From positions 4,092,001 to 4,156,000 of the forward strand of contig NZ_CP080378.1 in the NCBI RefSeq assembly GCF_019443445.1: 64,000 bases of DNA, written 5' to 3'. The notes under the pieces are model-generated. The model worked only from the letters and a program-made list of their open reading frames with translations. It searched no databases and was not told where the DNA came from. Of this stretch, positions 1-64,000 are shown piece after piece. Position 1 is the stretch's first letter. Every line of letters starts with the position of its first letter. This DNA is from Massilia sp. PAMC28688 (lineage in GTDB: Bacteria > Pseudomonadota > Gammaproteobacteria > Burkholderiales > Burkholderiaceae_D). The position numbers were made by a program, and so were the translations under genes.

Positions 1-808
1 CGTGTTTGGTCTTGCCGCTGCCAGGATCGAGCTGGCGCACCGGGGTTTCGTCGGCATGCAGGCAACTTCGTTGCCTGAGCAGTTCGGCCAAGCGGTCAGC
101 CAGCGGCTGCAAGGCCACACCGATGCGCCCGATCCATTCGCCGAGCGTAGAGCGGGCCAGTGGCACGCCGTCACGCGCGGCAATCTGTTCGATGCGGTAG
201 AGGGGCAAGTGGTCAAGGTACTTGCACACCGCGATCCAGGCCAGCAGCCCGACAGCGGCCATGCCGCCGTCGATGACGGCTGGCGGGATAGGCGCCGCCG
301 TCACCGTCTCGCAAGGACGGCACGCATACTGCGGGCGGATGTGGCGATGCACGAAGAAGCGCGCCGGTTCCACGTCCAGCTGTTCGCTTACGTCTTCGCC
401 GATCTTGACCAGGTCGGCGCCGCATTGACCGCACAGGCACGACTCGGGCTCATGACGGTGCTCGATGCGTTCCAGATGCGCTGGCAGCGGTTGGCGCCCG
501 GCGCGCTTGCGCTGCCGATTTACGGGGGCCTGCGCTTGAAGTTCCTCGTCGATGGCTGCCAGGTCCGTATCGACCGTTTCTTCAAACAGCAGCCGCTGCG
601 CGCCGACGAGTGCTTCGCTGGCCTTGCCGAAGCGAACCCGCTTGTAGTACGCCAGCTCGTGCGTCAGCGCGGTGATCTTGAAGTCCTTCTCAGCGAGCAC
701 AGCGTCGCGCTGTGCCAGCTTGGCCTGCTGCTGCTCGAACAATGCCTGCACCTTCGCCAAGGCGGCAGGAGCGATATCCAGATCGGCGAGTTCGTTGAGC
801 AGGTCCAT
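1..808 (-). CDS. tnpC: IS66 family transposase TnpC, C-terminal part outside window
   Basis: This is the DDE transposase of the IS66 element; 269 codons are visible and the C-terminus is cut by the window edge. Translation from the ATG at 808 begins MDLLNELADLD and continues with a coiled leader. A typical IS66 segment follows, 'YYKRVRFGKASEAL', then a zinc-binding region with paired cysteines (CLCGQCGADL, later CRPC) and 'HLPLYRIEQIAARDGVPLARSTL'. The last visible residues, 'LHADETPVRQLDPG', contain the first aspartate of the DDE triad. It lies 55 bases after tnpB on the same strand. The catalytic remainder is out of view, so activity cannot be judged. Confidence 0.92.
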   Translation of the reverse strand, partial: MDLLNELADLDIAPAALAKVQALFEQQQAKLAQRDAVLAEKDFKITALTHELAYYKRVRFGKASEALVGAQRLLFEETVDTDLAAIDEELQAQAPVNRQRKRAGRQPLPAHLERIEHRHEPESCLCGQCGADLVKIGEDVSEQLDVEPARFFVHRHIRPQYACRPCETVTAAPIPPAVIDGGMAAVGLLAWIAVCKYLDHLPLYRIEQIAARDGVPLARSTLGEWIGRIGVALQPLADRLAELLRQRSCLHADETPVRQLDPGSGKTKH

Positions 809-863
809 GGCTCAGTAGTTTACAGAGCACGGACGATGTTTACAAGCGAAACAGTTTACGTCC

Positions 864-1205
864 TCACAGTCGCCACTGCGCTGGTGCCGGTGCCGACAGG
901 CGTTGCCAGTCCACGCCAGCGACCAGCCATTGCCATTGTTCGGCGCTGATCTGCCAGCAGGCGTCGTCAACTTGGGGCCAGACAAACTGGCCCCGGTGCA
1001 GGCGGCGCAGGCACATCCACACGCCCGTGCCATCCCAGCAGACCATCTTCAGGCGCGTACGGCGACGGTTGGCAAACACGTATGCCGTGCCATCGCATGG
1101 CGGCCGCCCCAGCGCCTGCTGCACATGCAAGGACAGCCCGTCGATGCCGATGCGCATGTCCACCGCTGCCGTCGCCAGCCAGATTGCATTGGCCGACAGC
1201 TGCAT
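864..1205 (-). CDS. tnpB: IS66 family accessory protein TnpB
   Basis: This 113-residue protein has the typical length and sequence of IS66 TnpB (Orf2). Motifs include 'DMRIGIDGLSLHVQQALGR', 'AYVFANRRRTRLKMVCWDG' and 'GVWMCLRRLHRGQF'. TnpB is required for transposition of IS66-type elements, but its biochemical role is not firmly known. Its ATG at 1205 overlaps the tnpA stop codon by one base (TGATG), which indicates translational coupling. A TTG one codon upstream is possible but less likely. The reading frame is intact. Confidence 0.93.
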   Translation of the reverse strand: MQLSANAIWLATAAVDMRIGIDGLSLHVQQALGRPPCDGTAYVFANRRRTRLKMVCWDGTGVWMCLRRLHRGQFVWPQVDDACWQISAEQWQWLVAGVDWQRLSAPAPAQWRL

Positions 1206-1495
1206 CAAAGCGCCCGCATCACTTCGGCCAGCCAGCTGGCCGGTATCGCGCCGGGCAGCGTCAAGGTCCAGCCGCGCTCACTACGTAGCGTGATCGTCGG
1301 CATCGCCGCCGGCACGCCCACCACCCGCACCGGTAGCAGCGCCGACGTTTGCACACCCGTCAATCGCCGCACCCAGTAGCCGACCTGGCGCGCTGGGAAA
1401 CCATGTTGGATTGCGTAGGCGCGCTGGGACAAGCCGCTTGCCTGCCATTGAGCTACCCGCTCCTGCCATACCTGCTCGCGTTCCACGTTGTTCAC
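1205..1495 (-). CDS. tnpA: IS66 family accessory protein TnpA
   Basis: This 96-residue protein is the first gene of the IS66 element. The N-terminal half has a helix-turn-helix look ('VAQWQASGLSQRAYAIQHG' followed by 'QVGYWVRRL'), as usual for IS66 TnpA (Orf1). The start is a GTG at 1495 preceded by a strong aggagg ribosome binding site. It is translationally coupled to tnpB. About 80 bases separate its start from the element end at 1573. Confidence 0.9.
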   Translation of the reverse strand: MNNVEREQVWQERVAQWQASGLSQRAYAIQHGFPARQVGYWVRRLTGVQTSALLPVRVVGVPAAMPTITLRSERGWTLTLPGAIPASWLAEVMRAL

Positions 1496-1573
1496 ACTGT
1501 CCTCCTAAAGTACGAGGGATGCAGTGTGGCCAGTGTGATTAGGAATTCATAGGTGGGCCGGCTGGCCGCTTAC

Positions 1574-1733
1574 GGTCGAGATCGAAAACGGCACAAAAGC
1601 CGCCTTTTCGATGTTGCTCGACCTCATGGACGCGGGTGACCCCCGGTGCACTTTCAAGGAACAAGCGTAACGTATCTGCCGTGTCGTTAGGATCGTATCG
1701 TTGTCGTCGCATGAACCGCTGAGCTTGACGCAT
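1574..1733 (-). pseudogene. Small unknown gene cut by the IS66 insertion
   Basis: From the ATG at 1733 a reading frame encodes MRQAQRFMRRQRYDPNDTAD and continues through 'VTRVHEVEQHRKGGFCAVFDLDR', then runs straight into the IS66 end at 1573. Codons beyond that belong to the IS, giving a short spurious tail that stops at 1539. About 53 native residues remain. The protein family was not recognised. Its composition and the position next to other short minus-strand genes suggest it belonged to the same accessory islet. The 3' part should lie beyond the far end of the IS, outside the window. Confidence 0.6.
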
Positions 1734-1789
1734 CGTTGCCTTTCCGCTTTGTGCTTTGTAGTGCTCCGACAGACCGCTTCTGGCCCAGG

Positions 1790-1920
1790 CTGTGTAAAAA
1801 CGCAGAAAAATTTGGCGTGAGAAAAAATCGACCCTCCAGAACGGCCGCTACGCGATTTTCTCGGTGCGGAGAATGGTCACCCTACCCATGAAATTTACAT
1901 GCTTCTGCGTTTTTACACAG
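1790..1920. repeat. MITE-like element, copy 1 (131 bp)
   Basis: The segment begins CTGTGTAAAAACGCAGAA and ends with the exact reverse complement of those 18 bases. Its reverse complement aligns without gaps to the segment at 3229-3359, with 17 differences by eye (about 87% identity). It has no coding capacity of its own. It abuts a fragment of the 102-bp repeat family on the left (gaccgcttctggccc) and cuts into a small gene on the right. Length, terminal inverted repeats and multiple copies fit a miniature inverted-repeat transposable element. Confidence 0.82.
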
Positions 1921-2037
1921 CAAAGTCCCGTTGCCTAACACGCTTACGCCGTCGACGACTCCGTAAGAACGCATGCGTTCTTCGATTTCTGCAAGGGGTG
2001 TAGCGTTTTCTAGTTCCCACGCAAGGCGAATTTCCAT
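1882..2037 (-). pseudogene. Truncated small gene whose 3' end is supplied by MITE copy 1
   Basis: Translation from the ATG at 2037 gives 51 residues beginning MEIRLAWELENATPLAEIEE. The last ten or so codons and the stop lie inside the MITE (which starts at 1920 on this strand), so the natural C-terminus is gone. A longer frame starting at 2139 runs through repeat sequence and is less likely. No family was recognised. It is either a broken gene or, less likely, a gene that took its stop codon from the element. Confidence 0.5.
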
Positions 2038-2125
2038 ACTCGATTGATGTCGCTGAAATTGCAGAAAAAGGTTCACTAAACTTGTCGGGCACAGACCCGC
2101 TGGGAAGGTCCGCTTCTGGCCGAAA

Positions 2126-2536
2126 TCAGACGGATACAAAAATCGCGTCGAGCGCGGCTTTTAGTCGTTCGTCGTCATCAACAAGGTGACGGTACTTTTC
2201 AAACGAAAGGGTACCGTCATTAACCTGCTTTTCCAAAAATATAGCTAGCCTCCATGCATCGGGATCATTCTTATCGAAGTCAAAGTCAATGCCGCCGACA
2301 TCTGAAGTCCGGTAGACGTTGACTCCGATTCCATGGGTATAAAAGAACCAGGTCGTTCCGGGAATCTGATGAGTGCCCCGAAACTCGCGACGCAGGATAT
2401 CCTGTGGATCATCCAAGTCAAATGATCTCTTTAGTAGCTCCTTGGCCCAAGCCATTTCCGCATGCCACAAAGGGATTATGCCCCGGAGCAGCCGTACATC
2501 CTCGTTGAGGTTGGGCAAGCTATTGGTTTGAACCAT
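2126..2536 (-). CDS. Small unknown protein, immunity-like (possibly DUF6896-like)
   Basis: This 136-residue soluble protein starts at an ATG at 2536 with a good upstream gggagcgga. It has an acidic, aromatic-rich core ('TTWFFYTHGIGVNVYRTS', 'GGIDFDFDKNDPDAWRLAIF') and no signal peptide or membrane segment. The pattern of a short beta-rich protein with HGIGV and DAWRL motifs resembles a group of uncharacterised proteins (DUF6896-like) often found among toxin-immunity genes; this assignment is from memory and tentative. The stop codon lies directly beside a fragment of the 102-bp repeat. Base composition is visibly lower in GC than the core genes. Confidence 0.6.
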   Translation of the reverse strand: MVQTNSLPNLNEDVRLLRGIIPLWHAEMAWAKELLKRSFDLDDPQDILRREFRGTHQIPGTTWFFYTHGIGVNVYRTSDVGGIDFDFDKNDPDAWRLAIFLEKQVNDGTLSFEKYRHLVDDDERLKAALDAIFVSV

Positions 2537-2610
2537 TCCGCTCCCTTATCGATTGGATAAAGCTCATGCTGACTTTGAGTAATTTGCTCAGGGGGTGCCG
2601 CGCCACGACC

Positions 2611-2712
2611 GTCCGATTCTGCCCGTTCTCGGCCGTTCGTCACATGATATCAGTTGCCCATACGTAAAGTTCGCAGCCGGCCTCGACAGGCAGCTATCGC
2701 CCCAAAGCGGAC
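2611..2712. repeat. 102-bp palindrome-ended intergenic repeat, copy A
   Basis: The segment starts GTCCGATTCTGCCC and ends GCCCCAAAGCGGAC, so the ends are imperfect inverted repeats. The middle contains ctcggccgttcg, acatgatatcagttgc and gacaggcagct, which recur at matching positions in copies at 3211-3456 and 3827-3928. It lies between two small genes, downstream of the Imm1-like gene. It does not show the integron attC core sequences at its ends. Confidence 0.75.
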
Positions 2713-2781
2713 ATGTAGCAATCCGACCTTGTCGTTTACAGCGCCCGGCGCTGGCCGTGCGCCAAGCGCCTTTTGTCGCGA

Positions 2782-3177
2782 CTATGACCACAGAAGCGCA
2801 GTTATTGCTCGGCCTGTGGCCAGCCAATGAGCCAGAGCTTCTTTGGCTGACGCAACACTAACTGTGGAGGCGAGCGAAGCATTGAACGTTGACCCATCCT
2901 CATCAAAGAATACCGCTTCACCCCGTGGAACCGTCGTGACATCCCGAAAGGAACCATAGTGCTCCCTGTGTTCGTCGAGGCGCACGTATGCGCGCCCTGC
3001 GCAAAGCCAAACGTAGAAGTTGCCGTAGTCGGCATGATCGCGAATGTCCGCGACATATATGACAGCCGTCTCATCGTCCACGCCAGAGACTACAGTCGAT
3101 GCCTCCACCGCTTCAGCTACAGAAAATTTCTGCAATGTGGGCTGTGGTTGAAAGCGTGTGATTTCAATCTCGTACAT
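2782..3177 (-). CDS. Imm1-like immunity protein
   Basis: This 131-residue soluble protein starts at the ATG at 3177. The second half, with 'GEAVFFDEDGSTF' followed by 'VSVASAKEALAHWLATG' and a terminal 'ITALLWS', follows the usual end of Imm1-type immunity proteins: a conserved small acidic block, a helix ending in a tG motif, then a short strand with a tryptophan. Such proteins neutralise polymorphic toxins. No toxin gene is visible next to it, so it would be an orphan immunity gene. It is flanked on both sides by 102-bp repeats. The family call rests on pattern only. Confidence 0.55.
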   Translation of the reverse strand: MYEIEITRFQPQPTLQKFSVAEAVEASTVVSGVDDETAVIYVADIRDHADYGNFYVWLCAGRAYVRLDEHREHYGSFRDVTTVPRGEAVFFDEDGSTFNASLASTVSVASAKEALAHWLATGRAITALLWS

Positions 3178-3210
3178 ATGTATGCCTAGCGAAATGGCGG
3201 CTCAACGAAC

Positions 3211-3456
3211 GACGGCTTCTGGCCGAGGCTGTGTAAAAACGCAAAAACACAAAATTTTCGTGGGTCGGGTGACCATTGCCGGCATCGAGAAAATCGCGTA
3301 GCGGCCGTTCTGATGGGTCGATTTTTTCTCGCGCCGAATTTTTATGCGTTTTTACACAGCCTGGGCCGATCTCGGCCGTTCGACACATGATATCAGTTGC
3401 GAGAATGCAAAAGTGGGAGACGGTCTCTACAGGCAGCTACCGCCCCCATAGCGGAC
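3211..3456. repeat. 102-bp repeat, copy B, split by a MITE
   Basis: The left part (3211-3228, gacggcttctggccga..) and the right part (3360-3456, gggccgatctcggcc to cccccatagcggac) together make one copy of the 102-bp repeat family, interrupted by MITE copy 2. The shared internal blocks acatgatatcagttgc and caggcagctaccgcc match copy A. The bases ggccga occur on both sides of the inserted element and may be a target duplication. Confidence 0.72.
3229..3359. repeat. MITE-like element, copy 2 (131 bp)
   Basis: The ends are CTGTGTAAAAACGCA and its exact reverse complement, and the inverted repeat can be extended outward by AGG/CCT. The interior aligns gaplessly to the reverse complement of copy 1. 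The element sits inside a 102-bp repeat, so it arrived after that repeat. The conserved middle (gagaaaatcgcgtagcggccgt) is nearly identical in both copies. Confidence 0.85.
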
Positions 3457-3457
3457 G

Positions 3458-3808
3458 TCAGGCACTAACCGCTTGCGTCAGTTGCTCGACGTCTTGAAAA
3501 TCACGCAGCGCTACATTAAAGCTGTATTCCATGTCGATGGCATTTAGATCTATGGGGAGCGCTCTCTGAAGCTCCAGCGCAAAAACTAGCGAGCATGGGT
3601 TCAGCCCCTCAGCGGTAATGGTCTCCGCATCTTTGCTTAGACGGATGATCGTGCTTGTTCCTGCATATCCATACTCACACTCGAAGATCGCGCCAATGAA
3701 GTCTCCACGCCTCGCGTTCGTCGTGCCGTTCATTGCCACGATAGCGCTGATCGTCGACTCAACGGCGAACTTCTGATCTTCGCCAATGAAAATTAACAGT
3801 TTTGTCAT
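3458..3808 (-). CDS. Small unknown protein in accessory islet
   Basis: This 116-residue protein starts at the ATG at 3808 (MTKLLIFIGEDQKFAVEST). A longer frame starting at 3955 runs through repeat copy C and is rejected. There is no signal peptide or membrane segment. The sequence alternates strands and helices, with 'DFIGAIFECEYGYAGTST' and a C-terminal 'NVALRDFQDVEQLTQAV'. No family was recognised. Its size, acidic character and placement between 102-bp repeats resemble those of its immunity-like neighbours, which is suggestive only. Confidence 0.6.
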   Translation of the reverse strand: MTKLLIFIGEDQKFAVESTISAIVAMNGTTNARRGDFIGAIFECEYGYAGTSTIIRLSKDAETITAEGLNPCSLVFALELQRALPIDLNAIDMEYSFNVALRDFQDVEQLTQAVSA

Positions 3809-3826
3809 AGTTGGAAATGCCTGTAG

Positions 3827-3928
3827 GTCCGCTTCTGGCCGATCTCCGACGTTCGGGATAGGATAGCAGATTGCCCACGGGAAAAGCTGGCATGTGTCAC
3901 GACAGGCAGCTTCCGCCCCAAAGCAGAC
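3827..3928. repeat. 102-bp palindrome-ended intergenic repeat, copy C
   Basis: The segment starts GTCCGCTTCTGGCCGATCT and ends CGCCCCAAAGCAGAC. It has the same length as copy A and shares gacaggcagct near the right end, but its centre has diverged. It lies immediately upstream of the gene at 3458-3808. Shorter fragments of the same family are visible at about 1775-1789, 2108-2123 and 4363-4385. Confidence 0.7.
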
Positions 3929-4022
3929 GTTTCGGCTCAAAAGGCGAGGCCGCATCCATGCGAGCTCTTGACCGAATACCTCCGGGCGTGAAGCTGTCGG
4001 CCGTTTGGCTGACGAGAGGTGT

Positions 4023-4268
4023 TCAAGAAAGCTGCAAAAGACGATTCTTCAACATTTTCCAAGCCATATCACGATTTAAATGACCATTTCGTTCTTCCGA
4101 GCACTCAACCATAATTCCAGAAGGTAGATGCGTAATCCGAACGCAACATTTTGTATTGACCAAGCCCTTTGGCAATAGGAATCCAGCTGCCACGGGAACG
4201 CGAAAGGTTTCGATGCGCGCAACTGTTGGATCAAAATTTTCGTTATCCGCAATGGAAAAAATTCCCAT
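4023..4268 (-). CDS. Small release-factor-2-like domain protein lacking GGQ
   Basis: This 81-residue protein starts at the ATG at 4268. From residue 18 it follows the class I release factor (RF-1/RF-2) core: 'ARIETFR', then 'VNTKCCVRITHLPSGI', 'VECSEERNGHLNRD' and 'AWKMLKNRLLQL'. In real release factors the segment between RIDTFR and VN is ASGAGGQH and carries the GGQ that triggers peptide release; here it reads VPVAAGFLLPKGL, with no GGQ and a slightly longer loop. The codon-recognition domains are absent. It is either a decayed fragment of a release-factor gene or a small paralogue with a different role. It lies in the low-GC islet. Confidence 0.65.
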   Translation of the reverse strand: MGIFSIADNENFDPTVARIETFRVPVAAGFLLPKGLVNTKCCVRITHLPSGIMVECSEERNGHLNRDMAWKMLKNRLLQLS

Positions 4269-4481
4269 GTTCGTATTCCAAAATTACTCGCGGTATGAAT
4301 TGCAGGATCGAATACTGATTCTCGGGTATAAATTCGTAAATAACTCGTGGTTTGCGTGAGGTTCCGCTTTTGGCAGCTGAAAGCGGCCTGCCGCGGGATG
4401 ATAGCACCTTGCCAAGTGGAAAGCATCCTCAACGTCTACGACCCACCACAAGCTAGCGAGTAGGAGTTTTGTTAGGCGTTC

Positions 4482-5180
4482 TTAGCCCGGCGGGGCGCTG
4501 CACGCGGCGTAGTCGGTATCGAACCAGCCTTGCGGCTCGCAGGCACCGCTGCCAATTGCCTGTACCCGCGCGCGCCGCTGCAGGTGGGCTGCCGCGTTGC
4601 GCACCGGGTGCAGTTCGTTAGGCGCGCGAATCATGCCGACCAGGCCACTGAATTCGGCTTGCGTCAGCTGCGCCAGCGGTTTTCCCATCAGCGCTGCGGA
4701 AGCCTGTGCCAGGCCGCGCAGCTGCATGCCTTGGTGCCGGCCCATGTATACCTGGTCCACAAACAGCGCAAGCTGCTCGTCCTTGCTCATGTGCGCATCG
4801 AGCACCAGCGCCGTGACGTCGCGCCCCAGGTCAATCTTTTTGCAGCAGGCGAACACGCGCCGGTACAGCGCCTGCAGCGTGCCACGGACGCCGGTCAACT
4901 CCGTGCGGAACAGGAAAACGTCGCGCGCCAGCGACGAGGTGAGGGTGGTCGCGCCCTGGCCGTTCGCCAGGCTGAGCCCATGGTGCGAGCGGAAGGTGGG
5001 GTCCTCGATCTGCAGCAGCAATGCGCTTTGCCGGGGTGTGAGGAGCGAGGGCGCGTGCGCCACCGGGTGCCGGGCCAGGATGGACTCGATCGACGATGCC
5101 GCCCAGATGGCCACGGTGGACAAGTACACGGCGATGAAAACGCTCATGCCGATCAGGATGCGGCGCAGGGAGTGACGCAT
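4482..5180 (-). CDS. Monofunctional GT51 peptidoglycan glycosyltransferase, divergent
   Basis: This protein of about 232 residues has one N-terminal membrane helix ('ILIGMSVFIAVYLSTVAIWA') and a transglycosylase (GT51) domain, which polymerises lipid II in the periplasm. Visible motifs are 'IEDPTFRSHHGLS' (catalytic glutamate), 'GATTLTSSLARDVF' (variant of GGSTITQQLAKN), 'DEQLALFVDQVYMG' and 'ASAALMGKPLAQLTQAE'. No transpeptidase domain follows. The motifs are more divergent than in mtgA. The start at 5180 has aaagg upstream; a start at 5231 would overlap the divergent gene more. The gene marks the return to high-GC core sequence. Confidence 0.82.
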   Translation of the reverse strand: MRHSLRRILIGMSVFIAVYLSTVAIWAASSIESILARHPVAHAPSLLTPRQSALLLQIEDPTFRSHHGLSLANGQGATTLTSSLARDVFLFRTELTGVRGTLQALYRRVFACCKKIDLGRDVTALVLDAHMSKDEQLALFVDQVYMGRHQGMQLRGLAQASAALMGKPLAQLTQAEFSGLVGMIRAPNELHPVRNAAAHLQRRARVQAIGSGACEPQGWFDTDYAACSAPPG

Positions 5181-5310
5181 GATGCCTTTATGGGAATTGA
5201 GCGCGCCATTGTAGATGACATCGTCCATCAATCAAGGCCTGGCGGCGCGAATCGGCGCTGTGCGCGCCCCGGATGCTATGCTTCGCGCAGTTTTGTTCAA
5301 TGAGATGCGC

Positions 5311-6177
5311 ATGAACCGAGGTATGACCCCTGCAGCAAACCCGCTGCCTGCACAATTGCGCGCGTGCGCACTCGATTGCCTGACCGAGGCCGACCCGGCC
5401 CGCAAGGTCGGTGCGGTGGCCGCCATGGCGGGCGCGTTCAAGGCCGGCCAGCTCGATATCGACCCGGGACGGGCCCTCGCTGCTGCCGCGCCCATCCCGG
5501 GGCGGCCAATGCGCCCGGAGCTGGTCGCGCCGCGCCTCGTGGGCCGGCGCTCCATGGTGACGGTGGAGGGACGGGCCATGCTGATACACGCGCTGGCGCA
5601 CATTGAATTTAACGCCATGAACCTGGCCTTGGACGCGATATGGCGTTTTCCCGCCATGCCGCCGGAGTACTACGCGGACTGGCTGCGCGTGGCAGCCGAG
5701 GAGGCGACCCACTTCGACATGCTGGCAGGCCACCTGGCGGTGCTCGGCCACGCTTATGGCGACTTTCCCGCGCACGACAGCCTGTGGGAGATGGTGGGCA
5801 AGACCTGTGACGATGTCCTGGCGCGCATGGCGCTGGTGCCGCGCACGCTGGAAGCGCGCGGGCTCGACGCGATTCCGCCGCTGCGCGCCAAGCTGGCGCA
5901 GGCAGGCGACATGGCAGCGGCCCGCATCCTCGACATCATCCTGCGCGACGAAGTGGGGCATGTGGAGGTGGGCAACCGCTGGTACACCCACCTGTGCCAG
6001 GAACGGGGGCTGGAGCCGCGCGCGACTTACGCGGACCTGGCAGTGCGCTACGAGGCGCCGCTCATGCGCGGTCCTTTCAATATCGAGGCCCGGCGCCGGG
6101 CCGGTTTTACGGAAGCAGAACTCGCGGCACTGACTGAAAGCGCTGGCAGTGCGCTCCATCACAACCCAGCCGGGTAG
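5311..6177 (+). CDS. DUF455 family ferritin-like protein
   Basis: This protein of about 288 residues matches the DUF455 family of ferritin-like, probably di-iron proteins related to MiaE. Likely metal-binding stretches are 'HALAHIEFNAMNLALDAIW', 'AAEEATHFDML' and 'RDEVGHVEVGNRWY', the usual E..H pairs of a four-helix bundle. A central 'PGRPMRPELVAPR' segment is also typical. Start sites at 5311 and 5323 are both possible; the longer frame to 5215 would overlap the divergent GT51 gene. The molecular function of the family is not established. Confidence 0.85.
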   Translation: MNRGMTPAANPLPAQLRACALDCLTEADPARKVGAVAAMAGAFKAGQLDIDPGRALAAAAPIPGRPMRPELVAPRLVGRRSMVTVEGRAMLIHALAHIEFNAMNLALDAIWRFPAMPPEYYADWLRVAAEEATHFDMLAGHLAVLGHAYGDFPAHDSLWEMVGKTCDDVLARMALVPRTLEARGLDAIPPLRAKLAQAGDMAAARILDIILRDEVGHVEVGNRWYTHLCQERGLEPRATYADLAVRYEAPLMRGPFNIEARRRAGFTEAELAALTESAGSALHHNPAG

Positions 6178-6245
6178 CCAAGTGTCAGCGATCCCGCTCG
6201 CAGTTCATGTATGATTTTGCTATTAAATCATCTCGGGGAAATCAC

Positions 6246-6560
6246 TTGAAAACTGTACCGCTGATTATGCTCGCGCTCACCCTGGCCGCGTGCTCGAGGC
6301 AAGAAGCTGCCAATCCGCTCGATTCCGTTGCGCGCCGTACCTGCATGGATACCATCGAGTCCCGTGCCACCAACCGCGATTCTGTGGCCTACGGCGACGA
6401 CATGCCGGTCGAACGCAGCAAACCCGACGGCCAGATGAATGTGACGGTCAAATTTTCTGCCAAAAATGAAATCGGCATGGCCTCGAACATCGTCGCCAAC
6501 TGCGTGGTGAGCGCCGACGGCAAGACCTTGGTCAGCATCGCCACCAAGGAAGGCCGTTGA
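6246..6560 (+). CDS. Small hypothetical lipoprotein
   Basis: This protein of about 104 residues has a signal peptide ending in a lipobox: 'LIMLALTLAAC' followed by SRQEAANPL. The start is taken as the TTG at 6246 because ggggaa lies six bases upstream; an ATG at 6207 lacks a good ribosome site. After the lipid-attached cysteine the mature part has two further cysteines ('RRTCMDTIE' and 'IVANCVV') that could form a disulphide. No family was recognised. The protein is probably anchored in the cell envelope. Confidence 0.7.
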   Translation: MKTVPLIMLALTLAACSRQEAANPLDSVARRTCMDTIESRATNRDSVAYGDDMPVERSKPDGQMNVTVKFSAKNEIGMASNIVANCVVSADGKTLVSIATKEGR

Positions 6561-6644
6561 CGGCAGCCCGGCACGCCATGGGGGCTTCACAGTCAATGCA
6601 CATGACACTGCCATACTGGCAGTTTGCTATCAATTGACCCGATC

Positions 6645-7130
6645 ATGCCATTTACCCCGTTTCACCTCGGCGCCGGCGCGCTGTTCAAGGCTGCCGGCGG
6701 CCGCCATGTGAGTTTCCTGGTCTTCGGCGGGGCGCAGGTGCTGATGGACATCGAACCGCTGATCGGCATCATCCAGAACAAGCCGGTCCTGCATGGCTAC
6801 ACGCACACCCTGGCCGGCGCGCTGGCCATCGGCGTGCTTGCGGCGCTGATCGGCCGCCCCCTCAGCGCCGCGGTGCTGCGCATGAGCCAGGTCCCGCACT
6901 ATTACCTGACCTGGCGCGCGTCATTCGCAGGCGCCTTGCTCGGCACCTTTTCCCACGTGGGGCTGGACGCCCTCATGCATCACGACATGGCGCCGTGGTG
7001 GCCGTTTTTCGCCGGGAATGACCTGCTCAGGATCATTCCGCTCGATGTGCTGCACATTCTGTGCGTGATGCTGGGCGCGCTGGGCGGCGCCCTGGTCGCG
7101 CTGCGGGCGCAGCGCGAGGGCTTTGTGTAA
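6645..7130 (+). CDS. Membrane protein of the metal-dependent hydrolase-like (DUF457/DUF4184-type) group
   Basis: This 161-residue protein begins MPFTPFHLGAGALFKA. It has several hydrophobic helices and conserved histidine motifs: 'FHLGAG' at the start, 'LHGYTHTLAGAL' and 'GTFSHVGLDALMHHDMAPWW'. This pattern is typical of small membrane proteins annotated as inner-membrane metal-dependent hydrolases, whose activity is unproven. The ATG at 6645 is preferred because the conserved start MPFTPFH begins there. It ends 13 bases from the convergent gene at 7144. Confidence 0.72.
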   Translation: MPFTPFHLGAGALFKAAGGRHVSFLVFGGAQVLMDIEPLIGIIQNKPVLHGYTHTLAGALAIGVLAALIGRPLSAAVLRMSQVPHYYLTWRASFAGALLGTFSHVGLDALMHHDMAPWWPFFAGNDLLRIIPLDVLHILCVMLGALGGALVALRAQREGFV

Positions 7131-7143
7131 CACCCGGCCAGGA

Positions 7144-7620
7144 TCATTTTTTGCGAATCTTGTTGTGGATGTCATTGACGGCCATCAGGCCCGCCGATCC
7201 GTAAAACTTGTGATACTCGGCGACCATTTCACCATGGATGATGACGGGATCGGCGGCCACATACTTCTTCGCTTCTTCAATGTCGGATGTGGCAAGCACA
7301 AACAGCCCGCGCATATTGTTCACGCCATCGAGCGGGCCGGCCAGGGCCAGCTTTTTTTCACTGGCTAATTTGTTGATGTTGGCGAAATGGCCTTCGAACA
7401 TCCTGGTTCGTTCCGGGCCGGCTTCCATTTTCTTCGGCCCCGTTTTCAGCAGGACCAGCACATAAGAGCGCATGCCATCGTCGTTGCCTCCCAGGCTGCT
7501 GGCCAGTTCCGGGTCTTCGGCCTGCTTGAGTGGCGCGGCCGGCGTGGCCTGCTGCGCCCACGGCGCGGCCCATGGCGTGATCAGGGCGGCCAGCAAGGCC
7601 AACTGGGCGAGTTGTCGCAT
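7144..7620 (-). CDS. Exported YciI-like protein
   Basis: This 158-residue protein has a signal peptide (MRQLAQLALLAALITPWAAP, cleaved near AQQA) and a YciI-like dimeric alpha-beta barrel domain. Typical family features are 'RTRMFEGHFANINKLA', 'KLALAGPLDG', 'MRGLFVLAT' and 'YVAADPVIIHGEMVAE'. YciI-type proteins are usually cytoplasmic and of unknown function, so the exported form is notable. The ATG at 7620 has aagga seven bases upstream. The gene is divergent from hemN. Confidence 0.8.
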   Translation of the reverse strand: MRQLAQLALLAALITPWAAPWAQQATPAAPLKQAEDPELASSLGGNDDGMRSYVLVLLKTGPKKMEAGPERTRMFEGHFANINKLASEKKLALAGPLDGVNNMRGLFVLATSDIEEAKKYVAADPVIIHGEMVAEYHKFYGSAGLMAVNDIHNKIRKK

Positions 7621-7682
7621 GATGAATTCCTTATGAGTTGAACAAGGAGATTTTAGCCCAGTCACAGTGCATCTTTCGATTT

Positions 7683-7696
7683 TTGATGCAGGTCAA
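7683..7696 (+). promoter_or_regulatory. Putative FNR/ANR box upstream of hemN
   Basis: TTGATGCAGGTCAA differs in one position from the FNR consensus TTGAT-N4-ATCAA. It lies 55 bases before the hemN start. An FNR gene is encoded at 22528-23286 in this window, and hemN is a classic FNR target, so low-oxygen induction is likely. Confidence 0.75.
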
Positions 7697-7750
7697 GGAT
7701 TTTGCGCGGCCTGATCCTTAGACTCGCACCATGTTTTCATTGGAGCAGTC

Positions 7751-9166
7751 ATGCATGCACAGCAATCGGCAATTGCCACCCGTCCCCTGGAATTTGATCC
7801 GGGCCTGATCCGCAGGCTCACGGCCTCGGGGCCGCGCTACACGTCCTACCCGACAGCGGACCGCTTCAACGAGCGCTTCGCCTACCGCGACTACCTGCAG
7901 GCGGTCGCCGGCCGGCGGACCCAGGGCAGCACCCACCCGCTGTCGCTGTACGTGCATATCCCGTTCTGCGACACCGTCTGCTATTACTGCGCTTGCAACA
8001 AGATCGTGACGAAAAACCGCGCCAAGGCGGCCACCTACCTCAGTTATCTCAAACGCGAAATCGAGATGCAGGCACGTCTGTTCGCGGGCATGAACCAGGT
8101 CGAGCAGCTCCATTTCGGCGGCGGCACGCCTACCTACCTGTCCGACGCGCAGATGGACGAGCTGATGGAGCACCTGCACCGCAGCTTCCAGTTTGCGCCC
8201 GATGCCAGTGGCGAGTATTCGATCGAAGTCGATCCGCGCACCGTGTCGCGCGAGCGCATTCATCGCCTGCGCGGCCAGGGCTTCAACCGCATCAGCCTGG
8301 GCGTGCAGGATTATGATCCGGACGTGCAAAAGGCCGTCAACCGCATCCAGCCGGAGCATGAAACCCAGGCCATCATTGAAGCGGCGCGCGAAGCGGGATT
8401 TCGCTCGGTGAGCATTGACCTGATTTACGGCCTGCCCAGGCAAAATGAGACCACCATGGCTGCCACCCTGGCCAAGGTGATCGCGGCCAGCCCCGACCGC
8501 ATCGCCATCTACAATTATGCGCATCTGCCGCATCTGTTCAAGCCACAGCGCCGTATCGTGGAAGCGGATCTGCCCGACGCCGAAACGCGCCTGGCCATGC
8601 TGGGCTTGTGCATTGACACGCTGCGCCAGGCAGGCTACCTGTACATCGGGATGGACCATTTCGCCAAGCCGTCCGACGACCTTGCCATCGCCCAGCAGCA
8701 GGGCCGCTTGCACCGTAACTTCCAGGGCTATTCCACGCACGCCGACACCGATCTGGTGTCATGCGGCGTATCGGCCATCAGCGCTGTTGCGGCCACCTAC
8801 AGCCAGAACGTCAAGACGCTTGACGCCTACTACGAAGCGCTGGACCGCAACGAGCTGCCGGTGGTGCGCGGCATCCGCCTGAACATGGACGACGCGCTGC
8901 GCCGCGCCGTCATCCAGATGCTGATGTGCCAGTTCGAGCTGTCCACCAGCGCCATTGAGCAGGCATACCCGATCAGCTTTGCCGACTATTTCGCCCCCGA
9001 GCTCGAACGCCTGCGCAAGCTCCAAGCGGACGGCCTGGTGTCCATGGAACCGGGCTGGATCAGCGTGACGCCACGCGGCCGGGTCCTGATCCGCAATGTG
9101 TGCATGGTGTTTGACCGCTACCTGGCCCCGCGCACCGAAGGCCCGCGCCACTCGCGTACCATCTAG
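7751..9166 (+). CDS. hemN: Oxygen-independent coproporphyrinogen III oxidase
   Basis: This 471-residue radical SAM enzyme converts coproporphyrinogen III to protoporphyrinogen IX without oxygen during haem synthesis. It shows 'GPRYTSYPTADRF' near residue 30 and the cluster motif 'HIPFCDTVCYYCACNK' (CxxxCxxC) near residue 75. 'LHFGGGTPTYLS', 'ISLGVQDYDPDVQKAVNRIQ' and 'YIGMDHFAKPSDDLA' are also present, all characteristic of HemN rather than the HemW relatives. The start ATG at 7751 has ggagc upstream. It is preceded by an FNR-like box and followed 14 bases later by the safE-like and cco genes, whose product needs haem. Confidence 0.95.
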   Translation: MHAQQSAIATRPLEFDPGLIRRLTASGPRYTSYPTADRFNERFAYRDYLQAVAGRRTQGSTHPLSLYVHIPFCDTVCYYCACNKIVTKNRAKAATYLSYLKREIEMQARLFAGMNQVEQLHFGGGTPTYLSDAQMDELMEHLHRSFQFAPDASGEYSIEVDPRTVSRERIHRLRGQGFNRISLGVQDYDPDVQKAVNRIQPEHETQAIIEAAREAGFRSVSIDLIYGLPRQNETTMAATLAKVIAASPDRIAIYNYAHLPHLFKPQRRIVEADLPDAETRLAMLGLCIDTLRQAGYLYIGMDHFAKPSDDLAIAQQQGRLHRNFQGYSTHADTDLVSCGVSAISAVAATYSQNVKTLDAYYEALDRNELPVVRGIRLNMDDALRRAVIQMLMCQFELSTSAIEQAYPISFADYFAPELERLRKLQADGLVSMEPGWISVTPRGRVLIRNVCMVFDRYLAPRTEGPRHSRTI

Positions 9167-9180
9167 CACAGGCTTGCCAA

Positions 9181-9924
9181 GTGAATCTGTTTCCATTTTT
9201 CGTGGCGGGACTGGCAGCGAGCGTGCATTGCGTCGGCATGTGCGGGGGGATCGTCAGTGCGTTTTCCCTGGCGCCGGCGCGCCGCTTTCCGGTCGCCGTG
9301 GTCACACACACGGCGCCCGCCGCCAGCGCGGCCCTGGCCCGCTCGCTGGCCTACAACGCCGGCCGCATCGGCAGCTATGCCATGGCTGGCGCCATCGCGG
9401 GCGGTGCTGCGGGCGGGGCGCGGATGCTGGCCGGCGGCGCGGCGCTGCAGACGGCCGGACTGTGGATGGCCAATCTGCTGCTGCTGGCCATTGGCCTGTA
9501 CCTGGCGGGGGCACTGCCGCTGCTGGCGCGGGTGGAAAAATCGGGACAGGGCCTGTGGCGCCGCATCCAGCCGCTGACACGCAGCCTGCTGCCGGCCGAT
9601 ACCCCGTTCAAGCTGGCAGCGCTTGGCGCGCTGTGGGGATGGCTGCCGTGCGGGATTGTCTACAGCATGCTGCTCACGGCCATGCTGGCCGGCTCGGCGC
9701 AGGGCGGTGCCCTGGTCATGCTCGCCTTTGGCCTTGGCACGCTGCCGGTGCTGGCCACGCTCGGCGCGGCCGGCGGCGAACTGCAGCGCTACCTGCAGCG
9801 GCGTGCCTTTCGCATGGGCGCCGGCGCCCTGATTGGCGCCTTTGGCCTCCTTGGCCTGTGGCGCGCGTGGCATGGCGTGGCGGGCGGCTGGCTTGACGTG
9901 CTGTGCCTGACGGCGGCGCCATGA
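9181..9924 (+). CDS. SafE/TauE-like membrane protein linked to cbb3 oxidase assembly
   Basis: This 247-residue membrane protein starts at a GTG at 9181. The N-terminus 'FVAGLAASVHCVGMCGGIV' is the hallmark of the cytochrome-oxidase-associated 'sulfite exporter TauE/SafE' branch (DsbD-like fold). A second conserved block is 'ALGALWGWLPCGIVYSMLL'. Both carry conserved cysteines (HCVGMCGG and PCG). About six hydrophobic helices are visible. The stop codon overlaps the ccoI start (ATGA), so the two are co-translated. Members next to cco genes are thought to help copper handling during oxidase assembly; the substrate is unproven. Confidence 0.85.
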   Translation: MNLFPFFVAGLAASVHCVGMCGGIVSAFSLAPARRFPVAVVTHTAPAASAALARSLAYNAGRIGSYAMAGAIAGGAAGGARMLAGGAALQTAGLWMANLLLLAIGLYLAGALPLLARVEKSGQGLWRRIQPLTRSLLPADTPFKLAALGALWGWLPCGIVYSMLLTAMLAGSAQGGALVMLAFGLGTLPVLATLGAAGGELQRYLQRRAFRMGAGALIGAFGLLGLWRAWHGVAGGWLDVLCLTAAP

Positions 9925-12329
9925 GCGCGGTGCTGGCACCGGCCAGCTGCTTTCATTGCGGCCTGCCCACGCCTGCCGGCGCCGCCTGGGCGGTGGCGGT
10001 CAATGGAGCGAGCCGGCCCATGTGCTGCCCAGGCTGCGCTTCGGTGGCGCAGGCCATCGTCGACGCCGGCCTGGATGACTATTACACCACGCGCGACGCG
10101 TTTCCCGCCACCGCCGAGGGACCGGCCCTGGTGCCGCCGGAGCTGGCGCTGCTCGACGCCGAGCCGCGCTTGCAGGGATCGCAGGGCGCCACCGTGGACG
10201 CCATTTTCGCCATTGACGGCATTCGCTGCGCGGCCTGCATATGGCTCATCGAGGGGCGCCTGGCGCGCCTGCCGGGCGTTCTCAAGGCCGATGTCAACGT
10301 GGCCACGGAGCGGGTGTACCTGCGCTGGGATAGCCGCTGCAAGCCAAGCGACATTGCCGCGGCGCTCAAAAAGATTGGCTACGACGCCTATCCCTGCTTC
10401 AGCGGGCGCCAGGAGCAGCAGCGCGAGCAGTCGCGCAAGCGCCTGTTCCGCCAGCTGTTCGTGGCGGGCCTGTGCATGATGCAGGTGATGATGTACGCAC
10501 TGCCGGCCTACATCGCCGACGATGGCACGATGGACGCCGACATGCACTCGCTCATGCGCTGGGCCTCGCTGCTGCTTACGCTCCCGGCGCTGTTGTATTC
10601 CGCCCAGCCGTTTTTTGCCGGCGCCTGGGCCGGCGTGCGGCGCCGCATGCCGGGAATGGATGTGCCGGTGGCCATTGGCCTCGCGGCCGCTTCGGCCGCC
10701 AGCATCCTTGCCACCTTCACCGGCGAGGGCGAGGTCTATTTTGACTCGGTGACCATGTTTATCTTCCTGCTGCTGGCGAGCCGCTATCTGGAGCAGCAGG
10801 CGCGCCACAGGGCAGGCCGCGCGCTGGAGCAGCTGCGCCATGCGCTGCCCGCGTCGGCCACGCGCCTGGCGGGCTATCCGCAGTCGCGCGTGGGCGAGGT
10901 CGTGGCTGCGGCTGACCTGCGCCAGGGCGATGCCATCATGATCGCCCCCGGCGAGGCGGTACCTGCCGACGCCACCCTGATGGAGGGCGAGGCGCAACTG
11001 GACCAGTCGCTGCTGACCGGCGAAAGCTGCGCCGTGGCGCGCGCCGTTGGCGACCTGCTGCCGGGCGGCGCGGTCAACCTGGCGCAGCCGGTGGTGGCGC
11101 GCGTGGCATGCGCGGCCAGCGACAGTACGCTGGCGCGTCTGGTCAACCTGGTGGAAAGTGCCGCTGCCGGCAAGCCGCGCATTGTGCTGTGGGCGGACAA
11201 GCTGGCAGCGTGGTTCGTGGCCGGCCTGCTGCTGTTTGCGCTGGCCGTGTTTGCCGTGTGGTGGCAGCTTGACCCGGCCCGCGCGTGGCAGATTGCCATT
11301 GCCGTGCTGGTGGTGTCCTGCCCCTGCGCGCTGTCGCTGGCGACACCAAGCGCGCTGGCGGCGGCCACCGGCGCCCTGATCGAGCGCGGTGTACTGGTGG
11401 TGCGCCCGCACCTGCTGGAAACCATGCACCGCGCCACGCATGTCATCTTTGACAAGACCGGAACGCTGACCGAAGGCCGCCCGACACTGCGCGCCACGCA
11501 GGCGCTGGGCCACTTCAGTGAAGGCACCTGTCTTGCGATTGCCGCGGCGCTGGAAGAGGGCAGTACCCATCCTTTCGCAGCGCCCCTGCGCGCGGCCGGG
11601 GCGGGCCATGGCATGCTGGCCACCGGCTTGCGCAGCAGCGCGGGCCTTGGTGTTGAAGGCAGCATTGAAGGTGTGGCGTACCGGCTCGGTACTGCGCACT
11701 TTGCCGCCGGCGCGCAGCGCGCCGGCACCCCGGGCGTGAGCAGCATTTACCTGGGCAGCGAGGGCGTCCTGCTGGCGCGCTTTGATTTGGCCGACAGGTT
11801 GCGCAGCGATGCCGCAGACGTGGTGCGCCACTGCCGCGAACGGGGGCAAAGCGTCATCCTGCTGTCGGGCGACGCGCAGCCGATCGTCGACAGTGTCGCC
11901 GACGAATTGCACATCACCCGTGCGCTGGGCGGCCAGCTCCCGGACGACAAGCTGGCCTATGTCCGGGCGCTGCAAAAGAGTGGGGCGGTGGTGGCCATGG
12001 TGGGCGACGGTATCAACGACGCCGCGGTGCTGCGCGCGGCAGACGCCTCGTTTGCCATTGGTGGCGGCGCTGCGCTGGCCCAGCTCAATGCGGGCTGTGT
12101 GCTGGTGTCGGGCCGCCTGGGCGCGTTCGACGACACGGCGCGCATGGCCGCGCGCAGCATGCGCATCATCGGCCAGAACCTGGCCTGGGCCATGGTGTAC
12201 AACGTAATTGCCATTCCGGCAGCGGCGCTTGGCCTGGTCAGTCCATGGCTTTCTGCTGTCGGCATGTCCGCCAGTTCGGCGCTGGTGGTGATGAATGCAC
12301 TGCGCCTGCGCCGCGCCAATACAAGATAA
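9921..12329 (+). CDS. ccoI: Copper-translocating P-type ATPase for cbb3 oxidase assembly
   Basis: This 802-residue P1B-type ATPase has, in order, an N-terminal cysteine-rich region ('CFHCGLP', 'CCPGCASVA'), a heavy-metal-associated domain with '[13 protein letters not shown]' near residue 100, and membrane helices. The transport motif '[11 protein letters not shown]' lies near 467, the phosphorylation site '[12 protein letters not shown]' near 510 and '[12 protein letters not shown]' near 694. The extra N-terminal cysteine cluster and the location between safE and ccoS identify it as CcoI/FixI, which delivers copper for the CuB centre of cbb3 oxidase. It starts inside the safE stop codon (ATGA overlap). 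Confidence 0.95.
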
Positions 12330-12339
12330 AGGTCACATC

Positions 12340-12486
12340 ATGGAATCGCTGTATCTGCTGGTGCCGCTGTCGCTGGTTATCGTGGCGCTGGCCGCCTGGA
12401 TCTTCTTTGGCGCCGCCGACAGCGGCCAGTTCGATGATCTCGAAGGCCCCGCGCTGCGCGTGCTGCACGACGACGACGCGCAGTGA
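12340..12486 (+). CDS. ccoS: cbb3 oxidase maturation protein CcoS
   Basis: This 48-residue single-helix protein begins [20 protein letters not shown]. The membrane helix is followed by '[21 protein letters not shown]', which is the CcoS signature. CcoS is needed for insertion of cofactors into cbb3 oxidase. Its ATG at 12340 lies ten bases after ccoI and has aaagg upstream. It ends about 25 bases before the FNR box that precedes ccoN. Confidence 0.93.
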
Positions 12487-12512
12487 CACTAAACGTTCTC
12501 ATCTGGGCGTTT

Positions 12513-12526
12513 TTGATTCACATCAA
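12513..12526 (+). promoter_or_regulatory. Perfect FNR/ANR box upstream of ccoN
   Basis: TTGATTCACATCAA is an exact match to TTGAT-N4-ATCAA. It lies 63 bases before the ccoN start, so it could act as a class II FNR site with the transcription start about 40 bases downstream. The box makes ccoNOQPGH a likely separately induced low-oxygen operon, distinct from the upstream ccoI-ccoS transcript. Confidence 0.88.
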
Positions 12527-12589
12527 GGATTTTTAAGGTCCAGAAATTTACTCTTCTGCTGTCATCGTTGTTTTCAGTGGAGAGCTTTT

Positions 12590-14041
12590 GTGGACCGAGA
12601 TTTAAATTACAACTACAAGATCGTGCGCATGTTCACGATTGCCACCGTGGTGTGGGGCGTGATCGGCATGCTGGCCGGTGTCTTCATCGCCGCCCAGCTG
12701 GCGTGGCCCGCACTCAATTTCGATGTGCCCTGGTTGAGCTACGGGCGCCTGCGTCCACTGCATACCAACGCCGTCATCTTCGCCTTTGGCATCAACGGTC
12801 TGTTCGCCACGTCCTACTACGTGGTGCAGCGTACCTGCCAGGTGCGCCTGTTCTCGGACACGCTGTCGGCCTTCACCTTCTGGGGCTGGCAGGCGGTGCT
12901 GGTGCTGGCCACTATCACCCTGCCCATGGGTTTCACCCGCGGCAAGGAATACGCGGAGCTGGAGTGGCCCATTGCCCTCCTGATCACGGTGGTGTGGGTG
13001 GTCTACGCGGTGGTCTTTTTCGGCACCATCATCAAGCGCCGGGTGCAGCACATCTACGTGGCCAACTGGTTCTTCGGCGCCTACATCATCGCCGTGGCAC
13101 TGCTGCACGTGGTCAATGGCGCGGCCATGCCGGTCACGCTGTGGAAATCCTATTCGGCCTACTCGGGTGTGCAGGACGCCATGATCCAGTGGTGGTACGG
13201 CCACAATGCGGTCGGCTTCATCCTCACCGCCGGCTACCTGGGCATGGTCTACTACTTCATTCCCAAGCAGGCCAACCGCCCCGTGTATTCGTATCGCCTG
13301 TCGATCGTCCACTTCTGGGCCCTGATCTTCACCTACATGTGGGCCGGCCCGCACCACCTGCACTACACCGCACTGCCTGACTGGACCCAGTCGATCGGCA
13401 TGGTGTTTTCGCTGATCCTGCTGGCACCGTCGTGGGGCGGCATGATCAACGGCATGATGACGCTGTCTGGCGCCTGGCACAAGCTGCGCACCGATCCGAT
13501 CCTGAAGTTCCTGATCGTGTCGCTCTCGTTCTACGGCATGGCCACCTTTGAAGGCCCGATGATGTCGATCAAGACCATCAACTCGCTGTCGCACTACACC
13601 GACTGGGGCATCGCCCACGTTCACGGCGGCGCGCTGGGCTGGGTGGGCTTCATCACCATGGGTTCGATCTACTACCTGATTCCCCGCCTGGCGGGCAAGA
13701 AGCAGATGTACAGCACTCAACTGATCGACGTGCACTTCTGGGTCGCCACCATCGGCATCGTGCTGTACATCGCCTCCATGTGGATTGCCGGCGTGATGCA
13801 GGGCCTGATGTGGCGCGCGGTCAATCCGGACGGCACCCTGACCTACACCTTCGTGGAAAGCGTCAAGGCGACCTACCCGTACTACGTGATCCGCTTTACC
13901 GGTGGCTTCCTGTACCTGGCGGGCATGCTGGTCATGGCCTACAACACCTGGCAGACCATGCGCGGCACGGTGGTATCGCCCGCGCGCATTGCGCAGCCGG
14001 TTGCCGCCCACGGCAAGGTCCATGAAGAGACCTTTGCCTGA
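12590..14041 (+). CDS. ccoN: cbb3-type cytochrome c oxidase subunit I
   Basis: This 483-residue catalytic subunit carries the haem b/haem b3-CuB centre, with about 12 membrane helices. Conserved histidine regions are visible: '[18 protein letters not shown]', '[18 protein letters not shown]', '[16 protein letters not shown]' and '[16 protein letters not shown]'. The start is taken as the GTG at 12590, preceded by ggaga at good spacing; earlier in-frame ATG codons would overlap ccoS and the FNR box. The protein begins [15 protein letters not shown] (initiator read as Met). Confidence 0.97.
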
Positions 14042-14076
14042 ACCACCAACTTACTTAACACAAGCAGGAGCATTAC

Positions 14077-14691
14077 ATGAAGTTCTCACATGAGTGGATC
14101 GAAACGAAGCCCTGGCTCCTGATCGGACTGGTGTTGCTGGTCATTTCGATTGGCGGCCTGGTGGAAATCGTTCCGCTGTTCTTCCAGAAGTCGACCACGG
14201 AGCCGGTGGCGGGCCTGAAGCCATATTCGGCACTGCGCCTGATGGGGCGCGATGTGTATGTGCGCGAAGGCTGCTACAACTGCCACTCGCAGATGATCCG
14301 TCCGTTCCGGGCCGAGACCGAGCGCTATGGCCACTACTCGGTGGCCGGCGAGTTTGTGTATGACCGCCCGTTCCAGTGGGGTTCCAAGCGCACCGGCCCG
14401 GATCTGGCGCGCGTGGGCGGGCGCTACTCGGACGACTGGCATCGCAGCCACCTGGACAACCCGCGTGACCTGGTGCCGGAATCGAACATGCCGGGTTACC
14501 CGTGGCTCGCCAAGGCGCGCCTGAAGCCGGAGGAAGTGACTGCCAAGATGCGCGCCCTGCAGCGCCTCAATACGCCCTACAGCGAAGAGGACATTGCCAG
14601 GGCCCCGGCCGAACTGGTGGACAAGACCGAGCAGGACGCGCTGATCGCCTACCTGCAGGGCCTGGGCACCCAGATCAAGACGAGAAATTAA
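14077..14691 (+). CDS. ccoO: cbb3-type cytochrome c oxidase subunit II (monohaem)
   Basis: This 204-residue membrane-anchored cytochrome c has an N-terminal helix ('[21 protein letters not shown]') and a haem motif '[14 protein letters not shown]' near residue 65. '[20 protein letters not shown]' and '[11 protein letters not shown]' with the probable axial methionine (SNMPGYPW) follow. It passes electrons from CcoP to CcoN. A strong caggag lies before the ATG at 14077. It is spaced 35 bases after ccoN and one base before ccoQ. Confidence 0.97.
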
Positions 14692-14692
14692 C

Positions 14693-14860
14693 ATGGCTAC
14701 CAACCTTCTAGACAGTGCAAGCAGCATCATGACCCTTATCAGCTTCCTTACCTTTGTCGGCATCCTGCTGTGGACCTTCGCCGTCAAGCGCAACCGGGAC
14801 TTCGACGCCCAGGCGGCCATGCCGTTCGCCGACGAGCCAGCGGAGGCTGACCATGGCTGA
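14693..14860 (+). CDS. ccoQ: cbb3-type cytochrome c oxidase subunit CcoQ
   Basis: This 55-residue protein has a single membrane helix ('IMTLISFLTFVGILLWTFAV') followed by a basic-acidic tail (KRNRDFDAQAAMPFADE). CcoQ stabilises the cbb3 complex. It starts one base after the ccoO stop, and its last codons overlap the first codons of ccoP by eight bases, showing translational coupling. Confidence 0.92.
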   Translation: MATNLLDSASSIMTLISFLTFVGILLWTFAVKRNRDFDAQAAMPFADEPAEADHG

Positions 14861-15779
14861 CTTTACCCACGTATTCTGGGACTACTTCATCGGTCTCATC
14901 ACCATTGCCTCCATCCTCGGCTGCGCCGTCTTGCTGTGGTCGCAGTCGGTGGTGCGGGTGCAGCCCGGCACCCACAGCGACGGCACCACCGGCCACCTGT
15001 GGGATGAAGACCTGACGGAACTGAACACGCCACTGCCACGCTGGTGGATGTGGCTCTTTTATATCACCATCGTCTTTGCGCTGGCCTACCTGGTGCTGTA
15101 CCCCGGCCTGGGCAGCTATGCGGGCAAGCTGGGATGGCAGTCGGCCGGAGCCTACAAGGAGGAACTGGTCAAGGCCGGCGCCCAGTACGATCCCCTGTTT
15201 GCGGGGTATGCAAGGCAGCCGATCGAAAAAGTGGCGCACGACCCCAAGGCGCAGATGATCGGCGAGCGCCTGTTTTTGACCTATTGCGCCGGCTGCCACG
15301 GCTCCGATGCGCGCGGCAACAAGGGCTATCCCAACCTGACCGACCGGGACTGGCTCCATGGCGGCAGTCCGGACGCCATCAAGGCCAGCATCATGCGCGG
15401 GCGCACCGGCGTGATGCCGGCCATGGCCAGCGCGCTGGGCTCGGAGCAGGATGTGCGCGATGTGGCCCATTACGTGCGCAGCCTGTCGGGCGCACCGGCC
15501 GATCCGATCCGCAGCGCCTTTGGCAAGGCGCGCTTCGGTGCCTGCATGGCCTGCCACGGTCCCGGCGGGCAGGGCAACCACACCATGGGCGCGCCCAACC
15601 TGGCCGACAAGATCTGGCTGTACGGCGGCAGCCAGGAGTCGATCATGGAATCGATCCGCAGCGGGCGCTCCAACACCATGCCGGCGTTTGACGACTTCCT
15701 CGGCGAAGGCAAGGTCCATGTGCTGGCCGCCTATGTGTGGAGCCTGTCGGCCGATCCTGTCAAGCTGGCACAAAAATGA
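14853..15779 (+). CDS. ccoP: cbb3-type cytochrome c oxidase subunit III (dihaem)
   Basis: This 308-residue protein has two N-terminal membrane helices ('FIGLITIASILGCAVLLWS' and 'WLFYITIVFALAYLVLYPGL') and two cytochrome c domains. The haem motifs are 'YCAGCHGSDARG' near residue 144 and 'CMACHGPGGQG' near 231, with likely axial methionines in 'GVMPAM' and 'NTMPAFDD'. The conserved 'DGTTGHLWDEDLTELNTPLPRWW' stretch after the first helix is typical. It receives electrons from soluble cytochrome c. The start at 14853 overlaps ccoQ; the stop overlaps ccoG (ATGA). Confidence 0.97.
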   Translation: MADFTHVFWDYFIGLITIASILGCAVLLWSQSVVRVQPGTHSDGTTGHLWDEDLTELNTPLPRWWMWLFYITIVFALAYLVLYPGLGSYAGKLGWQSAGAYKEELVKAGAQYDPLFAGYARQPIEKVAHDPKAQMIGERLFLTYCAGCHGSDARGNKGYPNLTDRDWLHGGSPDAIKASIMRGRTGVMPAMASALGSEQDVRDVAHYVRSLSGAPADPIRSAFGKARFGACMACHGPGGQGNHTMGAPNLADKIWLYGGSQESIMESIRSGRSNTMPAFDDFLGEGKVHVLAAYVWSLSADPVKLAQK

Positions 15780-17152
15780 ACGCACCGGAAGCGAAGGTCA
15801 TTCGCATGTACGCCGCGCGGGAAGAGATTTACCCGCGCGAGGCGAAGGGCCGCTATGCAAGCCTGCGCTGGGCTTGCGTATGGATGACGCAGCTCGTGTT
15901 CTACGGGATCCCGTGGCTGAACTGGAATGGGCGCCAGGCCGTGCTGTTCGACCTGGCCGCGCGCAAGTTTCATATTTTCGGACTGGTGCTGTGGCCCCAG
16001 GACTTCATTTACCTGGCCGCGCTGCTGATCATCAGCGCCTGGCTGCTGTTCCTGGTGACGGCCATCGCGGGCCGGGTGTGGTGCGGCTTTGCCTGCCCGC
16101 AGACCGTGTACACCGAGATCTTCCTGTGGATCGAGCGCCAGTTCGAAGGCCCGCGCAGCGCGCGCATCCGGCTCGACCGCCAGCCATGGTCGCTCGAAAA
16201 GCTGGCGCGCAAGGGGGGCAAGCATACGGCCTGGGGCCTGGTGGCGCTGTGGACCGGTATCTCCTTTGTCGGCTACTTCACGCCAGTGCGCTCGCTGACC
16301 GCCTCCATCGCCACGCTCGGCCTGGGCCCATGGGAGTGGTTCTGGGTCGGCTTCTATTCGCTGGCAACCTACGGTAACGCCGGCTGGCTGCGCGAACAGG
16401 TATGCAAGTACATGTGTCCCTATGCGCGCTTCCAGAGTGCGATGTTCGACAAGGATACGCTGATCGTCACCTACGATGCCGAGCGCGGCGAACCGCGCAA
16501 TGCGCGTCGCGGCAAGGACAGCGGCGACTGCATCGACTGCACCATGTGCGTCCAGGTGTGCCCGACCGGGATCGACATCCGCAAGGGCCTGCAGTATGAA
16601 TGCATCGGCTGCGCGGCCTGCATCGATGCCTGCAATGGCGTGATGGACAAGGTCGGCCTGCCGCAGGGTTTGATCCGCTATTCCACCAGCCAGGCCCTGG
16701 CCCGCCACTGGGACGCGCGCCAGATCAGGCGCCGCATCCTGCGCCCGCGCGTGCTCATTTACACAGTCTTGCTGAGCCTGTTCGCGGCCGGCTTCGTGAT
16801 CGCGCTGGCCAGCCGCACCCCGCTCAAGGTGGACGTGATCCGCGACCGCGGCTCGATGGGGCGCGAACTGGACGAAGGCCGGATCGAAAACGTGTACCGC
16901 CTGCAGGTGATGAACACGGCCGAACAGGCGCACCGCTTCCGCGTCTCCGTGGGCGGCCTGGCTGGCATTGCCGTGGACGGCGAGGCGCACACGTCGATCG
17001 AGGGCGCCGCCACGCGCGCCATTGCCGTGCGGGTGCAGGCACCAAAGGGGGATCTGAAGAGCGGCTCGCATCCCATTCAATTTACGGTCAGCGCCCTCGA
17101 CGACCCGGCCCTGCGGGTGGTGGAAGACGCGGTCTTCATCATCCCGCGCTAG
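15776..17152 (+). CDS. ccoG: cbb3 oxidase assembly ferredoxin-type protein CcoG
   Basis: This 458-residue membrane protein (RdxA/FixG family) is thought to reduce copper during CuB assembly. Visible features are several membrane helices, the conserved 'GRVWCGFACPQTVYTEIF' (CxxxC in a helix), 'REQVCKYMCPYARFQ', and two 4Fe-4S motifs in 'CIDCTMCVQVCPTGIDIRKG' and 'CIGCAACIDACN' (residues about 250-290). An Ig-like C-terminal domain follows a last helix. The start overlaps the ccoP stop by four bases. Confidence 0.95.
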   Translation: MNAPEAKVIRMYAAREEIYPREAKGRYASLRWACVWMTQLVFYGIPWLNWNGRQAVLFDLAARKFHIFGLVLWPQDFIYLAALLIISAWLLFLVTAIAGRVWCGFACPQTVYTEIFLWIERQFEGPRSARIRLDRQPWSLEKLARKGGKHTAWGLVALWTGISFVGYFTPVRSLTASIATLGLGPWEWFWVGFYSLATYGNAGWLREQVCKYMCPYARFQSAMFDKDTLIVTYDAERGEPRNARRGKDSGDCIDCTMCVQVCPTGIDIRKGLQYECIGCAACIDACNGVMDKVGLPQGLIRYSTSQALARHWDARQIRRRILRPRVLIYTVLLSLFAAGFVIALASRTPLKVDVIRDRGSMGRELDEGRIENVYRLQVMNTAEQAHRFRVSVGGLAGIAVDGEAHTSIEGAATRAIAVRVQAPKGDLKSGSHPIQFTVSALDDPALRVVEDAVFIIPR

Positions 17153-17162
17153 AAAGTACATC

Positions 17163-17678
17163 ATGCAAACTCAGTTCCCCTCCCTGCCCTGGTACCGCCA
17201 TCGCTGGCCATGGCTGCTCATGCTCGGCCCCTTCATCATTGTCATTGCCGGCGTCATTACCGGTGTCCTGGCCTGGCAGCGCCAGGATGCGATGGTGGTG
17301 GACGACTATTACAAGCGTGGCAAGACGATCAACCTGGACTTGCGGCGCGATGACGCCGCACTGGCACGCCGGCTGGCGATCAACTGGCACTACGATGCCG
17401 GCAAGGGCGTATTGACGGGCCGGCTGAGCGCGGCCGGGGAAGCGGTGCGCGCGCCGTTTCGCATCCACCTGGCCCATTCCACGCAGCCGAGCAAGGACTT
17501 GACGCTCGACGTTTTCCCGAACGCTGACGGCAAATTCACGGTGGCGCTGCCGGCCCTGGTGCAGGCGCGCTGGCAGGTGACAGTCGAGGGCGGGGCGCGC
17601 GAATGGCGCCTGCGCAGCCAGTGGCTGTATCCGGCCCGCGCCGAGGTCCGCATCACGGCCGTGCCCCAGCCCGGATAG
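17163..17678 (+). CDS. ccoH: cbb3 oxidase assembly protein CcoH (FixH family)
   Basis: This 171-residue protein has one N-terminal membrane helix ('WLLMLGPFIIVIAGVITGVLAW') followed by the FixH signature 'VVDDYYKRGKTINLDLRRD'. A periplasmic beta-rich domain follows. CcoH associates with CcoP and CcoI during cbb3 assembly. It is the last gene of the cco operon, 10 bases after ccoG. Confidence 0.93.
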   Translation: MQTQFPSLPWYRHRWPWLLMLGPFIIVIAGVITGVLAWQRQDAMVVDDYYKRGKTINLDLRRDDAALARRLAINWHYDAGKGVLTGRLSAAGEAVRAPFRIHLAHSTQPSKDLTLDVFPNADGKFTVALPALVQARWQVTVEGGAREWRLRSQWLYPARAEVRITAVPQPG

Positions 17679-17775
17679 TGCGCGCACCGGACAATTTTGC
17701 GCTTGATGGCAATGATGGCGCACGGTAAGCTTAGTCATCCTTATCAGCTTCCGGATTGCCTGGAATACGTTGCCG

Positions 17776-18171
17776 ATGGTCACTAAGACACGCCTGTCCG
17801 TCGTCCTGGTCGATGACAATGAACTGACCCGCGCCGCCTTGCGGCTGATGATTGCCGGGGACGCGTATGAGATCGTTGGCGAGGCTGCCAGTGGGCGCGC
17901 TGCCATTGAGCTAATCCTCAGGCTGCGTCCCGATATTGTGTGCCTGGACATCCAGATGCCGGACATTAACGGCCTCGATGTACTCGAATCGATCAAGGAT
18001 GCCCATCCTGCCATGGTGGTCCTGATGGTTACGTCGAGTAACGATTTGCCCACCATCAAACGTGCGATTTCCCGGGGCGCGGCCGGTTTCATCGTCAAGC
18101 CATTTACCATGGGCACCGTGCAAGATAGCATGGACAAGGCCGCTGCCTTGCGGCGCAGGGCGCCCGGGTGA
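17776..18171 (+). CDS. Single-domain response regulator (CheY-like)
   Basis: This 131-residue receiver domain has no output domain. Acidic residues D13/D14 ('VVLVDDNE'), the phosphorylation site D58 ('[13 protein letters not shown]') and K108 ('FIVKPF') are all present, so it should be phosphorylatable. The ATG at 17776 is chosen over an earlier TTG at 17770. It overlaps the start of the large hybrid kinase by four bases, so the kinase is its obvious partner. Confidence 0.9.
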
Positions 18172-21100
18172 ACGGCAGCGCGCCCAGAATTGTCGCGCTA
18201 GCCCTCGTTTATTTCCTGGCCGCGCAGCTGGGGATGCTGCTGGCGTTCGCCGATACCAATGTCACACCCGTGTGGCCGGCATCGGGCCTGGCATTGGCTG
18301 CCCTGGTGCTTGGCGGGCGCCGGCTCTGGCCGGGCATCCTGATTGGCGCGTTTGCGGCCAACCTGCTTGGCTTTGCGGGCGACGCGGCGCTGGACTGGAC
18401 CCGCGCCGTGCCGCTGTCGCTCGTCATGGCCGGCGGCAACACGCTCGAAGGCGTGCTGGGCGCCTGGCTGTACCGGCGCCTGCGCAGTGAGGGCCCGCTC
18501 GTCACCATGGTCAACGTGAGCCGTTTTGCCCTGGTCGCGGTGGTGGTATCGACGGTCGCGGCCCTGGTCGGCACACTGTCGCTGCGCAATGCCGGGATCA
18601 TCACTGCCGCCGAAGAATGGACGATTCTCTCGACCTGGTGGCTCGGTGACGTGGCCGGCATCCTGATCGTGGCGCCGGTGTTCCTGGTGTGGCGCGCGCA
18701 TCGCGCCGGTGGGACGGGCCGCGGCGCCGAACTGGTACTGTTCTTTTCTGTGCTGGCGGCCCTGGTGTGGGGCATTTTCAGTCACCGCTTCAGCGCCGAC
18801 GATTCCCCGCGCTGGATCGCCTATCTGCTGGTGCTGACCGTGGGCTGGACTGCCTACCGCTATGGCGCCCGCATCACCACGCTGGCCAGCCTGCTGATGG
18901 GGGCGGCCGCCACGGTGGGCACCACGCGCGGCCTTGGGCCGTTTGCCACCGGTACCCTGAACGATGCGCTGTTCGCCATCCAGTCCTGCGTGGCATTGTG
19001 CAGCGTGGTGGGACTGGTCCTGTGCGCCGACATCGACGCCATGCGCAGACGCGAGCATGGCGACCCGGTACGGCGCCGTGTGGTGTTTCACTGGTCCACG
19101 CTGTTCCTGTGCCTGGGCGTGACCATGCTGGTCTGGCAGCTGGTGTCGAGTGCCACCGAGCGACGTGCGCGCGACGATTTCGACAGCATTGTCGAAGGTG
19201 TGCGCCAGCGCCTGGGCGAACGGCTGACCGCTTACGAGCATGGCTTGCGCAGCTCGCGCGCGCTGTTTGCCGCCTCCGATGTGGTGAGCCGCGAAGAGTG
19301 GCACAAGTTCGCCGATGGCATGGACCTGCCGCGCAATTACCCCGGCATGCAGGGTCTTGGCTACGCCGCCATTGTCGATGATGCGGGCCGCGCGAGGCTG
19401 GAAGCGCAGGTCCGCGCCGAAGGCTTTCCGGCTTACCGCGTCTGGCCCGCGGGCGAACGCGGCCAGTATGCTGCCATTGTCTACCTGGAACCGTTCAGCG
19501 TGCTCAACCAGCGTGCCTTTGGCTACGACATGCTGAGCGAGCCGGAGCGGCGCGCCGCCATCGAGCGGGCGCGCGATTCCGGGCAGGCAGCCGTCACCGG
19601 GCAGGTGACGCTGGTGCAGGAGGCGGGCGCAGTCAGACAGCCCGGCTTTTTGATGTATGTGCCGGTCTACCGCAATGGTGTGGCGATCAATGCGGGTAAT
19701 CGCCGCCAAGCGTTTGACGGCCTGGTATACGCGCCGTTTCGCATGCACGATTTCATGCGCCGCATCAGCAGTACCGTGCAAGGCCAGGTGCATCTGGAGA
19801 TTTTCGATGGCGGCGGCACCCGGCCCGGTGATCTCATGTTCGCCACCTCGCACCCGTCGCCGGCGCAGATGCGAGCCTACCCCAACGCACTGACCAGCGT
19901 ACTGCCGGTGGACCTGCCGCAGCACCAGTGGACCATGCGCGCCGTGGCGCTGCCCGGTTTCGAGGCCACGGTGGACCGCCAGAAGGCGCATATCGTGCTG
20001 GTGGCCGGCACCATCATCAGCCTGCTGTTTTTCGGCGCCGCGCGCACGCTCACCGCGCGCCATGAATTGGTCACCAGCATGGCCGAAGACATGCGCAGCG
20101 CGCTGCTGCAGTCCGAGCGCGCCTACCAGTCGATGTTCGATTCGGCGCTGCAGTTTTCGATTGTCGCCACCGACCTGGCGGGGACCATCACCGCCTTCAG
20201 CAGCGGGGCGGTACGCATGCTGGGCTACCAGCCGGCGGAACTGGTGGGCATTGAAAAGATGAACAAGTTCCACCTGCCGGCCGAACTGGCGGCGCGCCAG
20301 GCCGAGCTTGCGCAGGAACTGGGGCGCACGGTCGATGCCGACGAAGTGCTGACGGCGCGGGTGCGCCTGGGCCAGGCCGAAGTGCGCGAGTGGACCTATG
20401 TGGGCAAGAACGGCGAGCAGTTTCCCGTCAGCCTGGCCGTGACCCTGATTCATGACGCCAGCGGCAAGGTGAGCGGCTTTTTGGGCGTGGCCTACGATAT
20501 TTCCAGCCAGCGCAGCATGCAGGACATGCTGATCCGGGCCAAGGAAGGGGCAGAAGCGGCCAGCCGCGCCAAGACTGATTTCGTGGCCAACATGAGCCAT
20601 GAGATCCGCACCCCGATGAACGCGGTACTGGGCATTACCCATCTGCTGGGCAAGACTGCGCTGGCAGCCGAGCAGCGCAAATATGTCGACATGATCAGCA
20701 ATTCAGGCCGGGCCCTGATGGCCATCCTCAACGATGTGCTCGATTTTTCCAAGATCGAGGCCGGGCGCATGGACCTGTCGCCCACCGCTTTTTCCCTCGA
20801 CGACCTGCTCGACACGCTCGGGTCGATCATGACCGTCAATGCCGGCGACAAGCCGATCGAACTGGCGGCCTACGCCATGGCCGATGTGCCGCGCCAGCTG
20901 GTGGGCGACACGCTGCGCCTGCAGCAGATCCTGTCCAACCTGCTCACCAACGCGCTCAAGTTCACCGAACAGGGTGAAGTGGCGCTGGTGGTCGAACTCG
21001 AAGAGCGCTTTGATGCGCGTGTCACGCTGCGCTTTTGTGTGCGCGATACCGGCATCGGCATGGATGCCGAACAGCAGTCCAGGCTGTTTTCAGCCTTTAC

Positions 21101-22490
21101 CCAGGCCGACGCCTCCACCACCCGGCGCTTTGGCGGCACGGGACTGGGGCTGGCCATTTCGCGCAGCCTGGCCGAACTCATGGGCGGGACCATCGCCGTG
21201 ACCAGCACGCCGGGGTCGGGCAGCGTGTTCTGCCTGACCGTGACACTTGGCATCGATACCCAGGTCAAGGAAGACGTGCTGGCGCCATCGCTGCGCAAGT
21301 TGCGCCTGTTGATCGTCGATGACAGCCCGACCACCGTCGCTGCCCTGGAACAGCTGTGCCGCGCGGCCAACTGGCGCACGGTCTCGTTCAGCGACAGCGG
21401 CGCCGCCCTCGAGTACGTGCAGACGCTGGACCCTGGCGCCATGCCGTTCGACGCGGCCCTGGTGGACGCCAGCCTGGAAGGGGACGCGGCCAGCCGGCTG
21501 ACGGCGGCCCTGGCCGGGATCTGCCGGCGCGCCGGCAAGCCGCTGCTGGCACTGCAGGCGCCGCACGCAAGGGCCACGGCGATGGCCACGGCGATGGGCG
21601 AGAGCAGTGGGCCGGTGGTGCTCAAGCCAGCCACCGCGCGCAGCCTGCGCCAGGCCATGCAGCAGGCGTTTGCACCGCCCGCGGCCGCGCGCAGCGGCAT
21701 GCCGGTGGCGGCGCCGCGCCAGCGCCTGGCGGGCGTGCGCATGCTGCTGGCCGAGGACAACGACCTCAATCAGTTCGTGGCCCGCTCCATCCTCGAGGCT
21801 GAGGGTGCGCAGCTGCATATCGTCGGCGATGGCGCGGCGGCGGTTGACGCGCTGCGCGGGCCGGAGCGCTTCGACCTGGTGCTGATGGACGTGCAGATGC
21901 CGCGCATGGATGGCCTCGAAGCCACCCGCATCATCCGCCAGGAGCTGGGCCTGACCTTGCCGATCGTGGCCATGAGCGCGGGGGTGATGGTGGCCGAGCG
22001 GGAGCATTGCTCGGCAGCCGGGATGAGCGCCTTCGTGGCCAAACCGCTCGACCCGGCCGGATTCGTGCCAATCTTGCTGCGTCAGCTTGGAGCGGCGCCG
22101 GCGCCGGCACCGGTGGCGCAGCTAAGCGGGGTGTTCGATGTCTCCAAGCTGGTGCGCATGAGCGAAGCCAATGGCTCGCGCGCCGGGCTGGTGGCCATGA
22201 TCGGCAAGGCCATCAAGGCGGCGCAGGCGCAGCGTGCCGAAATCCCGGACCTGTATGCGGCAGGCGATGTGGCGAGCGTGCTGCGCCGCCTGCACGATTT
22301 GCGCGGCACGGTGGGCATCCTGGGCGCCAGCGATTTTGCACAGGCCTCGCTGGCACTGGAAAGCGCCTTGAGGGAGCAGGGCAGGCACAGCGAGCCGCAG
22401 TTCGATGCCATGCTGCGCGAACTGGACCGGGCGCTGGGCGTGGCCCAGGCCTGGTGGCGCCAGGCCGACCCTGGCGCGGCAAAGGAATAG
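18168..22490 (+). CDS. Large hybrid sensor histidine kinase (MASE1-CHASE-PAS-HisKA-HATPase-REC-REC-Hpt)
   Basis: This 1440-residue membrane kinase starts at a GTG overlapping the response regulator. Domains in order: a MASE1-type multi-helix sensor ('[19 protein letters not shown]', residues about 1-290); an extracytoplasmic CHASE domain (about 335-590, '[15 protein letters not shown]'); PAS (about 650-780); HisKA with '[16 protein letters not shown]' (His near 809); HATPase ('[19 protein letters not shown]'); a first receiver near 1045 ('[10 protein letters not shown]', putative Asp in 'ALVDASLEG'); a second receiver near 1190 with '[13 protein letters not shown]'; and an Hpt domain with '[14 protein letters not shown]' (His near 1374). 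It is a complete phosphorelay. The ligand is unknown. Confidence 0.92.
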
Positions 22491-22527
22491 GCAAGGGGCG
22501 CAGCTCAGGCCCGGCGCACGACCACAA

Positions 22528-23286
22528 TCAGGAGATAGGGCTGCACTGTTCGGTACCCGCGGCCATGGCCCGCATGCGGGCCGGGTCGAGAATGGTCATT
22601 GCGCGCTTGTCCACCGCCAGCAGGCCCTGCTTTTTGAAGCGTGACAGGATGCGGCTGATGCTCTCGATGGTCAGGCCGAGGTAGTTGCCGATGTCTTCCC
22701 GCGACATGCGCAGCTGGAACGACTGCGCCGAATAACCGCGGGTGGCATAGCGCGTCGATAAATTGGTGAGGAACACGGCGAAACGTTGTTCCGCGCGCAT
22801 ATTGCCCAGCAATAGCATGACATTTTGCTCACGCGTGATTTCCTGGCTCATGATGCGGTGGAAGTGGCGCAGCAGCGTGGGCACCTGGCCAAACAGGTCT
22901 TCCAGGTGGGCAAAGGGAATTTCGCAGACTTCGCTGTCTTCCAGGGCCACCGCGTCGCAGTGGTGGCGGTCGCCGCTGATGGCGTCCATCCCCAGCAGCT
23001 CGCCGGCCATCTGAAAGCCCGTGATCTGCTGCTCGCCGGCGGCATTGACCTGCAGCGTCTTGAAGTGGCCGAAGCGAATTGCATACAGGTTGCGAAACGG
23101 CTCGCCCATCTGGTACAGGCGTTCGTCGCGCGCCACCCGGCGCCGCTGGCCGATGATGCTGTCAAGCCGCACCATGTCCTTTTCGTCCAGCCCCATTGGC
23201 AGGCAAAGTTGATGCATGCTGCAGGCACCGCAGCTGGCCTTAAGCGCGGGAACATTTAAAGGGATCAGGGCGGTGGATTCATTCAT
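22528..23286 (-). CDS. fnr: FNR-type oxygen-sensing transcriptional regulator
   Basis: This 252-residue CRP/FNR protein has cysteines C19, C22 and C28 ('ASCGACSMHQLC') plus C121 ('DSEVCEIPF'), the four ligands of the oxygen-labile 4Fe-4S cluster of FNR. The C-terminal helix-turn-helix 'REDIGNYLGLTIESISRILS' contains the E..SR residues that read TTGAT half-sites, which match the boxes at 7683 and 12513. The start ATG at 23286 is chosen because the cysteine spacing then matches known FNR proteins; a longer frame to 23550 has no such support. It is convergent with the hybrid kinase. Confidence 0.94.
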   Translation of the reverse strand: MNESTALIPLNVPALKASCGACSMHQLCLPMGLDEKDMVRLDSIIGQRRRVARDERLYQMGEPFRNLYAIRFGHFKTLQVNAAGEQQITGFQMAGELLGMDAISGDRHHCDAVALEDSEVCEIPFAHLEDLFGQVPTLLRHFHRIMSQEITREQNVMLLLGNMRAEQRFAVFLTNLSTRYATRGYSAQSFQLRMSREDIGNYLGLTIESISRILSRFKKQGLLAVDKRAMTILDPARMRAMAAGTEQCSPIS

Positions 23287-23411
23287 GGGCACATGATACC
23301 GCAGGGGGCAGGCCGGTGGCGCCCCAAATTGGCCATGGCTACCGTGCCGGAGCGCTATTTCCGAGCAATTGTGCGCGCTGGCATCGAACTTGGCCGGTGT
23401 AAAATTGGCAT

Positions 23412-25793
23412 ATGATAAATATGGAATTACCGACCGATCCGGCATCCATGCCCGCCTTCCTGACCGGTGGCGGGCGCATGGCGCAGGAAATTGCCAATGC
23501 CAACTGGGCCGGGCATCCGCTCGGGCCGATTCACCAGTGGCCGGCCGCACTGCGCACGGCCTTGTCCATGATGCTCAATTCCCACACCCCGTCCTACCTG
23601 GTGTGGGGCAGCGAGTACTATGGCTTTTTCAACGATGCCTATATACCGCAGCTGGGGCTCAAGGCGGACGGCGCCCTCGGTGCGCGCTTTCGCGACACCT
23701 GGGCCGAAGCGTGGGACGTGGTGGGCCCCATTGCCGAGCGCGCCTTTGCAGGCGAAGGCAGCCACTTCGAGCAGATGCCCATTGTGGTCGAACGCTCGGG
23801 TTTTCCGGAGCGCTGCTATTTCACCTTTTCATACAGCCCGGTGCGCGACGAACACGGGGATGTGGTGGGGGTGCTGTGCAGCACCACCGATGTGACGGAC
23901 CTGACGCGGGCCCTGAAGGCGTCGCGCGAGCTGGAACAGCGCCTGCAGCTCTCGCTCGACGCTTCCGGCAATATCGGCACCTGGAGCGTGGACCTGGCAT
24001 CGAACATGACGTATGTGGACGAACGCTTTGCCCGCCTGTTCCATGTCGATGCCGAAGCGGCGCGCGGCGGGCTTGACCTGTCGCGGTTTACCAGCATGAT
24101 CGATGCCAGGGACCGGGACCGGGTGCTGGCAAAAATCGCCGCCGCCATGGCCAGCGGCGAGCTGTATGAAGCTGAATACCGCCTGCCCCAGTCTGACCGG
24201 GCCGAGGTGTGGGTGATGGCCAAGGGGCGGGTGTTCGAGGATGCCGTGAGCGGACAGCGCCGCTTTGCCGGCGTCGCCGTGGACATCACGGAGCGCAAGC
24301 GCCAGGAGCAGTCGCTCAAGGAAAGCGAGGCGAAATTTCGCACCATCGCCAACGCCATGCCGCAGATGGTCTGGTCGACGCTGCCGGACGGCTTTCACGA
24401 CTACTACAACCAGCAATGGTATGACTTCACGGGCGTGCCCCAGGGCTCGACCGATGGCGACGCCTGGAACGGCTTGTTCCACGCCGAAGACCAGCCGCGC
24501 GCCATGGCGCTGTGGCGCGCCTGCCTGGCCAGCGGCGCCGTGTACGAAATCGAATACCGGCTGCGCCACCACTCCGGCCACTACCGCTGGGTACTGGGGC
24601 GGGCCCTGCCAGTTCATGACGAACAGGGCGAGATCATCCGCTGGATGGGGACCTGCACCGATATCCATGCCCACAAGGCCGCCCAGGAAGAGCTGCGCAA
24701 GGCCAACCAGCAAAAGGATGAATTCCTGGCCATGCTGGCCCATGAACTGCGCAATCCGCTGGCGCCGATCAGCACTTCGGCGCAGCTGCTTGGCCTGCCC
24801 AGCGTGAGCGCAGCGGCCATCAAGCGCGCCAGTGAAGTCATTACGCGCCAGGTCACGCACATGACCGGCCTGATCGACGACCTGCTGGACGTGTCGCGCG
24901 TCACGCGCGGCCTGGTCACCCTGGCCGACGACCTGTGCGAGCTGGAACCGATCGTCAGCAGCGCCCTGGAACAAACCCGCCCCCTGGTCGATTCGCGCGG
25001 CCACCAGCTGGTGCTGCACATGCCGCCCGGGCCGGTGAGCGTGCGCGGCGACCGGATTCGCCTGGTGCAGGTGATCGCCAACCTGGTCAGCAACGCCGCC
25101 AAGTACACGCCGCAGCGCGGACGCATCGAAGTAGCGCTGCACGCGGACGAGGAGCAAGTGCGGATCGAGGTGAGCGACAACGGCAGCGGCATCGAGGCCG
25201 ACCTGTTGCCCCAGGTGTTCGACCTGTTCACCCAGGGCTACCGCACGCCGGACCGGGCCCAGGGCGGCCTGGGACTGGGGCTGGCACTGGTCAAGCATAT
25301 CGTGGCCCTGCACGGGGGCAGCGTCACCGCGCACAGCGAGGGCACGGGACGCGGCGCCACCTTTACCGTGACCTTGCCGCGCCACGCCGGCAGCGCGCCC
25401 GGCGCCGTGGCCGGTACCGGCAGTCCGGCAAGCGCCAAGGCCTTGCGCATCATGATCGTGGACGATAATGTGGACGCGGCCCAGACCCTGGGCGCGCTGC
25501 TGGAAAGTGAAGGCCACGCCGTATCAATTTATTACGAAGGCTCGTCAGCCCTGCAGGCGGCCAGGCGCGACGTGCAGGATGCCTTTATCCTGGACATTGG
25601 CCTGCCCGACATGGATGGCTATGAACTGGTGCGGCGCATCCGCGCGCTGCCCGGCGCGGCCCAGGCCCGCTTCATTGCCCTGACCGGGTACGGGCAGTCG
25701 CACGACCGCGGCCTGGCGCTGGCGGCCGGCTTCGACCACCATTGCGTCAAGCCCGCACAGCCGGACGACATGCGGCGCTTCCTGCACGGCTGA
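23412..25793 (+). CDS. Hybrid sensor histidine kinase with PAS repeats and C-terminal receiver
   Basis: This 793-residue cytoplasmic kinase has no membrane helix. Domains: an N-terminal PAS-like module ('GPIHQWPAALRTALSMMLNS', common in soluble PAS kinases), two further PAS/PAC modules (about 175-295 and 305-425, 'VAVDITERKRQEQ', 'GTCTDIHAHKAAQ'), HisKA 'EFLAMLAHELRNPLAPIS' (His near 446), HATPase ('GGLGLGLALVKHIVALHGG') and a receiver with 'IMIVDDNVDAAQTL' and 'FILDIGLPDMDGYELV' (Asp near 728). Divergent from fnr, 125 bases away. No dedicated partner regulator is adjacent. Confidence 0.92.
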   Translation: MINMELPTDPASMPAFLTGGGRMAQEIANANWAGHPLGPIHQWPAALRTALSMMLNSHTPSYLVWGSEYYGFFNDAYIPQLGLKADGALGARFRDTWAEAWDVVGPIAERAFAGEGSHFEQMPIVVERSGFPERCYFTFSYSPVRDEHGDVVGVLCSTTDVTDLTRALKASRELEQRLQLSLDASGNIGTWSVDLASNMTYVDERFARLFHVDAEAARGGLDLSRFTSMIDARDRDRVLAKIAAAMASGELYEAEYRLPQSDRAEVWVMAKGRVFEDAVSGQRRFAGVAVDITERKRQEQSLKESEAKFRTIANAMPQMVWSTLPDGFHDYYNQQWYDFTGVPQGSTDGDAWNGLFHAEDQPRAMALWRACLASGAVYEIEYRLRHHSGHYRWVLGRALPVHDEQGEIIRWMGTCTDIHAHKAAQEELRKANQQKDEFLAMLAHELRNPLAPISTSAQLLGLPSVSAAAIKRASEVITRQVTHMTGLIDDLLDVSRVTRGLVTLADDLCELEPIVSSALEQTRPLVDSRGHQLVLHMPPGPVSVRGDRIRLVQVIANLVSNAAKYTPQRGRIEVALHADEEQVRIEVSDNGSGIEADLLPQVFDLFTQGYRTPDRAQGGLGLGLALVKHIVALHGGSVTAHSEGTGRGATFTVTLPRHAGSAPGAVAGTGSPASAKALRIMIVDDNVDAAQTLGALLESEGHAVSIYYEGSSALQAARRDVQDAFILDIGLPDMDGYELVRRIRALPGAAQARFIALTGYGQSHDRGLALAAGFDHHCVKPAQPDDMRRFLHG

Positions 25794-25875
25794 AAAGGGG
25801 ACGGTGGCGCAAGGCGGCGCGCCCACTGTCGTATGCCGTCCACAAGGGTGGCCGAAAGCCGCGCCCCTTTTTTTC
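25793..25875 (+). terminator. Possible rho-independent terminator after the PAS kinase gene
   Basis: AAAAGGGG at 25793-25800 can pair with CCCCTTTT at 25864-25871, which runs into a tract of seven T. A second internal stem (GACGGTGG with CCACTGTC, one mismatch) would bring the arms together. The loop is long for a standard terminator, so this is a weak call. Confidence 0.35.
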
Positions 25876-25915
25876 TTGCTTGCGTATAGTGGTACTTATA
25901 CACTGGCAACAAAAA

Positions 25916-28408
25916 ATGACGATCCCGACCCTCTCCCCAAGTGCGCGTGACACGGCGCCAGGACCGCACGCCGCCGAGACGGCCACGGAAGGGGCGTTTT
26001 TCAGCCTGTTCCTGGACCATCCACAGCCCATGTGGATCTATGAACTGGGCACGCTGCGCTTCATGGCGGTCAATCCGGCAGCCCAGCGCACCTATGGCTA
26101 CAGTGCCGAGGAGTTTTCCGGCATGACCCTGGGCGACCTGCTGCCGCCATCGCAGCAGGCGCGCTTCTTCGCCTTCCTGGACCAGGCCCCGGCTCCCGGA
26201 GACAGCGGGTCGGCGCTGTGGTCCCACCGCTGCAAGGATGGTGAGCTGATCGACGTGCAAGTCACCGCCCATGCCCTGGAATTTCGCGGCAGGCGCTGCC
26301 GCTTTGTGTTCGCCAACGATGTTTCGGCCATGCTGCGCGTGGAGCGTGCGCTGTACAAGTCGGAACAGCTGCAGCGGCGCCTGATCGATACCTTGCCGCA
26401 CCAGATCTTCTGGAAGCATCCGGACCACAGCTACGCCGGCTGCAACGTGGTGTTCGCGCGCGCGGCCGGACTGGATCATCCGGACCAGGTGGTGGGCAAG
26501 CGCGACCAGGATTTTCCGTGGGCCCACAATGCCGACCGCATCCGCACTGAGGACAGCGCCATCATGGCGACCGGCGTGCCCATGCTCGAATTCGAGGACC
26601 AGCTGATGGAGCGCGATGGCCGCCTGCATGACTACGTCATCACCAAGCTGCCCCTGTACGACCAGGAAGGCGCCATCATCGGCGTGCTGGGCACCATCGA
26701 AGACGTCACGGCGCGCAAGCTGGCACAAAAGACGCTGCGTTTGCAAAGCAGCGCCGTCGAATCGAGTGTCAATGCCATCGTCATCACCAGTGCCCGCGAC
26801 GGCAGGCACCTGGTCGACTACGTCAATCCCGCTTTCACGCGGGTGACCGGGTATGCCAGTGCCGACATCCTGGGCCGCGACTGCCGCATCCTGCAGCGCG
26901 GCGACACCGACCAGGGCGCGCTCGCCCTGCTGCGCGCCGCCATCGACGAAGGACGCGAAGCGACCGTGGTGCTGCGTAGTTACCGCAAGGATGGCTCGCT
27001 GTTCTGGAACGAGCTGCGGGTGGCACCGGTACGCGAAGAGGGCGGCCAGGTGAGCCACTGGGTGGGTGTCATCAGCGACATTTCCGCCACCCTCAGCTAC
27101 CAGGCCGAACTCGAACACCAGGCCAACCATGACGCGCTCACGCGCTTACCCAACCGGAACCTGTTCAACGACCGCCTGGACCAGGCCATTGCCTTTGCCG
27201 GCCGCTACGGGCAGGCGTTGTGGGTGGTGTTCATTGATCTCGACAACTTCAAGCTGGTCAACGATACCCTCGGCCACGCCATGGGCGACCGCCTGTTGCA
27301 GACCGTGTCGGCGCGCCTGAGCCAGCGCCTGCGCCAGAGCGACACCGTGGCCCGCCTGGGCGGCGACGAATTCATGCTACTCCTGATGGACCACCAGGAG
27401 CCGCGCCTGACCGAGGCCGTCATCGCCGAGCTGCTGCAGTCGGTGTCGGCCCCGGTGCGCCTAGACGACCATGAACTGACGCTCACCTGCAGCATCGGCG
27501 TGTCGGTCTACCCCAAGGATGGCAGCACGGGCGCCGAGCTGCTCAAGCATGCCGACATGGCCATGTACCAGGCCAAGGGCGCGGGGCGCAACCAGCAAAA
27601 ATTCTACGCCGCCGAGATGGATGAAAAGCTGAGCGAACGGGCGCTGATTGAAAAGCACCTGCGCCATGCCGTGGCGCGCGGCGAGCTGGTGCTGCACTAC
27701 CAGCCGCGCGTGCACCTGCATACGGGCCGCGTGACGGGGGTGGAAGCGCTGGTGCGCTGGCAGCATCCGGAGCTGGGCATGGTGCCGCCGGGGCGCTTCA
27801 TCGCCATTGCCGAGGAAACCGGCATCATTGTCGAGATCGGCCACTGGGTGCTGGGCGAAGCCTGCCGCCAGGCCGTGCGCTGGCTGGCGGCCGGCCTGCC
27901 GCCCATGCACATGGCGGTCAATGTGTCGGCGCGCCAGTTCCGCAAGGCCGGTTTTGCCAGCGACGTGGCTGCCAGCCTGGCTGCCAGCGGCATGGCGCCG
28001 GCCCTGCTGGAACTCGAAATTACCGAGAGCATGATGATGGATAACGTCGAGGAAGCGGTGCAGACGCTGGTGGAATTGAAGCGCTCGGGCGTCAAGCTGT
28101 CGATCGACGACTTTGGCACCGGCTACTCGAGCCTGAGTTCCCTGCGCCATTTTCCACTCGACTTCCTGAAAATCGACCAATCCTTCGTGCGCGACATGCT
28201 GAGCGACCGCAATGGCGAAGCCATCGTGCGCTCCATCATCGCGCTCGGGCACAGCCTGAACTTTGAAATCATTGCCGAGGGCGTGGAAACGGCGCCGCAG
28301 CTGGAATACCTGCGCGCCAGCGGCTGCGATGAAATGCAGGGCTACTTCTACAGCCGGCCACTGGCCGCGCCGGCACTCGAAGCGCTGGTGCGCGAGCGCA
28401 ATAGCTAG
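25916..28408 (+). CDS. PAS-GGDEF-EAL cyclic-di-GMP protein
   Basis: This 830-residue cytoplasmic protein has three PAS modules (about 30-150, 150-275 and 280-400). They are followed by a GGDEF domain with intact 'ARLGGDEFMLLL' (near 480) and an EAL domain with 'GVEALVRWQHPELG' (near 608), 'LEITESMMM', and 'IDDFGTGYSSLSSLRHFPL' (near 730). Both the cyclase and phosphodiesterase active-site motifs look complete, so it could make or degrade cyclic-di-GMP. The ATG at 25916 follows a run of A; the longer frame to 25742 would overlap the upstream gene. It converges with a diguanylate cyclase 16 bases away. Confidence 0.93.
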   Translation: MTIPTLSPSARDTAPGPHAAETATEGAFFSLFLDHPQPMWIYELGTLRFMAVNPAAQRTYGYSAEEFSGMTLGDLLPPSQQARFFAFLDQAPAPGDSGSALWSHRCKDGELIDVQVTAHALEFRGRRCRFVFANDVSAMLRVERALYKSEQLQRRLIDTLPHQIFWKHPDHSYAGCNVVFARAAGLDHPDQVVGKRDQDFPWAHNADRIRTEDSAIMATGVPMLEFEDQLMERDGRLHDYVITKLPLYDQEGAIIGVLGTIEDVTARKLAQKTLRLQSSAVESSVNAIVITSARDGRHLVDYVNPAFTRVTGYASADILGRDCRILQRGDTDQGALALLRAAIDEGREATVVLRSYRKDGSLFWNELRVAPVREEGGQVSHWVGVISDISATLSYQAELEHQANHDALTRLPNRNLFNDRLDQAIAFAGRYGQALWVVFIDLDNFKLVNDTLGHAMGDRLLQTVSARLSQRLRQSDTVARLGGDEFMLLLMDHQEPRLTEAVIAELLQSVSAPVRLDDHELTLTCSIGVSVYPKDGSTGAELLKHADMAMYQAKGAGRNQQKFYAAEMDEKLSERALIEKHLRHAVARGELVLHYQPRVHLHTGRVTGVEALVRWQHPELGMVPPGRFIAIAEETGIIVEIGHWVLGEACRQAVRWLAAGLPPMHMAVNVSARQFRKAGFASDVAASLAASGMAPALLELEITESMMMDNVEEAVQTLVELKRSGVKLSIDDFGTGYSSLSSLRHFPLDFLKIDQSFVRDMLSDRNGEAIVRSIIALGHSLNFEIIAEGVETAPQLEYLRASGCDEMQGYFYSRPLAAPALEALVRERNS

Positions 28409-28424
28409 TGGGAAATTCGGACGG

Positions 28425-29756
28425 CTAGTCGGCCACCGGTGCCACGCAGATCTGGTTGCGCCCGTTCTGCTTGGCCTCGTACAGCATGGCATCGGCGCGC
28501 AGGAACAGTTCGTTTTCGCTCTTGTACTGGGGATAGGCCGCCATGCCCCCGCTGAAAGAAAAGTGGCGCACTTCATTCTTTTGCGTTTCAAACGGGATGG
28601 CGCCGAAGGCCTGGCGCATGGCGTCCAGCCTGGCCCAGCCCTCTTCGAGCGTGCAATCCCAGAACACGACCACGAATTCCTCGCCGCCGAAACGGCTGAG
28701 CAGATCGCGCTCGCCGATGTGGGGCGCCAGGGTCAGCGACAGGCGCTTGATGACGATGTCGCCGAAGTAGTGGCCCCAGGTATCGTTGATGGTCTTGAAC
28801 TTGTCGATGTCGACCACGCCAAAGGCCAGCGGGCGTTCTTCGCGGGCGGCCTGACGGATCAGTTCCTGGGCTTTTTTCTGCAGGCCGATCTTGTTGAGCA
28901 GGCCGGTGGCGCGGTCCTTGCCGATCAAGTCCTTGTTGACGCGAATCTTGTTGGCGCGATTGGCCAGCTGCCCGGACAGCACGTCGGCATCGGTCACGAG
29001 CAGCACTTCATCAAAGCCGCTGGCCAGGGCGCGCCGGGTCAGGGCCGCGTCGGGCAGGCGCTGGAGCATGGTGATTTCGCGCACCGGGTCGGCTTCTATA
29101 TTTTTCTGCAAGACGCGCACGATCGCTTCCGTGCGCTCATATTCGGCATCGGTAATGAGCACGATATCGGGCTGCAGCTCCTTGACGCGCAAGTGCAGGG
29201 TCTGGGCGTCGGCGTGGTGGAGCACCTCGATGCGGTGCTGCAGCAGGAAGTCTTCGTCCAGACCGACCGGCTCGCCCAGGTACATTACGCGCACCAGGTC
29301 GCCGCGCTTTCTCTGGACGAACAGGGTGAACAGCTTGTCGACCAGCACATCGTTGGCGATCGGCTTTTCTGCATAGGCGAGGCAATTGCTGTCGACCAGG
29401 CGCTGTTGCAGCAGGAAGCGCCCGCCCTGGCGCACGGTCTGCAGGTAGACGTAGCTCTGGCCGCTGGGCAGGCGCTGGAGCAGTTCGCCCAGCTGCAGCG
29501 TCTTGCGGCTGTCGTGCATGTCCGACTGCATATTGTGCAGGGCGTCGAGGTCGACGACGAACAGGGAATTGCCGATATCGTTATCGACGGCCATGACGAA
29601 ATCCTGGACTTCGTCAAAGAAAATGATCTCGAAATCGTATTTGTGCGCGCACAGGAGCAGCTCGGCCTGATTATCCTTGATGAAAAACGTCTGCGACAAC
29701 AGCATCACATGGTTCTTGTAAAGCGGCGTATCGCTTGGCATGTCAGGTTGGCTCAC
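28425..29756 (-). CDS. Diguanylate cyclase with receiver-like N-terminal region
   Basis: This 443-residue soluble protein has a C-terminal GGDEF domain with 'LLSRFGGEEFVVVFWD' (near 354) and the substrate-binding 'DKFKTINDTWGHYFGD', so it should be an active diguanylate cyclase. The N-terminal 290 residues hold two segments with receiver-like alternation ('LFVVDLDALHNM', 'QPDIVLITDAEYERTEA', 'TMLQRLPDAALTRRALASGFDEVLLV') but without a clear full set of phosphorylation residues. The start is the GTG at 29756; an ATG at 29741 is an alternative. Confidence 0.88.
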   Translation of the reverse strand: MSQPDMPSDTPLYKNHVMLLSQTFFIKDNQAELLLCAHKYDFEIIFFDEVQDFVMAVDNDIGNSLFVVDLDALHNMQSDMHDSRKTLQLGELLQRLPSGQSYVYLQTVRQGGRFLLQQRLVDSNCLAYAEKPIANDVLVDKLFTLFVQRKRGDLVRVMYLGEPVGLDEDFLLQHRIEVLHHADAQTLHLRVKELQPDIVLITDAEYERTEAIVRVLQKNIEADPVREITMLQRLPDAALTRRALASGFDEVLLVTDADVLSGQLANRANKIRVNKDLIGKDRATGLLNKIGLQKKAQELIRQAAREERPLAFGVVDIDKFKTINDTWGHYFGDIVIKRLSLTLAPHIGERDLLSRFGGEEFVVVFWDCTLEEGWARLDAMRQAFGAIPFETQKNEVRHFSFSGGMAAYPQYKSENELFLRADAMLYEAKQNGRNQICVAPVAD

Positions 29757-29774
29757 TTGTGCAAAATGGGTATT

Positions 29775-30260
29775 TTATCCGTGCAACCCCACCATACACA
29801 AGAAACGGGTTTTGTGCAGCACATCGGTGCCGGCCCCGCTGTGCGACGAAGGCCACGGCGCCTGGCGCGGCGCTGTACGCCGCTGGGCCTGGCGGCTATT
29901 ACGGGCAAGGCGCGCCCCGTGGGTGGGGCGAGCGCGCGGGACTGGCAGTTGTGCGGCGCCCGGGTGGCGCACCGGGGTCTGGCGGGCACTGGTGGCGCAG
30001 GCGGCCGCGGCTTGGCTTCGACCAGGGGCAGGCTGGGCGCGAGGCGCGGCGGCGGGGCGGGCGCACGTGCCTGCCGAGCGCAGAAAGGCAATCACCGCCT
30101 GCAGTGCGAACAGGCATTCGATCAGGACCTTGAGGCCAAGGGGGCGATTCTGGTCGGAAAGACGCACTGCGGCGGCAAAGGCCCATTGTCCGAGGCGCTC
30201 GCGGTTTGCCTGGAAAGGCGCGAGGAGGTGCAGGACAGCGGGAAGGGTGGCGGTATTCAT
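29775..30260 (-). CDS. Hypothetical protein, weakly supported
   Basis: An open frame from the ATG at 30260 encodes about 161 residues. The first 65 look protein-like ('NTATLPAVLHLLAPFQANRE' and a hydrophobic 'VLIECLFALQAVIAFL'). The remainder is a low-complexity Ala/Pro/Arg-rich stretch of the kind often produced by high-GC non-coding sequence. No family was recognised and no strong ribosome site is seen. It may be a real small protein with a shorter true extent, or no gene. Confidence 0.28.
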   Translation of the reverse strand: MNTATLPAVLHLLAPFQANRERLGQWAFAAAVRLSDQNRPLGLKVLIECLFALQAVIAFLRSAGTCARPAAAPRAQPAPGRSQAAAACATSARQTPVRHPGAAQLPVPRARPTHGARLARNSRQAQRRTAPRQAPWPSSHSGAGTDVLHKTRFLCMVGLHG

Positions 30261-30437
30261 GACGGAAACTTTTGCAATGTGGATCAGGTGCATCCATTAG
30301 ACCTGAAGCGTAGCGCGAGCGATGTCATCCGGCTGCGCCGCCCCCTGTAGGAGAGCAGCGCGCCACCGTGGCAGACAGTCCCCCACGGCAACTCACAAAC
30401 AGCCTACATCCTATTAACCCGACTCAATTTCCTTACA

Positions 30438-30677
30438 CCAGGGTCAGACCACTTAAACGGGGAATCTGCAACTAATTGCCTATCGAGAGGCATTTCGACG
30501 CATCAGCGTTCCTTCGCGCCATAGAGGTTGCCCGGGACCACAAAAATCATGCTGTAGGCCAGCGAAAACCCCGCTGACAGCGTAAAGCAATGCAAAAAGT
30601 TGCGCTGCCGATCCTCGCAGTGTAGAGGCTATCCTAGGATCAATTGATTTTGCCGCTTTTAAGTGGTCTGACCCTGG
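30438..30677. repeat. 240-bp element with perfect 20-bp terminal inverted repeats
   Basis: CCAGGGTCAGACCACTTAAA at 30438-30457 is repeated exactly, in inverse orientation, at 30658-30677. The 200 bases between them have no convincing reading frame. It lies in the intergenic stretch between the weak gene at 29775 and the sensor cyclase at 30776. The structure fits a non-autonomous mobile element or a REP-like doublet left by a transposase elsewhere in the genome. Confidence 0.75.
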
Positions 30678-30775
30678 CAATAGGAAACTTTTTTTGGCGC
30701 GTTCAATGCCGACGGTTTCGCGCGGATAATGTTGGGGGGCGTGCTCGCGGCCGCCAGGCGTGTCGTTGCTGGCTG

Positions 30776-33451
30776 CTAGCTGCTTCCGTCGGCCAGAGCG
30801 AAGCAGTTGCGGCCGGCTGCCTTGGCGCTGTAGAGCGCCGCGTCGGCGCGCGCGCCCAGCAAGGCGGCATCGGCTGCAATGCCGTCGCTCCAGGCCACGC
30901 CGATGCTGGCCGTAACGGCGCGGCGGGTATCGCCCAGCGTGAACGGCGCCTCCATGGCGGCGACGATCTTGGCGCCGACCACGGCGCATTCGGCTGGCGC
31001 ATGGATGCCTTCCAGGATGACGGTGAATTCATCACCGGCCAGCCGGCACACGATGTCGCTCTTGCGCACTGCCGCCACCAGGCGGCGCGCGAATTCCTTC
31101 AGCACTTCGTCGCCCAGCGCATGGCCAAGCGTGTCGTTGATGGCCTTGAAATGGTCCACGTCCAGGTACATCAGCGCCAGGCCTTCGCGCTTGCGGCTGG
31201 CGCGCTTGATGGCCCCGGCCAGGTGGGTGTCGTAGCAGCGCCGGTTGGGCAGGCCCGTGAGGGCGTCGGTCATGGCCATCGCCTTGAGCTGCTTTTCATG
31301 CTCGCGCGCGGCCGTTACGTCAGTGGTCAGGATATACGCACCCACCACTTCGCTGCCGCGCAGGTGCGGCACGAACAGGCTGTGGACGGTGCGCGGGGTG
31401 GTGGGGGTATTGAGCTTCATGTCGCCTTCGACCTGCTGGCCCGCCAGGCAGGCCGCCAGCGCCTGTTCCGGAGCGCCCGCATAGTCCGGACCCAGCACGT
31501 CGTACACGGTCCTGCCAATCATCTGCTGCGGGGCGATGCCCAGCCACTTGATGTGCATGGCATTGGCAAAGCGAAAGCGCTTGTCCTGGTCGATGTAGGA
31601 GATCAGCACCGGCAGGTTGTCGGTGATCAGGCGCAGCCGCTCTTCGCTGTCGCGCTGGCGCAGTTCGCTCTCCCAGCGCGCGGTGATGTCGAAGGCCATG
31701 AAAAAGAACCCGTCGGCCACGCCGTCGTCGTCCAGGTTGGGAATGAATGAGGCCTGGTAGCGTACCAGCCTGCCGTCCACTTCGATCTCATCGTCAAACC
31801 GGGCGCGTTCGCCGGCCAGTGCCGCGGCCAGGTAAGGTGCCAGCTTGGCATATTCCTGCGCACTGTAGGCCGATGCCACGCTGCGCCCGATCAGCGCGGC
31901 CACGCTCTTGCCGTAAAAGCGGGTCGCCATCGAGTTGAGAAAAACGAAGTTGCCGTCCTTGTCCACCTGGCCGATCACGGCCGGCAGGTTTTCGGTAATG
32001 GCGGCCAGGCGCTGCTGGCCGGCCTCGAGCTGGCTGCGGGAATCGGCCAGCTCCGTCACATCCGACAGCGCCACCACCGCGCCCAGCAGCTCGCCCCGGG
32101 CATCCTGCATGCGCCGGCCGCTGGCCAATAGTTTGCGCGCCGGCCGGTCCTTGGGAGCGATGGTCAGGGCAGCATTCTGGACCCGCTCTCCCTGCCAGGC
32201 CCGGAACAGGGGAATGTCGGCCTGCGCCAGGCGCTCGCTGCCGCCGGCGTCGTACAGGTCGTAATGGGCCGCCCAGTCCTGCGGGTCGAGTGCCTCGGCC
32301 GGCAGGCCGTGCAGCTCGCGTGCTGCGCGGTTGAACATGGTGATGCGCCCGCCGGCGTCGCAGGCCACCACGCCCACGTCGACCGAGTCGAGGATGGCGT
32401 CGAGCAGTTCTTCCTTTTGGGCGAGCGCCCGGCGCGCCAGTTCGCGGTCGGTGATGTCGTGCAAAAAGGCGCCGAAGCAGACCGCGTCGCCGGCGGCGAA
32501 GGAATTGATGGTCATCTCCACCGTGATCTCGTCGCCGCCGCGCGTGACGGCCGGCAGCTCCAGGCGCTGGTTCAGGACCTTGGCCTGCCCCGTGGCCAGC
32601 ATGCGCGCCATGCCCTGGCAGTGCGCCGCGCGCAGCCGTTCGGGGATGATCACGTCGGCCAGGTCGCGGCCTGCCACCTCGTCGCGGGACCAGCCGAAAA
32701 TGCGCTCGGCTGACGGGTTCCAGTCGATGATATGGCCTTCGGCATCAATGCTGATAAAGGCGCTGAAGGACGATTCGACAATGGTGCGAATGCGTTTCTC
32801 GCTGGCGCGCAACGACTTGTCCAGTTCGCGCCGCTGGGCGATTTCGTGCTTGAGCGCTTCATTGGCGTCGCGCAGGGAGCGGGTGCGCTCGGCGATGCGC
32901 TGTTCGAGGTCGGCATGCAGTTGCGCGAGTTGGCGCTCGGCCGCTTCGCGCGCGCGCGTCATGGCGCCCTTGTTGATTTCGTCTTCCACCAGCGCCGCCA
33001 GTTCCGCCAGCCGTTCGCTCTCGGCCGCGCCAAACGGGCGCGCCACCTGGTCGATGATGCACAGGGTGCCGACGGCGTGGCCATCCAGGGCGCGCACCGG
33101 CGCTCCGGCGTAAAAGCGGATGTAGGGCGCGCCGGTGACCAGCGGGTTGTCACGAAAGCGCGGGTCGAGCAGGGCGTCATGCACCACCATCAGCTCGCCC
33201 TGGCCTACTGTGTGACTGCAAAAGGCATGGGATCGCGGGGTCTGCACCGTGTCCAAGCCGGCGCGCGACTTGAACCATTGGCGCTTTGCGTCGACCAGCG
33301 TCACCAGCGCAATCGGGACCTGGAATGCGGCGCACGCGAGCCGGGTGAGGCGGTCGAAACGCGCCTCCTGCGGTGTGTCGAGCAGCCCCAGTTCGCACAG
33401 CGCCTGTACCCGGGCGGCGTCGTCAAAACCCTGTTTATCCATTGCGGTCAT
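30776..33451 (-). CDS. GAF-PAS-GGDEF sensor diguanylate cyclase (AGDEF variant)
   Basis: This 891-residue cytoplasmic protein has an N-terminal GAF domain (about 20-165, 'RSHAFCSHTVGQGELMVVHD', 'YAGAPVRALDGHAVGTLCII'), a coiled coil (about 170-220), and four PAS modules (about 220-720, with 'IDWNPSAERIFGWSRDEVAG' and 'FLHDITDRELA'). The C-terminal GGDEF domain carries 'CRLAGDEFTVILEG' (near 804) and 'DHFKAINDTLGHALGD'. The first glycine of the signature is alanine; AGDEF is a known natural variant that can still be active. It is divergent from the giant adhesin gene with a 360-base shared upstream region. Confidence 0.9.
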   Translation of the reverse strand: MTAMDKQGFDDAARVQALCELGLLDTPQEARFDRLTRLACAAFQVPIALVTLVDAKRQWFKSRAGLDTVQTPRSHAFCSHTVGQGELMVVHDALLDPRFRDNPLVTGAPYIRFYAGAPVRALDGHAVGTLCIIDQVARPFGAAESERLAELAALVEDEINKGAMTRAREAAERQLAQLHADLEQRIAERTRSLRDANEALKHEIAQRRELDKSLRASEKRIRTIVESSFSAFISIDAEGHIIDWNPSAERIFGWSRDEVAGRDLADVIIPERLRAAHCQGMARMLATGQAKVLNQRLELPAVTRGGDEITVEMTINSFAAGDAVCFGAFLHDITDRELARRALAQKEELLDAILDSVDVGVVACDAGGRITMFNRAARELHGLPAEALDPQDWAAHYDLYDAGGSERLAQADIPLFRAWQGERVQNAALTIAPKDRPARKLLASGRRMQDARGELLGAVVALSDVTELADSRSQLEAGQQRLAAITENLPAVIGQVDKDGNFVFLNSMATRFYGKSVAALIGRSVASAYSAQEYAKLAPYLAAALAGERARFDDEIEVDGRLVRYQASFIPNLDDDGVADGFFFMAFDITARWESELRQRDSEERLRLITDNLPVLISYIDQDKRFRFANAMHIKWLGIAPQQMIGRTVYDVLGPDYAGAPEQALAACLAGQQVEGDMKLNTPTTPRTVHSLFVPHLRGSEVVGAYILTTDVTAAREHEKQLKAMAMTDALTGLPNRRCYDTHLAGAIKRASRKREGLALMYLDVDHFKAINDTLGHALGDEVLKEFARRLVAAVRKSDIVCRLAGDEFTVILEGIHAPAECAVVGAKIVAAMEAPFTLGDTRRAVTASIGVAWSDGIAADAALLGARADAALYSAKAAGRNCFALADGSS

Positions 33452-33811
33452 CCAGTCTTGGGACAGGCTGTGGCATGGGGCGGTCAGCGTGCCGGTGGCA
33501 GCTTGTGGCCCCTTGGATGCAGAATACCAGACTCGGGCAACAATGTTGTCGCGGATGTGCAGTTGCTGAAATCACCATGGACGGGACCCTCGGGTGTGGT
33601 CTTTCATGCATGGCGAATTGCCAATCTGTGTTGCGGAACTGCGAAAGTTGTTTGCAAAGTTGCTCTCAAACTACATTTTTGTGGCCTCAATGCATTTAGA
33701 AGCAACGAATCTGCGCTATATTCACGGCGTCGACACCCAGCCCACCGTGTCCGGATATTAACCTTGCCATCGTACAGCGTACAGGCAGGGCAACGTAGAT
33801 GGAAAATTGCG
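33452..33811. other. Divergent upstream region of the cyclase and adhesin genes
   Basis: These 360 bases contain no convincing gene. The right half is AT-richer than its surroundings, with candidate promoter elements for the adhesin around 33650-33721 (ttgcaa, and tatatt at about 33716). No FNR box, clear palindromic operator or strong terminator was seen. The region probably holds both divergent promoters. Confidence 0.4.
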
Positions 33812-36800
33812 ATGTCGGCAAAGCGGCCCGCTGGACTGAAAAGACACAATCAACTGACGGCCCTGGAGCCGCGCATGCTGTTTGACGGCGCCGCGCTGGT
33901 GGCCTGGGATGCGGCCGACGCACCTGCCATGCCGGATCCGGCCATCGCCGCCGCGCCCGCCGAACTGGTCTTCATTTCACCCGAAGTGCTCGACATCGAT
34001 GCCATTGTCCAGGCCTTCGGTCCTTCGGCCGAGGTCATCACGCTCGATGCCGGCAGCGACGGCCTTGACCAGATCAGCCGGGCGCTGGAAGGGCGCAGCG
34101 GCGTGGGCGCCATTCACCTGGTGGCGCACGGCGCGCCCGGCTTCATTGCGCTGCCCGGCCAGCCGCTCAACGGCGCCACGCTCGACGCGCGCGCCGCGCA
34201 GGTGGCCCTGTGGTCGCAGGCGCTGACGGCCGATGCTGACATCCTGGTCTATGGCTGCGACGTGGCAGCCTCCGAAGGCGGGCTGGCACTGCTGGGACAA
34301 TTGGCGGCGCTGACCGGCGCCGATGTCGCCGCTTCCACCGACGACACCGGTGGCGGCAACTGGACGCTTGAATTTTCCACCGGCGCGATCGACACCCAGG
34401 CCGTCTTTTCGGCCGGCCGCGGCGACCCTGCCACCTATGCCCCGCGCCTGGCAACCATTGACCTGGGCGGCAATACCGGCTGGACCACGATCATGGTCGG
34501 CGCCGGACGCGACCCGTATGGCGACAGCCAGGCCGGCGCCGCCGACACCGACATCATTGGCGACGCCACCCACGGTTCGCTGTACACGGCCTACGACGAC
34601 AAGGGGACGGCCAGTGTGGCCGACGACACGCTGGTATTTCGCATGCGTATCGACAATCCCACCAGCAGCACCAATTTTGGCGGTGTGGCCATTGTCGGCA
34701 TGGATGCCAACCTGGACGGCAGGATCGACCTGTTCTTTTCGGTCGATGGCCGCAACAACGGCCAGGCCGTGCGCCTGCTCGATCCGGGCACCGGCGCCAA
34801 CCTGTCACCAAGCACCACGTCCACCTCGGCGCTGCCAACCGGCTGGCTGCCCAATAACGGGGTGTATGGATTCACACCCGGCACCTATTCAGTGGTGGCG
34901 GTATCGGCTGCCACCGACCCCAACTGGGGCCCATCGACCCTGGGCGGCAGCGCCAGCGATCTGACCGGGCGTGGCGGGACCGATGTCTTTGTCAGCTGGC
35001 GCGTGCCGATTGCCGACATCGCGCTGGTGCTGGCCAAGCCTTCACCGACCGATCGCAGCGGCACCGGTCCGCGCGGCAGTACCGGCATTGCCGGCTATGG
35101 CAAGGACACCGTCGTCCAGTACATCAGCTTTACCCAGACCCAGACCGGCCCAATCAACGGTGACCTGAATGGGGTGGGGCCAAGTTACGACAAGAACGCC
35201 AGTTTCGCCTCGCTCGGCACGTTCACCTCGCCCATGTCGGCCAGTAACCCGGTGCCGGACGGTTTGTCGGTGACGATCCGCGAACCGGTCGGCGATGGGC
35301 TGCTGGCCGGGGCTGGCGCCGGCAGCGAGGCTTCCAGCGTGACGCTGCACGGCACCACCAAGGCCAGCATCGGCTCCACGGTGGCCCTGGCCATCAGCGA
35401 CGGCGCTGGCGGCAGCACGACGGCCAGTGCCACCGTGGTAGCCGGCATCAATGGTCTGAACACATGGAGCGTGGGCGGCGTGGACCTGTCCGGGCTGGCC
35501 GAAGGCACGCTCACCATTACCGCATCCGTGGTCAATAATGGCGTCACTGCCAGTGACAGCGCCAGCGTGATGCTGGACAAAACCGGCCCCCTGGTCGGGA
35601 TCACCCAGCTGGCCGGCACCACCGCCGGCAGGCCGCTACTGAGCGGCACCACGGACTTGCCCGACGGTGCCCAGCTGACCCTGACGCTCGACCCGGACAA
35701 CAATGCCGCCAGCGCCAATCTGGTGTACCAGGTGCTTGTCTCGGGCGGCGCCTGGACCCTCAATACCGCCACCGCCACGCCGCTGTCGGGCAGCATGCCG
35801 GCGGCCGGGCTCACCCCCACCACCAAGATCACGGCCACCGCCGTTGATGCGGCCGGCAACCGCAGCGGCGCAGTGGCGCTGAACGTGCCAACCGTGACCA
35901 GCCAGGTGACCGGTTCCACGCTGCCCGTCATTGGAGGGGCCTGGACCAATATCGCCGGCGATGCGATCAGCGTGCGCCTGTATGCCGATAACGGCGGCAG
36001 CCCCGGCGCACTGCTGGCCGTGTACACACCTTCGCTTGCCGCTGACAGCTGGAGTGTGAACCTGGCCACGGCCAGCATGGAAGGCGGCGGCACGCTGGGC
36101 GCACTGGCGCCGGATGCGCTGTATCACGTGGTGGCGACGGTGGCGCGCGGGGGCAGCAGCGTGAGTGACACCAGCAGCGGCGAGCTGGCCATTGTCGGCG
36201 GCCCAGCCATCGCCATCCATGACCATGACGGTGCCGACGATGGCGCCGCCACGTCGGGCGTCGCGCGGCCGGTCTTTTCCGGCACCTCCACCGTCATCAG
36301 CGGTTTCATCAACCTGCTGATCGACCCTGCCGGCAACGGCACCGGTGACCAGATCCGCTACGCGGTTGCCACCGACGCTGCTGGCAACTGGACGCTCGAC
36401 ACCAGCATTGCCCAGCCGGTGGCGGGCTTCATGCCGGTCGCGGGCCTGTCCGGCGCCGCCCTGGTCACCGTGACCACCCCGCTCGACGCCAGCGGCCAGA
36501 GCGCCACCGACACGCTGGCACTTGACACCGTCATCGCCGGTATCCGCATCGGCACCTCGGCGCTTGACGCCAGCGGCGTGGAGTCGGTCATTGCCAACGG
36601 TGGGGCCGAGTCCATCATCATCGCCGGCGACCGTATCTTCAACAAGGCCGAGGACAATGCCGTGGTGGTCAGCGGCAGTACCACCAACGTCGCCGTCGGC
36701 AGCACGGTGACGATCACCGTCAGCGATGGCATCACCACGTTGAGCAAGGCCGCGACGGTGGCCGCCGATGGCAGCTTCACGCTGGCCGGCGATGCGTTCG

Positions 36801-39800
36801 ATGTGTCGGGCCTGAAGGATACCTCGCTCGTGTTTACTGCCAGCGCAGGCGGCGCCTCGGCGGTCAAGGTGGCCTCGCACGATGCCATCGCCCCGCAGAT
36901 CGTGCTCACCACACCGTCCACGGTCAAGGCCTCGTCGGCCACGGCTTTTGGCAACGTGGCCCTGCCGGCCGGCTCCATCGTGCGCATCTGGACCAGCATC
37001 GACGCCACCGTCCTCAATGCCACGGTGGACGCGAATGGCGATTTTTCCGCCTTGCTGACCCTGCCCAACGGTAATGGCAACGTGACCATCTATGCCGCCT
37101 CCACGGCCACTGACGTCGCTGGCAACAAGGTGATGCAGACTTCCCAGACCGTGGCGTACCAGAATCCCAACCTGTCACCGCCTGCCATCAGCGTGGTGGG
37201 CGTGACCGGCACCGGCGGTGCCGACACCACCATTACTTCGGGCGAGATTGGCGGGGGCATTACCATCAGCGGGACCGTCGCCGGCACCGCCACGTCAGCC
37301 AGCGGCACGATTGTCGTTACCGTCAGCGATGGCAGCATCACCAGGACCAGCGGCGAGGCCGGCATGGCGCTCACGCGCTCGGGCTACAACTGGAGCCTGG
37401 CCATGGCTGCCCACCTGGTCGATGACTTCAACAATGGCACACTGGTCATCACGGCCCAGCTGACCGACCATATCAGCGGCGGTGGTGGCGGTACCACGTT
37501 CATCGTCAAGGACGTGGCGCAGCCTACGCTGCTGCTGGTGACCGGCACCCCCTCGATATCGATCACCACGCCGATCGATGCCAATGGAATCATCAACGCT
37601 GCCGAAGACGACGCCGTGACCATCAGCGGCTACGCAGTCAACGCCACCGGCGGCCTGGTCACCGTGACCGTGTCCGACGGTGACGCGAGCACCATCGATC
37701 CCACCGCTACGGCCAGCGTCGGCACCGACGGCCGGTGGTCGGTGACGGGCATGAACCTGTCGCCGCTCAAGGATGGTTCGCTCACCGTGTCGGCAGTGGT
37801 GGACCCGGATCGCAATGCCGCCACCAGCAACAGCGCCAGCACCAGCGCCACCGTCTGGCACGACAAGACCGCGCCGCTGCTGCACATTACTTCGGCGGCC
37901 ACGGTTGGCAATGCCAATCCCTTCATCAGCGGTACCAGCACCGACCTGGCTGCCGGAACCGAGGTGACGGTCACCATCAACACCGACCGCGCCGGCGCGC
38001 CGGAGGCCACCTATACCACCACCGTGCAGGCCGACGGCAGCTGGCGCGTGGCCTCACAGGTAGCCACCCCGGTCAACAGCCTCATTACCGTCAGCGCCTC
38101 GGACGCAGCCGGCAATGCGGCCCAGGTCAGCGCCACCGCCGTTGCCATGCTCTCGAGCGATACGGGCGGCAGCGCCAGCGATTTCATCACCGCGACCCGT
38201 GCCCTGTCATTTGGCGGCTACGCCGGTGCAGGCCAGACCGTTACCGTCAGCCTCAATGGCGGCCAGATCGGCAGTCCCGTGACGGCCGGCGCTGACGGCG
38301 CGTGGACGCTGAACTACACCGGGGTGCAGCTGGCCAACGGCAGCTATACACTGCAGGCGAGCACCGTTTCGGCAGGTGGCACGGCGCTCGCCACCCAGGT
38401 CGTGGTGATCGATTCCAGGACAGTGGCTATTGGCGCCGTCTCGCTTGACAGCGGCGCCAGCGCGGCCGACTACATCACCGCCGATGCCAGCCTGATCATC
38501 AGCGGCAGCGCCACCAGCGGCGCCGAGGTGACCGTATGGGCCACCGACAGCAGCGGCACTGAAGTATTTCGCCAGCTGGCCGGCGCCACCGGCGGCGTCT
38601 GGAGTATCGACCGCAGCGGCAGCGCGCTGGCCGATGGCGTGTACACGCTGCGCGCCTCGGTCACCGATGCTTCTGGCCTCACCACCACGGTAAGCCAGGC
38701 GCTGGTCATCGACACCCGGGCGCAGATGGGCCTGACCACCAACTACCGCAGCGCCGACAGCACGCCCATACTGTCCGGTACCAGCGATATCGGCAGCGGG
38801 CGCGCCATCAGCGTGACCGTGGCCGTTGCCGGGGGCGGCAGCTACACCTATGCCACCAGCGTGGGCACCGACGGCACCTGGCGCGTGGACACGGGCAGCG
38901 TGGTGCCGGCCGGGCAGGGCGCCATTGTCACCTATGCCGATGGCGCGGCGCTGACCATCAGCGCCAGTGGCAGCGACATTGCCGGCAACGTGGCCTCGGC
39001 CAGCAAGGCGATGATCATCGACCTGGCGGCGCCGGTCATCGGCATTACCACGCACCTGGACTACACCGGTGCCAACACGCCGGACGGCACCCTCAGCGCG
39101 GCCGAGGATACGGCCGTCATCCTGCGGGGTACCACGGTCAATGTCGCCGACGGCAGCGTGATTGCACTGACCATCACCGACGGCACCATCACCTACGCCG
39201 ATACGGCCGTCGTCAGCGGCAACGCCTGGCAGGTACCGGCGCTCAATCTGCGCGCCCTGGCCAACGGGACCATCAGCGTGACGGCCATCTACATCGATGA
39301 CAGCGGCACGCCGTTTTCGGCGCTGGCCACCGTCCTGCACGACAAAACTTTGACCGGCAACAGCGTGAGCATCGACAGCATCAGCACCGACACGGGCGTG
39401 GCCGGCGACTTCGTCACCAGCGACAATACGCTCGTGTTCCGCGGTGGTGCGGCGGCCGGCGCGAACGTCAGCGTGCGCCTGGCCACGGGAAGTGGCAACG
39501 TGTTTTCCACCTCGGTGCAGGCCGATTCTGCGGGCAACTGGAGTGTCGATTACCAGGCCAGTGCCCTGGGCGACGGCAGTTACACCCTGGCCGCCCAGGT
39601 GGGTGCCGGCGCCATTGCGTCGCAAGCCATCGTAATCGACACTGCCGCGCCGCTTGGCGCGGTCACCGTCGACAGCCCGGTGGTCACGTCCGACAGCACG
39701 CCGCGCCTGACGGGCAGCGCGGTACTGGGCGCAGGCCAGGGCCTGACGGTCACGGTCAATGGCAGAACCTACACGGCAGGAGATGGCCAGCTGTCGCTGG

Positions 39801-42800
39801 CCGGTACGGCCTGGACGCTCGACATACCCGCTGCCCATGCGCTGGCAATTGGCGGCCCGAACGCCGGTTTCGACGGCGTCTACCAGGTTGTGGCGAGGAT
39901 CACCGACCTGGCGGGCAATGCCGTCACTGACGCCAGCAGCAATGAACTGACGGTGGCAGATGCCTCGGCCCCGGTGGTCGACCTGGATCCGTCCGATGGC
40001 GCGACCATCAATCACAGCGTCACCAGCACCATGGGCGCAGCCGTGAGCCTGGACGACAATGCGGACCCACTGACCGTGGTCGAAGCAGGCAACCGCCTGC
40101 CGCGCCTGACGCTGACAGCTGGCGGCATCCTGGACGGTGCCAGCGAAAAGCTCATTTTCGGCAGCACCGTGGCCGCGGCCGATGGCAGCGATGCCACGGC
40201 TGCGCTGGGCGATATCGTGGTCGGCGGCGTGCGGGTTGCCATTTCCTTCGCCGCCGGCAGCTTCACCATCGAGCGCCATACGTTCACTCCCTTGACCGCC
40301 GCCGAAGCGCAGGCGGTCCTGCGCGATATTCAGTACAGGAACGACCTGGCAGGGGCGGCGACGGCCGGCGTGCGCACCTTTGGACTGGGAGCTGTCGATG
40401 ACCTGTCCAACAGCGCCGTGCTGGCCAGTGTCGCAGTGAGCGTCACTGCGGCCGTGGCCGCACCGGCGCATACTGTCGTCATCGCCACGCTTGCCGATGA
40501 TGTGGCCCCGCTGACGGGCAGCGTCAGCAATGGCGGCGTCACCAACGATACCGCGCCTGTACTCGCCGGCAGCGTGTCGGCGCCGCTCGGCGTGCACGAG
40601 GTGGTGGCGCTTTACCGCGACGGTGTGCGCATCGGCACTGCCGCCGTCACGGGCACCAGCTGGTCCTACGCCGACAGCGCCCTGGCCGACGGCGCTTCCT
40701 ACAGCTACAGCGCGCGGGTGGAAAACACGGCAACGACAGCCAGCGGCGCCGCATCGGCAGCCTATGTCATCACCATCGATACCAGCGCGCCCGCACAGAC
40801 GCTGGACGTGGTGTCCATGTCGCGTGACACCGGGACTGCACACGACTTCATCACCGCAGATGGCGCCGCCGGCCGCACCGTCAGCGGTACCCTCTCGGCG
40901 CCGCTTGGCAGCGGCGAGGTACTCGAAATGAGCGCGGACGGTGGCGCGACCTGGCAGGCGGCCAGCGTGACCGGGACCGCATGGACAGTGCTCGACAGTG
41001 CAACCCACACCGGCAACTGGACCATCATCGGCCGCGTCACCGACGCTGCCGGCAATGCCTCCGTGGCCGGCACGCGATCCGTGGTCTTGCAGGTGGCTCC
41101 GGCGCAGGGTGTGAGCATCATCAGTGTTACCGATGACGTGGCGCCGCTGGCCGGAATCGTCGCCGACGGCGGCGTGACGAACGACCAGGCGCCGCTGCTG
41201 GCAGGCAGCCTGTCGGCCCCGCTCGCGGCCAATGAAGTACTGGCGGTGTATCGCAATGGTGTGCGCGTGGGCAGCGCTGCAGTCACTGGCCTGTCGTGGG
41301 AATATGCCGATGCCATGCTGGCCGATGGCGCAAGCTATCGCTACAGCGCGGTGGTGGAAAATACCGTGACGGCCGCCAGCGGCACGGCGTCCGCGACGTA
41401 CCTCATTACCGTGGACGCGAGCGCGCCGCTGCACGTAGTGAGCATCGGCGCCATGACGCGCGATACCGGGCAGGCAGGCGACTTTGTCACCAGCGACGGC
41501 AATGCCGGCCGCGTCGTGACGGGCAGCCTGTCGGCGCCGCTCGCAGCCGGCGAGATGCTGGAAGTGAGCATGGATGGCGGTGCCAGCTGGGCTGCGGCCA
41601 GCGTGACGGGCAGCAGCTGGCAGGCGACCGATGCCATGGCACATGGCGCCAACTGGATGATCCAGGCGCGTGTCGTGGATGCGGCCGGAAATCCCGGGCC
41701 GCTCGCTGTCCGGCAAGTCACGCTGGCGCCGCCGGAGGTGACGCCACCAGAACCGCCGCCAGCGGTGACGCCACCGGTGGAGCCACCGGTCGTTGCGCCG
41801 CCTGTGGCGCCTCCGGTGGTGGAGCCGCCGGTCGTGGAACCGCCCGCTGTCACGCCACCGGTGGTCACGCCTCCGGTAGTGGAGCCGCCCGCAGTCACGC
41901 CGCCGGTCGTTACGCCTCCGGTCACGCCGCCGGTCGTTACGCCTCCGGTCACGCCACCGGTCGTTACGCCGCCGGTGACACCGCCAGTGGTCAGGGTCCC
42001 GATCGTCGTCACCACCCCGGAGCCGGTGAGCCAGGTGCCTGTCGCCCCGGCTGCCCCTGTGCCGCCGGTCGCCGGCGTGACACAGGCGGCGCCCGTTCCC
42101 GCGTTTGCATCGCCTGCAGCGGCACTTTCGGATGCCGCCCCGGCTGCGCTGGACACCAGTGCGCTGGCGCCGGGAGCGGCGCTGGTTGCGAACGGCATCC
42201 CCGCGCCAGGGGTGCAGGCAGTGGCCCTGTTCGCGCAGGCGGCCGCGCCGGCAATGGTGTTCGATATCGACACCGGCAATGCCGCATTCGGCAGCAGCGG
42301 CGCCTTGTCGACCTTGCGCGGCACCGACATTGGCGCCGGCTTCGCGATCAGCGTGCGCCAGTCCGAGGGAGCGGCGCTTGGCAAGGATGCGCTCAAGCTG
42401 GTCTCTGCGGTGGTCAAGATTGAAGCGGGCCTGGTACCCGACAGCGACTTGCTGGAGCTGTCCATCGCTTCGCCCAACATCACCGCCACCTACGACCCGT
42501 CTACCGGCACGCTGACGCTGGCCGGCGCTGCCAGCGCGGCTGAATACGAACAGGTGATCCAGGGCGTGAAGCTGCGCGAAGCCGATGGCGGCGACGTCAA
42601 GGACAAACGCACGATCCGCTTTACGATCAAGGCAGAAGGCGGCCAGACCCAGAGCGGAACCAAGGAATACCGCGGCCCGGGCAGTGCGCCTTCGGCCGCC
42701 GTCGATGCCGTCAAGCCGGGCAAACCGGGCTTCATGGCGCAGATTGCAAAGGCCGCCGCCAGGCAGACCGAGGGCCGCGACAAGCTGGTGGCCCTCGCCA

Positions 42801-42814
42801 ATCGCCCATCATGA
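33812..42814 (+). CDS. Giant LEPR-motif / DUF4347 surface adhesin with Ig-like repeats
   Basis: This 3000-residue protein begins MSAKRPAGLKRHNQLTALEP, with the motif LEPRMLFDGAA at residues 18-28, the N-terminal 'LEPR-XLL' type tag seen on many very large exported proteins. There is no hydrophobic Sec signal peptide. Residues about 46-205 form a DUF4347 domain ('IHLVAHGAPGFIALPG', 'ILVYGCDVAASEGG'). A beta-rich domain with 'GMDANLDGRIDLFFSVDG' follows, then more than a dozen Ig-like repeats marked by 'VMLDKTGPLVGI' and 'DVAGNKV'-type ends. After these come a proline-rich spacer (about 2643-2730) and a C-terminal globular domain. No RTX nonapeptides were seen. The start at 33812 is the first that keeps the tag near the N-terminus. 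It heads a five-gene export operon. Confidence 0.9.
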   Translation: MSAKRPAGLKRHNQLTALEPRMLFDGAALVAWDAADAPAMPDPAIAAAPAELVFISPEVLDIDAIVQAFGPSAEVITLDAGSDGLDQISRALEGRSGVGAIHLVAHGAPGFIALPGQPLNGATLDARAAQVALWSQALTADADILVYGCDVAASEGGLALLGQLAALTGADVAASTDDTGGGNWTLEFSTGAIDTQAVFSAGRGDPATYAPRLATIDLGGNTGWTTIMVGAGRDPYGDSQAGAADTDIIGDATHGSLYTAYDDKGTASVADDTLVFRMRIDNPTSSTNFGGVAIVGMDANLDGRIDLFFSVDGRNNGQAVRLLDPGTGANLSPSTTSTSALPTGWLPNNGVYGFTPGTYSVVAVSAATDPNWGPSTLGGSASDLTGRGGTDVFVSWRVPIADIALVLAKPSPTDRSGTGPRGSTGIAGYGKDTVVQYISFTQTQTGPINGDLNGVGPSYDKNASFASLGTFTSPMSASNPVPDGLSVTIREPVGDGLLAGAGAGSEASSVTLHGTTKASIGSTVALAISDGAGGSTTASATVVAGINGLNTWSVGGVDLSGLAEGTLTITASVVNNGVTASDSASVMLDKTGPLVGITQLAGTTAGRPLLSGTTDLPDGAQLTLTLDPDNNAASANLVYQVLVSGGAWTLNTATATPLSGSMPAAGLTPTTKITATAVDAAGNRSGAVALNVPTVTSQVTGSTLPVIGGAWTNIAGDAISVRLYADNGGSPGALLAVYTPSLAADSWSVNLATASMEGGGTLGALAPDALYHVVATVARGGSSVSDTSSGELAIVGGPAIAIHDHDGADDGAATSGVARPVFSGTSTVISGFINLLIDPAGNGTGDQIRYAVATDAAGNWTLDTSIAQPVAGFMPVAGLSGAALVTVTTPLDASGQSATDTLALDTVIAGIRIGTSALDASGVESVIANGGAESIIIAGDRIFNKAEDNAVVVSGSTTNVAVGSTVTITVSDGITTLSKAATVAADGSFTLAGDAFDVSGLKDTSLVFTASAGGASAVKVASHDAIAPQIVLTTPSTVKASSATAFGNVALPAGSIVRIWTSIDATVLNATVDANGDFSALLTLPNGNGNVTIYAASTATDVAGNKVMQTSQTVAYQNPNLSPPAISVVGVTGTGGADTTITSGEIGGGITISGTVAGTATSASGTIVVTVSDGSITRTSGEAGMALTRSGYNWSLAMAAHLVDDFNNGTLVITAQLTDHISGGGGGTTFIVKDVAQPTLLLVTGTPSISITTPIDANGIINAAEDDAVTISGYAVNATGGLVTVTVSDGDASTIDPTATASVGTDGRWSVTGMNLSPLKDGSLTVSAVVDPDRNAATSNSASTSATVWHDKTAPLLHITSAATVGNANPFISGTSTDLAAGTEVTVTINTDRAGAPEATYTTTVQADGSWRVASQVATPVNSLITVSASDAAGNAAQVSATAVAMLSSDTGGSASDFITATRALSFGGYAGAGQTVTVSLNGGQIGSPVTAGADGAWTLNYTGVQLANGSYTLQASTVSAGGTALATQVVVIDSRTVAIGAVSLDSGASAADYITADASLIISGSATSGAEVTVWATDSSGTEVFRQLAGATGGVWSIDRSGSALADGVYTLRASVTDASGLTTTVSQALVIDTRAQMGLTTNYRSADSTPILSGTSDIGSGRAISVTVAVAGGGSYTYATSVGTDGTWRVDTGSVVPAGQGAIVTYADGAALTISASGSDIAGNVASASKAMIIDLAAPVIGITTHLDYTGANTPDGTLSAAEDTAVILRGTTVNVADGSVIALTITDGTITYADTAVVSGNAWQVPALNLRALANGTISVTAIYIDDSGTPFSALATVLHDKTLTGNSVSIDSISTDTGVAGDFVTSDNTLVFRGGAAAGANVSVRLATGSGNVFSTSVQADSAGNWSVDYQASALGDGSYTLAAQVGAGAIASQAIVIDTAAPLGAVTVDSPVVTSDSTPRLTGSAVLGAGQGLTVTVNGRTYTAGDGQLSLAGTAWTLDIPAAHALAIGGPNAGFDGVYQVVARITDLAGNAVTDASSNELTVADASAPVVDLDPSDGATINHSVTSTMGAAVSLDDNADPLTVVEAGNRLPRLTLTAGGILDGASEKLIFGSTVAAADGSDATAALGDIVVGGVRVAISFAAGSFTIERHTFTPLTAAEAQAVLRDIQYRNDLAGAATAGVRTFGLGAVDDLSNSAVLASVAVSVTAAVAAPAHTVVIATLADDVAPLTGSVSNGGVTNDTAPVLAGSVSAPLGVHEVVALYRDGVRIGTAAVTGTSWSYADSALADGASYSYSARVENTATTASGAASAAYVITIDTSAPAQTLDVVSMSRDTGTAHDFITADGAAGRTVSGTLSAPLGSGEVLEMSADGGATWQAASVTGTAWTVLDSATHTGNWTIIGRVTDAAGNASVAGTRSVVLQVAPAQGVSIISVTDDVAPLAGIVADGGVTNDQAPLLAGSLSAPLAANEVLAVYRNGVRVGSAAVTGLSWEYADAMLADGASYRYSAVVENTVTAASGTASATYLITVDASAPLHVVSIGAMTRDTGQAGDFVTSDGNAGRVVTGSLSAPLAAGEMLEVSMDGGASWAAASVTGSSWQATDAMAHGANWMIQARVVDAAGNPGPLAVRQVTLAPPEVTPPEPPPAVTPPVEPPVVAPPVAPPVVEPPVVEPPAVTPPVVTPPVVEPPAVTPPVVTPPVTPPVVTPPVTPPVVTPPVTPPVVRVPIVVTTPEPVSQVPVAPAAPVPPVAGVTQAAPVPAFASPAAALSDAAPAALDTSALAPGAALVANGIPAPGVQAVALFAQAAAPAMVFDIDTGNAAFGSSGALSTLRGTDIGAGFAISVRQSEGAALGKDALKLVSAVVKIEAGLVPDSDLLELSIASPNITATYDPSTGTLTLAGAASAAEYEQVIQGVKLREADGGDVKDKRTIRFTIKAEGGQTQSGTKEYRGPGSAPSAAVDAVKPGKPGFMAQIAKAAARQTEGRDKLVALANRPS
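40466..41720 (+). repeat. Two tandem ~210-residue units within the adhesin
   Basis: Units starting near 40466 and 41107 encode about 210 residues each with the same order of motifs. These include 'DDVAPLTGSVSNGGVTND' / 'DDVAPLAGIVADGGVTND', 'VRIGTAAVTGTSW' / 'VRVGSAAVTGLSW', 'LADGASYSYSARVENT' / 'LADGASYRYSAVVENT' and a closing sub-domain with 'DTGTAHDFIT' / 'DTGQAGDFVT'. This is a duplicated pair of Ig-like domains, more similar to each other than to the earlier repeats. Confidence 0.8.
41740..42000 (+). repeat. Proline-valine-threonine repeat spacer of the adhesin
   Basis: Codons encode repeated PPVV(T/E)PP and VTPP units over roughly 85 residues. At the DNA level the later part consists of near-identical repeats built on cgccggtcgttacgcctccg. 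Such a spacer is likely extended and stiff and may cross the peptidoglycan or outer surface layer. Its length could vary by slippage. Confidence 0.85.
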
Positions 42815-42840
42815 CCAATACACGCTACAGGAACCATTGC

Positions 42841-44343
42841 ATGTTCAAGAAAATTTTGCCGCTTGCCGTTGCCGCCGCCCTGACCAGTGGCTGCACGGTG
42901 GTCCCGCTGGCCAGTACTTCCGGCGAGCGCCAGGCGCGGGTGACGCAGGACCAGGCGGCCATGTTCCGCGACCAGGAACCGGTGAGCGGTGAGCTCAGTT
43001 TTGCCGATGTGCTGGCACGCGCCTACAAGTACAACCTGGAGACGCGCGTCAAGCTGATGGAAAACGCGCTCGCGCGCAGCCAGCTCGATCTCGGTTTTTA
43101 CGACATGCTGCCGCGCCTGACCGCAGCGGCGGGCTACACCACCCGCAGCAATGACCCCGGCGGCACGGCCATGAACCTGCGCACCGGCCAGGTGCAGACC
43201 GATGTCTCGGTGGCGCAGGAACGCACGCGCCACACCGAGCAGCTGACGCTGTCGTGGAATGCCCTTGACTTCGGCCTGTCGTACGTGCGCGCGCAGCAAA
43301 GCGCCAACCAGGTGCTCATTGCCGAGGAGCGCCGCCGCAAGACCATGCAGAACATCACCCAGGAAGTGTATACCGCCTACTGGCGTGCGCTGGCCGCGCA
43401 GCGCTTCTCGGCCGACATCGACCGCCTGCATGGCGTGGCCGAAGCGGCGCTCGCGGACTCGCAGCGCATCGAGGAAAAGCGCCTGATGCCGCCGATGCAG
43501 GCGCTGGTCTACCAGCGCGGCCTGCTGGAGATCGTGCAGCAGCTGCGCCTGCGCCGCAACGAGCTTGAGGGGGCGCGCATGGAGCTCGCCGCGCTCATGA
43601 ACCTGCGTCCCGGCGCCGCCTTTCGCCTGAAGGACGATGGCGCCGAGCCGGCGCTGCCGCCTGCCATGGACGCCGCAGCCATCACACGCATGGAAGACCA
43701 TGCGCTCATGCACCGCGCCGAACTGCGCGAGGAAGACTACCGCAAGCGCAACAGCGCCCTGGAAATGCGCAAGGCGGTGCTGTCGGTGCTGCCGGGCCTG
43801 TCGTTTGACACCGGTCTGCAGCATGATTCGAACAAGTACCTGTACAACAATAGCTGGTATGAATCGGGCCTGCGTGTGTCGTTCAACCTGTTCAAGGCCT
43901 TTTCGCTGCCGGCGGCCAGGCGCCAGCACGAGGCGCAGATGAAGGTGGACGACATGCGCCGCGCCGCGCTGGGCATGGCGGTGATGACGCAGGTGCGCAT
44001 CTCGGCCGAGCGCTACCGGCAAACGGTGGAGGAGTACACGCTGGCGCAGCGCCTGGATGGCATCGACCAGCGCATCAACGCCCAGATGGCCAATGCGGTC
44101 AAGAGTTCGTCCGAGAGCGAGCTCGAAGCAATCCGCGCCCAGGTGCGCTCTGTGCTTTCGAGCCTGCAGCGCGCTTATTCGCAGGCATCGATGCAGGCGG
44201 CGCATGCACGCATGCTCAATTCCATCGGCGTGGATCTGGCCGTGCCGCAGCAGGCCGGGAGCCTGGCCGAATTTTCCACCAGCCTTGACCAGGGTCTGAA
44301 GAACTGGACGGTTGACGGCATCGTGGGCGGAGGCGCCAAATGA
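42841..44343 (+). CDS. TolC-family outer-membrane lipoprotein
   Basis: This 500-residue protein has a lipoprotein signal: MFKKILPLAVAAALTSGC with the lipobox LTSGC. The long body is helical with TolC-like features ('FADVLARAYKYNLETRVKLM', 'AAGYTTRSND', 'TLSWNALDFGLSYVRAQQSANQ', 'VYTAYWRALAAQR', 'VSFNLFKAFSLPAARRQHEA'), so it should form an outer-membrane/periplasm channel. The start at 42841 is chosen for the signal peptide and the agga upstream; an ATG at 42811 overlaps the adhesin stop. It lies directly after the adhesin gene and is coupled to the next gene (ATG overlapping its stop). Confidence 0.88.
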   Translation: MFKKILPLAVAAALTSGCTVVPLASTSGERQARVTQDQAAMFRDQEPVSGELSFADVLARAYKYNLETRVKLMENALARSQLDLGFYDMLPRLTAAAGYTTRSNDPGGTAMNLRTGQVQTDVSVAQERTRHTEQLTLSWNALDFGLSYVRAQQSANQVLIAEERRRKTMQNITQEVYTAYWRALAAQRFSADIDRLHGVAEAALADSQRIEEKRLMPPMQALVYQRGLLEIVQQLRLRRNELEGARMELAALMNLRPGAAFRLKDDGAEPALPPAMDAAAITRMEDHALMHRAELREEDYRKRNSALEMRKAVLSVLPGLSFDTGLQHDSNKYLYNNSWYESGLRVSFNLFKAFSLPAARRQHEAQMKVDDMRRAALGMAVMTQVRISAERYRQTVEEYTLAQRLDGIDQRINAQMANAVKSSSESELEAIRAQVRSVLSSLQRAYSQASMQAAHARMLNSIGVDLAVPQQAGSLAEFSTSLDQGLKNWTVDGIVGGGAK

Positions 44344-45083
44344 TGCGTTCGCTGCAGGTGGGCGCGTGCGTGATGGCGCTGGCACTGCCGGCGGCGGCCC
44401 AGGTGCGCCAGGCCGCACCGCCGGCCGATGCCATCCGCGTGCTGCTGGTGGCGGAAAACGAAGCCGTCATCTCCAGCCAGGTGGCCGCGCGCGTGGTATC
44501 GCTGCCCGCTGCCCTGGGCAGCCGTGTCAGGAAGGGCGATATCCTGGTGCGGTTCGATTGCGCAGAGCAGGCCGCGCGCCTGAACATGTCGGAAGCGGAG
44601 CTGCTGTCGGCCAGGGAAACGAACGCCAGCAAGCAGGAGCTCAAGGCGTATCGCTCGGCCAGTGAGCTGGACGTGCGGCTGGCGCAGGCCGCCGTGACCA
44701 AGGCGCAGGCCCAGGTCAATGTGGTCAAGGCGCAGATGGGCTACTGCAGTATCAGCGCACCGTTCAGCGCACGGCTGGTCAAGCTGCGGGTGCGCGCCCA
44801 CGAAACGGTGGCGGCAGGCCAGCCCCTGCTGGACCTGGTGGACAACAGCAGCTTCCGCTTCCAGCTGCATGTGCCGTCGCGCTGGCTCAGCTGGCTGGGG
44901 GAGGGCACCGCTTTCAATATCACGGTCGATGAAACCGGCAAGACTTACCCGGCCAAGGTCAAGGTAATCAATGGCCGCGTGGACCCGGCCAGCCGTACGG
45001 TCGAACTGACCGGTGTCATCGCGGGCAAGCATCCCGAACTGATTGCCGGCATGAGCGGGAGCGCCAGGTTCAATGAGCGCTGA
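44340..45083 (+). CDS. Short periplasmic adaptor (membrane-fusion) protein
   Basis: This 247-residue protein has a signal peptide (about 21 residues, ending LPAAAQ) and a compact adaptor fold. It has a lipoyl-like half ('SSQVAARVVSLPAALGSRV', 'KGDILVRFDCAEQAARL'), a short coiled hairpin, the second lipoyl half ('GYCSISAPFSARLVKLRVR', 'VAAGQPLLDLVD') and a beta-barrel ('TVELTGVI', 'LIAGMSGSARF'). It resembles the adaptors of RND or type I systems, but no pump gene is adjacent. The start overlaps the TolC-like gene stop; the end overlaps the next gene by 11 bases. ggagg lies upstream. Confidence 0.85.
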   Translation: MMRSLQVGACVMALALPAAAQVRQAAPPADAIRVLLVAENEAVISSQVAARVVSLPAALGSRVRKGDILVRFDCAEQAARLNMSEAELLSARETNASKQELKAYRSASELDVRLAQAAVTKAQAQVNVVKAQMGYCSISAPFSARLVKLRVRAHETVAAGQPLLDLVDNSSFRFQLHVPSRWLSWLGEGTAFNITVDETGKTYPAKVKVINGRVDPASRTVELTGVIAGKHPELIAGMSGSARFNER

Positions 45084-46428
45084 CGGCCAGCCTGGCGAGA
45101 GCGTGCTGGCCCATCTGCTGGCGCTGGCGCGCGATGTGACCCAGGCCAAAAGCGAAGACCTGGCGTCGTACGCCATCGTCAACCAGACCTTCCAGCTGCT
45201 GCCGTATCACATGGCTGCCTTGTGGCGGCCGGGCGACGACGGTGGCGGACGCATCACGCATGCCAGCGGACTGGCGAAAATTGAGGCGGACAGTCCCTTT
45301 GTGATGTGGCTCAATGCGCTGGCGCTCGCACACCTGGCGGGCGGCGCCGGGAGCGCTTCGGCACCCGCGCAGCTGAGCGCTGCGAGCGTTCCTGAAAAGC
45401 TGGGCAGCCAGTGGGCCGAGTGGCTGCCCGCGCACCTGCTGTGGATGCCGCTGCCGTCGCCTGCCGAACCGTGGCCGGGCGTGCTGCTGTTGGCGCGCGA
45501 GACGGCGTTTGACGCGTCCGAAGTGGCGCTGCTGGGCGAGGCTGCGGGGTTGTATGGCCACGCCCTGTGGGGCTGGCAGCGCCGGCACCGCAACTGGCGG
45601 GCGCGCCTGCGGCAGCTGGCCGCAAGGCGCCGCGTGCGGGTGGGTGCCCTGCTGGCCGCATCGGTGCTGCTGCTGCCATTACGCCTGTCGGTGGTGGTCG
45701 ACGGTGAAGTCATTGCCCAGGCGCCGATCGTGCTGGCGGCGCCTGCCGATGCGCCGATCCGCGAGGTGATGGTGCGTCCCAACCAGGCCGTCAAGGCAGG
45801 CGACGTGCTCTATGTGCTCGACGACGCCGGGGTGCGCAACCGCCTGGCGGTGGCGGCCAAGACGCTGGAAATCGCGCGCGCCGACTGGCTGCGATCGAGC
45901 CAGAAGGGCTTCGCCGACGAAGCGTCACGCTCCGACGTGGCGGCGCTGTCGGCGCGCATCGAGGAAAAGCAGGCGGAACTGGGCTACCTCAAGGAGCTGT
46001 CGCAGCGCCTGACGGTGAGGGCGCCGGCGGCCGGGGTGGTGGTGTTTTCCGATCCGCTCGACCTGGTAGGCAAGCCGGTGGTGACGGGCGAGCATGTGAT
46101 GACGCTGTCCGACCCGGCCCGGGTGGCGCTCCAGGCCTGGCTGCCGCCGGCCGACGCGATCGCGCTGGCGCCGGGCGCGCAGATGAGCCTATCCCTGTTT
46201 ACCGCGCCCCTCGGGTCGGTCCAGGCCACGCTGGAAGACAGCAGCTACGAGACTGAGATTGCACCCCAGGGCCACAGTGCCTTTCGCCTGCGCGGGCGCT
46301 TCGCGCCGGGCGAGGCGCCCCAGCTTGGGCTGAAGGGCACGGTGCGCCTGTATGGCGAGCGCGCACCGCTGATCTATCACATGCTGCGCCGGCCGCTGGC
46401 GGGCATGCGCCGCCTGCTGGGAGTCTAG
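45073..46428 (+). CDS. GAF-like domain fused to a HlyD-type adaptor
   Basis: This 451-residue protein has an unusual order. An N-terminal soluble region of about 170 residues looks like a GAF-type sensor domain ('FQLLPYHMAALWRPGD', 'HLLWMPLPSPAEPWPGVLLL', 'EVALLGEAAGLYGHAL'). A basic stretch and a single membrane helix ('VRVGALLAASVLLLPLRLSV', about 193-212) follow. The C-terminal HlyD-like part contains 'VVVDGEVIAQAPIVLAAPAD', 'VMVRPNQAVKAGDVLYVLDD', a coiled hairpin and 'LTVRAPAAGVVVFSDPLD'. The GAF part would be cytoplasmic and the adaptor periplasmic. It is coupled to both neighbours. Confidence 0.82.
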   Translation: MSADGQPGESVLAHLLALARDVTQAKSEDLASYAIVNQTFQLLPYHMAALWRPGDDGGGRITHASGLAKIEADSPFVMWLNALALAHLAGGAGSASAPAQLSAASVPEKLGSQWAEWLPAHLLWMPLPSPAEPWPGVLLLARETAFDASEVALLGEAAGLYGHALWGWQRRHRNWRARLRQLAARRRVRVGALLAASVLLLPLRLSVVVDGEVIAQAPIVLAAPADAPIREVMVRPNQAVKAGDVLYVLDDAGVRNRLAVAAKTLEIARADWLRSSQKGFADEASRSDVAALSARIEEKQAELGYLKELSQRLTVRAPAAGVVVFSDPLDLVGKPVVTGEHVMTLSDPARVALQAWLPPADAIALAPGAQMSLSLFTAPLGSVQATLEDSSYETEIAPQGHSAFRLRGRFAPGEAPQLGLKGTVRLYGERAPLIYHMLRRPLAGMRRLLGV

Positions 46429-46429
46429 C

Positions 46430-48520
46430 GTGCCACTGCCACCGCACTTGCCGCCGCTGCGCGACGACATCGAGATCTTCGCGTCCGGCGCCTCGTCCTC
46501 CGGCGCGCCCGCGTGGCGCCTGTACGATCCGGTGCGCAATCGCTTCTTTCAGATTGGCGAGGCCGAATTCCAGATGCTGGCGCACTGGCAGCTGGCCACA
46601 CCGGCGGCGCTGCTGGACGCCGTGGCCCGGGCCATGCCGCTGGCGCCCGACGAGAGCAACCTGGAAGCACTGCTGCTGTTCCTGCACGGGCACCAGCTGC
46701 TGGCACGGCGCGACCGCAGCGCCACCGCCGCCCTGGGCGCACTGGCGCCGAAGCCGCAGCGCTGGTATGCCTGGCTGCTGCATAACTACCTGTTCGTGCG
46801 TATCCCGCTGGCCAATCCGGATCGCCTGTATGCCTGGCTTGCGCCGCGCCTGACATGGCTGTTCCGGCCCGGCTTCTGGCTGCTGGTGGCGCTGCTCGGG
46901 GTGACTGGCGCGGCCCAGGTGATGGCGCAATCGGCCCGCTTTGGCGCCACCTTCAGCTACGCATTCAGCCTGGAAGGGGCGCTCTGGATTGCGCTGTCGC
47001 TTGCCCTGCTCAAGTCATGCCATGAGATCGGACACGGGGTGGCGGCCAAGCGCCACGGTCTGCGCGTCACGCGCACCGGGGTCGCGCTGCTGGTCCTGTG
47101 GCCGGTGTTGTATACGGATGTGAACGATATCTGGAAGCTGTCCGACTGGCGCGCGCGGTTCCAGGTCAGCGTGGCCGGCATTGCCACCGAATTGGTGTTT
47201 GCCGTGGCGGCGACCTGGGGCTGGCTGCTGCTGCCCGAGGGGCCGCTGCAAAGCGCCATGTTCATCATTGCCGGCACGGCCTGGGTACTGTCCCTGGCGA
47301 TCAATCTCAATCCCTTCATGCGTTTTGACGGCTACTACCTGCTGTCGGACCTGCTGGATTATCCCAATCTGCAGGAAGCCTCGTTTGCAGCGGCGCGCTC
47401 GCTGGTGCGGCGCTGCCTGGGCCTGCGCGAACCTGCCCCGGGCAGGGCGCTGGCTGCCTATGGCCTGGCAACCTGGGTGTACCGGGTGGTGCTGTTCCTG
47501 GGCATTGCCTACTTTGTGCTGCTGAGTTTCCCACCCCTGCTCGGGGTACCGCTGGCAGTAATTGAAATCGGCTGGTTCATCGCGCGCCCGGTGCTCGCCG
47601 AGCTGGCGCTGCTGTGGCCGCGCCGCGGGGAGGTCACGCGCGCGCGCCGTGGCGCCATTGGCGCCGCCGCGGCCCTGGTGGCCCTGCTGGCGGTGCTTCC
47701 CTGGTCGTCGCGGGTCAGCGCGCCGGCCTACCTTGCCTGGGCCGCGCGCGAGTCGGTGTTTGTGGCGGCCAGCGCGCGTGTGAAAGCGGTCCACGCGCGC
47801 AATGGCGATGTGCTCAAGGCGGGCCAGGTCGTGCTGGAGCTTGAGTCGCCGGAACTGGACTCGCGCCTGGCCCTGGCGCAGGCCCGCGTGCGCGAGGCGC
47901 AGGCGCGCCTGGACAAGGCGGCCAGCGGCGCTGCCTCGTTTGACCAGTCCGATGTGCTGCAGCAGACCCTGGCCGAACGCATGGTCGAACGCGACAGCGT
48001 GCTGGCCGATATGGAGCGGCTGACGGTGCGTGCCTCGCGCAGCTGTGTGGTGCGCGATCTGGCCTCGCACGTGGTGGCGGGGCGCCGGATCAGGGCCGGT
48101 GGCAAGGTCGCCACGCTGCTGCCGGCCGGCGCGGCGGCACCTCAGCAGATTACCGCCTATGTGCGGGAAGACGATGTACAGCGCCTGGCGCCCGGCGCGG
48201 CGGTGCGCTTTTATCCCGATGGCGATCCGCTGACGGTGGTGCGGGGCCGGGTGCGCACGGTGGGCGTGGGGGCCAGCGCCGGCGTGGGGGAGCGGGCACT
48301 GACATCGCTGTCGGGCGGGCCGCTGCCGGCGCTGCAGACGGCCCATGGTGAACGCCTGCACGGCGCCTTTTACGCGGTCGACGTGGACGTCGAGACTCCC
48401 ATGACCACCATGCGCAGCACCGTGACCGGCACCATCCAGATCACGTCCTCGTCGCATAATCCGGTCATGGACCGCATGCGTGCCGCCATGGCGGCGCTGA
48501 ACCGCTACCTCGCATTCTGA
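46430..48520 (+). CDS. M50 (site-2-type) zinc protease fused to a HlyD-type adaptor
   Basis: This 696-residue membrane protein starts at a GTG one base after the previous stop. The N-terminus (about 1-90) looks like a PqqD-like winged helix ('WRLYDPVRNRFFQIGEAEFQ'). The membrane core has the zinc motif 'KSCHEIGHGVAAK' (HExxH at about 198-202) and the second metal site 'NLNPFMRFDGYYLLSDLLDY' (Asp near 300), both intact, within about eight helices. From about 430 a HlyD-like adaptor follows ('VHARNGDVLKAGQVVLELES', hairpin, 'LTVRASRSCVVRDLASHVVA', 'ITAYVREDDVQRLAPGA'). It should cut substrates in or near the inner membrane while contacting the TolC-like channel side. Confidence 0.88.
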   Translation: MPLPPHLPPLRDDIEIFASGASSSGAPAWRLYDPVRNRFFQIGEAEFQMLAHWQLATPAALLDAVARAMPLAPDESNLEALLLFLHGHQLLARRDRSATAALGALAPKPQRWYAWLLHNYLFVRIPLANPDRLYAWLAPRLTWLFRPGFWLLVALLGVTGAAQVMAQSARFGATFSYAFSLEGALWIALSLALLKSCHEIGHGVAAKRHGLRVTRTGVALLVLWPVLYTDVNDIWKLSDWRARFQVSVAGIATELVFAVAATWGWLLLPEGPLQSAMFIIAGTAWVLSLAINLNPFMRFDGYYLLSDLLDYPNLQEASFAAARSLVRRCLGLREPAPGRALAAYGLATWVYRVVLFLGIAYFVLLSFPPLLGVPLAVIEIGWFIARPVLAELALLWPRRGEVTRARRGAIGAAAALVALLAVLPWSSRVSAPAYLAWAARESVFVAASARVKAVHARNGDVLKAGQVVLELESPELDSRLALAQARVREAQARLDKAASGAASFDQSDVLQQTLAERMVERDSVLADMERLTVRASRSCVVRDLASHVVAGRRIRAGGKVATLLPAGAAAPQQITAYVREDDVQRLAPGAAVRFYPDGDPLTVVRGRVRTVGVGASAGVGERALTSLSGGPLPALQTAHGERLHGAFYAVDVDVETPMTTMRSTVTGTIQITSSSHNPVMDRMRAAMAALNRYLAF

Positions 48521-48527
48521 CCGGCTG

Positions 48528-49115
48528 TTACTGTGCCGGCGGGTACACCCGCTGGCGCGTGAAATCCCAGCGCGCGGGCTTGCCAAAGGCCGGTTCGGCA
48601 ACGGTGGCGTTAAAGCTGTTTTCGGCGCGCTTCATGCGCCGCTCGAGCACCGCATCCGGCGCCGGCGATGGCCCGGGCCGGAACACGTCGGTGCGCACAT
48701 CCTTGCCGGCCCCTTCCATGGTCATGGTCAGGGTGCGTGACGTGGGGTCGAAGCGTACCCCCATGCCGCCGGTATTGAGGTCTTGCAGATACAGGCCGCT
48801 GGCGTGCTGGCGCACCACCCACCAGTCAAAACAGGCGTCGCCCGGCCAGCTGGCCCACTGGCACGAAAAGTACAGCACCAGGTGCTGGGCATCGAGACGC
48901 CTGACCTTGAGGCGGGCCTTGGTGTACACCCACCTGGCGTCGGGCGCCGAGGTGGACGATACCAGCGTGTAGTGCGCCACCATCCGGTCGGCCGCTTCGC
49001 TCACGCTGACGGCACGCGCCGGCGCGTGAAGGGACAGGGCCAGCCCCATGAGCATCGCCATTGCGGCAGCGCCGGCTCCGCCGGCACGCGGTGCCGGCCT
49101 TGTCGGAGGGGGCAT
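48528..49115 (-). CDS. Hypothetical exported protein
   Basis: This protein of about 195 residues has a probable signal peptide ('AAMAMLMGLALSLHAPARA') followed by a mature domain with two cysteines ('FSCQWASWPGDACFDWW') that may form a disulphide. It also has a tail rich in charged residues ('RRMKRAENSFNATVAEPAFG'). No family was recognised. Starts at 49115 and 49181 are possible; the first puts the hydrophobic core closer to the N-terminus. It converges on the export operon with a seven-base gap and may be unrelated to it. Confidence 0.65.
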   Translation of the reverse strand: MPPPTRPAPRAGGAGAAAMAMLMGLALSLHAPARAVSVSEAADRMVAHYTLVSSTSAPDARWVYTKARLKVRRLDAQHLVLYFSCQWASWPGDACFDWWVVRQHASGLYLQDLNTGGMGVRFDPTSRTLTMTMEGAGKDVRTDVFRPGPSPAPDAVLERRMKRAENSFNATVAEPAFGKPARWDFTRQRVYPPAQ

Positions 49116-49268
49116 TTGCGAGGAAAATCCGCCGTTGCAGACGATCGGCCACAGCGGCATGGCATGTTGTACTTGCTTCATGTTATAAAGTGGGCCGCAG
49201 GTTAAAGTTGAGAGAACAATAACAGCATCACCGGTGCCTTGCACCGGCATTCAAAGGCAAGATTGACC

Positions 49269-49757
49269 ATGACTCGCAAATATCTGGACATGAACCAGCA
49301 CGACGCACTATACACCGTGGCCCGCCGCTACCCTGGCGGGCTGGAGGCACTGGCACGGGAAATGGGCATTTCCGCCAATGTCTTGCGCAACAAGCTCTCG
49401 CCCACCATTGCTTCGCATTATCCATCGTTCGAGGAAGTGTCGATCATCGTCGAGCATTGCCACCGGGGCGGCGTCGCGGAAGCGCATTTGCCGCTCCATG
49501 CCTTGCTCATGCGCCATGGCATGGCCGCCTTCGTGGTGCCACAGCCGGAACAGGCCAGCCGCGACGACCTGTCGCAAACCGTATGCCGGGTCATGAGCGA
49601 GGTGGGCGCCGTGGCCGAGGCGGTGTCGAGCGCACTGATGGATGGCGTGGTGACGACTGCCGAAGCCGACCTGATCGAGCGCGAATTCCACTCGGCCCTG
49701 TCGGCCCTGGGTGCCTGGCGGGCCCGCCTGAAGCTGCAGGGAGCCGGCGGCGCTTAA
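49269..49757 (+). CDS. Stand-alone phage CII-like (CP76) regulatory protein
   Basis: This 162-residue protein begins MTRKYLDMNQHDALYTVARR and continues 'YPGGLEALAREMGISANVLRNKLSP', the signature of the phage regulatory protein CII family (Phage_CP76), a helix-turn-helix type DNA-binding protein. A C-terminal helical region follows. No other phage genes are nearby, so it appears domesticated or a remnant. The ATG at 49269 is preferred to an earlier start at 49239. It overlaps the convergent gene at 49754 by four bases. Confidence 0.82.
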   Translation: MTRKYLDMNQHDALYTVARRYPGGLEALAREMGISANVLRNKLSPTIASHYPSFEEVSIIVEHCHRGGVAEAHLPLHALLMRHGMAAFVVPQPEQASRDDLSQTVCRVMSEVGAVAEAVSSALMDGVVTTAEADLIEREFHSALSALGAWRARLKLQGAGGA

Positions 49758-50164
49758 CCGCGCGCGCCCGAGCCGGAAGGGCGCAGGGAACGCAGGAACA
49801 GGCCCAGGCCGCCAATGGCCAGGACGAGGATGGCGAGCAGTTCAAACGCCGACATGGTGCGCAGGCTCATGTTGACCGATGAGATCACGCCCATCACCAG
49901 GGCCGCAAACGAGGCTATTGCAAGGAACCAGCCCAGGTAATTTTTGCTGTTGTAAAAGACCATGCCGACGCCGATCATCAGGGGAATCAGGATCATGCCG
50001 CCGGTAATGCCGAAGCCGGCGCCAATGCCGAACAGGCGCGTGCCCATGCCAAAGTTGGACGACACCACAATGCCGTTGAGCAGCATGTAAAAGCCGCCGC
50101 ACATCATGATCAGCCCCAGGAAAAACTGGCCGCTGCCCCCACTTGTTCCACCTGCACCATTCAT
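49754..50164 (-). CDS. Small multi-helix membrane protein of unknown function
   Basis: This 136-residue protein has about four hydrophobic helices: 'FFLGLIMMCGGFYMLLNGIVV', 'LFGIGAGFGITGGMILIPLMIGVGMVF', 'LGWFLAIASFAALVMGVISS' and 'FELLAILVLAIGGLGLFLRSL'. The N-terminus is Gly/Ser-rich. No catalytic motif or family was recognised. It begins at the ATG at 50164 after a gagcgc stretch. Its 3' end overlaps the CII-like gene on the opposite strand. Confidence 0.7.
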   Translation of the reverse strand: MNGAGGTSGGSGQFFLGLIMMCGGFYMLLNGIVVSSNFGMGTRLFGIGAGFGITGGMILIPLMIGVGMVFYNSKNYLGWFLAIASFAALVMGVISSVNMSLRTMSAFELLAILVLAIGGLGLFLRSLRPSGSGARG

Positions 50165-50284
50165 GATTGCGCTCTCCCGCGTGTGTTAAAGACGCCATCA
50201 TAGCAAACAAGGTTGCGTGGATTACATGTTTTTCATAGGTAATAATGAGGGTGGATTACCGCCGCCGGCGCCGTCCGGGGCCGC

Positions 50285-50830
50285 CTAGGCGGGCGTGTCG
50301 GCCGGCAGGACGCGCAGGATTTCCTGCATCAAGTCCTTGAGTGTGACCACGCCGAGCAGGTGCCCGTCTTCGGTCACCGCCACCGACTCGACCTGGTGCT
50401 CGGTGAGCTGGCGCGCGACGTCTTCGACCGTTTCGTGGGGACTGACTTCAAAGTGCTTGATGCGGCAGATTTCCCATGCCTGCACTGCCTTGGGGTTCTT
50501 GTTTTCAAAGTGAAACTGCGCCAGTTCGGCCGCGCCAATCATTCCCGCGATGATGCCGTTGGCGCCCATGACGGGCGCGCAGCTCAGGTGCTGTTCGGCG
50601 AAAATTTCTTCCACCCGGGCCACGGAATCCTCGTCGTGCACGGTCCACAGCTTCGGCTCCATGACTTCGGCAATGGGCCGGTGAACGGTGGAGACGAGCG
50701 CGGCAGCGCCGTCGGCCATGGGCGGCGCGTGGGCACCCACCACGGTAGGGTCGACCGGCTCGAGCGTGAGTCCCAGGCCGGTATTAAGGCGGCGCTCGGG
50801 ACCAGTGTAGGGCATGGCAGCAGTGTTCAC
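50285..50830 (-). CDS. CBS-domain pair protein
   Basis: This 181-residue soluble protein has two CBS domains in its C-terminal 130 residues: 'VMEPKLWTVHDEDSVARVEE' with 'HLSCAPVMGANGIIAGMIG', and 'VSPHETVEDVARQLTEHQVE' with 'AVTEDGHLLGVVTLKDLMQE'. CBS pairs bind adenine nucleotides and act as energy sensors. No enzymatic or channel domain is attached. The GTG at 50830 has ggaga seven bases upstream and is the preferred start. Confidence 0.85.
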   Translation of the reverse strand: MNTAAMPYTGPERRLNTGLGLTLEPVDPTVVGAHAPPMADGAAALVSTVHRPIAEVMEPKLWTVHDEDSVARVEEIFAEQHLSCAPVMGANGIIAGMIGAAELAQFHFENKNPKAVQAWEICRIKHFEVSPHETVEDVARQLTEHQVESVAVTEDGHLLGVVTLKDLMQEILRVLPADTPA

Positions 50831-51132
50831 GGCACGTCTCCTGTGGTGGTGTCAGGCGAGCTTACCCCCGCACCGGCGCTGACTCCGTTCGTTAGCGTAC
50901 GGAATCTATCGTTGGTCATGAAACTTCCGCGCCGCCTTGCCATCCAAACCTCAAGGCTGCACGAAAAAGCGGTGACGGATGCCGAGCGCGGTATCACACC
51001 CCGGAATCTTCATTTACAGGCCGCAATTTGGCAGGAATACGCCTACAGCACTGGCGCGGGTGCACCTATTCCCCCGGCAGCTGGGGCGTCCTACCATATT
51101 GCCTCCATCAAGCGATATGAGGCAAAAATACC
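50831..51132. other. Intergenic region without a recognised gene
   Basis: These 302 bases separate the divergent CBS-domain gene and the small lipoprotein gene. Short open frames exist but have no ribosome site or protein-like character. No operator palindrome, repeat copy or RNA gene was recognised; it likely holds two divergent promoters. Confidence 0.35.
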
Positions 51133-51591
51133 ATGAAAACAAGCACGACTATCCAGATGTCCCTGGTTCTTGCCGCCGCCCTGGGCCTGACGGCCTGCAA
51201 AAATGACAGCAACCACAGCACCCTCGATCCTGATCAGGGCAACACCGCCAATATGGCTGGCACCGGAGCGGGCAACACCACCACCGGTGCGACGGGTGGC
51301 AGTGCCACTTCGCCCGGCTCGAACGTTGGCGCCATTCCCGGTGTCAGCGGCGGCGTGGTGGAAGGCAGCACGGCCACCGGCAGCAATGACATGGTCGGCA
51401 GCGCCGGGACCGGTGCCACGGTCACGTCCGGCAGCAACATGAACGGCGCCACCGGCAGTGGCGACACCAGCGGCATGCCGGGTAGCTCGCCGATCGGCAC
51501 CAGCGGTGCAGGCGCTGCTGCCGGGTCTGCCAACACGCCGCCGCCACCCCGCACCGGCGACACCCAGCAGTCGACCTATCCAAGCCGTTAA
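51133..51591 (+). CDS. Gly/Thr/Ser-rich small lipoprotein
   Basis: This 152-residue protein has a lipoprotein signal (MKTSTTIQMSLVLAAALGLT followed by the lipobox cysteine, LTAC). The remainder is low-complexity, dominated by Gly, Ser, Thr, Ala and Asn ('NTANMAGTGAGNTTTGATGG'), with a short 'PPPPRTGDTQQS' tail. It is probably an envelope lipoprotein with a disordered body. Function unknown. It is followed 35 bases later by the SRPBCC gene on the same strand. Confidence 0.75.
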   Translation: MKTSTTIQMSLVLAAALGLTACKNDSNHSTLDPDQGNTANMAGTGAGNTTTGATGGSATSPGSNVGAIPGVSGGVVEGSTATGSNDMVGSAGTGATVTSGSNMNGATGSGDTSGMPGSSPIGTSGAGAAAGSANTPPPPRTGDTQQSTYPSR

Positions 51592-51626
51592 CGCAGCACT
51601 CATTCACTGACCACCAGGAGGAATAC

Positions 51627-52193
51627 ATGCTCTCTCGACTCATTACCGTCGCCGCGCTCGCCGTTGGCGGGGCCGTACTGGCAAAACAACTGAAAAAAAA
51701 CAAGGGACAGTCGTCCGATTCGCATGTCAGCGAAAGCGTCGACGTCAATGTGCCGGTGCGCGTGGCTTACGACCAGTTCACCCAGTTTGAAGAGTTTCCC
51801 CGCTTCATGGACAGCGTCCACGAAGTGCGCCAGCTCGATGACAAGCGCTTGCACTGGAAGGCCACGGTCTTTGGCAAGGCCATCGAATGGGATGCCGAAA
51901 TCACGGAACAGCGCCCCGACCAGCTTATTGCCTGGCGCAGCACGTCCGGCACGCCCAATGGCGGTACGGTCACCTTCAAGAGCCTGTCCAGGTCGCGCAC
52001 CCGCGTCACGCTCGAGATGTACTACGAGCCGACCGACGGGGTTGAAATGGTGGGCGACGCGCTCGGTGCCGTGCGCATGGAGGCCCGGGGCAACCTGAAG
52101 AAATTCAAGGAAATGATCGAGTCGCGGGGCCAGGAAACCGGGGCCTGGCGCGGCACCATCACCCAGGACGCGGGCAGCAGCGCCACGCAATAA
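51627..52193 (+). CDS. SRPBCC (polyketide cyclase-like) protein
   Basis: This 188-residue protein has an N-terminal hydrophobic segment ('RLITVAALAVGGAVLAKQL') followed by a START/SRPBCC domain: 'VSESVDVNVPVRVAYDQFTQ', 'FPRFMDSVHEVRQLDDKRLH', 'ITEQRPDQLIAWRSTSG', 'VTLEMYYEPTDGVEMVGDAL'. Such proteins bind hydrophobic ligands; in bacteria this 'coenzyme Q-binding-like' subgroup has no assigned reaction. caggagg precedes the ATG at 51627. Confidence 0.85.
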   Translation: MLSRLITVAALAVGGAVLAKQLKKNKGQSSDSHVSESVDVNVPVRVAYDQFTQFEEFPRFMDSVHEVRQLDDKRLHWKATVFGKAIEWDAEITEQRPDQLIAWRSTSGTPNGGTVTFKSLSRSRTRVTLEMYYEPTDGVEMVGDALGAVRMEARGNLKKFKEMIESRGQETGAWRGTITQDAGSSATQ

Positions 52194-52206
52194 GGCCTGG
52201 GCTGCG

Positions 52207-53796
52207 CTATTTGTTGATGACGAGTGACAGGCGCTTGACACCGGAAGGCGGCATGCTGCCTTCCGCGCGCACCCGGTTGCGCCCACTTGCCTTGGCCAGA
52301 TAGAGGGCGCGGTCGGCCGCGTCAATCAGTTCGGACGGCACCATGCCCTCGATCGGCACCAGGGCGTGGACGCCGCAGCTGACGGTCACGCTATGGGCCC
52401 GGCCCGGCACGTGGGTGAGCTTGTGGGCCGCCACCGACTTACGGATGGCTTCGGCCACGGCAATGGCGCCCCGCAGTCCGGTACCGGGCAGCAGAATGGC
52501 AAATTCTTCGCCGCCCAGGCGCGCCGCCAGATCGTGACTGCGACGGCGCCCGCCGTGGATGCGGGCTGCGACAAATTTCAGGCATTCATCCCCGGCGGGG
52601 TGACCGTACAGATCGTTATATTTCTTGAAGTAATCGACATCCAGAATAATCAGGGCCAGCGAGCGACCCTCGGCCATGGCGCGGTCGAATTCCCGCACAA
52701 GGCGGGTGTCAAACTGGCGCCGGTTGGCAATGCCGGTCAGGGCGTCGCGCAAGGCCTGCTGCCGCAGGGAGCGGCTCTTCTTGACCAGCAGCTTTTGCAG
52801 ATTGCGCCGTTCCTTCTCGAGCTGGTCACGCAGCGAGATCTGGCTGTACAGGCGTACGCCCAGCCACAGCTGGATCAGCATCAGCAGCGACACCCCGGCG
52901 GTGGACAGATAGGCGCTGTCCCACCAGCGCGCCAGGATCTCATCGGTGGAGCGGGACACCGCGATCAGCAGCGGGTAGCCGGGCACGTTCTGGTAGCTGT
53001 ACAGGGTAGGCGCTTCGCTACTGCCGGCCGGCGGTCCGACTATCCTCGATCCGGCCGGGCCGGCACCGCGGCGCACGGCGAACAGCGTGCTGTTGCGTAT
53101 GTCGCGTCCCACATCATGGTTGCGCGGCAGGGTATGAAGCAGCTGCCCCGATTCCAGGGCCAGCACCACATTGCCGCGGGTGCCCGGCTGCATGCCTTGC
53201 AGGCCGCGCAAGTGTCCGATCCGGATCAATGCCATGGCCACGCCCCTGAAGCTGCCATCGTCGGCAGTGAGCGGACGCGACACCGGCAGCAGCCATTGCG
53301 ACGACGCGGCGTCCCGCAGCGGGCTGCCGACGAATAACTGGGCTGCCGGCAGATAGCGGTGCTGCACGAGATGGCTGTTGATGGTGGCGGCAGGCACAGC
53401 CGCCCCTTCGCTCGCCAGCAAGGCCGCGCCATCGTCATCGTATCCGGCCAGAGCGTGCAGCAGGGGAAGGCGGCGCAGGCGCGCGGCCAGGTAGTCATCG
53501 AGCGGCGCCGGTTCGCCCAGCATGCTCTCGCGCTCGAGCCGTTCGCCCAGGTCGAGCAGGGTCAGGTCAACCTTGTCCAGATCCTGGCTCACCTGCTCGG
53601 CCAGCGCGCTGGCCAGGTTCGACGCGGCCGTGGCCGCCTCGTCCAGTTGCATGGCGCGGGCCGTGTAGACGCTCCAGCCCTGCATGCCCCCGAGCGACAG
53701 GCACACCAGGGACAAGAAGACGATGGCCCACAAGGTCACCGGGCGCTTCTGGTGATCGAGCTGGGACAGGGAGGCGAGGATTTGTTCCGGCTTCAT
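52207..53796 (-). CDS. Membrane-bound diguanylate cyclase with periplasmic Cache-like sensor
   Basis: This 529-residue protein has two membrane helices ('LWAIVFLSLVCLSLGGMQGW' near 25-45 and 'VSLLMLIQLWLGVRLYS' near 305-322) enclosing a periplasmic sensor of about 250 residues with a dCache-like pattern ('LLPVSRPLTADDGSFRGVAM', 'YSYQNVPGYPLLIAVSRS'). The cytoplasmic GGDEF domain has 'DLAARLGGEEFAILLPG' (near 427) and 'DYFKKYNDLYGHPAGDECL'. It should make cyclic-di-GMP in response to an external signal. The start at 53796 is preferred; 53817 is possible. Confidence 0.9.
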   Translation of the reverse strand: MKPEQILASLSQLDHQKRPVTLWAIVFLSLVCLSLGGMQGWSVYTARAMQLDEAATAASNLASALAEQVSQDLDKVDLTLLDLGERLERESMLGEPAPLDDYLAARLRRLPLLHALAGYDDDGAALLASEGAAVPAATINSHLVQHRYLPAAQLFVGSPLRDAASSQWLLPVSRPLTADDGSFRGVAMALIRIGHLRGLQGMQPGTRGNVVLALESGQLLHTLPRNHDVGRDIRNSTLFAVRRGAGPAGSRIVGPPAGSSEAPTLYSYQNVPGYPLLIAVSRSTDEILARWWDSAYLSTAGVSLLMLIQLWLGVRLYSQISLRDQLEKERRNLQKLLVKKSRSLRQQALRDALTGIANRRQFDTRLVREFDRAMAEGRSLALIILDVDYFKKYNDLYGHPAGDECLKFVAARIHGGRRRSHDLAARLGGEEFAILLPGTGLRGAIAVAEAIRKSVAAHKLTHVPGRAHSVTVSCGVHALVPIEGMVPSELIDAADRALYLAKASGRNRVRAEGSMPPSGVKRLSLVINK

Positions 53797-53925
53797 GTGC
53801 CTGCAAGGGGCGGGCATGGGTGCAGCCGGCGCGGAAATGGGGTTAGGGGCACGTGCACATTGATTGGATAGAAACCACCCATCTTAGCCGAAACATTCCT
53901 GCGGGCGGTGGTTTTGCAATGTTTT

Positions 53926-54666
53926 TTATTGGACAGCACCCAGTTTATATTTGCGCAATATTTTGGCGTAGGTGCCATCGGCAGTCATCTGCTTCATCGC
54001 CCCCTGGAGCAGGGCTGCGTCGCCCTCGGTGAAGTCGAGGGAGCCACCCAGCCAGGTGGCGGTTTCGCGCACCGGAGCACTCATGACGAAACGTTCCGCC
54101 CGCTGCCCGCGCAGCAAGGCGATGAAAATGTCGCGGTTGCCCACTACGGCGTGCACAATGCCGCGCTGCAGCAAGCGCAATGCTTCCGCCACCGATGAGG
54201 CTTCCACGACCCGATAGCCTTGCTGCTGCATGGCGCCCACCATGAGCGAGCCGCGCAGGATGGCGATCCGCAAGTGCTTGCTGCGCTCGGGGGCGGCGGC
54301 ATCGAATGAACTGCCTTTCAGGCTCAGGAACAGGAATGTTTCGCGGTACAGGGGGGCGAGCCAGCGATAGCGCGCTTCGCGCTCGGGCGACCGGGTCAAG
54401 GGAAAGATGGCCGTGCGCGGCGTGGAAACCGATAGCAACATGGCGCGCCGCCATGGCACGAAGGATACCGCGAACGGGATCCCGGTCCGCCGCCCCAGTT
54501 CCAGCACCATTTCATGCTGGGCCCCGGCGCCGAGCGGACTGGCGGCCATCGCCATGGGCGGCAATTCACTGGTAAGGACGGTAACCGGTGCATGGGCAAG
54601 CGCCGGGCGCAGCAGGCACGGCAACAATACCAGCAGGCAGCAGCACAACGTATGCCTCCAGGCCAT
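53926..54666 (-). CDS. Periplasmic substrate-binding-type protein, orphan (paralogue 1)
   Basis: This 246-residue protein has a signal peptide (MAWRHTLCCCLLVLLPCLLR, ending ALAHA) and a type 3 solute-binding fold ('VLTSELPPMAMAASPLGAG', 'LELGRRTGIPFAVSFVPWRR', 'AIFPLTRSPEREARYRWLAP', 'LRIAILRGSLM', 'GSLDFTEGDAALLQGAMKQM'). It is related to the protein at 62304-63098. No permease or ATPase gene is near, so transport by an ABC system is not evident; it may act as a sensor or have another role. It is divergent from the amidohydrolase gene. Confidence 0.82.
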   Translation of the reverse strand: MAWRHTLCCCLLVLLPCLLRPALAHAPVTVLTSELPPMAMAASPLGAGAQHEMVLELGRRTGIPFAVSFVPWRRAMLLSVSTPRTAIFPLTRSPEREARYRWLAPLYRETFLFLSLKGSSFDAAAPERSKHLRIAILRGSLMVGAMQQQGYRVVEASSVAEALRLLQRGIVHAVVGNRDIFIALLRGQRAERFVMSAPVRETATWLGGSLDFTEGDAALLQGAMKQMTADGTYAKILRKYKLGAVQ

Positions 54667-54904
54667 GATGGATTCCAATTGACTGTCGTGATTCATTGTA
54701 GCGCCATGCCGACTTGTAGCGCACACCTCATGACTGATAGTAGCGGTGGCGGCACTATATGCATGCCTTAAAGATTTGCTCAAAAGTTTCCCAGAGCGCG
54801 TAAAATTCTCTCGCGAAGCACATCGACGACAGTTGCGCAGGCCATTGCAGTCAATGTCAATACATTCATTGGTGTGCCATTGTTATCTACTTCGAGGATT
54901 TTGT

Positions 54905-58270
<3,366 letters not shown>

Positions 58271-58329
58271 GCCTTCCATGGCGGCCTGAACGCTGACAGG
58301 GGACGGCTGGTGCCTGTGCCCCTGCGCTG

Positions 58330-59001
58330 TCAGCGCATGGCCGGCTTCATCAGCTCGGCCACTGCCGCACTGCCGGCATCATGGGCCTGGCGCGTCTCGA
58401 GCGAGAGAAATCCGCCGATGGTGGCCTGCACCATGCTTTCCACGATTTGCTCGTGGCTCAGGCGCTTGTCGCGCAGCAAAAATTCCACCGTCGGGTCGCA
58501 AGCCCGGGAGTACAAGGTGTAGACCAGCACATCGTCCGGCACCAGGGGGTTGAGCGCGCCCTGTTCGCGCGCCAGGGCAACGAGCTTGTGGAAGCGCTTG
58601 TCCACCCGCAGCGCCACCGTGATGTAGTCCAGATTGAGCATCAGGTTGCGCTGCAGTGTCTTGCTGGTCGATGGCAGGTGCGGCACGCCACCCTGGAGGC
58701 GCAGTTGCAGCGACCAGGCCAGGATGCGCCGGATCTTGTCGATCGCCGGCCAGTCTTCCCCGTAACTGTCGAGCTCGGCCATGGTCAGGTTGAGCAGGCG
58801 CACCATGGCCGCCGCCGCCAGTTTCTCCTTCGAGGAAAAGTGCTTGTACAGGCTGCCCTTGGCAATGCCCACGCGCTCAGCCACATCATCCATCGTCATC
58901 AGGTCGAAACCCTTTTCCGACAGCAGTGAATTAGCCGCCAGGATGATGGCGTCTTCACGCGCATCGAATTGCTGTTTTTTAAACGGTATACGAAATTCCA
59001 T
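58330..59001 (-). CDS. TetR-family transcriptional regulator
   Basis: This 223-residue protein has an N-terminal TetR helix-turn-helix ('AIILAANSLLSEKGFDLMTM', 'DDVAERVGIAKGSLYKHFSS', 'KEKLAAAA') and a helical ligand-binding C-terminal domain. The ATG at 59001 places the HTH at the usual position; the longer frame to 59055 would cover the operator. A palindromic site lies directly upstream (59035-59060), between this gene and the divergent fasciclin gene, so self-regulation and control of that gene are likely. The ligand is unknown. Confidence 0.88.
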   Translation of the reverse strand: MEFRIPFKKQQFDAREDAIILAANSLLSEKGFDLMTMDDVAERVGIAKGSLYKHFSSKEKLAAAAMVRLLNLTMAELDSYGEDWPAIDKIRRILAWSLQLRLQGGVPHLPSTSKTLQRNLMLNLDYITVALRVDKRFHKLVALAREQGALNPLVPDDVLVYTLYSRACDPTVEFLLRDKRLSHEQIVESMVQATIGGFLSLETRQAHDAGSAAVAELMKPAMR

Positions 59002-59034
59002 ACAATTTTTGCACGAATAAAAACTCTGTAGTAT

Positions 59035-59060
59035 ATTTCGTGACCGGTCAGTCACGAAAT
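59035..59060. promoter_or_regulatory. Palindromic operator between tetR-like and fasciclin genes
   Basis: ATTTCGTGAC and its exact reverse complement GTCACGAAAT are separated by six bases, and the centre contains the perfect palindrome TGACCGGTCA. TGACCGGTCA-type palindromes are common binding sites of TetR/AcrR regulators. It lies about 34 bases upstream of the regulator start and about 113 before the fasciclin start. Confidence 0.75.
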
Positions 59061-59172
59061 GAATGGGTAGTCAAATTGTAACCCGTCAAGGCGCCTGGAA
59101 GATTGGCCCGGGCATTTTTTAATCGACGACGTCACGCTGGTGCACGCTACCAGCTTTTTGAGGAGAGTTGAA

Positions 59173-60132
59173 ATGCATATCAGGAATTTTTTGAAAGCAG
59201 GACTGGCCGCGCTGGCCATGCTCGCCACTCTTTCTGCCTGTGGTGGGGACGACGATGATGCACTGTTTCCCCCCGCTCAGGGCAATATTGCCGAGGTAGC
59301 GAAAGAAAAAGGCTTCAATTCGCTGCTCGCTGCCGTCACCAAGGCCGGCATTGGCAGCACCCTGACCGCCAGCAACGCCCAATTGACCGTGTTTGCCCCA
59401 ACCGACCAGGCATTTACCGACCTGGCCCGGCAACTGGGCTTTGCCGACGCCGGTGCCATGGTCAATGCCTTGCCCGCCCCGGCCCTGCAAAGCATCCTGA
59501 CCTACCATGTACTGGGCACCAAAAAGCTCGCCGCCGACCTGGTCGCCGGTGGCGCCACCCAGAACACCGCCTACACTTTTGCCAACGCGCCGGCGCGCCT
59601 GAGCTTTGACTTCACCAGCGGTGTCAAGATTACCGATGCCGCCTTGACCACCGCTACCGTGGTGACGGCCGATGTGGCGGCCAGCAATGGCGTGATCCAT
59701 GCGGTGGACAAGGTACTGGTGCCGCCCGGCGTGCTCAACGTTGTCCAGATGGCGCAAGTCAATCCGCAATTTACCTCGCTCGTCAGCGCCGTGGTGGCTG
59801 CCAACCTGCAGGGCACGCTGAGCGGCGCCGGTCCCTTTACGGTCTTCGCGCCGGTCAATGCCGCGTTTGCCGCCGCGCCCCAGAACCTGACAGTGCCCCA
59901 GCTGACCACCGTGCTGACCTACCATGTACTGGGCAGCCAGGTGTTGTCCTCGGATATTCCGTTCGGAACGCCGGTTGCCACCGCCGCCGGTCAAGCCATC
60001 ACCATTCTGGCCGGCACTGCGCCGACCATCCGCGATACCACCAACGTGCAGGCCAGGATCGTGGCCGTGGATGTGCGGGCAAGCAACGGCGTGATCCACG
60101 TCATCGACAAGGTGCTGATACCAGTGCTCTGA
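59173..60132 (+). CDS. Two-domain fasciclin (FAS1) lipoprotein
   Basis: This 319-residue protein has a lipoprotein signal (MHIRNFLKAGLAALAMLATL, lipobox LSAC, followed by GGDDDDA) and two FAS1 domains. Each has the H1 ('TVFAPTDQAF', 'TVFAPVNAAF'), the 'LTYHVLG' motif and the H2 ('ASNGVIHAVDKVLVPPG', 'ASNGVIHVIDKVLIP'). FAS1 domains mediate adhesion between surfaces. aggag lies upstream of the ATG at 59173. It is probably regulated by the divergent TetR protein. Confidence 0.92.
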   Translation: MHIRNFLKAGLAALAMLATLSACGGDDDDALFPPAQGNIAEVAKEKGFNSLLAAVTKAGIGSTLTASNAQLTVFAPTDQAFTDLARQLGFADAGAMVNALPAPALQSILTYHVLGTKKLAADLVAGGATQNTAYTFANAPARLSFDFTSGVKITDAALTTATVVTADVAASNGVIHAVDKVLVPPGVLNVVQMAQVNPQFTSLVSAVVAANLQGTLSGAGPFTVFAPVNAAFAAAPQNLTVPQLTTVLTYHVLGSQVLSSDIPFGTPVATAAGQAITILAGTAPTIRDTTNVQARIVAVDVRASNGVIHVIDKVLIPVL

Positions 60133-60180
60133 GGCTGGCTGAACTGACCATGCAGTGGCCCGCCTCGCACGCGGGCCGGC

Positions 60181-60582
60181 TTATTGCACGGCCACCTGAT
60201 CGTACCCGCCCGGCGCCAGCTGCATCAGGCACACCCCGTGCCCGAACGGATCGGCCAGGGTGACAATGCGCCCCCAGCGGTGGTTGCGGGGCGCGCTTTC
60301 CTGGACGGCACCGGCGGCCACGGCCCGTGCCAGCGCCGTGTCCAGGTCATCAACGCAAAAGTCCAGGTGCACGGGAGTCCAGTGGCGGCTGAACGTACGC
60401 GCCACGCCCGGTCCTGTCAGGCTGCCGGCGTCCTTGGTCAGCAGGTGGACCAGGGCGCCGGCCCCGGCCATTTCGGCCACCGCCCCGTCAAACAGACGAC
60501 GCACCAGGTGCAGGCCCAGCGCGCTGTAAAACGTGATGCCCCGTTCCAGATCGTCCACATCGATATTGATATATATCTGCAT
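60181..60582 (-). CDS. VOC (glyoxalase/bleomycin-resistance fold) protein
   Basis: This 133-residue soluble protein starts at the ATG at 60582 with aaggag upstream. Typical paired beta-alpha-beta modules are visible: 'INIDVDDLERGITFYSALGL', 'GPGVARTFSRHWTPVHLDFC', 'VDDLDTALARAVAAGAV', 'TLADPFGHGVCLMQL'. Possible metal ligands are the histidine in 'VHLDF' and acidic residues at matching positions. The exact substrate cannot be told from sequence. Confidence 0.85.
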   Translation of the reverse strand: MQIYINIDVDDLERGITFYSALGLHLVRRLFDGAVAEMAGAGALVHLLTKDAGSLTGPGVARTFSRHWTPVHLDFCVDDLDTALARAVAAGAVQESAPRNHRWGRIVTLADPFGHGVCLMQLAPGGYDQVAVQ

Positions 60583-60751
60583 GTTTGCTCCTTGTATCAG
60601 GGTTTCCCTGGCTGGCCTGTGCCGCGTCATGCGCATGCAACAGTCGCCGTGGCGCTTTCGGTACATACCATCGTGAGCTTTGGCGTAAAATTGCCTGTCC
60701 CCATCATGAAACTTGTCACATGGATCAGCAAGCTTGTCCCGGAACCCGTCC

Positions 60752-62287
60752 ATGAGAAATGCTGCCGCAATGCCGCTGGCCTGCCTGATGGCTTGCCTGA
60801 TGCTGGCCGGTTGCGCCTTGCCTTCACTCGAAACCCGCGTGGCGAGCACTGCGCTGCCCGTGCACGCCGACACCCGCATTGGCCGCGCCATCGCGCCCCT
60901 TGCCCAGGACAAGGATGGCTTGACGGGCGTGCATGCCCTGGTCGATGGCCGCGACGCCTTTGCCGCGCGCATGATGATGGCGGACGCCGCCGAGCGTAGC
61001 CTCGACATCCAATACTACATCTGGCGTAACGATACCACTGGCTTGCTGTTGCTGGACGCCTTGCGCGCTGCGGCCGGGCGCGGGGTGCGGGTGCGCCTGC
61101 TGCTCGACGATAACAATAGCGCCAGCCTCGACCCTGCGCTGGCGCTGCTGGACGCCCACCCGAATGCCGAAGTGCGTCTGTTCAATCCCTTTGCCTTTCG
61201 CACGGCCCGCCTGTTGGGTTTCCTGACCGATTTCAAGCGCCTGAACCGGCGCATGCACAACAAGTCCTTCACCGCCGACGGCCAGGCCACCATCGTCGGG
61301 GGCCGCAACGTGGGCAATGAATATTATGATGCTACCGGCGAGGTCCTGTTTGCCGACCTCGATGTGCTGGCCGTGGGCGCCGTGGTGGGGGCAGTGCAGC
61401 GCGACTTTGACCGCTACTGGAACAGCCGCTCGGCCTATCCCGCCGGCTTGCTGCTGACCAGGTCGCAGCAGGGCGACGCGGCCCGCCTCGATGCGCGCCG
61501 GGCACGCCTGGCGGGCAACCCGGGTGCCCAGGCCTACCTGCGCGCCATGCGCAGTTCCACCTTCGTCACGCAGCTTACCGAGCGCACGCTGCCACTGGAA
61601 TGGGTGAAGGTGGAACTGGTCAGCGACGACCCCGACAAGGTGCTTGGCGCCTCGCCCGAAGCCGGCGTTGCTTACCAGCTGCCCCCCAAATTCGGCGAAC
61701 CGCTGCGCCAGGTGGACTTGGTGTCGCCTTATTTTGTCCCGGGCGCCAACTGGACGGCACGCTTTGGCTTGTTGGCGCGCAACGGTATCCGGGTGCGCAT
61801 CCTGACCAATTCGCTCGAGGCGACCGACGTCCCGGCGGTCCACGCCGGCTATGCGCGCTGGCGCCGCTCCCTGCTGGCCGATGGGGTGCGCCTGCTCGAA
61901 CTCAAGCGCAGCTGGCCCCAGCCAACCGAGGCGCGGCGCACGCTGGGCGGCAGCTCCGGCTCCAGCCTGCATGCCAAGACCTTTGCTGTTGACCAGTCGC
62001 GCATGTTTGTGGGGTCCTTCAATTTCGATCCGCGCTCGGCCGACCTGAATACGGAGATGGGCTTCATCATCGACAGTCCGGCCCTGTCGGCGCGCATGTC
62101 CGAGGTACTCGACAAACAGATCATGGCGCGCGCCTACGAGGTGACGCTGACGCCGCAGGGACGCCTGCAGTGGCACGAGCAGGGCGAACGCGGCATGATG
62201 GTGCACGACATCGAACCCGGCACCACCCTGTGGCAGCGCGCGACGGTGCAGTTCATGTCGCTGCTGCCGATTGAATGGATGCTGTGA
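60752..62287 (+). CDS. Phospholipase D / cardiolipin-synthase-like lipoprotein
   Basis: This 511-residue protein has a lipoprotein signal (MRNAAAMPLACLMACLMLAG, lipobox LAGC) and two HKD catalytic motifs: 'HNKSFTADGQATIVGGRN' near residue 168 and 'HAKTFAVDQSRMFVGSFN' near 405. Supporting motifs are 'SLDIQYYIWRNDTTG' and 'RVLLDDNN'-like 'VRLLLDDNNSASLDP'. Both active-site halves are intact. Lipid-anchored PLD proteins of this type are usually called cardiolipin synthase-like; the acceptor is unknown. It precedes the second substrate-binding-type gene by 16 bases. Confidence 0.9.
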   Translation: MRNAAAMPLACLMACLMLAGCALPSLETRVASTALPVHADTRIGRAIAPLAQDKDGLTGVHALVDGRDAFAARMMMADAAERSLDIQYYIWRNDTTGLLLLDALRAAAGRGVRVRLLLDDNNSASLDPALALLDAHPNAEVRLFNPFAFRTARLLGFLTDFKRLNRRMHNKSFTADGQATIVGGRNVGNEYYDATGEVLFADLDVLAVGAVVGAVQRDFDRYWNSRSAYPAGLLLTRSQQGDAARLDARRARLAGNPGAQAYLRAMRSSTFVTQLTERTLPLEWVKVELVSDDPDKVLGASPEAGVAYQLPPKFGEPLRQVDLVSPYFVPGANWTARFGLLARNGIRVRILTNSLEATDVPAVHAGYARWRRSLLADGVRLLELKRSWPQPTEARRTLGGSSGSSLHAKTFAVDQSRMFVGSFNFDPRSADLNTEMGFIIDSPALSARMSEVLDKQIMARAYEVTLTPQGRLQWHEQGERGMMVHDIEPGTTLWQRATVQFMSLLPIEWML

Positions 62288-62303
62288 GAAAGGGGGAGGG
62301 AGA

Positions 62304-63098
62304 ATGACGATGGAACCCGTGTCAGGCAAGCGCCGCGTGGTCCTGGCCGGCGCATGCATCGCGGCCGCCGTGCCTGCCGCTGCCGCCGCTGCTGCTGTCT
62401 CTGCTGCTGCCTCCGTTGCTCCTGCCCCGCGCCATGCGCGCTTGCGCGTGATGACCAGCCACCTGCCGCCCTTGTCGGTCGAACACGATGCGGGCCGCCC
62501 CGGCGCGCTGTACGAACTGGTGGCCGAGCTGTGCAGGCGCACGGGGCGCACCTTACAGGCGCAGTTTGTGCCCTGGAAGCGTGCCATCCACCTGGCCAGC
62601 AGCAACCGCGCCACGGCCATTTTCCCGCTCACCCGGACGCCCGGACGCGAGCGCCATTTCCGCTGGCTGGTCTCGCTGTACGACGAGCATTACGTGTTCC
62701 TCACCCCCCGCGGGCGCGCCTTTGACGTGCGCAATCCGGAAAACATGAAGGACATGCGCATCAGCCTGATCCGCGGTTCATCGCTCACCGAGTCGCTGGT
62801 GCAGATGGGCTACCGGAACATTGTGGAGGCGCGCTCGGTGGACGAAGTCCATCGCTTCCTGGTGGCAGGCATTGCCGATGCTGCGTTCGGCGAGCGCAAT
62901 ATTGTGCGCAATTCCCTGCGCAGCCGCGCCGCCCTGGACGAGTTCGACGTGAGCGAACCGGTGCGCCGCACCTCGGCCTGGCTGGCCGGCTCGCTTGACT
63001 TTACCGAAAGCGACGCGGCCGGCTTCGAGCGCGCCATGCTAGCCATGAAGGCCGACGGCACCCACCAGGCCATCCTCAAGCGCTACCAGCTGGGATAG
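62304..63098 (+). CDS. Periplasmic substrate-binding-type protein, orphan (paralogue 2)
   Basis: This 264-residue protein starts at the ATG at 62304 with ggagggag upstream. The N-terminal signal region is extremely alanine-rich (runs of AAAA and AAV). The mature part has the type 3 binding fold: 'MTSHLPPLSVEHDAGRPGAL', 'CRRTGRTLQAQFVPWKRAIH', 'AIFPLTRTPGRERHFRWLVS', 'MRISLIRGSSLTESLVQMGY' and 'GSLDFTESDAAGFERAML'. These segments align well with the gene at 53926-54666. No transporter genes are adjacent. Confidence 0.82.
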   Translation: MTMEPVSGKRRVVLAGACIAAAVPAAAAAAAVSAAASVAPAPRHARLRVMTSHLPPLSVEHDAGRPGALYELVAELCRRTGRTLQAQFVPWKRAIHLASSNRATAIFPLTRTPGRERHFRWLVSLYDEHYVFLTPRGRAFDVRNPENMKDMRISLIRGSSLTESLVQMGYRNIVEARSVDEVHRFLVAGIADAAFGERNIVRNSLRSRAALDEFDVSEPVRRTSAWLAGSLDFTESDAAGFERAMLAMKADGTHQAILKRYQLG

Positions 63099-63110
63099 CG
63101 CTGCCGGGCC

Positions 63111-64000
63111 TCAATGCAGTTCCGTTGACGAGCTGTGGATGGTGGCCGAATGGCGCAGGTTGGCGCCGCCCGGGGTCAGGCTCGCTTCCAGGCGGCCCAC
63201 CGCTTCCATGATCCTGGCCGGGTCGGCGTAATGCGCCATGTGGCCAACCCCATCTTCTATGATCAGCTCGCTGTGCCGCACTTCATTGTGAAAACGGATG
63301 GCGTGATCGTGCACATCCACAATTTCGTCGCCATTGCCCGCCACCACGGCAATGGGCAGCGTCAATTCCTTGTAGCGCTCGGACAGGCGCTTGGCTGCCG
63401 GAATCATCATGGCGGTCTCGGCCGCGCTGGCGCCCAGCTGTCCGGGCCGCAGGGCTAGCCATTTCGGCAATTCCTGGAAGCGTTCCGGCACCGGGGCCGG
63501 TGCAAACATGCGTTTGACCAGGCGCGGCCACAGCATGGCCGCCAGCACGGGCGCCACCGTATGGCGCAGCAGCTGGCCGATGCCGGGAATGGCCGGGGCC
63601 GCCATCAGGGGCACATCCGCGCGCGTGGTCGGGTAGTAGTAACCCGACATAAGCGTGATGGCGCGCACATATTTGGGATAGTTGAGCGCCATCGCCAGCG
63701 TGACCAGGGTGCCCCAGGAGTGCCCGACCACGATAGGACGCTCCACGCCCATCTTGTGCAATGCCTGGTAGAACAGGCGCGCCTGCTCTTCCGGCGTCCA
63801 GTCGAGCTTGCCGGGCCGGTCGCTGTAGCCAAAGCCCGGCCGGTCAAAGGCAATGACCCGGTAGGGCCGCGCACCGCTGTCGAGCAAGCCGCTCAGATCG
63901 AAGTCGTTGGAAAACAGGCCATTGCCATGCAGCAGTACCAGCGTGTCGCCCTGACCCCGTTCCACATAATGCAGGCGAACGCCCTCGACCTCGACGAAGT
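63111..64000 (-). CDS. Alpha/beta hydrolase, N-terminus outside the window
   Basis: The frame is open to the window edge, so the start is missing; the visible part ends at 63111. Upstream of the first possible internal start the frame continues with 'FVEVEGVRLHYVERGQGDT', typical of the family. Features are the oxyanion loop 'LVLLHGNGLFSNDF', the nucleophile elbow 'IVVGHSWGTLVTLA' (serine), a likely catalytic aspartate in 'GNGDEIVDVHDH' and the histidine in 'DGVGHMAHYADP'. The exact reaction is unknown. Confidence 0.9.
   Translation of the reverse strand, partial: FVEVEGVRLHYVERGQGDTLVLLHGNGLFSNDFDLSGLLDSGARPYRVIAFDRPGFGYSDRPGKLDWTPEEQARLFYQALHKMGVERPIVVGHSWGTLVTLAMALNYPKYVRAITLMSGYYYPTTRADVPLMAAPAIPGIGQLLRHTVAPVLAAMLWPRLVKRMFAPAPVPERFQELPKWLALRPGQLGASAAETAMMIPAAKRLSERYKELTLPIAVVAGNGDEIVDVHDHAIRFHNEVRHSELIIEDGVGHMAHYADPARIMEAVGRLEASLTPGGANLRHSATIHSSSTELH

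Follow-up and report, generated by a model that had tools for sequence, protein, structure and literature searches.

How could a giant adhesin be exported by a gene set that holds HlyD-family adaptors and a TolC-like channel and no ABC exporter? This question is raised by a five-gene operon in the window, i.e., the 64,000-nucleotide stretch of Massilia sp. PAMC28688 that was analysed. Giant adhesins govern bacterial sticking and biofilm building, and the well-known exporters of these proteins are ABC transporters or Sec-dependent routes. TolC/HlyD systems usually receive their substrate from an inner-membrane partner. From the window alone, an earlier note had proposed that an M50 protease fused to HlyD could recognise and cut an N-terminal LEPR tag on the adhesin and pass the protein to the TolC-like channel.

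The five-gene operon and its products

The five genes are tightly coupled on the + strand between positions 33812 and 48520 (Table 1), with overlaps of 4, 4 and 11 bases and then a 1-base gap, in order from the adhesin to M50-HlyD. Start and stop codons lie at the positions first given and confirm the operon as first described, with a 3000-residue adhesin and four envelope genes, and the Pfam and NCBIfam assignments of the operon genes include no ABC exporter, also as described. In the loci of relatives, the GAF-type HlyD gene (HlyDg) is directly upstream of the M50 gene in 74 of 80 cases, and the full set of four envelope genes is present in 46 of the 80. Because the operon, the tag and the C-terminal motif of the adhesin are conserved in many genomes, we reject the reading that the locus is an artefact. 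The operon is flanked by genes that resemble GGDEF/EAL genes by inspection.

Table 1. Features of the operon, with window coordinates
Feature	Coordinates	Strand	Basis
Giant adhesin, tagged substrate, 3000 aa, DUF4347 and Big_13/Ca_tandemer repeats	33812..42814	+	Pfam/NCBIfam
Tag LEPRMLFDGA, adhesin residues 18-27	33863..33892	+	Sequence; alignment
DUF4347 domain, predicted caspase/CHAT-like (clan CD) fold	33965..34414	+	Pfam; structure model; fold comparison; conservation
Proline-rich linker near adhesin C-terminus, TPPV/EPPV repeats	41729..41986	+	Sequence
C-terminal motif FMAQI, residues 2974-2978, member of [FL]xxQ[LVIF]	42731..42745	+	Sequence; relatives
OEP/TolC-like outer-membrane channel, probable lipoprotein	42811..44343	+	Pfam; relatives
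Short periplasmic adaptor, RND_mfp/HlyD type, N-terminal hydrophobic segment	44340..45083	+	Pfam/NCBIfam; relatives
HlyD adaptor, GAF-like N-terminal extension (homology only), one membrane segment at ~45643-45699	45073..46428	+	Pfam; relatives
M50 metalloprotease-HlyD fusion, 696 aa, GTG start	46430..48520	+	Pfam/NCBIfam: Peptidase_M50 and HlyD_3
N-terminal three-strand, three-helix domain of M50-HlyD, possibly PqqD/RRE-like	46442..46729	+	Model; hhalign, weak
HEIGH zinc motif (HExxH) of M50	47021..47035	+	Sequence; alignment
NPFMRFDG, second M50 metal-site motif, D300 invariant	47309..47332	+	Sequence; alignment
C-terminal HlyD adaptor domain, MacA/MexA-like fold	47702..48457	+	Model; structure search

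The adhesin carries DUF4347 (PF14252) near its N-terminus, at 157.8 bits against a Pfam cut-off of 24.6. The predicted structure of this domain has a caspase-like fold that groups with the clan CD cysteine proteases in fold comparison, and a candidate His-Cys pair is present (Cys149 in 24 of 24 aligned sequences, an HG histidine in 20 of the 24). We predict a caspase/CHAT-like fold from the model. At the other end of the protein, the [FL]xxQ[LVIF] motif is found in 33 of 38 ORFs, a set picked on length, composition and position without regard to annotation. The RTX pattern is absent from the window adhesin and occurs at least once in 1 of 12 tagged versus 9 of 17 untagged ORFs. Domain searches did not find DUF4214 in the window adhesin or in three tagged relatives, in contrast to three of four untagged ones. 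By these sequence signatures, the tagged adhesins are without the type I-like ends (RTX/DUF4214) of the untagged ones, although a cryptic secretion signal may still be present. One protein family comes in two forms: the tagged form accompanies M50, and the untagged one has type I-like ends.

The M50 region of the fusion scores 34.7 bits against a cut-off of 27.2 for Peptidase_M50 (Pfam), and both the HExxH motif and the downstream metal motif are present. Residues E199, H202 and D300 are invariant in 80 sequences, with H198 conserved at 90% or more. Motif and Pfam match mark this region as a site-2 protease, with predicted proteolysis. The N-terminal domain is possibly PqqD-like: its strand and helix order in the predicted structure fits the PqqD fold, and hhalign against PqqD gives a score of 21.4 versus a best of 15.8 in 200 column shuffles, at a probability of only 19% (out-of-frame row L282 left out). 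Searches of Pfam, NCBIfam and PDB sequences did not find PqqD or RRE with this N-terminus or with full M50 proteins. A PDB structure search with the whole M50-HlyD model returns only adaptors.

Two of the names given in the earlier note need qualification. Pfam finds no GAF domain in the window's own HlyD protein; the name GAF-HlyD stands because GAF is seen in homologues, i.e., 5 of 17 sequences aligned with it and two second-class relatives. The TolC-like channel is an OEP protein by Pfam. Its description as a lipoprotein fits the window sequence less well, since the lipobox there is non-canonical (T at -3), and draws on the relatives, 41 of 43 of which have a lipobox-like segment by a loose pattern.

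Linkage of the tag to the M50-HlyD gene set

Five tag residues (L18, E19, R21, F24 and D25) are invariant in 24 aligned sequences, the window included. Across 110 loci, whose ORFs add up to 1.23 million residues, a strict tag pattern matches 20 times, always within ORF residues 1-83, and a relaxed one gives 30 matches in 80 loci, all N-terminal, versus 0-2 per shuffle in 20 shuffles. In 50 of the 80 M50 loci, the tag was not found in the DNA covered. The predicted structure models the tag poorly (pLDDT about 50-60). Among described families, LEPR-XLL (NF012209) is close in that it likewise has an N-terminal LEPR-like motif on giant proteins. It differs in that residues 1-100 of the window adhesin score 15.2 bits (E 0.012), under the 17-bit cut-off, and in that the window tag ends in FD[GA]; the entries consulted tie no mechanism to this model. 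One relative, L077, passes the cut-off at 17.9 bits.

The tag follows the M50-HlyD gene. Among 130 DUF4347 ORFs from related genomes (of about 140 rows, ten were omitted, namely the row of the window itself, eight matches that were short, fragmentary or weak, and the full match G018:C1:520874), the tag is present in all 23 that have an M50-HlyD gene no more than 20 kb away, in 17 of 36 elsewhere in M50-HlyD genomes (L141, with a locus clipped at a contig end, counted as tagged) and in 1 of 71 from genomes without M50-HlyD. It is absent from 19 of the 59 ORFs in M50-positive genomes. Co-occurrence of the genes agrees. In a phylum sample of 299 genomes, M50-HlyD is found in 86, DUF4347 in 83 and both in 70 among the matches listed (Fisher 8e-39), with three M50 candidates scored per genome so that per-genome M50 counts are lower bounds. 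In a family sample of 294 genomes, the numbers are 53, 85 and 44 (Fisher 5.5e-20). These P values, and the one given below for tag subtype, are inflated by the kinship of the genomes. M50 genomes without DUF4347 number 9 of 53 in the family and 16 of 86 in the phylum, again among the matches listed.

In the phylum tag set, made up of the 30 best-scoring loci and 20 hand-chosen ones (10 each from genomes without and with M50, the latter including several taken for lying near M50), 35 of 38 DUF4347 ORFs of M50-positive genomes carry the tag and 3 do not. The 12 M50-negative rows include L341, whose N-terminus lies outside the DNA covered, and L338 and L342, which start inside the domain. In two genomes, G086 (1080 contigs) and G481 (57% complete), a tagged protein is present and no M50 was detected. 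The survey proposed in the earlier note therefore finds, at both family and phylum level, a linkage far above chance, and the lack of linkage that the note had named as evidence against its claim was not seen. Comparison shows that the tag, M50-HlyD, GAF-HlyD, the short adaptor and the TolC-like channel form one unit, and that very few tags occur in genomes that lack M50-HlyD.

The form of the tag also varies with the protease. Tags end in FD[GA] in the window's class of M50-HlyD versus YSA/LSA-type endings in a sister class, and subtype matches class in 35 of 35 and 6 of 6 pairs (P 2e-7; 18 of the pairs, from the phylum, were drawn from the part-chosen tag rows and entered by hand). This match, together with the possible PqqD-like domain, gives indirect support to recognition of the tag by M50.

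ABC exporters, SecA and the alternatives

The earlier note held that an ABC exporter nearby, or one that always accompanies the set, would count against its claim; we see neither. No type I ABC exporter was found in the flanks of the 80 relatives' loci, which hold 18 ABC-like ORFs. Eight of these are named by NCBIfam, all as importer-type ATPases, and the remaining ten, of 195-321 aa, are too short for an exporter. Elsewhere in the window's genome there is a single type I (LssB) exporter, at a distance of about 4 Mb by the coordinates of the record. Many class-I genomes have a type I exporter: TIGR03375 matches at E<=1e-150 in 24 of 41 (8 over the cut-off) and a PrtD-type ABC protein is over the cut-off in 10 of 18 tested. 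Of 17 class-I genomes searched with the full set of three type I ABC models, seven had none over the curated cut-off. All seven are recorded as 100% complete and six carry a tagged adhesin near M50; in two, G081 and G291, HlyB matches reach about 600 bits, which is under the cut-off. For the untagged DUF4347 genes, we had expected type I ABC genes alongside, and none was found in 20 regions, of which two stop at a contig end and one inside the ORF. The lone ABC-like ORF of these regions, in L253, is an ABC-F ATPase.

A different ATPase accompanies the sister class. All 41 truncated SecA paralogues among the matches listed are beside M50-HlyD of this class; the ATPase motifs are intact and the protein stops after the second nucleotide-binding domain. 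The window's genome has one SecA match and no paralogue was found in it, and the gene is missing from the window's class. Because of this, the motor proposed for the window's class is taken by analogy from its sister: we infer that a SecA-type ATPase powers export, and that housekeeping SecA would do so in the window's class.

The single SecA of the window's genome, with the paralogue tied to the sister class, could also point to a two-step Sec route. Here, SecYEG and housekeeping SecA would move the tagged adhesin across the inner membrane, M50 would only trim it or free it from the membrane, and HlyD/TolC would take it across the outer membrane. By inspection, many tags are preceded by basic residues and then a mildly hydrophobic segment, which fits such a route. 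However, hydrophobicity around the tag is modest (highest mean over 11 residues 0.6-1.8 in 30 relatives, versus about 2.2 for the OEP and short-adaptor N-termini), the region contains E, R and D, and TolC/HlyD is normally fed from an inner-membrane partner. We consider this route unlikely, though it deserves more weight than the other alternatives.

A remote ABC exporter could instead drive the adhesin through the HlyD-TolC set in trans, leaving M50 as a processing protease only. The LssB-type exporter in the window's genome and the frequent TIGR03375 and PrtD-type matches fit this idea. It is improbable, given the seven class-I genomes without a type I ABC, six of them with a tagged adhesin near M50, the lack of any type I-form ABC in the 80 loci and the tagged adhesins without RTX/DUF4214 ends. 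It is also conceivable that export takes another route and that M50-HlyD and the adaptors only anchor or release the adhesin, in the manner of LapD/LapG, which anchors or releases LapA. The GGDEF/EAL-like neighbours would suit this regulated retention or shedding, and the C-terminal motif could serve as a retention signal. But retention alone has no need of a full TolC-HlyD conduit and a conserved intramembrane zinc site, and we regard this explanation as very improbable. A role as an efflux pump only is rejected, because the tag ties the substrate gene to the set.

A proposed secretion route and its relation to known systems

We favor, as the probable reading, a route that secretes and processes LExRxxFD[GA]-tagged giant surface proteins without an ABC exporter, powered by a SecA-type ATPase and built on a protease-fused HlyD-TolC conduit. 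In this route, the tag would be received by the polytopic M50-HlyD at its cytoplasmic face, possibly by way of the PqqD-like N-terminal domain, and clipped at the intramembrane zinc site. The HlyD domain of the fusion, the two other adaptors and the TolC-like lipoprotein would form the conduit for the unfolded adhesin. The push would come from a SecA-type ATPase: the sister class would use its dedicated truncated paralogue and the window's class, by analogy, housekeeping SecA. The C-terminal FxxQ[LV] motif may signal retention or the end of transport; outside the cell, the adhesin may be processed by its caspase-like DUF4347 domain. Export, tag cleavage and the role of the motor are proposed from comparison. 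The stronger form of the idea is more tentative, namely that this is a new kind of Gram-negative machine in which M50-HlyD recognises and cuts the tag and threads giant proteins into HlyD-TolC with the class-specific SecA-type motor, without SecY, ABC, RND or MFS components. As for the interpretation that started this work, the linkage of tag and gene set and the absence of an ABC exporter from the locus are borne out, and recognition of the tag by M50 is backed indirectly. It did not include an energy source, the C-terminal motif or the caspase-like domain, which the present reading adds.

Parts of this route are familiar from other systems. The LapBCE type of giant-adhesin export, a form of type I secretion, also uses an HlyD-family adaptor, a TolC-like channel and a giant repeat adhesin, as are found in the window. 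It differs from the window locus, which has no ABC transporter and a protease fused to an adaptor instead, and where the adhesin has an N-terminal tag and no RTX/DUF4214 end. The window adaptor folds resemble MacA/MexA and the OEP channel is alike in the tripartite efflux pumps MacAB-TolC and MexAB-OprM, though the operon has no ABC, RND or MFS pump. Accessory SecA2 export in Gram-positive bacteria places a dedicated second SecA beside a surface-protein export locus. The sister class is similar in this respect and differs in its Gram-negative HlyD-TolC setting, truncated SecA and adjacent M50-HlyD, whereas the window's class has no second SecA. The M50 region is also like the M50 (site-2) proteases of peptide pathways, such as EpeP and the daptide HExxH protease (NF041824); it matches the latter model at 159.5 bits (E 1.3e-46), under a 300-bit cut-off. 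The window protein is distinguished by the HlyD fusion, a 3000-residue adhesin as substrate and a TolC partner. EpeP is proposed both to cleave and to export, and deletion of epeP did not wholly abolish EpeX (PMC10885120), which counts against the reading favored here.

Since the set appears to recognise the tag and has no ATP-driven transporter of the usual kind, and the sister set has a SecA-like motor, the M50-HlyD genes may represent a secretion route not yet described. A description of an M50-HlyD/TolC/adhesin route was not found among the papers listed by searches of an open-access library. If true, this would add a secretion system that is widespread, since 86 of the 299 phylum genomes carry M50-HlyD of one class or the other among the matches listed. 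It would also account for the LEPR-type motif and offer a rule for telling which giant proteins are brought to the cell surface in this way.

The operon and its relatives

The earlier note had placed five genes in one operon, and our coordinates for all five agree exactly with those it gave. Successive overlaps measure 4, 4 and 11 bases, and a single base separates the last two genes, so the five proteins should be co-produced. The genome is a single contig of 5.46 Mb, and the closest named relatives of its M50-HlyD protein (an M50 metalloprotease fused to a HlyD adaptor) are from Massilia, at ~71% identity. GGDEF/EAL- or PAS-sensor-like genes lie around the operon. One of them, ~360 bases away from the adhesin gene, is transcribed divergently, which hints at control by c-di-GMP.

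Features of the window and of related loci (L-handles)
Feature	Position	Evidence or remark
Giant adhesin	33812-42814	DUF4347 (157.8 bits), Ig-like/Ca_tandemer repeats; family search
DUF4347 in adhesin	33965-34414	caspase/CHAT-like fold predicted
Proline-rich tract	41729-41986	TPPV/EPPV repeats near adhesin C-terminus
FMAQI motif	42731-42745	begins 27 residues before adhesin end
OEP (TolC-like channel)	42811-44343	OEP match; Pfam/NCBIfam
Short adaptor	44340-45083	RND_mfp/HlyD match; Pfam/NCBIfam
HlyDg (HlyD with N-terminal extension)	45073-46428	HlyD match; Pfam/NCBIfam
M50-HlyD	46430-48520	GTG start; Peptidase_M50 and HlyD match; Pfam/NCBIfam
GGDEF/EAL- or PAS-sensor-like genes	25742-28408 (+), 28425-29756 (-), 30776-33451 (-), 52207-53817 (-)	by inspection
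Truncated SecA paralogue	L356:4402-6384; L362:9150-11276	beside second-class M50-HlyD
O-methyltransferase and radical SAM enzyme	L362:12886-15814	Pfam on L362
Pair resembling that of L362	L363:1823-4662	by translation
Tagged giant protein, no DUF4347 match	L091:3-8660	Calx-beta, cadherin-like repeats; ORF cut at 5' end of locus

We sampled 80 related loci, the most similar among the matches listed. The HlyDg gene lies immediately upstream of M50 in 74, and 46 carry the full set of four envelope genes (41 of 61 where the upstream DNA reaches 6 kb or more). M50-HlyD loci are found in Pseudomonas, Variovorax, Azospirillum, Rhizobium, Chromobacterium and Nitrospira, among others. The M50 metal-site residues E199, H202 and D300 are invariant in 80 sequences, and H198 is kept in at least 90%.

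Linkage of the tag to M50-HlyD

The N-terminal tag is LEPRMLFDGA in the window and LExRxxFD[GA] in its class. Across 110 loci (1.23 million ORF residues), the strict pattern LEPR.[LM][LFMY] has 20 matches, none of them more than 83 residues from the start of its ORF. With a relaxed pattern, 30 of the 80 loci yield 30 matches, all in residues 1-150, whereas each of 20 shuffles yields 0-2. The other 50 loci have no match in the DNA covered, and many of their flanks seem to end within the adhesin.

DUF4347 served as the control, because this family occurs both with and without the tag. The comparison covers 130 DUF4347 ORFs, read at their N-termini, in 82 genomes of the window's family. Of the ORFs lying 20 kb or less from an M50-HlyD gene 23/23 carry the tag, as do 17/36 elsewhere in M50-positive genomes and 1/71 from M50-negative genomes, the exception being an LLSA-type tag in an assembly of 1080 contigs (G086). 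The survey proposed in the earlier note finds the tag linked to this gene set. Across the phylum (299 genomes), M50-HlyD occurs in 86, DUF4347 in 83 and both in 70 (Fisher P 8e-39), and across the family (294 genomes) in 53, 85 and 44 (P 5.5e-20), P values that are overstated since related genomes are not independent. In partly hand-chosen phylum rows, 35/38 DUF4347 ORFs of M50-positive genomes are tagged versus 1/12 of M50-negative ones, the latter in a genome 57% complete (G481). The tag, rather than DUF4347, seems to follow the machine, because the giant protein of L091 is tagged and has no DUF4347 match.

Two genomes each have two tagged adhesins (G171, loci L140 and L179 on contigs C16 and C17; G037, L221 and L245 on C19 and C45), which suggests a single machine for several substrates. 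These contigs differ from that of the detected M50; the assemblies are fragmented and the distance may be only apparent.

M50-HlyD proteins form two classes, the first window-like and the second 25-32% identical to the window protein. We compared 41 tagged DUF4347 ORFs with the M50 gene lying no more than 20 kb away, 18 of these pairs coming from partly hand-chosen rows. The residue after the aromatic position of the tag is D in 35/35 beside the first class and S in 6/6 beside the second (P 2e-7). Thus, tag and M50 class change together, as would be predicted if the locus recognises the tag, though the reader could be another gene of the locus.

The adhesin ends were also compared. DUF4214 endings and RTX-like repeats are hallmarks of type I substrates. 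Among untagged DUF4347 proteins, the former occur in 3/4 scanned and the latter in 9/17, and no OEP, HlyD or M50 gene lies beside untagged genes in 20 regions. DUF4214 is absent from the window adhesin and three other tagged proteins, and an RTX-like pattern occurs in 1/12 tagged proteins. The motif [FL]xxQ[LVIF] is in the last 70 residues of 33/38 adhesin-like ORFs just upstream of core genes (shuffled mean 3.5, maximum 10 over 500 shuffles) and missing from five; untagged ORFs have it in 2/17 (shuffled mean 2.4). One DUF4347 cysteine is kept in 24/24 sequences.

ABC exporters and a SecA paralogue

The operon itself has no ABC exporter, as the earlier note had held. The flanks of the 80 relatives contain 18 ABC-like ORFs. 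Eight, the longest included, are named by NCBIfam as XylG-, UrtD-, Opp/Dpp-, UgpC- and taurine-type importer ATPases; the remaining ten are 195-321 aa and have no NCBIfam name. Outside the locus, the window genome has nine ABC_membrane genes, one of them an LssB-type type I exporter (975.9 bits). The type I model TIGR03375 is over cut-off in 8/41 class-I genomes, with any match at E<=1e-150 in 24/41. The 17 genomes without such a match and the window genome were tested with two further models; PrtD-type is over cut-off in 10/18 and HlyB-type in 0/18. In seven of the 17 (G072, G081, G125, G150, G225, G239, G291), no type I ABC passes any of the three cut-offs; HlyB matches of ~600 bits, below cut-off, occur in G081 and G291. 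All seven are listed as 100% complete, and in six, all but G081, a tagged adhesin lies no more than 20 kb from M50. Type I exporters are common in class-I genomes without being the universal companion that the earlier note had considered.

Second-class loci have, after M50, a gene for a SecA paralogue of ~660-720 residues (SecA_DEAD 6.7e-82, SecA_PP_bind, P-loop_SecA). The paralogue keeps the Walker, DEAD and arginine motifs and lacks the wing and most of the scaffold, since it stops just past nucleotide-binding domain 2. It adjoins M50 in 7/8 second-class loci examined. Among the matches listed from 299 phylum genomes, 41 are such paralogues, split from housekeeping SecA by match end point and, except for a partial copy in G583, by score. 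All 41 adjoin an M50-HlyD gene, as read from flanking DNA for 20, from position for 11 and from further flanks for 10, including L409, where M50 is only a fragment at a contig edge. Second-class M50 occurs without the paralogue in G478 (L361) and G125, each with a single SecA. The paralogue is apparently the dedicated motor of the second class. None is present in the window or in class-I flanks among the 80, and the window genome has a single SecA match. For the window, the weakest step of the reading is the motor: we infer that the family as a whole uses a SecA-type one, a dedicated protein in one class and a shared one in the other.

The O-methyltransferase and radical SAM enzyme next to the second-class M50-HlyD and SecA paralogue genes in L362 recall peptide-modification clusters.

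Known systems and a proposed route

Four described systems come closest: type I secretion, the LEPR-XLL model, M50 proteases that process peptides, and SecA2 of Gram-positive bacteria. Each has one part in common with the window system and fails in a defining feature. A review of tripartite pumps defines them by energised ABC, RND or MFS transporters (PMC8277102); the window operon has none. The LEPR-XLL and DUF4347 passages covered, from open-access literature, do not discuss this machinery, and a description elsewhere, in preprints or subscription papers, is possible. EpeP offers a published precedent: this M50 protease may combine cleavage with export, and its deletion is reported not to have abolished the product fully (PMC10885120).

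The comparisons show the anatomy of the operon, its linkage to the tag, the class matching and, for the sister class, the linkage to SecA; tag recognition, cleavage, export and the motor of the window's class are our reading of them. In the most likely route, M50-HlyD would recognise the tag and clip it, and a SecA-type ATPase would push the adhesin out by way of three adaptor domains and then the TolC-like channel, a probable lipoprotein. The C-terminal [FL]xxQ[LVIF] motif may act in retention or termination, and DUF4347 is a possible processing domain.
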